NCBI GenBank assembly: GCA_016763315.1
Contig: JAESTZ010000094.1
Location: 1-37,139, forward strand
Reading direction: 5' to 3'
DNA from: Robiginitomaculum sp.
Lineage (GTDB): Bacteria > Pseudomonadota > Alphaproteobacteria > Caulobacterales > Maricaulaceae
DNA: 37,139 bases
Shown: positions 1-37,139 of the stretch, piece by piece
Layout: every line of letters starts with the position of its first letter
Position numbering within the stretch: position 1 is the stretch's first letter
Notes under the pieces: generated by a model
Databases searched by the model: none
What the model saw: the letters and a program-made list of their open reading frames with translations, nothing else
Told to the model about the DNA's origin: nothing
Translations under genes and position numbers: made by a program

Positions 1-182
1 ATGAGAAGGTTCTGGCTTTACGCGCTGTCACCTCGACCGATGGCATGACCGCCGATTATTTTCCGTTTCCGCATGACTTGTTAGGGCGCACTGCCACAAG
101 GATCATCAACGAAGTGCGCGGCATTAACCGCGTGGTCTATGACATAACCTCAAAACCTCCGGGCACCATCGAGTGGGAGTAG
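1..182 (+). CDS. guaA: GMP synthase, C-terminal end (partial)
   Basis: The reading frame with codons starting at base 3 is open to the TAG at 180-182. It encodes the last 59 residues of glutamine-hydrolysing GMP synthase, which converts XMP to GMP in purine synthesis. The family signature is clear: [12 protein letters not shown], then the basic stretch with [15 protein letters not shown], then the invariant C-terminal [10 protein letters not shown]. This part belongs to the C-terminal dimerisation domain, which contributes to XMP binding. The glutamine amidotransferase and PP-loop domains lie outside the window. Nothing abnormal is seen in the visible part. The next genes, a toxin-antitoxin pair, have their own promoter directly downstream. 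Confidence 0.95.
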
Positions 183-205
183 GGTCACGAGTGGACTGGG
201 TGATA

Positions 206-234
206 TTGACAAATTAGCACAAAGTGACTATATT
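206..234 (+). promoter_or_regulatory. Near-consensus sigma-70-type promoter of the toxin-antitoxin operon
   Basis: TTGACA (206-211) is followed after exactly 17 bp by TATATT (229-234), about 25-30 bp ahead of the antitoxin start. It matches the -35 and -10 consensus almost perfectly. The direct repeats at 222-246 cover the -10 box, which fits antitoxin autorepression. Confidence 0.75.
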
Positions 235-246
235 AAGTGACTATAT
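222..246. repeat. Two tandem copies of AAGTGACTATAT, likely operator
   Basis: Identical 12-mers sit at 222-233 and 235-246, a 13-bp period that is a little over one helical turn. The first overlaps the -10 box at 229-234 and the second covers the presumed transcription start. Phd/YefM antitoxins bind short repeats in their own promoters, so these are the natural candidate operator. This is inference from position. Confidence 0.6.
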
Positions 247-258
247 CTAAGGCAGCGT

Positions 259-510
259 GTGATTATGTCAGAAAAAACCATAGGAATTGCAAAGTTTAAA
301 GCAACGTGTTTACGGGTAATTGATAGTATTTCCCAAGGTCGGGAGGCTATAACAATAACCAAGCGCGGGCATCCGGTGGCTGTTTTGATGCCGATTTCCA
401 ACGAAAAAAATACTAAGTCAATTTTTGGCCTATTTAAGGATATTCCTTTGCGATTTGACGATCCATTTGCACCGGCAACGGATATATCAGATTGGTTATC
501 CGAAGAATGA
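259..510 (+). CDS. Type II antitoxin, Phd/YefM family
   Basis: A small 81-83 residue protein. Residues 1-50 match the Phd/YefM fold: an IGIAKFKATCLRVID helix, then EAITITKRGHPVAVLMP, the conserved strand-turn-strand that forms the DNA-binding dimer. The acidic, proline-containing C-terminus (FDDPFAPATDISDWLSEE) is the usual flexible toxin-neutralising tail. The start is ambiguous. GTG at 259 has AAGG six bases upstream (249-252), while ATG at 265 is 12 bases from it. The stop overlaps the toxin start as ATGA (507-510), so the pair is probably translationally coupled. It should neutralise the PIN toxin and repress the operon through the repeats at 222-246. Confidence 0.88.
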   Translation: MIMSEKTIGIAKFKATCLRVIDSISQGREAITITKRGHPVAVLMPISNEKNTKSIFGLFKDIPLRFDDPFAPATDISDWLSEE

Positions 511-926
511 TACTTTTAGATACCCATGTTTTGATATGGGTTTTGCATGATAATGAACCTAAACGTCTTGGGTCACAGACGCGGGCGCTTATTGCAGATG
601 CTATGCAATCCGGGAATTTGGCTGTCTGCGCGATCACGCCATGGGAAATTGCCATGCTGGTTGAAAAAGGAAGATTGTCATTTGGCATAGACGTAACAGA
701 TTGGCTTAAAACAGCTTTGGATCCGACTTGCATTAAGCTGTTACCTATTGAGCCAGATATTGCAGTGGATAGCGTCAACCTGCCGAATTATCTCTACAAA
801 GATCCGGCAGATCGCTTGATTATTGCTACGGCACGGCATGCGGGCGCAAAATTACTTACTGCCGATCAGAAAATTCTTGATTACGGCGCGGCTGGATATT
901 TGGATGTGTTTAACGTTTCGAAGTGA
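507..926 (+). CDS. PIN-domain toxin, VapC family
   Basis: A 139-residue PIN-domain endoribonuclease. MILLDTHVLIWVL opens with the first acidic residue D5. E47 lies in ITPWEIAML, D99 and D102 in YKDPADRLIIATAR, and D120 in LLTADQKI. Together they supply the Mg-binding acidic cluster typical of VapC toxins, which cleave tRNA or rRNA. The ATG at 507 overlaps the antitoxin TGA (508-510); the in-frame region upstream of 507 lies inside the antitoxin gene and is not needed. All key acids are present, so the toxin looks intact. The exact RNA target cannot be read from the sequence. Confidence 0.9.
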   Translation: MILLDTHVLIWVLHDNEPKRLGSQTRALIADAMQSGNLAVCAITPWEIAMLVEKGRLSFGIDVTDWLKTALDPTCIKLLPIEPDIAVDSVNLPNYLYKDPADRLIIATARHAGAKLLTADQKILDYGAAGYLDVFNVSK

Positions 927-1006
927 TTGCAAGTGGTTTTGCTGTGCGTTGCGGCATGTGATGTGTTTTCATACAATAAAGACATTTGTTGCTATGGAGA
1001 ATTGAA

Positions 1007-1609
1007 ATGGCAAATAATACTGAAAACCAAGCATTCGCGGTGGATGTGAATAAATTACCTGATAATTGGCCAACTAATTTTCATAATGATGAGTTTTGGT
1101 CTGCCCTTGGGCGCACAATAGCAACATTCGGGGCGTTGGAGAATACTCTAGCTAAGGCCATTGCTTCGTTTTCAGGAACTATAAAATACGAAGAGGATGA
1201 AGTTGAACAAGAGTATGAAAAATGGAAACAAAAACTTGAAAAAGCTTTATCTGATCCTTTGGGGTCATTAATATCAGCATTCGAAAAAGAAGTTAAAAAT
1301 CATCCAGAAACGTGCATAAGTAATCCACATGATTTAATTGCCGATCTTCGTAAGGCCGTGAAACTAAGAAATGTATTGTGTCACGGGTTTTGGGGCAAGC
1401 CCGACAAAGATGGAAAAACCATTCCTTCCTTTTATACAAGAAGCCAGCCTGAAAAGAAACTGCAGGTTTTGGATACTCCTATCGACATCGAATATCTAGA
1501 GCAAACCCGAAAGCATGTGGTCGAGTTGATTTGTGCCGTTGTAACAACAGTGACCAGTATGGGGTACCAATTTCCTGGTTCCGATGGTCCTGGTGAACCT
1601 GTTTCCTAA
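1007..1609 (+). CDS. Uncharacterised helical protein with HEPN-like R-x4-H motif
   Basis: The protein has 200 residues from the ATG at 1007, which has a TGGAGA ribosome-binding site at 995-1000; the longer in-frame start is less likely. It is mainly helical with a charged central helix (residues 60-100). The sequence LRNVLCHGFW (120-129) contains R121 and H126, an R-x4-H arrangement like the catalytic motif of HEPN ribonucleases, in the usual setting of a helix that begins with an Arg-Asn pair. I do not recognise a named family. Its place directly after a PIN toxin suggests a defence or stress role, but that is inference. It could also be a non-catalytic HEPN-like protein. Confidence 0.6.
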   Translation: MANNTENQAFAVDVNKLPDNWPTNFHNDEFWSALGRTIATFGALENTLAKAIASFSGTIKYEEDEVEQEYEKWKQKLEKALSDPLGSLISAFEKEVKNHPETCISNPHDLIADLRKAVKLRNVLCHGFWGKPDKDGKTIPSFYTRSQPEKKLQVLDTPIDIEYLEQTRKHVVELICAVVTTVTSMGYQFPGSDGPGEPVS

Positions 1610-1692
1610 AATTCCCTCCAACTATTTTCGATGCCCTTTCGAGCGGTTTCTGCTATAGACTTGAAAAACATTCTGCTTCGTAGGAAAAGAAC

Positions 1693-2244
1693 ATGCAAAT
1701 TTTACAAATTGGACTGGCGTTGATGATCGGTATTCATCTGCTGCCGATGATTGCGCCGGTAAAAGCTGGTTTACAGGCTAAATTGGGGGCAAACGGTTAT
1801 AAGGGGTTGTTCTCGGTAATTTCCTTGGTCGGTTTTGCCTTGATTATCTGGGGTATGATTGTGGCATCAAATGTGCCGGTGTTTGAACCGCCGGTTTGGG
1901 CAAAACATTTGGCATTTCTTCTGGTGCCGATTGCGCTGATTTTGCTAGCATCTGCAAATATGAAGGGGCGTATCCGGGCAAAACTTCGTCATCCGATGAT
2001 GCTCGGGATTTTTATTTGGGCAGGCATGCACTTTGTAGCTAATGGCGATTTGGCAAGTTTTTGGCTGTTTGGCAGTTTCTTTGTTTATGCCTTGGTCAGC
2101 CTGATAGCCGGGTTTTTTGGAGCCAGTCAGGTCGAGTTTGAAGTTAATCCAAAACACGATTTTATGGCTATTATTGGTGGTTTGGTGATCTCCTTGGCAT
2201 TTGTATTTTTGCATCCGGTTCTATTTGGCGTACAGCTTTTCTAA
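1693..2244 (+). CDS. NnrU family inner-membrane protein
   Basis: A 183-residue integral membrane protein with about five or six hydrophobic segments. The family signature RHPMMLGIFIWAGMHFVANG (residues about 99-118) is clearly present, with the preceding basic loop (MKGRIRAKL). NnrU was named from denitrifiers, and related proteins are widespread in Alphaproteobacteria that do not denitrify. Members resemble isoprenylcysteine methyltransferase-like membrane proteins, and their biochemical function is not settled. The ribosome-binding site AGGA (1682-1685) is seven bases from the ATG. No nitrogen-oxide genes lie nearby in this window, so a denitrification role is not supported here. Confidence 0.85.
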   Translation: MQILQIGLALMIGIHLLPMIAPVKAGLQAKLGANGYKGLFSVISLVGFALIIWGMIVASNVPVFEPPVWAKHLAFLLVPIALILLASANMKGRIRAKLRHPMMLGIFIWAGMHFVANGDLASFWLFGSFFVYALVSLIAGFFGASQVEFEVNPKHDFMAIIGGLVISLAFVFLHPVLFGVQLF

Positions 2245-2326
2245 AATTTGCATCTAAATTCCTGCTTCACTGCATCATTATGCTAGAACCGAATTTATCG
2301 GTCGATGAGGAAACAGGAGAATAAAA

Positions 2327-2695
2327 ATGGAAGAAGTATTAGTACCTATAGCACTCTTTGCAATTGTTCCGGTAATTGTATTGATTGTATCGTTAAATGG
2401 TCGAAAACGTAATGCTGACTTGCAGGCAACTGTGCAAAAAGCTATCGAAAAGGGCGTGGAATTAACGCCGGAGACAATCAGGGCTCTTGGGGTGCGGGTA
2501 AAACCAAAAGACAGTGATTTACGCTCAGGGGTGATTTATGTGGCCGTTGCGCTTGCTTTTATCATTTTAGGTGTAAGCATCGAGCAAATGGCCGATGAAG
2601 ATGCCTTGCCGGTAATGCTGGGGATTGCTGCATTTCCCGGGCTGATTGGTTTGGCTTTGATCTTTATGCATTTTTTGCTTCAAGATAAAAAATAG
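2327..2695 (+). CDS. DUF6249-type small membrane protein
   Basis: A 122-residue membrane protein. An N-terminal hydrophobic segment (about 5-22) is followed by a cytoplasmic stretch, DLQATVQKAIEKGVELTPETI, and then two C-terminal hydrophobic segments (about 68-88 and 96-116). This order, with the 'IEKG...TPE' linker, is what I associate with DUF6249 proteins, which often sit beside ECF sigma factor genes. An AGGAGA ribosome-binding site precedes the ATG. The sigma factor starts 50 bp downstream in the same direction. No enzymatic motif is visible. It may be part of an envelope-stress sensing unit, but this rests on neighbourhood only. Confidence 0.7.
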   Translation: MEEVLVPIALFAIVPVIVLIVSLNGRKRNADLQATVQKAIEKGVELTPETIRALGVRVKPKDSDLRSGVIYVAVALAFIILGVSIEQMADEDALPVMLGIAAFPGLIGLALIFMHFLLQDKK

Positions 2696-2745
2696 ATAAG
2701 TCGTGCATCTTTGTTTTCACTTAATGCATTTGCATTGGATTTATC

Positions 2746-3297
2746 ATGCAAGCTTCTGATCTTGAATTAGTGGCGTTGGTCGTGGCTTCGCGCGACCAAC
2801 ATGCCTTTGGTCTTCTGGTCAAGCGCCATGAATTGTTAATCCGTAACATGATGCTACGTATGACTTCTAATCACGCATTGGCCGACGATCTGGCGCAAAA
2901 TGCCTTTTTACGAGCTTGGAATAAAATAGATAGTTTTAGCGGCAAGGGCACGTTTAAGGGCTGGTTGTGCCGCATCGCTTACACAGAGTTTTTGCAAAGT
3001 TACCGCAAGCGAAAATCTACTGCCAAGACTATGGAAAAATTCAAAGCCCACAATGAAGTTATAGTCGGACAACGTGCGAATTGGGATAATGGCGATGCGA
3101 TGGATATTGATTACGCCTTAAGTAAATTATCAGAAATCGAGCGAAATTTAATTGTGCTTTGTTATTCAACCGGGCTGACTAATGATGAGGCGGCAAATGT
3201 TAGTGGATTGCCGGTTGGAACGGTAAAGTCGCATATTAAACGTGGTAAAGAAAAAATGCGAAATATGTTGATGACAAAAGAAGCGGTGGTAAGGTGA
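2746..3297 (+). CDS. ECF-type RNA polymerase sigma factor
   Basis: A 183-residue sigma-70 family protein of ECF type. Region 2 spans about residues 18-85, with HALADDLAQNAFLRAWNKID and FKGWLCRIAYTEFLQSYRK as the core-binding and -10-recognition parts. Region 4 spans about 122-175, with LSEIERNLIVLCYSTGLTN followed by the helix-turn-helix AANVSGLPVGTVKSHIKRGK. Its stop overlaps an ATG of the next gene (TGATG, 3295-3299), so the two are probably co-translated. That gene is a candidate anti-sigma factor. The target promoters cannot be deduced from this window. Confidence 0.92.
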   Translation: MQASDLELVALVVASRDQHAFGLLVKRHELLIRNMMLRMTSNHALADDLAQNAFLRAWNKIDSFSGKGTFKGWLCRIAYTEFLQSYRKRKSTAKTMEKFKAHNEVIVGQRANWDNGDAMDIDYALSKLSEIERNLIVLCYSTGLTNDEAANVSGLPVGTVKSHIKRGKEKMRNMLMTKEAVVR

Positions 3298-3302
3298 TGA
3301 CT

Positions 3303-3626
3303 ATGGACGGTTCATTTGATGATAAGCTAAAAGCTGCTTTTTCCAAAGCCGATGCGCAGACTATAAATTCAACAGAGTTTGTTGATGGTGTGGTTGAAAA
3401 GCTTGATCGTTTTAACCGGCAGCGGTTAATTATTCTTGGTGGCGCGGCTTCTATTGGTTCGTTAATCGCCGCCAGCCAGTTACAACGCCTTACTACCGAA
3501 TTTCAATTTGAAACCGGACTAATAGCAGAGTTGTTTGCTGTATTTCCTCCAGAAGTAATAGTTAGCATGGCTTTGGCGTTGATTATGACCGGATTTGGAT
3601 ATCTTCTTCCTGCAAACAATCGGTAA
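3303..3626 (+). CDS. Small two-TM protein coupled to the sigma factor, possible anti-sigma factor
   Basis: A protein of about 107 residues. A charged cytoplasmic N-terminus (about residues 1-38, with FDDKLKAAFSKADAQT and FVDGVVEKLDR) precedes two hydrophobic segments (about 43-60 and 85-103). The start at 3303 has AAGG (3291-3294) eight bases away; an ATG at 3297 overlaps the sigma stop but is too close to that site. I see no zinc-binding H-x3-C-x2-C motif of ZAS anti-sigma factors. Its role as anti-sigma is inferred only from coupling to the ECF gene and from its membrane topology. Confidence 0.6.
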   Translation: MDGSFDDKLKAAFSKADAQTINSTEFVDGVVEKLDRFNRQRLIILGGAASIGSLIAASQLQRLTTEFQFETGLIAELFAVFPPEVIVSMALALIMTGFGYLLPANNR

Positions 3627-3679
3627 ACATTTATTTTTGCGGGTTGCAGCAAAACAGCAACAAAGGTAGTGTCCGCCGC

Positions 3680-3697
3680 CGGTGCTTATTAGCACTG
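3680..3697 (+). terminator. Possible terminator hairpin after the sigma-factor operon
   Basis: A 7-bp stem (CGGTGCT / AGCACTG, one G-T pair) with a TATT loop lies between the small membrane gene and the TPR gene. The following bases GTTAGTTT are only weakly T-rich, so termination would be modest at best. Confidence 0.35.
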
Positions 3698-3731
3698 GTT
3701 AGTTTATGAATTTATAGCGGAAACCATTATA

Positions 3732-4454
3732 GTGTCAGATGTTTTTAACGAAGTAGATGAGGAATTACGCAAAGAGGTGGCAAACCGCCTGTTTCGCAAA
3801 TTCTTGCCGTTGATTATTATTGTTGTTGTTTTAATAGTTGGCGGGGTTGCCGGTTATCAAGCGAATGATTGGTGGCAAACAAAACAAAAGTCGGAAGCTG
3901 CCGAAGCATATACATCGGCTGCTAAATTGCTTGAAGAAGGCAATTATCAAGAGGCACTGATAGCATTTCGAGACTTTGCGGCAACCGGACCTAAAGGCTA
4001 TGCTGCATTATCCAAGATGCAGGCTGCTATTGCTACTATGAAAATGGGAAAGAATATAGAAGCAGCCACTTTGTTCACCGAAGCGGCGAAGGATATGGAT
4101 GATCCTCTGTTTTCTGACTTGGCAACCATAAAATCTGTAATGATCGTGTTTGACCTTTTGACATTGACCGACCTGGAAGCAAAATTATCCAAGGTGTCGG
4201 GTGCAGGGCGCCCTTACCGGAGCATGGCTCGGGAGTTACTGGCTTTTAAGGCTATGGAAGATGGTGATCTGGATCGGGCGCGTGAGGAGTTTACTTTACT
4301 GTCATTTTCCCTTGATGCGCCTTCTGGAACTGCTCAACGGGCGAAAATGGCTCTTTCTTTGTTGGGGCCGGCTCCTGCGAAAGTTAAGCCGGAACCAATC
4401 ATTATTCCTGAACCTGATCTGACACCGGATAACACTCTTGAGGACACCAACTAA
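3732..4454 (+). CDS. YfgM-like TPR membrane protein
   Basis: A 240-residue protein. A short basic cytoplasmic N-terminus is followed by one transmembrane helix (about residues 26-46, FLPLIIIVVVLIVGGVAGYQ) and then a periplasmic TPR-like helical region (AAKLLEEGNYQEALIAFRDFA, then AATLFTEAAKDM). The C-terminus is proline- and acid-rich. This architecture matches YfgM, an ancillary protein of the Sec translocon/periplasmic chaperone network, which commonly stands next to bamB and der as it does here. Translation starts at a GTG with GGAA upstream. The stop TAA shares its last base with the bamB ATG (4454), indicating coupling. No truncation is seen. Confidence 0.85.
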   Translation: MSDVFNEVDEELRKEVANRLFRKFLPLIIIVVVLIVGGVAGYQANDWWQTKQKSEAAEAYTSAAKLLEEGNYQEALIAFRDFAATGPKGYAALSKMQAAIATMKMGKNIEAATLFTEAAKDMDDPLFSDLATIKSVMIVFDLLTLTDLEAKLSKVSGAGRPYRSMARELLAFKAMEDGDLDRAREEFTLLSFSLDAPSGTAQRAKMALSLLGPAPAKVKPEPIIIPEPDLTPDNTLEDTN

Positions 4455-5896
4455 TGATGCGTATTTTTTTGTTTATTTCTATTATCGTTTTTGGGCTTAG
4501 TGGTTGTGCAACTATAGACCGAGCTAGAAGTATTTTGCCGTTTCAAGAAAGTGACGAAGCAAAGCAGTTGCGCGAGCAGGGTATTACACCGGACGAGGAA
4601 AAACGCATTTCCATTTTGTTGTTCGAGCAAAGCCTCACTCCTGATGCAGATGTTGCCGGATCACTGATTACTTTGCCAGGTTCGTATATGAATGATGACT
4701 GGTCACAAACCGGAGCGTTTCCAAGCCATGCTCCACAGCATTTACAAGCAACAACATCTCTGACTTTGAAATGGAAACGCAGAGCCGGGAGGGGGTCAAA
4801 TAGTAAAGGTAGAGTTATGGCGCCGCCGGTTATCGCCGGCAACCAAATGTATGTCATGGATTCAAAAGGCGCGGTTCGGGCGTTGAATATTGAGACCGGG
4901 AAGACGATCTGGACAAAGAAACTAAAAGCCTATGAACAAAAGCCTGACAAACAAGACAGGCAGGCAATATATGCCGGCGGGTTTAGAGGCTTTGCTGATA
5001 AATTGCGTAATCGCTCCAAAGAAGGGTATGGCGGTGGTTTGGTCGTATCCGCCGGGCGATTGTATGTTTCGTCAGGCTTTAGTTATGTCATTGCTTTGGA
5101 CGTAAATAGCGGCGAAGAAATTTGGCGGACATCTACTCCTACACCATTACATGGGGCACCGACACTTTCGGACGGTCGATTATTTGTTGTTTCGCAAGAT
5201 AGCGAGTTATTCGCTATTGATGCCAATGATGGCCAAATAATCTGGAGTTTTCAGGGCATAGTAGAGTCGGCTAGCATGCTGTCATCAAGTGCTTCTGCTG
5301 TATATGGGGAGATAGTAATTGCACCGTTTTCATCTGGTGAGTTAGGAGCTTTTCGGGTTCAAAACGGACGTTCAATATGGGATGATGCTTTGACTCGCTC
5401 ATCAGGCTTGACCGCATTGTCAGAGTTAAATGATATTGCTGCCAGTCCGGTGGTTTTTGATAATACGGTTTATGCAATTTCTCATTCAGGTATTCTGGCT
5501 GCGATAGATCTTCGCACAGGGCAACGATTGTGGTCAAAGCAGGTTGGCGGCATTCACATGCCTTGGATCGCAGGTAACACTATATTTGTGGTTAGTAATG
5601 ATGGCGAGGTAGCCGCAATTTCGCGCAAGGACGGTAAGGTTATCTGGGTTAAACAGATGCGTGTTTTCAAAAATGAAAAGAAACGTAAGAAGCGAATTGC
5701 TTGGGCCGGTCCCATCTTGGCAAGTGGTCATTTAATAATGGCCTCGTCACGTGGCGATGTTGTACTGTTATCGCCACAGACCGGAGAAATTGTGCAGGAA
5801 GTTAAGTTCAGAGATAAGTTCTTCATTACTCCGGTAGTAGCCGGTGGTGTAGCCTATCTGGTTTCGGATAGTGCAAAGGTATATGCGCTGCATTAG
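4454..5896 (+). CDS. bamB: Outer-membrane assembly lipoprotein BamB (PQQ-like beta-propeller)
   Basis: A 480-residue lipoprotein. The signal peptide ends in the lipobox LSGC, with the lipidated Cys at 18 of the first ATG frame. The mature part carries repeated PQQ-type blades: DSKGAVRALNIETGKTIW, DVNSGEEIWRTSTPTPLHG, DANDGQIIWSFQG, DLRTGQRLWSKQVGG and RKDGKVIWVKQM. BamB scaffolds the BAM complex that inserts beta-barrels into the outer membrane. The protein is longer than the roughly 390-residue E. coli homologue; the extra length is an N-terminal linker and loops between blades. It lies between yfgM-like and der, the order also known from gammaproteobacteria. Two adjacent ATG codons (4454, 4457) are possible starts. 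Confidence 0.9.
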   Translation: MMRIFLFISIIVFGLSGCATIDRARSILPFQESDEAKQLREQGITPDEEKRISILLFEQSLTPDADVAGSLITLPGSYMNDDWSQTGAFPSHAPQHLQATTSLTLKWKRRAGRGSNSKGRVMAPPVIAGNQMYVMDSKGAVRALNIETGKTIWTKKLKAYEQKPDKQDRQAIYAGGFRGFADKLRNRSKEGYGGGLVVSAGRLYVSSGFSYVIALDVNSGEEIWRTSTPTPLHGAPTLSDGRLFVVSQDSELFAIDANDGQIIWSFQGIVESASMLSSSASAVYGEIVIAPFSSGELGAFRVQNGRSIWDDALTRSSGLTALSELNDIAASPVVFDNTVYAISHSGILAAIDLRTGQRLWSKQVGGIHMPWIAGNTIFVVSNDGEVAAISRKDGKVIWVKQMRVFKNEKKRKKRIAWAGPILASGHLIMASSRGDVVLLSPQTGEIVQEVKFRDKFFITPVVAGGVAYLVSDSAKVYALH

Positions 5897-5976
5897 TAGA
5901 CTTAAAACTTAAATTAAATCCTTGGTGTTTTGCCAAAACCGGTTATAAAACCCGACAATTAAGGAGAAGCCTGTAA

Positions 5977-7356
5977 ATGTCTATGCGGCTGGTGATTGTC
6001 GGGCGACCGAATGTAGGTAAATCAACTTTGTTTAACCGACTTGCCGGGCGCAAGTTGGCGATCGTCCATGATCAACCCGGAGTTACCAGAGACCGCCGTG
6101 AAGGACACGGAAGATTTGGGGGCATTGATCTTGCTCTTGTTGACACGGCAGGCTTTGAAACCGCAAAAAGCGGTATGGAAGCCGATATGCGAGAACAAAC
6201 TCTGTCCGCTGTTGCTAATGCCGATGTTTGTTTATTTATTATTGATGCCAGAACAGCGCTAACCCCATTAGACGAGACATTCGCTAACCTGCTAAGAAAA
6301 TCCGGTAGACCCGTTGTGATTGCGGCAAACAAGGCAGAAGGCATTGCTGATTGGATCGGTGTATTAGAGGGGTTTTCTTTGGGCTTTGGAGAGCCTGTAG
6401 CTGTTTCTGCCGAACATAATCAGGGTATGGGCGAGCTGTTTGAGGCACTAGCAGAAAAAGTTGATCTTGATAGCCTTGATGATGAGCATGTTGAGAAAAG
6501 TGGCGATGCCCCTTTGCGTATTGCTGTTGTCGGGAGACCGAATGCCGGTAAATCAACCTTGATCAATTCGCTTATTGGTGATGATCGACTTATTACCGGG
6601 CCAGAAGCAGGAATTACCCGGGATTCTATCGAAGTTGATTGGTCTTGGGACGGTCGTAAGGTTCGCCTTGCCGATACTGCCGGCATGCGCAAAAAAGCCA
6701 AAGTCGATAAGGGGCTGGAGAAGCTCTCGGTTAATGACAGTCTTCACGCTATTCGCTTTGCCGAAGTTGTTGTTGTTGTTGTTGATGCGTTGATGGCTTT
6801 TGACAAACAAGATCTACAAATAGCTGATCTGGCCGAACGCGAAGGCCGGGCGGTGGTAATAGTCGTCAGTAAATGGGATCTGGTGGCAGAAAAGCAGAAA
6901 AAACTAGCCGAATTGAAAAAAAGCTTAATGTACGCATTGCCGCAAATGCGCGGAATTCCACTGGTTGCCCTGTCGAGCACTACCGGCAAAGGGCTGGATT
7001 TATTGATGCCGGCAATTTTGGAAGTTTATAAAGACTGGAATGCTTTGGTTAAAACCCGTGACCTGAATGACTGGCTGCAACACCGGGTTTCCCGTCACCC
7101 GCCACCTGCGGTTCAGGGACGGCGAATTAAACCTAGATATTTAACCCAGACCAAAACCCGTCCACCTACTTTTGTGTTGATGTGTAGTCGGGCTAAATAT
7201 TTGCCAATGTCATACAAACGCTTCCTGATAAATGGTTTGCGCGATGATTTCGAGCTTAGCGCAACGCCTATCCGTTTCATCGTTAAAGCCGGTAAGAACC
7301 CGTATGTTGATGGTCAACGCGGTGGGCAGGAAAAACCTAAGTCAAAGAGGCGCTAA
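5977..7356 (+). CDS. der: Ribosome-assembly GTPase Der (EngA)
   Basis: A 459-residue double-GTPase essential for 50S maturation. G domain 1 has GRPNVGKST (9-17), DTAG (56-59) and NKAE (118-121). G domain 2 has GRPNAGKST (186-194), DTAGMRKK (233-240) and SKWD (298-301). A KH-like domain (about 350-440) follows, then a basic tail (GGQEKPKSKRR) for rRNA contact. AAGGAG lies about ten bases before the ATG. The first domain has NKxE instead of NKxD, a variant I know from other alphaproteobacterial Der proteins, so it is not a defect. The gene converges on the SDR gene with only 28 bp between stop codons. Confidence 0.97.
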   Translation: MSMRLVIVGRPNVGKSTLFNRLAGRKLAIVHDQPGVTRDRREGHGRFGGIDLALVDTAGFETAKSGMEADMREQTLSAVANADVCLFIIDARTALTPLDETFANLLRKSGRPVVIAANKAEGIADWIGVLEGFSLGFGEPVAVSAEHNQGMGELFEALAEKVDLDSLDDEHVEKSGDAPLRIAVVGRPNAGKSTLINSLIGDDRLITGPEAGITRDSIEVDWSWDGRKVRLADTAGMRKKAKVDKGLEKLSVNDSLHAIRFAEVVVVVVDALMAFDKQDLQIADLAEREGRAVVIVVSKWDLVAEKQKKLAELKKSLMYALPQMRGIPLVALSSTTGKGLDLLMPAILEVYKDWNALVKTRDLNDWLQHRVSRHPPPAVQGRRIKPRYLTQTKTRPPTFVLMCSRAKYLPMSYKRFLINGLRDDFELSATPIRFIVKAGKNPYVDGQRGGQEKPKSKRR

Positions 7357-7384
7357 TACTGTTGTCTGTTGCCGCTGATTTTTT

Positions 7385-8122
7385 TTAAGACTTCTTAGCC
7401 CAATCGCTCCATTGTATTGTTTCCATGTGTAGTTGATTTGTCGGCAATGCCAGCTCGACAAATAATGGCGCAATGTCTTCTGGAGCAGGTAGTGTCGTTG
7501 GATCTTCACCGGGCATGGCCTTGGCTCGCATGGCGGTAGCAACGGGGCCGGGGGATATTAAATTAACCCGGATAGAGGATTGCGATATTTCTTTGGCGTA
7601 ACATTCGGCAATAGTATCAAGTGCCGATTTACTGGCAGCGTATAACGCCCAATAGGCGTTGCGTGAATTGGCAACAGACGAAGTTACAAATATTACCCGA
7701 CCGGCATCGGAAGCCCGTAATAACGGATCAAAAGAGCGGATTAATCGCCAATTTGCTGTGACATTGATTTTCATCACTCTTTCGAACAGTTTTGGATCAA
7801 TGTGTGGCACAGGCGATATGGAACCTAACATTGCAGCATTGCCCACAAGAATATCAAGCTTGCCCCAACGCTCTGCCACCACTCCGCCCAAGCGGTCAAT
7901 TCCGTCAAGGTCTTCCAGATCCGCCGTGATCAAAGAGCAACTGCCCCCTACGGCTTTGATTTCATCATCAAGCTCTTCCAGGCCGCCTTGGGTGCGTGCT
8001 AGCGCCAAGACGTGCGCGCCGGCCTCGGCTAGCGCTAATGCTGCACTGCGGCCAATGCCTCGTGATGCGCCGGTAACAAGTGCAATGCGTCCGTTAAGTG
8101 GTCGGGAATTAGAATTAGTCAT
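7385..8122 (-). CDS. SDR family NAD(P)-dependent oxidoreductase
   Basis: A 245-residue classical short-chain dehydrogenase. It has the nucleotide-binding TGASRGIG (17-24), a GNAA variant of the NNAG motif (94-97), the catalytic serine in FVTSSVAN (148-149), and Y161 and K165 in LYAASKSALD. N120 in VMKINV completes the tetrad. The substrate is not determined by the sequence. It begins 12 bp after the purF stop on the same strand, and this gene pairing recurs in Alphaproteobacteria, so it is probably the last gene of the radA-cvpA-purF operon. Related proteins are annotated YciK-like. All catalytic residues are present. Confidence 0.88.
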   Translation of the reverse strand: MTNSNSRPLNGRIALVTGASRGIGRSAALALAEAGAHVLALARTQGGLEELDDEIKAVGGSCSLITADLEDLDGIDRLGGVVAERWGKLDILVGNAAMLGSISPVPHIDPKLFERVMKINVTANWRLIRSFDPLLRASDAGRVIFVTSSVANSRNAYWALYAASKSALDTIAECYAKEISQSSIRVNLISPGPVATAMRAKAMPGEDPTTLPAPEDIAPLFVELALPTNQLHMETIQWSDWAKKS

Positions 8123-8134
8123 AATTTTAAGTTT

Positions 8135-9622
8135 TCAAGCTACTGATAATAGGGAAAGTTGCAAATTCTTGTCGGCTTCTGCATGATCATAATCATACAG
8201 ACGTGTTGGATAATCTCCAGTAAAATAATGGTCAGAAAACTTAGGATTGTCAGGATCTCTGCCGGGCTCACCCATTGCTTTATACAACCCGTCAACTGAT
8301 AAAAAGCCTAAGCTTTCAATGGCTAATTCTTTTTCCATTTCCTTGATTGTATGGGTGGCGGCAATAAGTTTCTTCGGGTCGGAGAGATTAATTCCATAAA
8401 AATCCGGGTGGCATATTTTTGGGCTTGCGGAACGAAAATGTACTTCTGTAGCGCCGGCCTCCCTGACTAACCTGATTATTTTGCGAGATGTGGTTCCGCG
8501 AACTATCGAATCATCGACCAGCAAAACCCTTTTACCCTCTAGTACTGAACGGTTGGCAGCGTGTTTCATGCGAACACTAAGATCGCGGACATCTTGTGTC
8601 GGCTGGATAAAGGTTCTGCCAACATAATGATTGCGGATTATTCCCAACTCAAACGGTATGCCTGTTTCTTGTGAAAACCCCAACGCCGCCGGAACACCGG
8701 AGTCAGGAACGGGCACAATAACATCGACATCGGCTGGAAACTCTCTGGCTAATTGTCGCCCCATCTCTTTGCGTACTTGGTAGACATTGCGTCCGTCCAC
8801 ATAGGAATCAGGACGTGCAAAATAAACAAATTCAAATATACATGGCCGTGCTTGCACATTGGCAAATGGGCGGATGCTTTTAATTGTTCCGTCTTTATTG
8901 ATGATTACCACTTCGCCGGGGTCAATATTACGAACGAATGTAGCGTCGATTATATCAAGTGCGCAGGTTTCGGAAACCAATAGCGGACTGCCGTTTAATT
9001 CTCCAAGCACCAAGGGTCTAATGCCATAAGGGTCGCGGGCGCCAATAAGTTTTTTGTTGGTCAATGCCACCAGCGCATAAGCACCCTCAATTTGCTTTAA
9101 AGCATCAATAAAACGATCAATCAGCTTGGTGCGTCGTGATCGGGCTATTAATTGCAAAACAACTTCAGTGTCTGAAGTCGACTGGAAGATAGAGCCGTTT
9201 TCAACTAATTGTTGCCGCAACGATCTTGCATTCGTAAAGTTTCCATTGTGGGCTATGGCAAGCCCGCCAGATTTCAAATCTGCATAAAGCGGCTGGACAT
9301 TCCGTAATGCCGTTTCTCCTTGCGTCGAATATCGCACATGTCCAATAGCTGCGCTTCCTGGCAGTCTGTCTCTTAGGTTTTTTCCTGAAAAATTCTCAGA
9401 GACTAGGCCTAAGTGACGCTCGGTGGAGAATTTCTTTCCATCATAAGCTGCAATACCACAAGCCTCCTGACCACGATGCTGTAGACCATGTAGACCTAAA
9501 ACCGCAAGCGAGGAGGCATCTGTAGCTCCCATGACGCCAAAAACTCCACATTCTTCTTTGGGCTTATCCTCAAACGGGTCGATCAATAGTTCAGGCCAAC
9601 TCGCTTTATGGGAAAAAGTCAT
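8135..9622 (-). CDS. purF: Amidophosphoribosyltransferase (glutamine PRPP amidotransferase)
   Basis: A 495-residue enzyme that makes 5-phosphoribosylamine from PRPP and glutamine, the first step of purine synthesis. After a 24-residue leader comes the class II amidotransferase nucleophile C25 in EECGVFGVMG; PurF propeptides of this kind are removed to expose the Cys. The N-terminal domain has HVRYSTQGE and AIAHNGNF. The C-terminal phosphoribosyltransferase domain has the PRPP loop VLLVDDSIVRGTTS. The ATG shares a base with the cvpA stop (TAATG, 9620-9624), so the two genes are translationally coupled. Length and motifs are normal. Confidence 0.97.
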   Translation of the reverse strand: MTFSHKASWPELLIDPFEDKPKEECGVFGVMGATDASSLAVLGLHGLQHRGQEACGIAAYDGKKFSTERHLGLVSENFSGKNLRDRLPGSAAIGHVRYSTQGETALRNVQPLYADLKSGGLAIAHNGNFTNARSLRQQLVENGSIFQSTSDTEVVLQLIARSRRTKLIDRFIDALKQIEGAYALVALTNKKLIGARDPYGIRPLVLGELNGSPLLVSETCALDIIDATFVRNIDPGEVVIINKDGTIKSIRPFANVQARPCIFEFVYFARPDSYVDGRNVYQVRKEMGRQLAREFPADVDVIVPVPDSGVPAALGFSQETGIPFELGIIRNHYVGRTFIQPTQDVRDLSVRMKHAANRSVLEGKRVLLVDDSIVRGTTSRKIIRLVREAGATEVHFRSASPKICHPDFYGINLSDPKKLIAATHTIKEMEKELAIESLGFLSVDGLYKAMGEPGRDPDNPKFSDHYFTGDYPTRLYDYDHAEADKNLQLSLLSVA

Positions 9623-10281
9623 TATTGATCCGTTTCAGGTGACGCTTCAGGTTTATCTTCTTTGTCTTCAAGCCGTGTCGTTACAACTTGGTCCAGAATA
9701 TTTCGATCTGACTGTTGGTAGCCGTGCTCGGTTTCAGTCTTGGGATTGCTTTTTTTAATTGAAGGCTCAGCAATTGAAGTTTGTGAAATTCTGGAGTTAG
9801 GAACCATTGACTTTAATGCCTCGGCAGTGGCGTGGATTACCGGATAAACTCTGGCCTCCTGTACCCAATGCGGGGTTTGTTCTGGTTTTGCCAAAAAATT
9901 CCAGCCTAATAACACTATAGCCAGTATGATCATTCCGCGCACCAATCCAAAGGCCAAACCTGCAGTGCGATCAAGAGCGGATACGTGGGAGTTGCGTCTT
10001 ACGATATCACTAAGCTTTTGGGTTATGATGGTCATGATTACATAAACACCGATAAAAATTACAAATGAAGTAAGCACCGTTGCGATTAATTCGCTGTCAA
10101 TCCAGTTCCTTGCTACGTCCCGAAACACAGAGTAGGTGAATATTGTCACCAGCGCCGCCACAACAAATGAAGCAATCGAGAGGGTTTCACGAACGAACCC
10201 TCTGGTGAGAGCTAATCCACTGGACAGTAGTAAAACAACGAATGCCAAGGCATCCATTGCTATTGCTGAATTGGCTTCCAT
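9622..10281 (-). CDS. cvpA: CvpA family membrane protein
   Basis: A 219-residue protein with four hydrophobic helices in the first 160 residues, including FVVLLLSSGLALTRGFVRE near the start and the typical loop with DRTAGLAFGLVRGM. A polar C-terminal tail of about 55 residues follows. CvpA proteins are inner-membrane proteins linked to colicin V export and envelope stress tolerance; the molecular activity is unknown. The tail ends in a run of acidic and Pro residues. The position 18 bp after radA and overlapping purF is the usual proteobacterial arrangement. Confidence 0.9.
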   Translation of the reverse strand: MEANSAIAMDALAFVVLLLSSGLALTRGFVRETLSIASFVVAALVTIFTYSVFRDVARNWIDSELIATVLTSFVIFIGVYVIMTIITQKLSDIVRRNSHVSALDRTAGLAFGLVRGMIILAIVLLGWNFLAKPEQTPHWVQEARVYPVIHATAEALKSMVPNSRISQTSIAEPSIKKSNPKTETEHGYQQSDRNILDQVVTTRLEDKEDKPEASPETDQ

Positions 10282-10299
10282 TCAAGCCTCCTTGTGTAT

Positions 10300-11673
10300 C
10301 TAGACTTTATTAGTCTCGAATCTGTCCACAAGATTGCCTAAATTGTTGGTTTTCGCAATGGTGCAATCCAATTGCGTGTCTAAAATCGATTTATCTTCGC
10401 TTGTTGCGATCATTGCATTTTTGAACCCCAGTTTATTAGCTTCCTTTAATCGGGCAATTGTTCGAGACACTTGGCGAATGGTTCCTGATAGCGCAATTTC
10501 GCCGAATACAACGGTTTTTGGTGGTAATGGTTGATCAAAAACCGATGACAATAAAGCAGCTGCCACCGCAAGATCAGCGGCAGGCTCACTTATTTTAAGC
10601 CCTCCTGCTACATTTAAATAAACATCTTTGCCGGCAAAAGAAATTCCGCATCTGGCCTCTAATACCGCCATTACCATTGCTAACCGTCCGGAATCCAACC
10701 CCACTACTGCTCGCCTTGGTGTTCCTAATGGCGATGGTGCAATTAAGGCTTGCACTTCGGTAAGAACCGGTCTTGTGCCTTCCATGCCGGCAAAAACCGC
10801 CGAACCGGTAGTGCCGTTGGCACAGCCATCAAGGAATAATGAAGACGGGTTGGGTACCTCGGCCAGACCTTGCTCCCCCATTTCAAAGACGCCTATTTCA
10901 TCAGTCGGGCCAAAACGGTTTTTCACCCCGCGTAAAATCCGGAACTGATGAGCTCTGTCACCTTCGAAATATAAAACCGCATCTACCATGTGCTCGACCA
11001 CTCTTGGCCCGGCAATCTGTCCGTCTTTGGTTACGTGGCCAATTAATACTACTGCGCTACCTGTTTTTTTTGCAAATCTGGTCAATTCCTGAGCGCATGC
11101 ACGGACTTGCGCGACTGTTCCCGGCGCTGCGGCCAGAGCATCAGTCCACAAGGTTTGCATGCTGTCTATTACCACCAGGTCAGGGCGTTGGCTTTTTATT
11201 GCCTCCATAATTGGACCCAATGAAGTTTCGGAGGCTAATTGTAATGGCGCCTTTGCCATTTTAAGTCGCTTGGCGCGTGATCGCACTTGATCAACGCTTT
11301 CTTCGCCGGATATATAAACTACTGACTTGCCACTCATGGCCAATTTGGCAGCGGCTTGTAACATCAGTGTTGATTTGCCGATCCCGGGGTCACCCCCGAC
11401 CAACAAAGCTGATCCCGGAACAATTCCGCCGCCGCATACTCGATCAAATTCGCAAATACCTGTAGTCATTCGTGGCAGGGGCGCTGTGTCTCCTTGTAGT
11501 CCCGTAAACTCTATTCCGCGGCCATTTTTGCGAGGTTTTGTTCTGCCCGTGGTATGTTCGGCTATTTCTTCGACCAGAGTGTTCCAGCCACCGCAGGCAT
11601 CACAACGTCCAGCCCATTTGCCGTGTATCGCGCCGCAAGAATTGCAGACGAATGTATTTACTAATTTCACCAT
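10300..11673 (-). CDS. radA: DNA repair protein RadA
   Basis: A RecA-like ATPase/helicase of 457 residues that promotes branch migration in recombination. A C4 zinc finger is at the N-terminus (C10, C13, C24, C27). Walker A is GGDPGIGKST (93-102), and the RadA-specific KNRFG motif is at 251-255. A Lon-protease-like C-terminal domain follows. A TTG 12 bases upstream could add four residues, but the ATG at 11673 gives the usual MVKLVNTFVCNSCG opening. It is the first gene of the minus-strand operon, and its promoter must lie in 11674-11921, shared with the divergent ATPase gene. Confidence 0.96.
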   Translation of the reverse strand: MVKLVNTFVCNSCGAIHGKWAGRCDACGGWNTLVEEIAEHTTGRTKPRKNGRGIEFTGLQGDTAPLPRMTTGICEFDRVCGGGIVPGSALLVGGDPGIGKSTLMLQAAAKLAMSGKSVVYISGEESVDQVRSRAKRLKMAKAPLQLASETSLGPIMEAIKSQRPDLVVIDSMQTLWTDALAAAPGTVAQVRACAQELTRFAKKTGSAVVLIGHVTKDGQIAGPRVVEHMVDAVLYFEGDRAHQFRILRGVKNRFGPTDEIGVFEMGEQGLAEVPNPSSLFLDGCANGTTGSAVFAGMEGTRPVLTEVQALIAPSPLGTPRRAVVGLDSGRLAMVMAVLEARCGISFAGKDVYLNVAGGLKISEPAADLAVAAALLSSVFDQPLPPKTVVFGEIALSGTIRQVSRTIARLKEANKLGFKNAMIATSEDKSILDTQLDCTIAKTNNLGNLVDRFETNKV

Positions 11674-11921
11674 CAGAATCACCAATCAAATGTTCATGTT
11701 ATGTTCTATATGATTTTTAGATTATGTCAAACCCCATGTACTGGGTTTTTAAATTTCAAGTAACTAAAAAATATTGGTGATGTTTTGAGCGTTCCCCAGT
11801 GGATAATTCTAAAAATAGCCGGCAAGGCAGATGTATTTTATTGGCAACAATCACAGCTTGTCCACACCTCGTTAACCATAAAATAGCTATTGTGAAATTG
11901 ATAAGATTCGGAACATGGATA

Positions 11922-12629
11922 ATGTTTGATTTGACCAATGAATTACAAACTCTGGTTCAGATGTACCGCACCCGCGCTGATCAAAGTAGGGGGGCGGTTT
12001 TGGCCTTTGCCAGTGCAAAAAAAGGTGCCGGTGTCTCTACTTGCGCACAAGGTTTTGCCCGTTTGCTGGCTCCTAATTTAGTGCGCGGTGTATGGTTGTT
12101 TGATCTCGATTTTTATATCAATGGACAGGCGGCAAATTTTTCATCAACGCAAGCACAACACGTTTATGGACAGTTCGGGCCGCCGCTGGATCCAACATTA
12201 CAGCAAAAACCGTTTTGGCGGGTTTCACCGCAATTGGTTCGCAATGATGGTCGTGAGGTTTCATCAGCATGGCATCTGGCAATGCATCAAATTGGCCAAC
12301 ACCGTTTGTTTGTATCGAAATTCCGAAATCAATCGTTAGAAACCGGCCAGAGCGTGCACATAATTCGCGCACCATCATATTGGCAGAGAGTTCGTGATGC
12401 AATTGATCTTGCTATTATTGATGTTCCGTCCAGAGACCGCTCGCGTACTTTATTAGCAATAGCTCCTGATGTTGATGGTGTGGTTCTGGTGGCAGAGCAT
12501 GGCACCAACCCAAATGAATTAAAGCTCTTGCAGCATGAGGTTGAGGCCGCAGGCGGAAACTGTCTGGGAGTTATTTTTAATGCTAGCGGTGAATTGCCGC
12601 AGAATTCACAACAGCAATCATACCAATAA
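11922..12629 (+). CDS. Deviant P-loop ATPase of the MinD/CpsD/TadZ type
   Basis: A 235-residue protein. FASAKKGAGVSTCAQGFA (residues 29-46) aligns with the MinD-type signature SGKGGVGKTT. The signature lysine is kept (K33), but the Walker A lysine is replaced by valine (V38). A Walker-B-like AIIDVPS lies near residue 165, and VVLVAEHGTNPNE follows. The protein stands at the head of a polysaccharide locus, where CpsD/CapB-type ATPases normally assist a Wzc-like polymerisation regulator. I see no C-terminal tyrosine cluster and no Wzc partner. CpaE/TadZ proteins show a similar loss of the second lysine. The start is chosen at 11922; the frame is open further upstream but that part looks non-coding. 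Confidence 0.65.
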   Translation: MFDLTNELQTLVQMYRTRADQSRGAVLAFASAKKGAGVSTCAQGFARLLAPNLVRGVWLFDLDFYINGQAANFSSTQAQHVYGQFGPPLDPTLQQKPFWRVSPQLVRNDGREVSSAWHLAMHQIGQHRLFVSKFRNQSLETGQSVHIIRAPSYWQRVRDAIDLAIIDVPSRDRSRTLLAIAPDVDGVVLVAEHGTNPNELKLLQHEVEAAGGNCLGVIFNASGELPQNSQQQSYQ

Positions 12630-12633
12630 TTTG

Positions 12634-14070
12634 ATGAATATTAACGCACAGCCAAAATATTTCCGGCTTGTGGATTTTGGCCGCATCATAGAGGTAATAT
12701 TACTGTTACTTTCTTTGTTCTTATTTTCTGGTGGCTTATTGGGGCCGTTGCTTACCGACGAATATGCAACAGAAGGGCCACCACTGTTAAGGGCATTATT
12801 CTATCCGGTATATTTATTGGCAATTGTATTGTTGATATTACGGCCATGGTCGTCCGGTAATGCACTGGCTAGGAGTTTTTTATTATTACTACCGGTAATA
12901 ATAGCTTTAATCTCAGTGAATTGGTCGATTGAACCTAGTTTTACACTTCGTCGGTCAATAGCATTATTGATGACTACTTTGTTCGCTATTTATCTGGCTT
13001 CACGATATGATTGGTCGCAATTTATCGAGTTGTTTGCCGGTTTGTTTTTTATTCTGGCATTGCTTAGTATTGGGACTGTGCTGGTTTTGCCAGAGCTTGG
13101 TATAATGAGCGAGATACACCCCGGAGCATGGGCTGGTATTTATTCCGAGAAAAACCAGTTCGGAATGAATATGGCGATAGCTGCGCATCTGGCACTGGTG
13201 GCAATGATATTCGTGCCCAAAAGGCGTCTGTTTTGGGGGGCTGTCTTGGTTTTTGTTATCGCTTTGGTTTTGTTATCCACCTCTAAAACCTCGTTAATTG
13301 CTTTGATGTTGACCATGACCGGAGTTTTGATGATTTATCTGGTGCGAACCAGCCCAAGGATTGCGGTGCCGGTGATTTACTTTGGACTGACTTTTGTAGC
13401 TGGTTTAAGCTTGGCTATACAGTTCTTTCCCGAATTTATGTTCTCGTTAATCGGCCGCGACCCAACTCTGACTGGCCGTACAGAAATTTGGGCGGCATTG
13501 ATCGAGCAGATTAAGAACCGGCCATGGCTGGGTTATGGCTATGCTGTGTTTTGGCTTGATGAAACCGGGCCGGCGTATTGGGTGCGCCAGCAAACCCAGT
13601 GGTTGGTGCCAACTGCGCATAATGGCTGGTTGGAAACTTGGCTTTCCATTGGGCTTGTCGGGGTTGTTACTTTTGCTATTGCTTATTTGGCGGCGTTTAT
13701 TTCTGCGCTGCGCGGGCTATTAACCGGAAAGCAAGCCTATTGGACAGTGATTTCAATGTTGATTTTCTTGATGTTTTCAATGTCTGAAAGTAATATTTTG
13801 CAACAAAACAGCCTTGGCTGGGTATTGTTTGTGGCAACGGCTGCCAAATTATTCGGAGCTCGTCCCTTGCAATTCGGATCCAAGTACGGCAATCCCGTAA
13901 AACCTTGGTTCAAAGCCTTTAAACCACAACAGTTTTCCCAATCCTTGAGCCGCACGATCAATAGTGTAGGCTCTGGTTTTGCGGCGCAAAACCCACAAGG
14001 GTATAGACCAAAGCCCATAGACAACCGCCTGCGCCGCCCCGACAGCCATCCAAAACCCGAGCATAGCTAG
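12634..14070 (+). CDS. O-antigen ligase/polymerase (Wzy/WaaL-like) membrane protein
   Basis: A 478-residue polytopic membrane protein with about ten to twelve helices. The large periplasmic loop contains GRDPTLTGRTEIWAAL (about 285-300) and a histidine in TAHNGWLETWLSIGL (about 329-343). Both are hallmarks of the O-antigen ligase/polymerase family. It should polymerise or transfer lipid-linked glycan repeat units at the periplasmic face. The ATG at 12634 is four bases past the stop of the ATPase gene. The last 74 codons (13849-14070) run antisense through the convergent glycosyltransferase gene and encode a polar, Pro-rich tail unlike the rest, so the ancestral stop was probably near 13860. 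Confidence 0.85.
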   Translation: MNINAQPKYFRLVDFGRIIEVILLLLSLFLFSGGLLGPLLTDEYATEGPPLLRALFYPVYLLAIVLLILRPWSSGNALARSFLLLLPVIIALISVNWSIEPSFTLRRSIALLMTTLFAIYLASRYDWSQFIELFAGLFFILALLSIGTVLVLPELGIMSEIHPGAWAGIYSEKNQFGMNMAIAAHLALVAMIFVPKRRLFWGAVLVFVIALVLLSTSKTSLIALMLTMTGVLMIYLVRTSPRIAVPVIYFGLTFVAGLSLAIQFFPEFMFSLIGRDPTLTGRTEIWAALIEQIKNRPWLGYGYAVFWLDETGPAYWVRQQTQWLVPTAHNGWLETWLSIGLVGVVTFAIAYLAAFISALRGLLTGKQAYWTVISMLIFLMFSMSESNILQQNSLGWVLFVATAAKLFGARPLQFGSKYGNPVKPWFKAFKPQQFSQSLSRTINSVGSGFAAQNPQGYRPKPIDNRLRRPDSHPKPEHS

Positions 14071-14796
14071 TTTTCGTTGCTGCCAAGCTGTTTGACTAGG
14101 GCCTTGGCCAAAAGAAAAAGCCTTGATCAAATTATAACGTAAACTGGCTCTACTTGGCGGTATGTCTTCAAAAATAAAGGCTTTTGCTGCCCAGCCAAAA
14201 ATCGCCCCGTCGGCCTCAACCCGTATAAACAACTCGCAGTCTTCGCCGCCAATTTCATTGGTTTTGGGGTTGAAAACTTCTTTCTCATTGAAAAAATGCT
14301 TACGGCTGAACATGGAATTACCACAGCCAAAGAATTCAGTGATTACACCGGATTTCCCTGAGCCTGTACGTGTAAATGTGCTTTCAATATATTCTTGATG
14401 TGCTGCCGGTTGTTCAAGGCGTCCTATTACTGGCCCGAATACAATATCTGCATTGGTTGCCTGCTGGGTCTTGAGTAACTCGCTTAGCCAGTTTTTAGTG
14501 GCAGTTTCATCGTCATCAAGAAACGCTATCAACTCGCCTTTTGCCAGAATCAATGCGGCATTTCTGGCATTAGCAACTCCGGCATTTGGCTCATGCCCAT
14601 AGACAAGTGGCCATTTTGTGCCTTGGTCAATGATCTGTTTGACGGCATCGAGGGCTGAAGCTTTAGGATCATTATCTAGAATTATAACTTCCACAGCTAC
14701 GGTTATGTTTTCTTGTGCAAACACACTGTCCAGAACCGGCTTTATGCGATCCGGACGGCGAAATGTTGGAATAACTATCGAAACTTGCGGCTTCAT
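13849..14796 (-). CDS. Family 2 glycosyltransferase
   Basis: A 315-residue GT-A fold enzyme. VSIVIPTFRRP (5-15) opens the nucleotide-sugar domain, and the acidic metal-binding motif is DDD in AFLDDDE (94-96). PNAGVANARNAAL and GGEDCELFIR are further GT2 features. The C-terminal hydrophobic stretch (about 248-272) probably anchors it to the inner membrane. It transfers a sugar onto the lipid-linked repeat unit; donor and acceptor cannot be read. It starts by an ATGA overlap with the deacetylase gene. The 3' 222 bp overlap the convergent O-antigen ligase gene; here the glycosyltransferase frame reads as the natural one. Confidence 0.88.
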   Translation of the reverse strand: MKPQVSIVIPTFRRPDRIKPVLDSVFAQENITVAVEVIILDNDPKASALDAVKQIIDQGTKWPLVYGHEPNAGVANARNAALILAKGELIAFLDDDETATKNWLSELLKTQQATNADIVFGPVIGRLEQPAAHQEYIESTFTRTGSGKSGVITEFFGCGNSMFSRKHFFNEKEVFNPKTNEIGGEDCELFIRVEADGAIFGWAAKAFIFEDIPPSRASLRYNLIKAFSFGQGPSQTAWQQRKLAMLGFWMAVGAAQAVVYGLWSIPLWVLRRKTRAYTIDRAAQGLGKLLWFKGFEPRFYGIAVLGSELQGTSSE

Positions 14797-15560
14797 TTTA
14801 TTTGTCGTTCCTGTATTTGGCTATAAATACTGGTAACAGGTGCGATAATGTAATTTCTGGCAATTGCTTCATTTATTACTGCCCGTAGCAAAGCTGGCGA
14901 GCAGCCCCATCTGCTGAATTTAGCACGAACATCATGACTATAAAAAATCAACCAGCCGTTTTTGGCATCAAGTTGCTCGAAGAAGTTTTTGATATATTGT
15001 AAATTATCAATATCACCCTCTATTGGTACAGCGAGTAACTGATTGGCATCACTGCCCTTGCGATTTATTCCCGGTTGCACTCCGCGCAAAGTTGCAAACT
15101 TGTCTGCCAAGGCCTTTTTTGATGTAAATGAAACATCGCCATAGGGAAAAGCAAATGTATCGGCATTACTGATACCTAATGCCGATAAAACTGCCCTGTT
15201 TCTTTGTATTTCCATTTGCACCACGGCTGGCGGACTAACTGCGCAATCTATATGGTTTTGCGTGTGGCAACCAATTTCATGACCGGCGGCAAACAATCGC
15301 TCTATGTCATCAGAACTGCACAATTCGCCAAAATGGTTGCTTTGGCCAAATTGTCCGGTACAGGCATAAAACGTTCCGTGTAAGCCCTTATCTTCCAAAG
15401 ACTGTGCACCAGCGATTGCGCTGGACTTGGGGAAATCATCAAAGCTAAAACTTATATATTTTTGGTCAATTGTTGGCAATAGTTTACGGCTAGCCAAGCG
15501 GGTTAGCCGACGTCGGATTTTGCCTTTGAGGCTCAAGTCAGGTAAATATGGCGCATTCAT
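14793..15560 (-). CDS. Polysaccharide deacetylase (NodB-type)
   Basis: A 255-residue carbohydrate esterase family 4 protein. Motif 1 is SFDDFP with D41 and D42. Motif 2 is HEIGCHTQNH, giving metal ligands H99 and H103. FPYG at 138-141 is the conserved third motif, and IFYSHD near residue 206 gives the late histidine. These would bind the divalent metal and remove N-acetyl (or O-acetyl) groups from a sugar. A Gly normally found after the first aspartates is replaced by Phe-Pro. I see no signal peptide, so it may act on the lipid-linked intermediate in the cytoplasm. The ATG at 15560 overlaps the upstream TGA and has GGAG upstream; the longer frame is unlikely. Confidence 0.85.
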   Translation of the reverse strand: MNAPYLPDLSLKGKIRRRLTRLASRKLLPTIDQKYISFSFDDFPKSSAIAGAQSLEDKGLHGTFYACTGQFGQSNHFGELCSSDDIERLFAAGHEIGCHTQNHIDCAVSPPAVVQMEIQRNRAVLSALGISNADTFAFPYGDVSFTSKKALADKFATLRGVQPGINRKGSDANQLLAVPIEGDIDNLQYIKNFFEQLDAKNGWLIFYSHDVRAKFSRWGCSPALLRAVINEAIARNYIIAPVTSIYSQIQERQIK

Positions 15561-16507
15561 GCCAGTTTCTCCGCATACCAACCGGCGCGCCACAGCTTGA
15601 GCGCAAGTATCCGTAAAGACATGGGTACAATATGCCATTTGTCCCTTGCTAATATGGAGAACAATGGTCTTGCCAATTTTAGCCCCGGCATTTTTGCTGC
15701 CATCTTTGCCGTGCGATAGCTTGGTAATTGTCTTGCAAGTTTTGGGTGGCGTGCGACAAATCTGGCATAATTATCCGCAGAATCTCGGAACCTGCGGATC
15801 AAGGTTTCTGTGCTTTCCAGACCAATATGCAGCGCCTGATTATCCACATGGGTAATTGTGAATTTCTCGGCGGCTCTGGCCGCCCATTCCACATCTTCCC
15901 AACCCCAACCGATAAATCCGCTATCAAATGGACAAGACAGTAATATATCTTTGCGCACCAGCAAGTTGGAAGAGCAGACATGTTTGGCTGGTAATATATT
16001 GCGCTGCTGTGCTGACAGACAATCAGATCCGGCAGACAATGCCCGATGTAGATCAAAGGCTTTGTCGGTTGCATTATTGCTTACTGAAAACCCGCCAAAA
16101 ATAATATCAGGGTTATCGCTTTGTATTTGTTGCAAATAGGTGTCCAGAAATGTTGCTTGTTTTGGCAGCATATCAGCATCAAGAAATAATAAATATTTAC
16201 CGTTAGCAGCATCGCGTAAGCGGTTTCGGGCAATACTTCGGCCATTGTTTTGCGCAGCGGTCAATAGTTTCGCTGGCAATTTGGCAGTGGTTATCGCCTT
16301 AGTCACCCGTTGACTTAATTTTCCATCACTCGTGCCATCATCATATAAAACAAGTTCCACCTGTGGCTGGGCTTGTTGTGACAATGCGGTAATAAGAGGC
16401 ACTGGATCATCATGGTAAAACGGCACAATAATTGACAATAAAACATCATCAGCTTGCGGATAATTATTAGAAAACTCTAAAACTGTATCATTGTTTGGGG
16501 CGTTCAT
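15557..16507 (-). CDS. Family 2 glycosyltransferase with GWGxED motif
   Basis: A 316-residue GT-A enzyme. LSIIVPFYHDD (24-34), the acidic LYDDGTSDG (54-62) and the DAD metal site in LFLDADM (110-112) mark the GT2 core. GWGWEDVEW (200-208) resembles the acceptor/catalytic motif of galactosyltransferase-like GT2 and GT7 enzymes. The C-terminal part is basic and amphipathic, suggesting peripheral membrane association. It is linked to both neighbours by four-base ATGA overlaps (flippase stop at 16504-16506, deacetylase start at 15560). It probably adds one sugar to the undecaprenyl-linked repeat unit; the sugar is unknown. Confidence 0.88.
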   Translation of the reverse strand: MNAPNNDTVLEFSNNYPQADDVLLSIIVPFYHDDPVPLITALSQQAQPQVELVLYDDGTSDGKLSQRVTKAITTAKLPAKLLTAAQNNGRSIARNRLRDAANGKYLLFLDADMLPKQATFLDTYLQQIQSDNPDIIFGGFSVSNNATDKAFDLHRALSAGSDCLSAQQRNILPAKHVCSSNLLVRKDILLSCPFDSGFIGWGWEDVEWAARAAEKFTITHVDNQALHIGLESTETLIRRFRDSADNYARFVARHPKLARQLPSYRTAKMAAKMPGLKLARPLFSILARDKWHIVPMSLRILALKLWRAGWYAEKLA

Positions 16508-17994
16508 GACTTGGCCTCAATGATTGATTTATTACTGAATTTAGCAGTAATAATTTTGCGACAATCTGCCAAGTTAAGAGCAAAAGCTGCAATCCCATAC
16601 ACCAGTATTCCGACACCGGCCATTATCAGTAATTTTGCGAAATCGGCCATATCATCAGGTATGGGCAAAGCTAAAACAGCTATTGCCATTAGCCCGCATG
16701 CTAATCCGGTTTTTGCGGCCTCAGCAAATGGCAGTGGTAATACAAAATGCCTTCTGCCAATTACGGCACTCATCACCATAGAGATGCTATAAGCGATAAT
16801 CGTTGCCACAACTGCGCCCATAAGTCCCATAATCGGCAGTAGAGCAAAATTAAGGGCAATATTCAAAACTGCCGGAACAGCAGTGACCAGCACCATAATT
16901 CTGGTGTGCTTGGAAAGAGTAAATGCCACTAACAGATAATAAGTAGTGATGCCATTCATCAACCCGGCCAGTGTGATCCATGGAATGATTGCTGCCGCGC
17001 CTTCTCGAAACTCGACACCGGTCATCACATTGGCCAAAGGTGCCGCCACCAATGCTATTCCGGTGGCCGCTGGAAATGTCATAAAGGCCATTACCCCAAA
17101 GGCTTTTTTAGCCATGTCACGGGCTTTTTGCGGATTGCCAAGTTCCAAAGCTGCGATCAATAATGGTCCCGCCGCCATGCCCGCCCAGACGAATAATATA
17201 TCCAGTCCTCGGTTAGCAGTACCGTAACCGGCGGCGTAAATTCCTACTTGCGCATTGCCAAGTACTCCGGAAATAACAAATCTGTCACCAGCTTGCAGAA
17301 TATAACCAAGAATTACTGACAAGGATAATGGCATGCCATAGGCAAAAAACTGTTTTAGCTCACCGAATGAGGCCTTGCCACCTTTGGCGCGCACCAGCAT
17401 TTTCGGTAATTCGAATACCAAGGCAATGCTTGCGGAGATGGCCAGACCGGCAAACGGACCGGCGGCTTTGAGGTCTGTAGTGTAAACAATGGCAATACCA
17501 AGTCCGAAACTGGCCATGACATTGAAAAATTCGACAATAGAATAACGCTTTACTTCTCTGGCGGCCTTTCTTGCTTCAAGGCTCAAAATTAAAAAACTAC
17601 GGATCAGCATCGAGCCAAGCCCATAGGCCAGAACAGTTTTCATTTCCGCTGAAAAGGGCAGGGCGGTTATGGCAATAAAGCCTGTTATACCGACGATTAC
17701 AGTGCCTATTAGCAAATAATGAAATGCGGTTGCCAGATGATCTGCTAGCCGCTGATCGGCCTCGGCTCTAACATATGTGCGTGCTACTGCGGCTTCGATC
17801 CAGGTGAAGGCCAATGAGTGTGTGATGGTTACAATCGAGAATACTAACGAGTACAAACCGAACTGTTCAGGAGTTAATAAGCGCGTCAAAATAAATATTC
17901 CGCCAAAACCGGCAACGGCTTGCGCAATATTTAACGGCAGATATCCAATTAGATGTCGCCAGAGCATCTTATATTTCCCAAAAAAATCAATCAA
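16504..17994 (-). CDS. Lipid-linked oligosaccharide flippase (Wzx/PST family)
   Basis: A 496-residue integral membrane protein with about 14 hydrophobic helices, typical of the MOP-superfamily polysaccharide exporters. The N-terminus, with FGGIFILTRLLTPEQFGLYS, is the diagnostic first-helix signature. It should flip the undecaprenyl-diphosphate glycan repeat from the cytoplasmic to the periplasmic leaflet, upstream of the Wzy-like polymerase encoded at 12634-14070. It follows the phosphotransferase gene by 40 bp on the same strand and overlaps the next glycosyltransferase by ATGA. Nothing is missing. Confidence 0.9.
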   Translation of the reverse strand: MIDFFGKYKMLWRHLIGYLPLNIAQAVAGFGGIFILTRLLTPEQFGLYSLVFSIVTITHSLAFTWIEAAVARTYVRAEADQRLADHLATAFHYLLIGTVIVGITGFIAITALPFSAEMKTVLAYGLGSMLIRSFLILSLEARKAAREVKRYSIVEFFNVMASFGLGIAIVYTTDLKAAGPFAGLAISASIALVFELPKMLVRAKGGKASFGELKQFFAYGMPLSLSVILGYILQAGDRFVISGVLGNAQVGIYAAGYGTANRGLDILFVWAGMAAGPLLIAALELGNPQKARDMAKKAFGVMAFMTFPAATGIALVAAPLANVMTGVEFREGAAAIIPWITLAGLMNGITTYYLLVAFTLSKHTRIMVLVTAVPAVLNIALNFALLPIMGLMGAVVATIIAYSISMVMSAVIGRRHFVLPLPFAEAAKTGLACGLMAIAVLALPIPDDMADFAKLLIMAGVGILVYGIAAFALNLADCRKIITAKFSNKSIIEAKS

Positions 17995-18034
17995 ATAGCA
18001 TCATAATCGTAAACAGCTAATTTGTGGTGAATGC

Positions 18035-19615
18035 TTATCTGGTGTTTTCGCTATCACCCAATAAACAAGGAGCTGTTTTAAGCATTATCAGCAAGTCAAA
18101 CCAGAAATTGGCGCGTCCGATATATTCCACATCAAGCCGCACCCGCTCGCGCACATCATTCGCATTGTGCAACGGCCCTCTAGATCCATTGACCTGCGCC
18201 CACCCGGTTAGCCCCGGCTTTACCCGATGGCGGTGAGCGTATTCAGCGACCAGAAGCCGACTTTCCGTGTCGCCAGTGTGCATATCAATTGCGTGTGGAC
18301 GTGGCCCAACCAGTGACATATTGCCCATAAGTACATTGATAAGCTGTGGCAGCTCGTCCAATGAGGTGCGCCGGATAAATTTACCAACTTTGGTGATCCG
18401 CTCGTCACCTTGGGTTACTTGTTGTAACTTTGCGCTTGGTTGCTGCACCCGCATCGAGCGAAATTTGAAAACATTGATCACTTTATTGTTAAATCCGTGG
18501 CGTTTTTGACGAAACAAAACTGGCCCTTTGGAGTCCAGTTTAATTGCCAATGCCACCAGAGCCATTATTGGTGCAAATGCTATCAACATAAGACTAGCAA
18601 ACACTACGTCTTGCAGGCGTTTGGTGAATATCCGCATTTCGTTTGTCTGGCCGCCGGAAATAAACGCCATTGGCGCATTGGCGATTTTTGCCAAGCTGGT
18701 TTGTTGCGGGTTGAAATTGCCCATATCTACAAACAGAACCAAATCCTGTGGCAGGCCGCGCAATCGATCAATCATCGCCCGAACTCTAGTTGTTGCCGTT
18801 GATGTGACCGTAATAATAATACGATCAATATTTGGCAAATGCTCCCATTTAAGCAAATCATCTACATTGCCAATTACTGGAACTCCGGAAACTTGCTTGG
18901 GGCTACGTGCTGCGCGATCTTCAAAAATACCGGCTACATTTAGCTCCCCTGTTGCGGAGTTCTCTTCAATAAGTTTTTGTGCATTGGGGGTGGCTCCGAC
19001 CATTACCACATTGGTAGCCAAAGCTCCCGAGCGTGTCCAAGAAGTAATTAACGCCATATAATTTGCATGTAAGGCTAATATTGCCAGCGACGATACCGAT
19101 AATACCATTATTAAACCACTCATTTCAGCCAATGGTAACTGGCTCATTACTGCTAACAATGAGCTAAAGCCGGCTCCGACAATAAGTCCGCAAATCGTTT
19201 TACCCCAATGGGCGGTCAGTTTTTCATTGTGGGCGAAATTATAGCTATTGCAAATTGCCAAACCTGCGGCGACAAGGAAAGGTGCCAATACAAATTGTGC
19301 GCTAATAGCAAATGGCGCCATTCCCAATGGTAACGGCGAAACCGAATTGAATATATAAAGTGCAACAGCAACTAAAACGACAAAATCTACTGCTTGAAAT
19401 AACCGCAAAGCAAAGGCTTTCGCTACTCTGGAAGATGTTGGTGGAATAGTGGTAGTAGGCGTTGCTGTAGCTTTGGTAGTCTCTTGCGCGGCTATTACTG
19501 CGGTTATCACAGGGTTTGCCAACAAAAAACCCGGATCGTTTAGCTCGTTGGCCGGCATTGTTTTGTCAATGCTTGATAGGACAGGTTGATTGTCGGATTT
19601 TATAATTGCAACCAT
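18035..19615 (-). CDS. Polyprenyl-phosphate sugar phosphotransferase (WcaJ/WbaP-like)
   Basis: A 526-residue enzyme that starts glycan assembly by moving a sugar-1-phosphate to undecaprenyl phosphate. The N-terminal part holds four transmembrane helices and a CoA-binding-like domain (VMVGATPNAQKLIEE, GVPVIGNVDDLL). The C-terminal catalytic domain has the re-entrant helix, KFRSMR, DELPQLINVLMGNMSLVGPRP and the basic RVKPGLTGWAQVNG. The start is uncertain. The ATG at 19615 begins MVAIIKSDNQ, but the frame is open to 19741. It leads the minus-strand glycan operon and reads away from tRNA-Ser(GCT). Confidence 0.88.
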   Translation of the reverse strand: MVAIIKSDNQPVLSSIDKTMPANELNDPGFLLANPVITAVIAAQETTKATATPTTTIPPTSSRVAKAFALRLFQAVDFVVLVAVALYIFNSVSPLPLGMAPFAISAQFVLAPFLVAAGLAICNSYNFAHNEKLTAHWGKTICGLIVGAGFSSLLAVMSQLPLAEMSGLIMVLSVSSLAILALHANYMALITSWTRSGALATNVVMVGATPNAQKLIEENSATGELNVAGIFEDRAARSPKQVSGVPVIGNVDDLLKWEHLPNIDRIIITVTSTATTRVRAMIDRLRGLPQDLVLFVDMGNFNPQQTSLAKIANAPMAFISGGQTNEMRIFTKRLQDVVFASLMLIAFAPIMALVALAIKLDSKGPVLFRQKRHGFNNKVINVFKFRSMRVQQPSAKLQQVTQGDERITKVGKFIRRTSLDELPQLINVLMGNMSLVGPRPHAIDMHTGDTESRLLVAEYAHRHRVKPGLTGWAQVNGSRGPLHNANDVRERVRLDVEYIGRANFWFDLLIMLKTAPCLLGDSENTR

Positions 19616-19826
19616 GATCGATTTTCCCGATTCTTGTATCTGCCGGTAAATATAGGCAAACTTGCCCAACAGCCGGTTAAACATCGTGCTTAAATTTCGG
19701 TAAATGCAATGGTTAAAATATTTAATAGTTCGAGTTTGCAATAAGATAACCGGATAGAATAACCAAAGTGTGTTTTTGTTAAAAAACCGCTTGAATGCGT
19801 TTATTATAGCGGCTAAACCCGTCCAC

Positions 19827-19917
19827 GGAGAGGTGGCCGAGTGGTCGAAGGCGCTCCCCTGCTAAGGGAGTAGGCGGTGCTCCCGTCTCGAGGGTTCGAA
19901 TCCCTTCCTCTCCGCCA
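19827..19917 (+). tRNA. tRNA-Ser (anticodon GCT)
   Basis: The 91-nt class II tRNA has an acceptor stem GGAGAGG / CCTCTCC, a D-arm GGCCGAGTGGTCGAAGGC, anticodon loop CTGCTAA (GCT, reading AGC/AGT), a long variable arm, the T-arm GGGTTCGAATCCC and an encoded CCA at 19915-19917. All features are intact. Confidence 0.97.
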
Positions 19918-19962
19918 GCCGCCTTCATATTTCAAATAACAAATCATATGAGTTGTAAATAG

Positions 19963-19978
19963 CCCCGACATTGCGGGG
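19963..19978. other. CCCCG/CGGGG hairpin downstream of tRNA-Ser(GCT)
   Basis: A 5-bp GC stem (19963-19967 / 19974-19978) with loop ACATTG lies 45 bp after the tRNA. It has no T-run, so I do not call it a terminator. It opens the non-coding stretch that carries the ACAGGGAAA repeats. Confidence 0.3.
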
Positions 19979-20082
19979 GTTAGCGGGTTCGCTGTGTTCA
20001 GAGACCACGCACAGATGGGGTGTTTCAGGGTATTTTACGCATTAGTCTCTGTTGGGGTTTTTGTGGAGATCGGGTAGCTGGT

Positions 20083-20207
20083 TTTCCCTGTTATGGGGCT
20101 ATTTACAGGGAAATAAGTCATTTTTACAGGGAAATGCTATTGAAAACCCCGTATAGTTCATATTTTCAATGACTTGCAGGTGATTTTCCTAAACACACAA
20201 CAGGGAA
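20083..20207. repeat. Reiterated ACAGGGAAA / TTTCCCTGT motif
   Basis: Four copies occur in 125 bp: TTTCCCTGT at 20083-20091 (inverted), ACAGGGAAAT at 20105-20114 and 20126-20135, and ACAGGGAA at 20200-20207. The first two form an inverted repeat around a 13-nt spacer. An 8-bp inverted repeat ATTGAAAA / TTTTCAAT (20139-20146, 20163-20170) lies among them. The last copy falls exactly where the transposase reading frame stops resembling its family. No gene is seen in 19918-20206. Confidence 0.6.
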
Positions 20208-20711
20208 TTTTTGCATCGCTCGCTCTCGCCTCCGAAACGGTTGGTGTGAGTTTTCGCCGCGATTGTTGTACCATTGTCTGGTGTCGTGAATGTCTGTATT
20301 TCCAATCGTCTTCATGGCTGCTCGATATGATGTCAGTTTATCTGTAACTACTCGTTTAGGTCTCCCATAGCGTTTCATCAGTTTATGCAGAGACTTCAAT
20401 GCTGCCCTACGATCCCGGCGTTTTGTAACGAATGCTTCCAGCACTTCACCTTCCTGATCCACAGCACGCCACAGATAATGAAGCTCCTCATTGATCTTCA
20501 CAAAGACCTAGTCCAAATGCCAAGACCAGTTTGAATAATTCTGGTTCTTCACACGGTATTTTCTAATACCTATAGCGAACATAGACCGAACTTGTTCCAC
20601 CAATACCGGGTAATTTCTGGTGATGTTTTGAAATAACGAAACGGATTTTGCATCCCCAAACTGTACGAAATGCAGGTTATTTGTTCAAAGGCATTTTAAT
20701 CTAACAGTGCC
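20166..20711 (-). mobile_element. Decayed IS6-family insertion sequence
   Basis: The element remnant is bounded on one side by an IS6-like terminal sequence GGCACTGTT (complement of 20703-20711). On the other side it is cut near 20207, where transposase similarity ends at an ACAGGGAA motif. The second terminal repeat is not found, so it can no longer move by itself. It separates the glycan locus and tRNA-Ser(GCT) from the GABA-linked gene cluster. Confidence 0.75.
20207..20653 (-). pseudogene. IS6-family DDE transposase, multiply broken
   Basis: The ATG at 20653 opens MQNPFRYFKTSPEI, the normal N-terminus of this clade, but the text then jumps to TRYWWNKFG. About 35 expected residues are missing, including the helix-turn-helix. 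A one-base loss follows at FG-MFA. In WSWHLD the first catalytic aspartate is followed by TAG where a Glu codon is expected, leaving an open frame of only about 110 residues. That part still has LHYLWRAVDQEGEV, RVVTDKLTSYRAAMK (second Asp) and NNRGENSHQPFRRRERAMQKF (catalytic Glu). Similarity ends at MQKF, and the 3' end is foreign. Three independent lesions show an old, inactive copy. Confidence 0.85.
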
Positions 20712-20735
20712 AGAATTGGCTTACTCGATAAAGTA

Positions 20736-22595
20736 ATGTATCGGTTACACATGATAACGGATCCTTCTCATACTGCAAATCTGCGCATTGCGATTGACCG
20801 CAATAGCTCGCTCTCCATGCAAGAACAAATTCGTCGCAAGATTATTGACGATATTGCCTTGGGGGTATTGATTGCCGGAACGCGTATGCCACCGAGTAGG
20901 CAATTAGCCCATGACCTTGGTGTCTCTAGAAACACCATAATCATGGCCTATGACCGGCTGGTGTCCGATGGCCATTTAATCAGTAAGGATCGACGCGGTT
21001 TGTTTGTTCGTGAGGGTATGTTCGGGCGCGATCTTGGTGCGATACAGGTCACCGGCTCCAGACAGAGTATAAACCAATCCGTATGGCACGCGCGCCTAGC
21101 CACGGTAGCATTGCCTAGTTTGACCTCGGTCTTGCCTCCAGATTGGGATCAATATCCATACCCGCTGGTCGACGGCCCTTTTGATCGCTCATTATTTCCT
21201 GTGGCGCAGTGGCGAGAAGCCAGCCGCCGCGCGCTTTCGGTTCAAGAAATCAATATTTGGACGCGCAATGCCGGTGATGCCGATGATCCGATGTTAGTGG
21301 ACGAATTAAGGCGCAAAGTTTTGCCGTTAAATGGCATTAGCGTGCAGTCCGAAGAAGTTTTGGTGACCACGGGGGCGCAACAGGCCTTAAGTCTGGTATG
21401 TGATCTTTTGGTGCATGATGGCATGCGGGTAGTTCTGGAAAATCCCTGCCATCCTGAATTACGGATGCTATTGCAAAAAAAGAAAGTCCAAATTACGGCT
21501 CTTGATGTGGATGAAAACGGCATGCAACTAAGTGCCGAGGCAATACAGGCCGCGGATATTATTTTTATATCTCCTGGTTGCCAGCGCCCAACCGGGGCGA
21601 CTTTGTCCGACGAGCGCCGGGCTTTGTTATTGCAGATTGCTGCAGAATCAGGGAAAATTATTGTCGAAGATGATTGCCAATGGGAAACCAGCTTGAGCAC
21701 CAATGCTCTGCCAGCCTTGCGCGGCATGCCGGGCGGAGAAAACGTGATCTATATGGCGACATTGGCACAACCATTAGCACCAGCCATCCGGTTGGGGGTG
21801 CTGGTAGCGCCTATCCCGGTCATCCGCGCCGCACGAAATTTGCGACGCATTACCGCGCGCCACCCAGCCTTGAGCATACAGCGCACTTTTGCCCACATGT
21901 TGGCGCTTGGTCATTATGCGGCGCTGCTGAGGCATGTTGAAGAAGCGTTTGCTAAGCGCATGATCGCTTTGCGTGAAGCACTTAACTATTATCTGCCGAA
22001 CAAAATTTCCCTTTTACCAACTCTGATTGGGACTTCAGCTTGGATAACTGGCCCTAAAACCCTAGACACCCGGCTGTTGGTAAAACGCGCCGGAACTCAT
22101 GGTGTATTGATCGAGCCAGTGCACGATTATTATTCGCGCGCGGTTCCCAACAATGTTTTTCGTTTAGGTATTACCGGCCTTGTTGAAAGTAAAATTCGAG
22201 ATGGTGTTGCTGCTTTTGCAAATGCTTTTCGTGAAACCATGGATCCTACTCCTTCAAAAACTAACTTTGATGCAGCGCAAGCCCTTTCTGGGTCAGCCAT
22301 TAAGCGCGTCTGTAACGGAGCCAAATTACTATGTAAGACAGTATATGGCGATCCTTGCACCATCGTGCTGAGTCGTAATGGCGAGATGCAAGGTCGTGCC
22401 GGCTTTGCCAATGAAGATCGCGACCATGGTACGTGGTGGGTCGAGGGTGATTACTGGTGTCGCCAATGGCGGCAATGGTCCTATGGCGAAGTGGGTCGCT
22501 TTCGCGTGGTGTTACGGGGCGAGCGTATCGAATGGTTCCACCAAGACGGTCACCTTGTGGATTGGGCAATATTGGTGCGCCGTAACAAGAAGTAA
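20736..22595 (+). CDS. MocR/GabR-like GntR-family regulator with degenerate PLP site and extra C-terminal domain
   Basis: The protein has 619 residues. An N-terminal winged helix (about 27-95, with MPPSRQLAHDLGVSRNT) is joined to a fold-type I aminotransferase-like domain (about 130-499). Family landmarks are TTGAQQALSLVCDLL, SPGCQRPTGATLS and VEDDCQWE. In GabR, Asp279, Tyr281 and Lys312 hold PLP. Here the corresponding residues are D312, C314 and Q345, so the Schiff-base lysine and the ring tyrosine are lost; FRLG near 475 is kept. About 120 extra residues (500-619) end in a Trp/Cys-rich segment, GDYWCRQWRQWSYGE. It is placed to control the gabT/gabD cluster downstream, but probably not through a PLP-GABA aldimine. 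The start is the ATG at 20736, or 20751. Confidence 0.85.
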   Translation: MYRLHMITDPSHTANLRIAIDRNSSLSMQEQIRRKIIDDIALGVLIAGTRMPPSRQLAHDLGVSRNTIIMAYDRLVSDGHLISKDRRGLFVREGMFGRDLGAIQVTGSRQSINQSVWHARLATVALPSLTSVLPPDWDQYPYPLVDGPFDRSLFPVAQWREASRRALSVQEINIWTRNAGDADDPMLVDELRRKVLPLNGISVQSEEVLVTTGAQQALSLVCDLLVHDGMRVVLENPCHPELRMLLQKKKVQITALDVDENGMQLSAEAIQAADIIFISPGCQRPTGATLSDERRALLLQIAAESGKIIVEDDCQWETSLSTNALPALRGMPGGENVIYMATLAQPLAPAIRLGVLVAPIPVIRAARNLRRITARHPALSIQRTFAHMLALGHYAALLRHVEEAFAKRMIALREALNYYLPNKISLLPTLIGTSAWITGPKTLDTRLLVKRAGTHGVLIEPVHDYYSRAVPNNVFRLGITGLVESKIRDGVAAFANAFRETMDPTPSKTNFDAAQALSGSAIKRVCNGAKLLCKTVYGDPCTIVLSRNGEMQGRAGFANEDRDHGTWWVEGDYWCRQWRQWSYGEVGRFRVVLRGERIEWFHQDGHLVDWAILVRRNKK

Positions 22596-22619
22596 TATCC
22601 GGCTTCAGGTTTAACAAAA

Positions 22620-22648
22620 CTGGACTCAACGATTAGGTTCATCTGGAC
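22620..22648. promoter_or_regulatory. Direct repeat CTGGAC, candidate MocR-type operator
   Basis: CTGGAC at 22620-22625 and 22643-22648 repeats at a 23-bp period, about two helical turns, in the 134-bp gap between the regulator and the amidohydrolase. MocR regulators bind direct repeats, so this is a possible site. A hairpin CCCCG / CGGGG (22693-22709) lies just before the amidohydrolase ribosome-binding site. Both are inference from short motifs. Confidence 0.35.
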
Positions 22649-22729
22649 CTATTGTTAGCCTGCTCCAACCCATAGAAGTAACTTCAGGAAAACCCCGTGC
22701 AAAGCGGGGAAAAGTATTCAGGAGGTGCT

Positions 22730-23605
22730 GTGTCCAAATTTGCAATTGCCGCTCTGCAACTGGAGCTGGAATCCAAAGACAATATTGACCTGTTGTGCCA
22801 AGAAATTAGAATTGTGCGCAAAAGGTTTCCTTGGGTCGATATGGTTGTGCTTGCAGAACTGGCAAGTTTTGGCACCGGCCTAAAACATGCGCAAACCATG
22901 CCCGGCACAGCAGAACAGAGCTTTTGCACGTTGGCCAAAGAAACCGGACTATGGATATTGCCCGGCAGTTTGTATGAAAAAAAAGACGACAAGGTTTTCA
23001 ACACTGCTCCGGTCATAAACCCGGCAGGTGAAGTCGTTACCCGATGCCGCAAAATGTTTCCATTTTTGCCCTATGAAACCGGCGTTACCAGCGGCGAAGA
23101 ATTCACGGTTTTCAATATTAACGGCGTTGGCTGTTTTGGTGTTTCCATTTGTTATGACATGTGGTTTCCCGAAACTACACGCACATTGGTCTCCATGGGT
23201 GCCGAGGTAATTTTACACCCCAGCTTAACCAATACTTTGGATCGCGATGCAGAATTAGCGATTGCCAGATCTAGTGCTGTGACCAATCAATGTTATTTTT
23301 TCGATATTAATTCTGCGGGAAAATTGGCTTTTGGGCGCTCAATCATCGCGGGGCCCGGCGGCGAAATCATCCATCAAGCGGGTGCAGGTCGCGAGATTAT
23401 ACCGATCGAGATTGATCTGGAATATGTGCGCCGAGTACGGACACAGGGCTGGCACAATTTAGCCCAACCTTTGAAAAGCTTTCGCGACCACAAAACACCT
23501 TTTCCAATTTATCAGAACCACAATAACTCATCTGCTCTTACGGAGCTCGGCCCATTAGCCATGGCCAAAAAAGCGAACACCAACAAAGACAATAAAAGCC
23601 AATGA
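22730..23605 (+). CDS. Carbon-nitrogen hydrolase (nitrilase superfamily)
   Basis: A 291-residue cytoplasmic amidase-type enzyme. The catalytic triad is E43 (VVLAELASFG), K108 (CRKMFPFLPYE) and C141 (GVSICYDMWFPE). A second conserved block, ILHPSLTNTLDRDAELAIAR, follows. The GTG at 22730 has a perfect AGGAGG (22720-22725), so it is preferred to the longer frame. No signal peptide is seen. The superfamily hydrolyses amides, nitriles or carbamoyl groups; the substrate cannot be read. Between a GabR-like regulator and gabT/gabD, an amide of GABA or a related omega-amino acid is a reasonable guess. The C-terminus is a polar, Lys/Asn-rich tail. Confidence 0.85.
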   Translation: MSKFAIAALQLELESKDNIDLLCQEIRIVRKRFPWVDMVVLAELASFGTGLKHAQTMPGTAEQSFCTLAKETGLWILPGSLYEKKDDKVFNTAPVINPAGEVVTRCRKMFPFLPYETGVTSGEEFTVFNINGVGCFGVSICYDMWFPETTRTLVSMGAEVILHPSLTNTLDRDAELAIARSSAVTNQCYFFDINSAGKLAFGRSIIAGPGGEIIHQAGAGREIIPIEIDLEYVRRVRTQGWHNLAQPLKSFRDHKTPFPIYQNHNNSSALTELGPLAMAKKANTNKDNKSQ

Positions 23606-23643
23606 TCAAACCATCAAATTTCGGGGACAAAAGGAGATTTCCA

Positions 23644-26040
23644 ATGTTTAATACACGCAAAAAACTAACAAGCCGCTCGCTACTAAGCCTATTGCTGGGC
23701 TGTACAATCCTAACGCCGGGTCTGGCTTTTGCGCAAGAAACTGAACAGGCAAAAGATGTGGATGAAATCACAGTCACGACCCAGCGCCGCGAAGAAAACA
23801 TTTTAGATGTACCTTATAACATTTCTGTTGTTTCCGGTGCCGATATTGCCAATGCAATCACATTGGATTCCGCTGAGTTACTACGCACCATTCCCGGGGT
23901 CAGTCAGATTGATCAAGGACAGCGCAATATACAGTTCAACAGCATTCGTATTCGAGGCCTTAATGTAGATAGCTCGGCTTTTGGGGATTTTTTGCTCGGC
24001 TCAGCTCCAACGGTCTCTACGTATGTCAATGAAACCCCGGTTTTTGCCAATATGGCACTAATTGACCTTGATCGCGTCGAAGTGCAACGGGGGCCACAAG
24101 CCACGCTTTATGGCTCAGGGGCATTGGGTGGAACAGTAAAGTATTTCACCCGCAAGCCACAGTTTGACGAAGTTAGCGGCAGTTTTATTGGCACTGTGTC
24201 TTCGGTGAACGGCTCTGGCAGCCTTGGATATTCGGCTGGTGGTATTTTTAATGCCCCGGTAAGTGATAAATTTGCCATTCGCGCCAATGTGTTGTGGCAA
24301 GATTATCCCGGTATCACTGATTACACGAACCTGTATGTACTCGACAATAATGGCGTTCCAACCCAGCCCAATGGTATTTTTGACCTAGGCGCAGATTCAG
24401 CAGAATACCGTACCAAAAAAGATGCTGATAATTATCAAAGCCTTTATGCACGGATTAGTGCTCGTTGGGCTCCGACAGAAAACGTCGACTTTGTGGCCAG
24501 TTATTTCTACCAGTCGGATGATAGCGGCGGTCGTCGGCAACCCAGCCAAGGCAATGACGGACTAGGCAGCCCTTATGGCCAATATGAAAACGGTGCGGTG
24601 ATCGAAGAACCAGCATCGCGCAATTTGGATATGGGGTCTCTGGAAGCTAATATTGACTTAGGCTTTGCAACTTTAACTTCTGCTACATCTTATTACGAAA
24701 ACACTGGCAATAGTGAGACCGATAATACCGGCTTTTTTGCCAATAATCTGGCACAATTTTATGTCTCGCCCACATTTGTTTTTCCACGGCCACTTTACAC
24801 AGCTAAGCGAACTTTTTCCGATAAGTCATTTGTTCAAGAAGTCCGTCTGGTTTCTAATGGAAAAAACCGCTTTGACTATGTTTTGGGCGCATTTTATCAG
24901 GATCAAACTCGCGACGCCACACAAGTAAGCGACCTTGTGGGTTTTGAAGCTTGGGCTGATGCTTTCTTTCTCACTGATTTTGTTTTTACCGATAATATAT
25001 TTACCTTTGATCGCCAAGAGGATTACAGAGAAGTCGCAATTTTTGGGGAACTGACTGCCAATTTAACGGATCGCTTTAAGCTCACTGGCGGACTTCGTTA
25101 TTTTGACAACGAATCCACTACCAATACCTTTGTACGTGCAGGGCCATATACCTTCTTCAATGGTCAATCCGACACTATTTTTACTGCCAAAGACAGTAAA
25201 GTTCTGTTCAGAGCTAATGCCGCCTATGAGTTTAGCGATGACGACCTGCTTTATGCGACCATTTCTGAGGGGTATCGACGTGGTGGTAGTAATGGAGTGC
25301 CGACCACTGGGCAATTTGCAAATAATCCGGCTTGGCTAACCTTTCAATCCGATACAGCCCTTAACTATGAAGTAGGTATAAAAGGCACTGCCTCGGGTCT
25401 TCGATATGATTTGAATGCGTTTTATATCGACTGGAGCAATCCACAATTTAACACCTCGACACCTAACGGCTTTTTCTTTGCCGTGGCCAATGCGGATAAA
25501 GCCCGCTCGCAAGGCATTGAGGCACAAATCAGCGGCAGTAGCGACGACGGTATGTTTAACTATTCTATCGGCTATACCCTTGTAGATGCTAATTTAACCA
25601 AAGACTTTATTGCCCCGCCGGGTTTTGGCCTTATCACGGGAACGATGGTGGCCGCCAATGGTGCACCTTTACCCGGCGTTGCCAAACATTCGTTTAATGT
25701 GGCCGCTGATTATACCATTCCTTTGAGTAATGGCATGAACTTTATCAGCCGGTTTGACGCCTTTTATCAGTCCTCAACGCAAAATGTACTGGATCAAAAT
25801 GTATTTCAGGCAGTACAATTTGACGGCTTCGCGGTAGTGGATATGACCTTTACTGTGGCTGCTGATAAATGGAACGCGTCATTATTTGTTAAAAATATTG
25901 GCAATACGTCAGGCACGACTGGATCTTTTACACCGGCGGCTTTTGGTCCCAATCCAGCAGCTGATTTTTATGGTAGCAATGCCCGTAAATTCATTACCTT
26001 GCCTCGGACCATTGGCGTGGCTTTGAATGTGGGTTTCTAA
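23644..26040 (+). CDS. TonB-dependent outer-membrane receptor
   Basis: A 798-residue receptor. The signal peptide ends at GLAFA-QETEQ (about residue 30), followed by DEITVTTQRREENILDVPYN as TonB box and start of the plug (about 40-165). The plug carries RIRGLNVDSS and DRVEVQRGPQATLYGSGALGG. The 22-strand barrel ends in the usual terminal Phe (GVALNVGF). AAGGAG lies eight to nine bases before the ATG at 23644; the longer frame from 23602 would spoil the signal peptide. It should import a large or scarce nutrient using the proton motive force. Its neighbours point to the compound degraded by the cluster rather than to a siderophore. No iron-regulatory site was seen. Confidence 0.93.
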   Translation: MFNTRKKLTSRSLLSLLLGCTILTPGLAFAQETEQAKDVDEITVTTQRREENILDVPYNISVVSGADIANAITLDSAELLRTIPGVSQIDQGQRNIQFNSIRIRGLNVDSSAFGDFLLGSAPTVSTYVNETPVFANMALIDLDRVEVQRGPQATLYGSGALGGTVKYFTRKPQFDEVSGSFIGTVSSVNGSGSLGYSAGGIFNAPVSDKFAIRANVLWQDYPGITDYTNLYVLDNNGVPTQPNGIFDLGADSAEYRTKKDADNYQSLYARISARWAPTENVDFVASYFYQSDDSGGRRQPSQGNDGLGSPYGQYENGAVIEEPASRNLDMGSLEANIDLGFATLTSATSYYENTGNSETDNTGFFANNLAQFYVSPTFVFPRPLYTAKRTFSDKSFVQEVRLVSNGKNRFDYVLGAFYQDQTRDATQVSDLVGFEAWADAFFLTDFVFTDNIFTFDRQEDYREVAIFGELTANLTDRFKLTGGLRYFDNESTTNTFVRAGPYTFFNGQSDTIFTAKDSKVLFRANAAYEFSDDDLLYATISEGYRRGGSNGVPTTGQFANNPAWLTFQSDTALNYEVGIKGTASGLRYDLNAFYIDWSNPQFNTSTPNGFFFAVANADKARSQGIEAQISGSSDDGMFNYSIGYTLVDANLTKDFIAPPGFGLITGTMVAANGAPLPGVAKHSFNVAADYTIPLSNGMNFISRFDAFYQSSTQNVLDQNVFQAVQFDGFAVVDMTFTVAADKWNASLFVKNIGNTSGTTGSFTPAAFGPNPAADFYGSNARKFITLPRTIGVALNVGF

Positions 26041-26089
26041 CGATACACTTGGTTTGGTTATAACAACGTAGTCTTACTACGGAACGGAT

Positions 26090-28270
26090 ATGCTCATGAA
26101 AGTCGTACTGGTTGCTATTAGTCTGCTTTTTCTTGTCACATCAGCCAGCGCGCAAACCTTATTTGCCGAAGACTTTCAAGACGGCAATGCCGATGGCTGG
26201 CAGTCCGCAGGCAAGGGCGATATTCGACTAACCACTTATGACGGCAATGTTTCCATGCGCCTTACCCGCTCGGCTAGTGCGCTGATTGGTCTAAATATTG
26301 AGGGGTTGGAGCAGGTGCGTATATCTGCATCATTTGCGGCAATGAATTTGGAAAAAAACGATGCCTGTATCGCAGAAGCCTCTACTTCTGGCGGCAAGCA
26401 ATGGACTGAGGTGTTGCGCGTTGAAGACGGCGCTGATGATGGACTAACCCTATATACCGGTTCGGCAATTTTGGGCATCAAGGGGTCGCCTTTATTGATC
26501 CGTTTGCGTGCTGCTGGCAATCAAAAGGATGATACTTGTTGGGCAGATAATATCACCATTAGTGCTTTAAACGAGCAAACAACAGAGAAGTCGAATGCAC
26601 GCACGGCCTTGTCCTTAGACTTTCTTACTGGCATGGGCAATTTGGCAAACCCCGTGCCCATGAGTGCCTACATTGCGGTCGAGGGTGCAAGCCAAACTGC
26701 GGTCAATATCCAAGGCCGTTTGTCGTTTCATGTCACCGAAGAATCAGCGCATATGAAAGTTTTACGCGATCGCTTTGGTTTTTTAGACAACCAAGCAAAA
26801 GGCTTGGGCGTACCACCGGGGTTTGATCTTAGCTTTGTGCAGGTGGGTGATCGCCTTGTGCCAAAAACCCGCGGCCTGATCCGAACCGATAATGAGGCTT
26901 GGGATATACTTGTCGAGCCGGGGCGAATTTGGCTAGAATCCGGCGATGCGGAGTTTTCTCGGGCGGCTTTGCCATTTTCCTTACAAGAACGTAACGCCAA
27001 TTGCACCCATAATGGTGTGCTGAGCTTTCTCATCAAACCTGATGGCGAAACTTCCCGTGCTGCCTATCAAATCGCCTCCGAAACCTGCCTATATTTTCAA
27101 TATAATATGTGGGGAACCGCAAGCATTACTTACGCACCAGGAGCGGTGGATAATGCCAAGGATTTGCGCGCGGCTTTTACGCAAGAACTACAAAACAAGA
27201 TGTCAACCCGCGCCTTTAGCGCGCTTGCTACTGACCACCCGGGTCTTGATGTCAGCGCTTTTGCTTCGCCAGATGATGTAACGCCAGAAGCCATGACCGC
27301 CTATGGGGTGATACTTGATGGGGTGCATTATCTTGGCGGTTGCGAGACCCGGTATGGGCCATACCCATTTTGTGATAATTTGGCTATTCCTTCTTATTCA
27401 TTAGCAAAATCCATTTTTACCGGTCTTAGCATGATGCGCCTGAAAAAGCTCTACCCAGAGGCAGAAACCGCATTGATTGAGAACTATGTACCGCAATGCG
27501 CCAAGGCTGGATGGAGCGGCATTGGTTTTGGTCATGCGCTGGATATGGCTACCGGTCGCTATAAATCGACAAAAAATGAAAAAGATGAAAACGCCGCCGT
27601 TCAAGACGGATTTTTCATTGTGCCGGATCATAAGCGCAAAATTAACCGAGCTTGTTCTTTGTACCCACGAAAAAGCAAACCGGGCACGAAGTGGGTTTAT
27701 CATACTACGGATCATTATGTTTTGGGTACGGCCATGCAAGGTTTTTGGCGTGAGCGCCGTGGAATTGATGCCGATATTTACCAAGACCTGTTGGTTGATC
27801 CGATTTGGAAAGCCATAAACCTGTCTCCGCTCAGTTATAAAACTCGGCGCACTCTGGACGCGGTGGCGCAACCCTATGTCGGTTGGGGGCTTACTTTCAC
27901 ACCAGATGATCTAGCTAAAATCAGTCAATTCATTGCGGTAGATCATGGCCAAATCAACGGCGTGGATGTGATTGATACTCGGGCATTGCGTGCGGCCCTA
28001 CAAATGGATCATGCCGATCCTGGCTTACCGGCACCGGGCAAAGACTTTCGATATAATAATGGCTTTTGGGCTTGGGATGCCAGCGGTGTCCTAAAACAAA
28101 AATCTGCGATTTGGGTGCCTTTTATGTCTGGTTTTGGCGGCTTGTCAGTGGTGCTGATGCCCAATGGCATGGTCTATTACTACATCAGCGATAACAACGA
28201 ATATGCTTGGGCTAAAGCTGTTATTGCAGCCAATGCATACCGCAAATTTCCAAAGGAATTATCACAATGA
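26090..28270 (+). CDS. Secreted beta-lactamase-fold serine hydrolase with N-terminal sandwich domain
   Basis: The protein has 726 residues. The signal peptide (VVLVAISLLFLVTSASA-QTL) is followed by a predicted beta-sandwich module (about 25-165, FAEDFQDGNADGWQSAG onward). A long middle region leads to the class C beta-lactamase/serine hydrolase domain: the nucleophile S437 and K440 in SYSLAKSIF, the Tyr motif Y537 in VYHTTDHYVLG, and a terminal SGFGGLS in place of KTG. Such enzymes cleave esters, amides, peptides or lactams. It overlaps the MFS gene by ATGA (28267-28270). ATG at 26096 is an alternative start. It is probably periplasmic and acts on what the TonB receptor imports. Confidence 0.82.
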   Translation: MLMKVVLVAISLLFLVTSASAQTLFAEDFQDGNADGWQSAGKGDIRLTTYDGNVSMRLTRSASALIGLNIEGLEQVRISASFAAMNLEKNDACIAEASTSGGKQWTEVLRVEDGADDGLTLYTGSAILGIKGSPLLIRLRAAGNQKDDTCWADNITISALNEQTTEKSNARTALSLDFLTGMGNLANPVPMSAYIAVEGASQTAVNIQGRLSFHVTEESAHMKVLRDRFGFLDNQAKGLGVPPGFDLSFVQVGDRLVPKTRGLIRTDNEAWDILVEPGRIWLESGDAEFSRAALPFSLQERNANCTHNGVLSFLIKPDGETSRAAYQIASETCLYFQYNMWGTASITYAPGAVDNAKDLRAAFTQELQNKMSTRAFSALATDHPGLDVSAFASPDDVTPEAMTAYGVILDGVHYLGGCETRYGPYPFCDNLAIPSYSLAKSIFTGLSMMRLKKLYPEAETALIENYVPQCAKAGWSGIGFGHALDMATGRYKSTKNEKDENAAVQDGFFIVPDHKRKINRACSLYPRKSKPGTKWVYHTTDHYVLGTAMQGFWRERRGIDADIYQDLLVDPIWKAINLSPLSYKTRRTLDAVAQPYVGWGLTFTPDDLAKISQFIAVDHGQINGVDVIDTRALRAALQMDHADPGLPAPGKDFRYNNGFWAWDASGVLKQKSAIWVPFMSGFGGLSVVLMPNGMVYYYISDNNEYAWAKAVIAANAYRKFPKELSQ

Positions 28271-29457
28271 ACAGTGTAAAGCCACGCTTTCCTAAGGCGG
28301 CTCCAGATGGGTTGTTGGCTGCTGTTTTTTTGGCTTTTCTGGCCACTGCTGGATTGTTTTATGTCAATATTTTAGCGGCTATTGTTGATGGGCTTGTCTC
28401 TGGCATGGGGCTTAGCGAGGGCGTGGCAGGCGATATTGGGTCGGCCAATATTTATGGTGCGGCCTTGGGGGCGATTATTGCTTTTGCCGTAGTCAAGCGC
28501 CTACCGTGGCGGCCAATGGCGGTGCTGGCTCTCATTGGCTTAATTACATTGGATCTTGGCTCCATTGCCATTCGCTCGGCAGAGGTTTTGCTGCCATTGC
28601 GCTTTGTTCATGGGCTAATTGGCGGCTTTTTGGTAGGCACGGCTTTTTCTGTGATCGCCCGCACCCAATCGCCGGACCGCACATTTGGCATGTTGTTATT
28701 TGTACAATTTGGCCTTGGTGGATTGGGCGTAATGTTCCTGCCGCGTTTGGTGCCGATCTTTGGGACTCAAGCTTTATTTCTTTCATTGGCAGCGTTTAGT
28801 TTTGCCACCTTGCTCATGGTGCCGTTTTTAGATCGCTATGATGCCGACAGGGTAAGACGCCCCTTGGCAAATAAGGATAAAGTGCGCACCTTGCCTCTGG
28901 TGCAAACATTGGCGGCTATATTTTTGTTTCAAATGGCTAATATGGCTCTGCTTGCCTTCATCATTCGCCTTGGACGTGGTTATGGATTAGATACAAATTT
29001 TGTCAGCATGGCGTTGGGTTTGGCCACATGGATTGCCTTGATCGGGCCGCTAGTGGTGATGGTTATTGGCTTGCGATTTGGGAGGTTTTGGCCGCTGGCA
29101 ATCGGTATTGTTTTAACCTTGGTTGGCACCGCATTGTTTCACCTTAGCGCCTCACCTTGGGCTTATTTGCTGGCTAATTGCGGCACGGGTATCACTTGGG
29201 GCATGGCCATTGCCTACCTTTTTGGCATGACCGCCGAGTTTGATAAATCCGGGCGCACGTCGGCGTTGGGCGGCTTTATTTCGAAACTAGGACTGGCAAC
29301 TGGCCCGATGATCGCCGGGCGGGTATTAGATGCCGGCCTTGGCTTTGGATCACTGATCAATCTTGCCCTAATCGGTTTAGCACTTTCTGGCTTTTTAATG
29401 CTGTTTCCGGCTCGCAATCTCGATCGAGTGAACGCCCAGAATAACACACAAGAATAA
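28267..29457 (+). CDS. MFS transporter
   Basis: A 396-residue membrane protein with about 12 hydrophobic helices in two halves separated by the charged loop RYDADRVRRPLANKDKVR (about 195-215). Short basic loops such as VKRLPWRP after helix 2 fit the major facilitator pattern. The start overlaps the hydrolase stop (ATGA) and the stop shares one base with the gabT frame. It therefore belongs to the same transcript and probably moves the hydrolysis product across the inner membrane. Export of an end product is the other possibility. The substrate is not recognisable. Confidence 0.85.
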   Translation: MNSVKPRFPKAAPDGLLAAVFLAFLATAGLFYVNILAAIVDGLVSGMGLSEGVAGDIGSANIYGAALGAIIAFAVVKRLPWRPMAVLALIGLITLDLGSIAIRSAEVLLPLRFVHGLIGGFLVGTAFSVIARTQSPDRTFGMLLFVQFGLGGLGVMFLPRLVPIFGTQALFLSLAAFSFATLLMVPFLDRYDADRVRRPLANKDKVRTLPLVQTLAAIFLFQMANMALLAFIIRLGRGYGLDTNFVSMALGLATWIALIGPLVVMVIGLRFGRFWPLAIGIVLTLVGTALFHLSASPWAYLLANCGTGITWGMAIAYLFGMTAEFDKSGRTSALGGFISKLGLATGPMIAGRVLDAGLGFGSLINLALIGLALSGFLMLFPARNLDRVNAQNNTQE

Positions 29458-29471
29458 TGGAAATTCAAATA

Positions 29472-30749
29472 ATGAAAACCAATGCAGACTTAATTGTTCG
29501 CCGTGAAAATGCTGTAGCCAAAGGCATCGCTACGGCAGCGCCGATTTATGTGCAGCGCGCACAAAACTCGACCCTTTGGGATGTGCAAGGACGACGTTTT
29601 ATTGATTTTGCTGGCGGCATTGCGGTGTTAAACACCGGTCATTGTCATCCCAAAATAATTGCTGCGGCCAATGAACAAATGCAGCACCTGACCCATAGTG
29701 CCTTTCAAGTGGCAGCTTATGAGCCATATGTTACGCTTTGCGAGCGTCTAAACGCCGTATCGCCGATCAATGGCAAAGCCAAAACCGTTTTGTTTTCCAC
29801 CGGCGCCGAAGCCGTAGAAAACGCGGTTAAGATTGCCCGCGCCGCCACTGGTCGCTCAGGCATTATCGCTTTTAGCGGTGGCTTTCACGGGCGCACCATG
29901 ATGACAATGGCCTTAACCGGCAAAGTGGTACCCTATAAGGGTGCGTTTGGCCCAATGCCAGCCGAGGTCTATCATGCGCCATTTCCCATTGCGCGCTATG
30001 GCATTGATGTGCAGGCGAGCTTGAATGCGCTGACACATTTGTTTCGCGCCGATATTGCGCCCGATCGCGTGGCAGCGATTATTATCGAGCCAGTACAAGG
30101 CGAAGGCGGTTTTCATGCAGCTCCGATTGAGCTGATGCAGGCTTTGCGCAAAATATGTGATCAACACGGCATTATGCTGATCGCCGATGAAGTGCAAACC
30201 GGCTTTGGCCGTACTGGCAAATTGTTTGCTATCGAGCACAGCGACATTGCCCCTGACATGTTGGTTGCTGCCAAATCCTTGGCCGGGGGTTTTCCGCTTT
30301 CCGCCGTTATTGGCCGCGCCGATGTGATGGACAGCGTTGGCCCCGGCGGGCTCGGCGGCACCTATTCTGGCTCCCCGATTGCATGTGCCGCGGCATTAGC
30401 AGTACTGGATGTGATTGAAGATGAGAACCTGCTCAATCGCTCGGTGGAACTGGGCAAAATGGTCAAGCAACGCCTCAATGAATTTGCCGCCAATGCGAGC
30501 TTACGTCCAATGGATGCCATACGCGGCCTTGGCTCGATGGTCGCGTTTGATTTGGTCACCAAACCCGGTGGCAATACCCCCGATGCAGCCGCCGCCAAAG
30601 CGGTTACTGCAAAAGCCTTTGCAAACGGGTTGATCTTGCTTAGTTGCGGTGTTTCAGGTGAAACAATTCGGCTTTTATATCCGCTAACCATTAGCGATGA
30701 AACGCTAAATGAGGGTTTGCATATGCTTGAAAATGCACTTGAGGTTTAA
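29472..30749 (+). CDS. gabT: 4-aminobutyrate aminotransferase
   Basis: A 425-residue class III aminotransferase that converts GABA plus 2-oxoglutarate to succinate semialdehyde plus glutamate. STGAEAVENAVKIAR and GGFHGRTMMTMALTG bind PLP phosphate, IADEVQTGFGRTG has the ring aspartate, and the Schiff-base lysine is K268 in AAKSLAGGFPLSAV. The 29472 start places that lysine at the same number as in E. coli GabT, which supports it over the ATG at 29457 that overlaps the MFS stop. All catalytic residues are present. Related enzymes also accept 5-aminovalerate or beta-alanine, so the exact substrate may differ. Confidence 0.93.
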   Translation: MKTNADLIVRRENAVAKGIATAAPIYVQRAQNSTLWDVQGRRFIDFAGGIAVLNTGHCHPKIIAAANEQMQHLTHSAFQVAAYEPYVTLCERLNAVSPINGKAKTVLFSTGAEAVENAVKIARAATGRSGIIAFSGGFHGRTMMTMALTGKVVPYKGAFGPMPAEVYHAPFPIARYGIDVQASLNALTHLFRADIAPDRVAAIIIEPVQGEGGFHAAPIELMQALRKICDQHGIMLIADEVQTGFGRTGKLFAIEHSDIAPDMLVAAKSLAGGFPLSAVIGRADVMDSVGPGGLGGTYSGSPIACAAALAVLDVIEDENLLNRSVELGKMVKQRLNEFAANASLRPMDAIRGLGSMVAFDLVTKPGGNTPDAAAAKAVTAKAFANGLILLSCGVSGETIRLLYPLTISDETLNEGLHMLENALEV

Positions 30750-30753
30750 CATC

Positions 30754-32208
30754 ATGTCAAAACTAAATCTGTTAAAAGAACAAGCCTATATTGACGGCGC
30801 ATGGATGGATGCATTGTCCGGTAAAACCATTGCTGTCAACAATCCTGCCAATGGCGATGTTATTGCTCATGTTCCTAAAATGACTGCGCAAGAAACACGA
30901 ACAGCGATCGAATCTGCTGCCAAAGCCCTAACAAATTGGCGCGCAAAAACGGGCAAAGCACGGGCTGTTATCCTGCGCCGATGGTATGAGCTAATCATGC
31001 AAAACCAAGAGTATTTAGCGCAAATCTTGAGCCTTGAGCAAGGCAAACCATTGGCTGAAGCGCGCGGCGAAATCGCCTATGGCGCAAGCTTTATCGAGTG
31101 GTTTGCCGAAGAAGCTAAGCGCACCTATGGCGAAACCATTCCCGGCCATATGCCCGGCGCGCGTTTGATGACGATTAAACAGCCCGTAGGCGTGGTTGCC
31201 GCCATTACACCGTGGAATTTTCCCAATGCCATGATTACCAGAAAGGCCGGCGCAGCATTGGCTGCGGGATGTACCATGGTGGTAAAACCTGCGGAACAGA
31301 CACCCTTATCTGCGCTGGCATTGGCGGTGCTTAGCCAAGAAGCGGGCATTCCTGCCGGAGTGTTTTCGGTAATAACTGGTGATCCGGTGGCCATTGGTGG
31401 CGAGCTAACAAAAAACCATCTGGTACGTAAATTGACCTTTACAGGTTCCACAGCTACGGGGCAGCTTTTGATGCGCCAATGCGCCGATACGGTAAAGAAA
31501 ATCTCGTTGGAACTTGGCGGCAATGCACCGTTTATTGTGCTCGATGATGCCGATGTGGATAAGGCCGCAGCCGGGGCCATTTTGTGCAAATTTCGCAATG
31601 CGGGGCAAACTTGCGTCTGTGCTAATCGTCTTTATGTACAAAGCGGAGTTTATGATAAATTTGTAGAAAAATTTACAGCATTGGCCGCCGATCTCACCGT
31701 TGGGCCCGGGCAAAACGAAGACAGTGATCTTGGCCCACTGATTGATGAGGCCGCTTTGACCAAAGTGCAAAGCCATTTATCCGATGCACTGGCCAAGGGT
31801 GCATCCGTTGAAACTGGCGGCGCACCCCATGCCTTGGGCGGCCTGTTCTTTGAACCCACCGTGTTGCGCGATGCCTCTCAAGACATGTTAATTACCCGCG
31901 AGGAAACCTTTGGCCCATTGGCACCAGTGATCAAGTTTGAAACCGACACAGAGGTCTTGGCAATGGCCAATGACACCCCCTTTGGCTTGGCGTCATATCT
32001 GTTTACCGGCAATATCAATCGCGCTTACACCATTGCCGAAGGTCTAGAAGCCGGCATGGTTGGCATCAATACCGGATTGATTTCGACCGAACTTGCGCCC
32101 TTTGGCGGCATCAAACAATCGGGGCTGGGGCGCGAAGGTGGCCGCCAAGGTATCGAGGAATATTTGGAAACAAAATATATCTGTCTTGAGATAGACCCGT
32201 CATGGTGA
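30754..32208 (+). CDS. gabD: Succinate-semialdehyde dehydrogenase
   Basis: A 484-residue aldehyde dehydrogenase that oxidises succinate semialdehyde to succinate, feeding the TCA cycle. AAITPWNFPNAMITRK binds the cofactor, E253 lies in LELGGNAPFIVLDD, the catalytic C287 in NAGQTCVCANR, and the C-terminal GGIKQSGLGREGG closes the fold. Cys and Glu positions correspond to E. coli GabD within one residue. The ATG at 30754 follows the gabT stop by four bases, with GAGG nine bases upstream. It completes the GABA shunt with the preceding transaminase. The upstream in-frame extension overlaps gabT and is rejected. Confidence 0.95.
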   Translation: MSKLNLLKEQAYIDGAWMDALSGKTIAVNNPANGDVIAHVPKMTAQETRTAIESAAKALTNWRAKTGKARAVILRRWYELIMQNQEYLAQILSLEQGKPLAEARGEIAYGASFIEWFAEEAKRTYGETIPGHMPGARLMTIKQPVGVVAAITPWNFPNAMITRKAGAALAAGCTMVVKPAEQTPLSALALAVLSQEAGIPAGVFSVITGDPVAIGGELTKNHLVRKLTFTGSTATGQLLMRQCADTVKKISLELGGNAPFIVLDDADVDKAAAGAILCKFRNAGQTCVCANRLYVQSGVYDKFVEKFTALAADLTVGPGQNEDSDLGPLIDEAALTKVQSHLSDALAKGASVETGGAPHALGGLFFEPTVLRDASQDMLITREETFGPLAPVIKFETDTEVLAMANDTPFGLASYLFTGNINRAYTIAEGLEAGMVGINTGLISTELAPFGGIKQSGLGREGGRQGIEEYLETKYICLEIDPSW

Positions 32209-32631
32209 CAACGCGCTCAACGAAATCACACAGCCACAATTAGAAACCCTCACAACGAAATTTGACATTAGCAGAAATAAAGCAATTTACCGTATGAATT
32301 GAGCAATATTCACACCTTTAGAGACCCTTTAGCTTTAGTCTGACAGCTCCGCCAGTTTTCTGGCTCTATTGCGGCGTGAAGGTGCGTCTCTGACGGGGCG
32401 GGCTGCCCCCCAGTAAAATCGTTGACATAATGTAATAGTTTCGGTTGCTGTCACCGTAACTCAATTAATATAAGTTGTTTTTGGCTGCATTGGGGGCAAA
32501 AGAAGGCGTTAGGTGAGTGGCTTAACACGCTAAAAGAAGGGTGTTTACACTTACTTTCGCTAACCCGCGAAAGTAGATGCAATGACGAATAAGTATTGAC
32601 ATGCAACCGTATGGCTGCATGTATGGTAGAT
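32209..32631. other. Non-coding gap with small palindromes
   Basis: No convincing gene is seen. It holds GCCAG-tttt-CTGGC (32351-32364) and GGGGC / GCCCC (32395-32409), which are hairpins without T-runs and might weakly terminate the gab operon. It also holds a perfect 9-bp inverted repeat TACTTTCGC / GCGAAAGTA (32552-32575), loop TAACCC. The last part carries the arsR promoter and operator. Confidence 0.5.
32596..32627 (+). promoter_or_regulatory. arsR promoter with overlapping palindromic operator
   Basis: TTGACA (32596-32601) is a perfect -35; the -10 is weaker (ATGTAT 32619-32624, or TATGGT 32622-32627). A perfect inverted repeat ACATGCA-N10-TGCATGT (32599-32622) fills the space between them. 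A symmetric site in the core promoter of an ArsR-family gene is the usual autoregulation layout. The predicted transcription start falls at or near the ATG at 32632, so the message may be leaderless. Confidence 0.6.
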
Positions 32632-32964
32632 ATGAAATCAAATATTTTCAAAGCTTTGGCTGATGATAGCCGCCGTAAACTTTTAGACCGATTGTTTGCG
32701 GATAATGGCCAAAATTTAAATCAGCTATGTTTGGGCATGAAAATGTCGCGCCAAGCCGTCACCAAGCATTTGAAAATACTTGAGGCAGCTAATCTAGTAT
32801 CTGTAACTTGGCAAGGGCGAGAGAAATTGCATTTTTTAAACCCTGTTCCATTAGCAAAGATCGTGCATCGCTGGGTTGGCAGGTTTGAGGATGCACGCTT
32901 GGAAATGCTCGTTGATCTAAAACATGAATCAGAAATCAAAGAGGGAAACCGAAATGCCATATAA
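32632..32964 (+). CDS. ArsR family transcriptional regulator
   Basis: A 110-residue winged-helix repressor. IFKALADDSRRKLLDRL is the typical ArsR opening helix, and MSRQAVTKHLKILEAANLV is the recognition helix-turn-helix. WQGREKLHFLNP forms the wing. It lacks the CxC metal site of arsenic or zinc sensors and belongs to the type encoded with SRPBCC/AHSA1 proteins. Its 3' end overlaps the SRPBCC gene by 11 bases. The start is taken at 32632; ATG 32623 lies inside the likely promoter. It probably represses this two-gene operon through the palindrome at 32599-32622. Confidence 0.88.
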   Translation: MKSNIFKALADDSRRKLLDRLFADNGQNLNQLCLGMKMSRQAVTKHLKILEAANLVSVTWQGREKLHFLNPVPLAKIVHRWVGRFEDARLEMLVDLKHESEIKEGNRNAI

Positions 32965-33430
32965 TGATAAACCCAAAGGGGACGCTCCTGACTTCGTTTA
33001 CACTATCTATATCGCAGCCAAAGTAGAAACGGTGTGGGACGGGTTGATCAATAATGCTGTGACCAAAAAATATTGGGGTCGTCATAATAAATCAGATTGG
33101 AAAGTTGGTTCGAAATGGGAGCATACTCGAACAGATGGATCAAACATCGTTGACATTCATGGAGAGGTTTTGGAAGTTGATCCACCTCAAAAACTAGTCG
33201 TTACATGGAACGGACCTGAGGGAAACAAAAACCGGGAACCTACTCCATCAATTGTAACTTATGAACTTGTCGCTCTTGGTCCCGATACGAAGCTGACCGT
33301 AACGCACAGTAAATTGAATAAAGACTCTGCGATGCACAATGGGGTTACGCAAGGCTGGCAAGCGGTACTGTCTAATCTAAAAACCACCCTCGAAACAGGC
33401 AAACCTCTATCAAGTGAACAGTGGGGCTAA
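32954..33430 (+). CDS. SRPBCC (AHSA1-type) domain protein
   Basis: A 158-residue protein with the START-like helix-grip fold. FVYTIYIAAKVETVWDGLIN opens the domain, YWGRHNKSDWKVGSKWEH follows, and GEVLEVDPPQKLVVTWN and TKLTVTHSKLNK are family-typical strands. Such proteins have a hydrophobic cavity for lipophilic ligands, but the ligand is unknown. GAGGGA lies about nine bases before the ATG at 32954, inside the arsR 3' end, so the pair is coupled. The ArsR-SRPBCC pairing is common in bacteria. Confidence 0.88.
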   Translation: MPYNDKPKGDAPDFVYTIYIAAKVETVWDGLINNAVTKKYWGRHNKSDWKVGSKWEHTRTDGSNIVDIHGEVLEVDPPQKLVVTWNGPEGNKNREPTPSIVTYELVALGPDTKLTVTHSKLNKDSAMHNGVTQGWQAVLSNLKTTLETGKPLSSEQWG

Positions 33431-33531
33431 TTTGACAAACCCCTTGTTGAAAACTAGCGTTTGCTCCTGCGTTACAGGCCATTAGAAAATTGACCGTGAT
33501 AACTTCCCAATTCAAACAGGACGAATGAATC

Positions 33532-33548
33532 GCGAAGTTCACCTTCGC
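33532..33548. other. GCGAAG/CTTCGC hairpin
   Basis: A 6-bp perfect stem with loop TTCAC follows the SRPBCC gene by about 100 bp. It has no T-run. Its role is unknown; weak termination is possible. Confidence 0.25.
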
Positions 33549-33632
33549 AGTCGTTATCCGCTCTGCTTGTCACAGTATTTATTTTGAAGTTATGAAAAAA
33601 GACAAGCGGGTAAATCCGCAAGGAGAATTAGG

Positions 33633-34124
33633 ATGCAAACACCCATGAACACATACGCTAAAACTAGGTACGCGATTGTATTAGCAATGTCGTTATTGCT
33701 CGGTTCATGCTCCAGTTTTTCGAGCTCTGCTAGCGGTGATGCGCATATAAACTGTACACCTTGGATATCAGTCTATTATGATAAACCGAGAGAAGAACAA
33801 ATGAAGGACACTAAACTGCTAAGGTGTTTCACGCCAAGAACCGACAAGACAGTGATCTTTTTTGATGATGGTAACAATATATACCAATTTGTAGATGTGA
33901 TAAGATTGGGCGCGAGGTTTTATGCTCAGTATCTAGAAAAAGAAAAGCGAAGATATTTTTTGGTTTGGGCTGGGTACGGTTCGGCAGACAGTTATGGAAA
34001 TTATTTCGATTATGTTCTTTATGAATTAAACCCTCCTAGAAAACTAAGCGAGGGAGTTGCTGTCCGTCCCATATCTGTTTCCGAAATACTGAAAAACAAT
34101 GGTGGAGCTCCTTCGCCCAACTAG
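33633..34124 (+). CDS. Hypothetical lipoprotein
   Basis: A 163-residue protein. The signal sequence ends in the lipobox LLGSC, with the lipidated Cys at 26. The mature part has two further cysteines (INCTPW, LRCFTP) that could form a disulfide, then an aromatic-rich beta region (FFDDGNNIYQFVDVIRLGARFYAQYL, read in parts). AAGGAG precedes the ATG. I do not recognise the family. It lies in the AT-rich accessory region next to other orphan lipoproteins and toxin debris, so an immunity-type role is conceivable but not shown. Confidence 0.7.
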   Translation: MQTPMNTYAKTRYAIVLAMSLLLGSCSSFSSSASGDAHINCTPWISVYYDKPREEQMKDTKLLRCFTPRTDKTVIFFDDGNNIYQFVDVIRLGARFYAQYLEKEKRRYFLVWAGYGSADSYGNYFDYVLYELNPPRKLSEGVAVRPISVSEILKNNGGAPSPN

Positions 34125-34247
34125 GGGGGTGGGGCCATTCAAACATTCCGATATACAGGATGAGGCAGTTCTGGGGAACAAACGGATATTTTCAAGTCAA
34201 TGCAGAAGCTGCATGATCCGGGATTCAAGCAATTCATAGGTGTAATA

Positions 34248-34382
34248 ATGACTAAATACTACTACGCACCCTCGATTCGTATTGAGGCAAATATAGAAGT
34301 AAGTACGCTTGAACAAATGGGTTGGAAAAACTATTTGGGCGTCCATGATGATACACGGTTGGTCGATGAACAAATTAACTGA
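34248..34382 (+). CDS. Possible small protein overlapping the DUF1493 gene
   Basis: A 44-codon frame (MTKYYYAPSIRIEAN...) with AGGTG upstream of its ATG. Its end overlaps the DUF1493 start by 17 bases. The amino-acid composition looks plausible for a real protein, and the overlap would couple the two genes. I know no homologue, and it could be a random frame. Confidence 0.35.
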   Translation: MTKYYYAPSIRIEANIEVSTLEQMGWKNYLGVHDDTRLVDEQIN

Positions 34383-34701
34383 AATAGAGAATGAGGTTCT
34401 TGTCTTCATCAAGGAATGGACAGCATACTCGAATATTACTCCGCAAACACTAGTAGATCGTGATTTGGGTATGTATGGCACGGATTGCGTTGAGTTTTTG
34501 TCAGGTTTTTCTGAAAAATTCAAAATGAATTTTGATGTTTCCTATATTTTTGCTTTGATAAAACTGGTTAAAGATATTTATCACGGTAGAAAAATAACTT
34601 TCTTTTATAGTGTAGATGTATCTGTGGCTGATTTAATATTGTCGGCGCAAAAAGGGTATTGGTCACCGGAAGATAGCTATCATGCTAGGGTAAGGGCGTA
34701 A
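34366..34701 (+). CDS. DUF1493 family protein
   Basis: A 111-residue protein. LVDRDLGMYGTDCVEFLSGF (residues about 27-46) matches the core of DUF1493, an acyl-carrier-protein-like family with the DLG-x2-G-x-D pattern. The C-terminal DVSVADLILSAQKGYW is the other conserved block. The ATG at 34366 is preferred over three upstream in-frame ATGs because family members begin close to this point. Function is unknown. Such genes are often found in variable regions near secreted toxins, which agrees with the HINT fragments further on. Confidence 0.72.
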   Translation: MNKLTEIENEVLVFIKEWTAYSNITPQTLVDRDLGMYGTDCVEFLSGFSEKFKMNFDVSYIFALIKLVKDIYHGRKITFFYSVDVSVADLILSAQKGYWSPEDSYHARVRA

Positions 34702-34760
34702 GGCATGAGCAGTCCAGCACGTAGGCGGCGATCTGGTGAACCAGCTTCACCCACTTAGGA
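34700..34760. other. Short GC-rich patch with a palindrome
   Basis: This stretch is clearly richer in G and C than its AT-rich surroundings. It includes GGTGAA-ccagc-TTCACC (34735-34751). It may be a remnant of an inserted element or gene; I cannot identify it. Confidence 0.3.
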
Positions 34761-34782
34761 GTTTCGCTTTATCTTGCGAAAC
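34761..34782 (+). terminator. Hairpin after DUF1493, possible terminator
   Basis: GTTTCGC (34761-34767) and GCGAAAC (34776-34782) form a perfect 7-bp stem with an 8-base loop, placed between convergent genes. The following bases are T-rich only after ten bases (TTCTTTCTCATTTT), so strength is uncertain. Confidence 0.4.
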
Positions 34783-34794
34783 AACTATTCTTTC

Positions 34795-35109
34795 TCATTT
34801 TCCCCTAAAGAATTTTATTCGGAATTTTCTCCAGCAAAAAAACAGCAGTAAAGCTAAGGGGATAAAAATTATGGAAGTTAGTAATGAACTGACCAGATGC
34901 TCCGCTATTTGGCCTGCTATTAGAGTGGGATCATTTTGCCCAGCAACCGTCATATTCCACATTGCAATAATGACTATCGCAATTAGAGAAATAATGAAGT
35001 AGGCGAACAAAATTATAAAAAATGCTTTCCAAACGTTCTTGACGCGAAGCAGCATAGGCATAACTGTAGCAGCAATAATCGGGAACCAAATTAGGAAAAT
35101 TTCTACCAC
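34795..35109 (-). CDS. Small hypothetical membrane protein
   Basis: A 104-residue protein with three hydrophobic helices (about 3-20, 29-52 and 74-92) and a basic C-terminus (CWRKFRIKFFRGK). It starts at a GTG seven bases after the TPR gene stop on the same strand, so it is probably the second gene of that operon. No family is recognised. Small membrane proteins that follow a toxin tail are often immunity proteins; the toxin remnant at 35559-35662 lies just upstream. That role is inference. Confidence 0.55.
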   Translation of the reverse strand: MVEIFLIWFPIIAATVMPMLLRVKNVWKAFFIILFAYFIISLIAIVIIAMWNMTVAGQNDPTLIAGQIAEHLVSSLLTSIIFIPLALLLFFCWRKFRIKFFRGK

Positions 35110-35116
35110 TTACTTC

Positions 35117-35527
35117 TCACTTATTCTGTCCTTTTTTCTCTACATCATCATATTTCGCATTTATCTCACGCACAATTTCCACATAATCATCGCAATGGGA
35201 AATAGATTGAAACCTCCGTATTTCATCAAATGCATCATCCTTGCGATCAACTCCGAGGATATTCTCATTGTCCCAGTAGAAATGGAATAATTGCAAAGAG
35301 GCTAGCTCCCATTTAGGGGCTATTTTCACTGTTCTTTTATAATACTTTTCTGCTTCATCAAGTTGACTTAAGTTTTTTAAAGATTTTGCCAACGTAAGTA
35401 AAAATATTTTTACTTTAGGGAAATTAGACGCAAGTAGTTTTCTGAGTTTTAAGGCTTCATGCAAATTTCCTGCATCCTCAAGCGCTAAGGCTTTTTGAAA
35501 AATTGTATCAGCTTCTTCTTTATTCAA
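35117..35527 (-). CDS. Small TPR-repeat protein
   Basis: A 136-residue protein with about two tetratricopeptide repeats: AIFQ-like ADTIFQKALALEDAGNLHEA and then SLKNLSQLDEAEKYYKRTV with APKWELA. The C-terminal third is acidic and not repetitive. TTG at 35527 is the likely start (MNKEEADTIF); no ATG is available. It follows the broken HINT-toxin tail by 31 bp on the same strand and precedes a small membrane gene, as an immunity gene would. No direct evidence of function. Confidence 0.62.
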   Translation of the reverse strand: MNKEEADTIFQKALALEDAGNLHEALKLRKLLASNFPKVKIFLLTLAKSLKNLSQLDEAEKYYKRTVKIAPKWELASLQLFHFYWDNENILGVDRKDDAFDEIRRFQSISHCDDYVEIVREINAKYDDVEKKGQNK

Positions 35528-35558
35528 AATCTTTAAGGGCTTCTGGGCCAGTTTTCTT

Positions 35559-35662
35559 TCACTTGGTTAATTCGTTCAACGCATTATCAGCACGTTTCTT
35601 CTTGCAATTATGCACTAATACTTGTTGGTTGCCAACAAGTATGCCTCGAAATCGGTGGACAT
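35559..35662 (-). pseudogene. C-terminal end of a HINT domain with short toxin tail, frameshifted
   Basis: Read from 35662 downward, one frame gives STDFEAYL and the next, after a one-base loss, gives VGNQQVLVHNC, then KKKRADNALNELTK and a stop at 35559-35561. The combined text DFEAYLVGNQQVLVHNC matches the end of pretoxin-HINT domains, whose pattern is D-F-x-T-Y-x-V-G...V-L-V-H-N-C, the autocleavage junction ahead of a toxin tip. Only about 14 residues of tip remain. I am fairly sure of the motif, but the toxin type is lost. The inverted repeat at 35618-35642 lies inside this coding remnant. Confidence 0.65.
35618..35642. repeat. Perfect 11-bp inverted repeat, 3-base loop
   Basis: ATACTTGTTGG and CCAACAAGTAT flank TTG. 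It is the strongest hairpin in the window. It lies between divergent genes and inside the HINT remnant, so it may be partly a by-product of the coding text (YLVGNQQV). No T-run follows on either strand. Confidence 0.6.
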
Positions 35663-35798
35663 AAGCAAGTGTTTGCAGAAAAAGGAGAAGTAAGGAGTTT
35701 TCGTAATAGTGATGAAAAATCTGTGAGAGTCGAGAATAGTCATAGGCGTCGGAACAAAATTAAGTTCGAAAGAAAAAATCATGATGCGAGGTAATTCA

Positions 35799-36317
35799 AT
35801 GAACATTTCTAAAAGAAATATAATAGTATCGTTAACTATTCTTGTTTCGATATCGTTGGGTGCTTGTTTAAGTTCAGCAAGACACAAGGAGCAGTCTTCT
35901 GTTTTGATAGGCAAGAATAAATCCATAATTGGTGAATTGAAAAATCAAGCTAAGTACGGATCCTGCACAACAAAAGACAAAAGGAAAATATTGTTTAGTT
36001 TAGGTGATATTTTAATCCTTGAGCATTTAAATGATGTAACTGGTTTTAAATATAGCTTGAAAAAAGAGAGCTTGTTTTCATCATTTGATGGAAGAACTAA
36101 TGTGACTAGGTTAGATACTTTAATCTGCAAAGACTCAGATTGTGACCATGATTTGGATTTAGACTTGGGCTTTGTGATGTTTAAAGAAAAACCCTACATT
36201 TATTGGCAAGAAACTTATAAATACCAAGTTAAACGTCACGGGTTAATTATTGTTGATGGTTTTGACTCTAAAGTATTTTGTGATGGGAAAATTGGCGTAA
36301 CAACTATAAGTAATTAA
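35799..36317 (+). CDS. Hypothetical lipoprotein
   Basis: A 172-residue protein. The signal peptide ends in the lipobox SLGAC (Cys at 23). The mature part is lysine- and aspartate-rich, with four more cysteines, including a CKDSDCDHDLDLDLG acidic stretch. GAGG (35788-35791) is seven bases before the ATG at 35799; two upstream in-frame ATGs are less well placed. No family recognised. It is inserted, on the opposite strand, between the two HINT fragments, which suggests repeated insertion into this locus. Confidence 0.68.
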   Translation: MNISKRNIIVSLTILVSISLGACLSSARHKEQSSVLIGKNKSIIGELKNQAKYGSCTTKDKRKILFSLGDILILEHLNDVTGFKYSLKKESLFSSFDGRTNVTRLDTLICKDSDCDHDLDLDLGFVMFKEKPYIYWQETYKYQVKRHGLIIVDGFDSKVFCDGKIGVTTISN

Positions 36318-36365
36318 AAGTGGGTTACGGGTTAGGGTTCCTGTCACTGCGATTCCACTGTAACC

Positions 36366-36449
36366 TTGCAATACTAAATCACCGACTTGCAATTGCTCAA
36401 TCAAACGAAGTCTGTCCTTGGTTTGCACCAACGTACCCGCAACAAAACA
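36366..36449 (-). pseudogene. N-terminal fragment of a HINT (pretoxin intein-like) domain
   Basis: The frame from 36449 downward begins C-F-V-A-G-T-L-V-Q-T-K-D and continues with RLRLIEQLQVGDLVLQ. This is the start of the pretoxin-HINT domain of Rhs/CDI-type polymorphic toxins: catalytic Cys, the FVAGTLV strand, and the P/L-IEQLQVGD block. An in-frame stop lies four codons upstream of the Cys, and similarity ends after 28 residues, so the fragment cannot make a toxin. It lies 24 bp after the stop of the 90-residue gene on the same strand. Confidence 0.75.
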
Positions 36450-36472
36450 ATTTAATTTTTAATATATTTTAC

Positions 36473-36744
36473 TTATAAACGATTATTGCCATTTTTTAGT
36501 TCAGCTTTCAATTTTTTCACCTCAGCAATTAAGTCGGGAACATCCTGTCTCGCAGAAGCAATAAAGTCTTGGTCTGCCTGAGTTGCTCCAATTAGCTCGA
36601 TGTCATCGTCATTTTTACAGTCAACTGATACTGTTATAGTGCTTGAACCTCCTAAAAAATCGCGTCCTTCAATGTACGATGTCCATGGTCCCTTGCGCGT
36701 TCGTTGAGAGCGTTGTTCAATTTTTTTAATTCTTCTTCTGTCAT
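36473..36744 (-). pseudogene. 90-residue conserved hypothetical gene with -1 frameshift at an A7 run
   Basis: The ATG at 36744 (AGGAA upstream) starts MTEEELKK, but that frame ends after 31 codons. Shifting -1 at the seven A's (36721-36727) gives KIEQRSQRTRKGPW, TSYIEGRDFLGGSS, DIELIGATQADQDFIASARQ and DVPDLIAEVKKLK up to a TAA at 36473-36475, 90 residues in all. The GPW...YIEGRD and GATxADQDFIAxARQD blocks belong to a hypothetical family I recall. The shift falls exactly on A_AAA_AAA in the Lys-Lys codons. Thus it is a frameshifted pseudogene, a homopolymer sequencing error, or a gene using -1 slippage. Confidence 0.65.
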
Positions 36745-36809
36745 TTATTTGGGTTCCTTATTGTCGGAGTAAATAGCTCTTCTACTTTTTCTGGTGTAAT
36801 ACCACACAT
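36741..36809 (-). CDS. Possible short ORF coupled to the 90-residue gene
   Basis: ATG at 36809 opens MCGITPEKVEELFTPTIRNPNK, 22 residues, and its TGA overlaps the next ATG (ATGA, 36741-36744). The same frame is open upstream to about 36965 with hydrophobic, gene-like text (LLLVVTSPT), so it may instead be the 3' end of a truncated gene. No homologue recognised. Confidence 0.3.
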   Translation of the reverse strand: MCGITPEKVEELFTPTIRNPNK

Positions 36810-36931
36810 CGTATAATGCTTTGAATTATTAGCAGTGGGAGAAGTAACAACAAGCAATAGTGGGAATCTAGGTTGGGATAAAATCCACCCCGTCAATAAA
36901 TATAATTTAGTTTCAATAGTTGCCCAGAAAA

Positions 36932-36950
36932 TGGCAAGGAGACAGGGATT
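36932..36950 (-). repeat. Partial copy of the tRNA-Ser(CGA) 3' end, att-like
   Basis: The 19 bases at 36932-36950 match 37064-37082 (CCA end and T-arm side of the tRNA) at 16 of 19 positions. Twelve in a row are identical: GAGACAGGGATT at 36939-36950 and 37071-37082. Both have the same orientation. Short repeats of a tRNA 3' end mark integrase attachment sites. The 114 bp between the copies hold no gene. Confidence 0.55.
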
Positions 36951-37063
36951 GACGCGCTATGCGCGCCGTATCTGCGCGGCAAGCCGATTGTTGTCGAAAA
37001 GAGCTCGTCCACCACTTCTGCTCCACCACCGCTTAAACCGACTTTGGCCGGTTTTAGCAGCGC

Positions 37064-37139
37064 TGGCGGAGAGACAGGGATTCGAACCCTGGGAACGTTC
37101 ACACGCTCAACGGTTTTCGAGACCGCCCCATTCGACCAC
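37064..37139 (-). tRNA. tRNA-Ser (anticodon CGA), partial at window end
   Basis: On the minus strand the visible part runs from the D-arm (GTGGTCGAATGGGGCGG) through the anticodon loop CTCGAAA (CGA, reading TCG), the long variable arm, and the T-arm GGGTTCGAATCCC. It ends with acceptor TCTCTCC, G and an encoded CCA at 37064-37066. About 14 bases of the 5' end lie outside the window. A hairpin AAACCG / CGGTTT follows its 3' end. Confidence 0.93.

Follow-up and report, generated by a model that had tools for sequence, protein, structure and literature searches.

The window analysed here, a stretch of 37,139 nucleotides from Robiginitomaculum sp., encodes a regulator of the MocR family in which the lysine that anchors PLP is replaced by glutamine, and the protein belongs to a subfamily, marked by an added C-terminal domain, from which this lysine is often missing. 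We consider it somewhat probable (roughly 0.55) that the protein is a working, cluster-specific MocR-type regulator that operates without the lysine-PLP Schiff base and senses a GABA-type carboxylate non-covalently, through the old aminotransferase pocket, the added domain or both. The MocR family has been described as PLP-dependent, with a conserved lysine, and the extended subfamily offers natural and repeated exceptions to that description. The occurrence of lysine-keeping and lysine-less relatives in a matching gene cluster would allow a direct test of which aspects of MocR signalling need the Schiff base, and of whether covalent sensing can give way to non-covalent sensing with operator and regulon kept. 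A first-pass annotation of this DNA had recognised the loss of the residue, and missed the C-terminal domain by which the subfamily can be told.

The regulator and its PLP site

The gene, its two domains and the residues of the PLP site, the latter placed by alignment with GabR, are the following (all on the forward strand):

20736..22595 (+), MocR regulator CDS, 619 aa
20820..21008 (+), GntR winged helix-turn-helix, residues 29-91 (Pfam PF00392, E 4.8e-14)
21180..22241 (+), aminotransferase-like domain, residues about 149-502 (PF00155 over residues 150-378, plus matches to GabR from the PDB and to other MocR/aminotransferase proteins)
21450..21452 (+), His239, replacing the PLP-stacking aromatic residue (GabR Tyr205)
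21669..21671 (+), Asp312, kept; GabR Asp279, contact of the pyridine N
21675..21677 (+), Cys314 (codon TGC), replacing GabR Tyr281
21765..21767 (+), Ala344, replacing GabR Ser311
21768..21770 (+), Gln345 (codon CAA), replacing the PLP-anchoring lysine (GabR Lys312)
21789..21791 (+), Arg352, kept; position of GabR Arg319
22161..22163 (+), Arg476, kept; GabR Arg430, carboxylate contact

Translation may actually start at Met6 (20751), the first methionine common to five orthologs. Two of the features that define the MocR subfamily are present, namely the GntR-type winged helix-turn-helix (PF00392) and the fold-type I aminotransferase-like domain (PF00155, and GabR chains with E values down to 5.7e-34), and the third, the PLP-anchoring lysine, is absent (Gln345), leaving a site without the residue on which PLP is held covalently in PLP-dependent fold-type I proteins. 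The protein scored 154.9 bits against the NCBIfam GabR model (NF052285), for which the curated cut-off is 600, and 284.9 bits against the PdxR model (NF052282; cut-off 320), which is still its best general family match among models such as PdxR and MocR (NF052281). As it lies below the NCBI cut-offs for both GabR and PdxR, it is best called, from these profile scores, a MocR protein of unassigned subgroup; the label "GabR-like", under which it had been annotated, was right as to MocR membership and too loose as to GabR, whose cut-off it fails. Judged by its sequence, the protein is a MocR by descent and, having lost the lysine, not a PLP-aldimine MocR.

Sites were mapped with a phmmer alignment to GabR of PDB 4n0b (E 5.7e-34). 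There is no gap between the two sites that had been reported as lost (D312/D279, C314/Y281, Q345/K312), in agreement with the previous statement that the alignment is firm and that the spacing of 31 residues is that of GabR. Gln345, with its codon CAA at 21768-21770, and Cys314 do fall on Lys312 and Tyr281. The interval assigned to them, 21669-21770, starts as proposed at Asp312, and needs correction in that the motif EDDCQWE itself starts earlier, with E311 at 21666. The likeness to GabR of Bacillus subtilis, which controls gabT-gabD, thus covers the winged helix-turn-helix, the aminotransferase-like domain and the ungapped alignment of the PLP site, and extends to the targets, a GABA transaminase and a succinate-semialdehyde dehydrogenase (SSADH), and to a direct-repeat operator, of which the window holds a candidate; the two proteins differ in the replacement of Lys312, Tyr281, Tyr205 and Ser311 and in the C-terminal domain added in the window protein.

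With these residues, a covalent PLP internal aldimine cannot form at the site equivalent to Lys312. This is the part that stands of the earlier proposal of a PLP-free domain in need of another effector; "PLP-free" goes too far, since the equivalents of Asp279, Thr309 (Thr342 in the window protein), Arg319 and Arg430 are kept and leave room for non-covalent binding of PLP or PMP. Within the aminotransferase domain, the sequence alignment shows just two lysines fixed in the clade with glutamine, K194 and K423, and K194 is also kept in members that have Lys345. A full-length AlphaFold2 model, built with five close orthologs, was of low confidence (pLDDT 41.7, pTM 0.28).

The closest experimental counterpart is EnuR K302H, a laboratory variant of the ectoine regulator changed at the same residue, which lost PLP and became a constitutive repressor (PMC8739950). 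It resembles the window protein in being a MocR without the PLP lysine, and is still a dimer; it differs in being artificial and non-inducible, wild EnuR proteins keeping the lysine in 278 of 278 cases (PMC8739950). As that variant is constitutive without PLP, the window protein, if inducible, would need another route of sensing. It might also sense nothing, acting all the time as a repressor or an activator that keeps the cluster under basal control, as in EnuR K302H, a DNA-binding protein whose repression is constitutive (PMC8739950). We regard this as improbable, given that strong constraint acts on the C-terminal domain as well as on the pocket region and that a catabolic cluster would be costly if permanently run or silenced.

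Gene cluster and candidate operator

Downstream of the regulator, and in the same orientation, the window contains:

22620..22651 (+), candidate operator, direct repeat CTGGACTCA-N14-CTGGACCTA, 23 bp apart, conserved across orthologs
22697..23605 (+), carbon-nitrogen hydrolase of the nitrilase superfamily (PF00795, E 4.2e-31)
23602..26040 (+), TonB-dependent receptor (PF00593, PF07715)
26090..28270 (+), 726-aa protein with a weak serine beta-lactamase-type match (PF00144, E 8e-4, below cut-off)
28267..29457 (+), MFS transporter (PF07690)
29457..30749 (+), 4-aminobutyrate transaminase (TIGR00700, 565 bits, cut-off 506.65)
30709..32208 (+), succinate-semialdehyde dehydrogenase (TIGR01780, 694.7 bits, cut-off 646.35)

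The presence of the GABA transaminase and the SSADH suggests that the substrate of the cluster yields GABA. No PLP-metabolism genes were found among the annotated genes of the window. In those alphaproteobacterial members of the subfamily with enough flanking sequence, the order regulator, hydrolase, TonB receptor, (TPR sulfotransferase), 726-aa protein and MFS transporter is kept, and in the taxonomic order of the window organism SSADH and/or GABA transaminase then follow, again where the flank is long enough. The TPR-sulfotransferase gene (PF13469), which in the other clusters separates the TonB receptor gene from that of the 726-aa protein (L034, 5861-7648), is absent from the window (26040-26090) and from L031. 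All the lysine-less members whose surroundings were fetched are near catabolic genes, mostly for GABA transaminase, SSADH and a nitrilase-family hydrolase, and have a CTGG direct repeat, a candidate operator, with half-sites 22-23 bp apart; in L224, which has aspartate, the regulator gene is transcribed divergently from this same set of genes. In the other bacterial class in which the subfamily was found, that of G1009, five lysine-less members with fetched flanks belong to an SSADH-GABA transaminase-regulator operon, as does L324 (arginine), and L327 lies in a TonB-type cluster. Neighbouring transporters there include a TRAP system (L322) and a dipeptide-type ABC system (L324). The 726-aa protein, conserved in the cluster, recurs near extended MocRs of that class.

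Two further features of the region were recorded. A truncated IS6/IS240-type transposase (PF13610; 20166-20501, reverse strand) lies directly upstream of the regulator, with a related fragment upstream in L032, and genes of polysaccharide/O-antigen type (Wzy_C ligase, glycosyl transferase, flippase and sugar transferase) adjoin the cluster at 12535-19741.

The candidate operator, between the regulator and hydrolase genes, reads CTGGACTCAACGATTAGGTTCATCTGGACCTA in the window. Direct repeats of CTGG half-sites spaced by 22-23 bp precede the catabolic genes in lysine-keeping and lysine-less members alike, and in the other class such a repeat precedes the SSADH operon or a transporter. When two mismatches were allowed, the pattern was not rarer than chance within the window, and the case for an operator rests for that reason on its conservation across genomes. 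The direct repeats used by MocR proteins lie two or three turns of the helix apart (PMC5320631), and the CTGGAC repeats 23 bp apart fit a spacing of about two turns. A similar sequence, CTGGACYTAA, forms the direct repeats bound by TauR, the taurine regulator of the MocR subfamily (PMC5320631); TauR is likened here by its operator alone, its target genes being different from those of the window cluster. The DNA side of the regulator, with its predicted operator, is apparently unchanged.

The absence of the lysine, along with the conservation of the DNA-binding domain, of the candidate operator and of the cluster, leads us to infer ligand sensing without an internal aldimine. The regulator would bind the direct repeat located before the hydrolase, TonB receptor, MFS, GABA transaminase and SSADH genes, and a compound of the pathway, GABA or a carboxylate that releases it, would be sensed non-covalently. 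This ligand might sit in the former aminotransferase pocket, with the carboxylate-binding Arg476, and/or in the added beta-domain; the latter may take over part of the sensing or of the signal transmission, freeing the PLP site to erode.

Loss of the lysine in an extended MocR subfamily

A scan of a collection of chromosomes yielded one distant relative besides four close orthologs. The four other Robiginitomaculum orthologs, with identities of 96, 86, 74 and 70%, all have the same glutamine and cysteine, so that both are fixed in five Robiginitomaculum species, the window included. L184 and L185, from another family of the same order, share the glutamine and have tyrosine at the cysteine site. 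This distribution indicates that the glutamine is neither a sequencing error nor an accident of one genome. Its codon varies between CAA and CAG, and the dN/dS of the aminotransferase domain within Robiginitomaculum is about 0.04-0.19, an approximate range since dS is saturated in several pairs. Gln345 is thus a maintained substitution in a maintained protein under purifying selection. The assembly of the window consists of 122 contigs, and a decaying pseudogene or an assembly error had to be considered on that account; the chance of either is negligible, both being refuted by the orthologs, with an intact open reading frame, a fixed glutamine whose codon varies synonymously between CAA and CAG among seven genomes, and dN/dS far below 1.

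For comparison we used 197 ordinary MocRs, all lacking the C-terminal domain, which were drawn from the alphaproteobacteria, from the wider phylum and, in the other class, from the closest relatives. The lysine is present in 194 of them, with arginine in two (L099, L122) and asparagine in one (L151, which has several further changes in the PLP site); Asp279 is aspartate in all 197, and the Arg319 position is arginine in 196. The check originally proposed, alignment with MocR proteins, hence places the loss in Gln345 beyond chance. These figures match the published descriptions of the lysine as conserved in all MocR clusters (PMC6677901) and in all MocRs of M. smegmatis (PMC2018728), and our search of the open-access literature found no report of natural lysine-less MocRs. 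The change of tyrosine to cysteine is less telling, because cysteine is also found at that position in two ordinary MocRs that keep the lysine and because one survey describes Tyr281 as typical of no cluster but that of GabR (PMC6677901). It was dropped as key evidence.

MocRs with the C-terminal extension were sought in the order, class and phylum of the window organism and in one other class, and 32 were found, 24 from the order of the window and eight from the class of G1009; no description of MocRs extended in this manner was found in the open-access literature searched. The lysine is absent in 20 of the 32 vs three of the 197 ordinary MocRs (Fisher p 1e-17, a value that ignores kinship). 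Glutamine occupies the position in the five Robiginitomaculum proteins and in L184 and L185, glutamate in L197-L199, aspartate in L200, arginine in L194, L294, L295 and L309, and serine in L291-L293, L296 and L297; the remaining 12 keep the lysine. The extended MocRs form one clade, with support of 100/99 for 24 members and SH-aLRT of 96 in a wider tree with 27 representatives. That tree requires at least three changes between lysine and not-lysine, a minimum that includes trees with one early loss and later regain, or five losses if lysine was never regained, and seven changes if the replacing residue is counted. The alphaproteobacterial tree pairs the glutamine clade with the glutamate/aspartate clade, but support for this grouping is weak (80/61), and the AU test rejects neither alternative to it (p 0.21 and 0.40). 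The lysine has probably been lost repeatedly in the subfamily marked by the added domain, with the tree minimum also allowing an early loss followed by regain. Its loss, correctly noticed in the window protein, is therefore not peculiar to it and recurs across the whole subfamily.

The PLP site is eroding widely across the subfamily, to differing degrees. The stacking aromatic of GabR (Tyr205) is lost in all 24 extended MocRs of the window's order. In the glutamate/aspartate clade Asp279 is also lost (isoleucine) and the Ser/Thr309 position is aspartate or asparagine, which makes ordinary PLP binding unlikely there; despite this wider loss, neither the cluster around the gene nor its candidate operator has changed. 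In the serine clade only the lysine is replaced, and the equivalents of Tyr205, Phe250, Asp279, Ser309 and Arg319 remain. The Arg430 position (Arg476 here) is arginine in 32 of 32 extended MocRs and also in the nearest ordinary relatives, so that its conservation is partly inherited and no innovation. The reverse kind of damage is seen in L006, L186 and L188, which keep the lysine and have glycine at the phosphate-site arginine (GabR Arg319).

The main rival to carboxylate sensing is the non-covalent binding of a B6 vitamer in the pocket. The vitamer might be PMP, PLP or an aldimine of PLP with an amino acid that arises outside the regulator, the adjacent GABA transaminase being one conceivable source; as such binding requires no internal aldimine, the regulator would be able to do without the lysine. 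Some fold-type I enzymes work with PLP although they lack the lysine, such as ColD, which has histidine there instead. The window protein keeps Asp312, Thr342, Arg352 and Arg476, several lysine-less members retain most of the PLP pocket, and the idea is at its strongest in the serine clade. It is weakest in the glutamate/aspartate clade, devoid of Asp279, and has to face the glycine at Arg319 in three lysine-keeping members, the additional loss of the stacking aromatic and of Ser311 in the lineage of the window, and the behaviour of EnuR K302H, whose yellow colour disappeared and whose repression turned constitutive (PMC8739950). We find this explanation unlikely, with a chance that is still appreciable.

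The added C-terminal domain

The extension by which the subfamily is recognised follows the aminotransferase-like domain:

22281..22580 (+), added C-terminal domain, residues about 516-615, with the motif GxWWVExDxWxRQWxxW, within about 110 aa after residue 505

It had no match in a Pfam search, and no relatives were found in viral contigs. An AlphaFold model of the isolated domain is all-beta (pLDDT 70.6, pTM 0.70). Foldseek gave no significant match to it (best E 0.14), and the nearest solved fold is the lipocalin lipoprotein 5cyb (Z 6.2), and many further lipocalins, together with avidins, score Z 4-6, a range (Z 4-6.2) that can reflect no more than a common arrangement. A calycin/lipocalin-like fold is a lead suggested by this model.

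The preferred reading of non-covalent carboxylate sensing leaves open to the domain a share in ligand binding. In a stronger version of its role, which we consider doubtful, the appended beta-barrel would have become the sensor in place of PLP chemistry, leaving the aminotransferase domain as a mere scaffold for the dimer and leading to several losses of the PLP site. The domain is also present in the 12 members that keep the lysine, and is thus not sufficient for its loss. With the topology fixed, the ratio of total branch length in the C-terminal domain to that in the aminotransferase domain is 0.62 in the glutamine clade and 0.47 in the glutamate/aspartate clade, vs 1.22 in the lysine-keeping clade (L194 included), and 30 of 30 column bootstraps agree; relative to the aminotransferase domain, the extension evolves more slowly where the lysine is gone. 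With only two lysine-less clades compared, these ratios are no more than suggestive of a gain in importance of the added domain once the lysine was lost, and are no proof of sensing by it.

Relatives of the domain are short alphaproteobacterial proteins, apparently secreted, with the same GxWW...CxxW signature; it is found in addition fused to kinase-like and other proteins, in contexts that differ from MocR. Under the form GxWWVExDxWCRxW, it is widespread in the alphaproteobacteria (L156, L157, L177, L182, L158, L178, L166) and is represented by no Pfam model.
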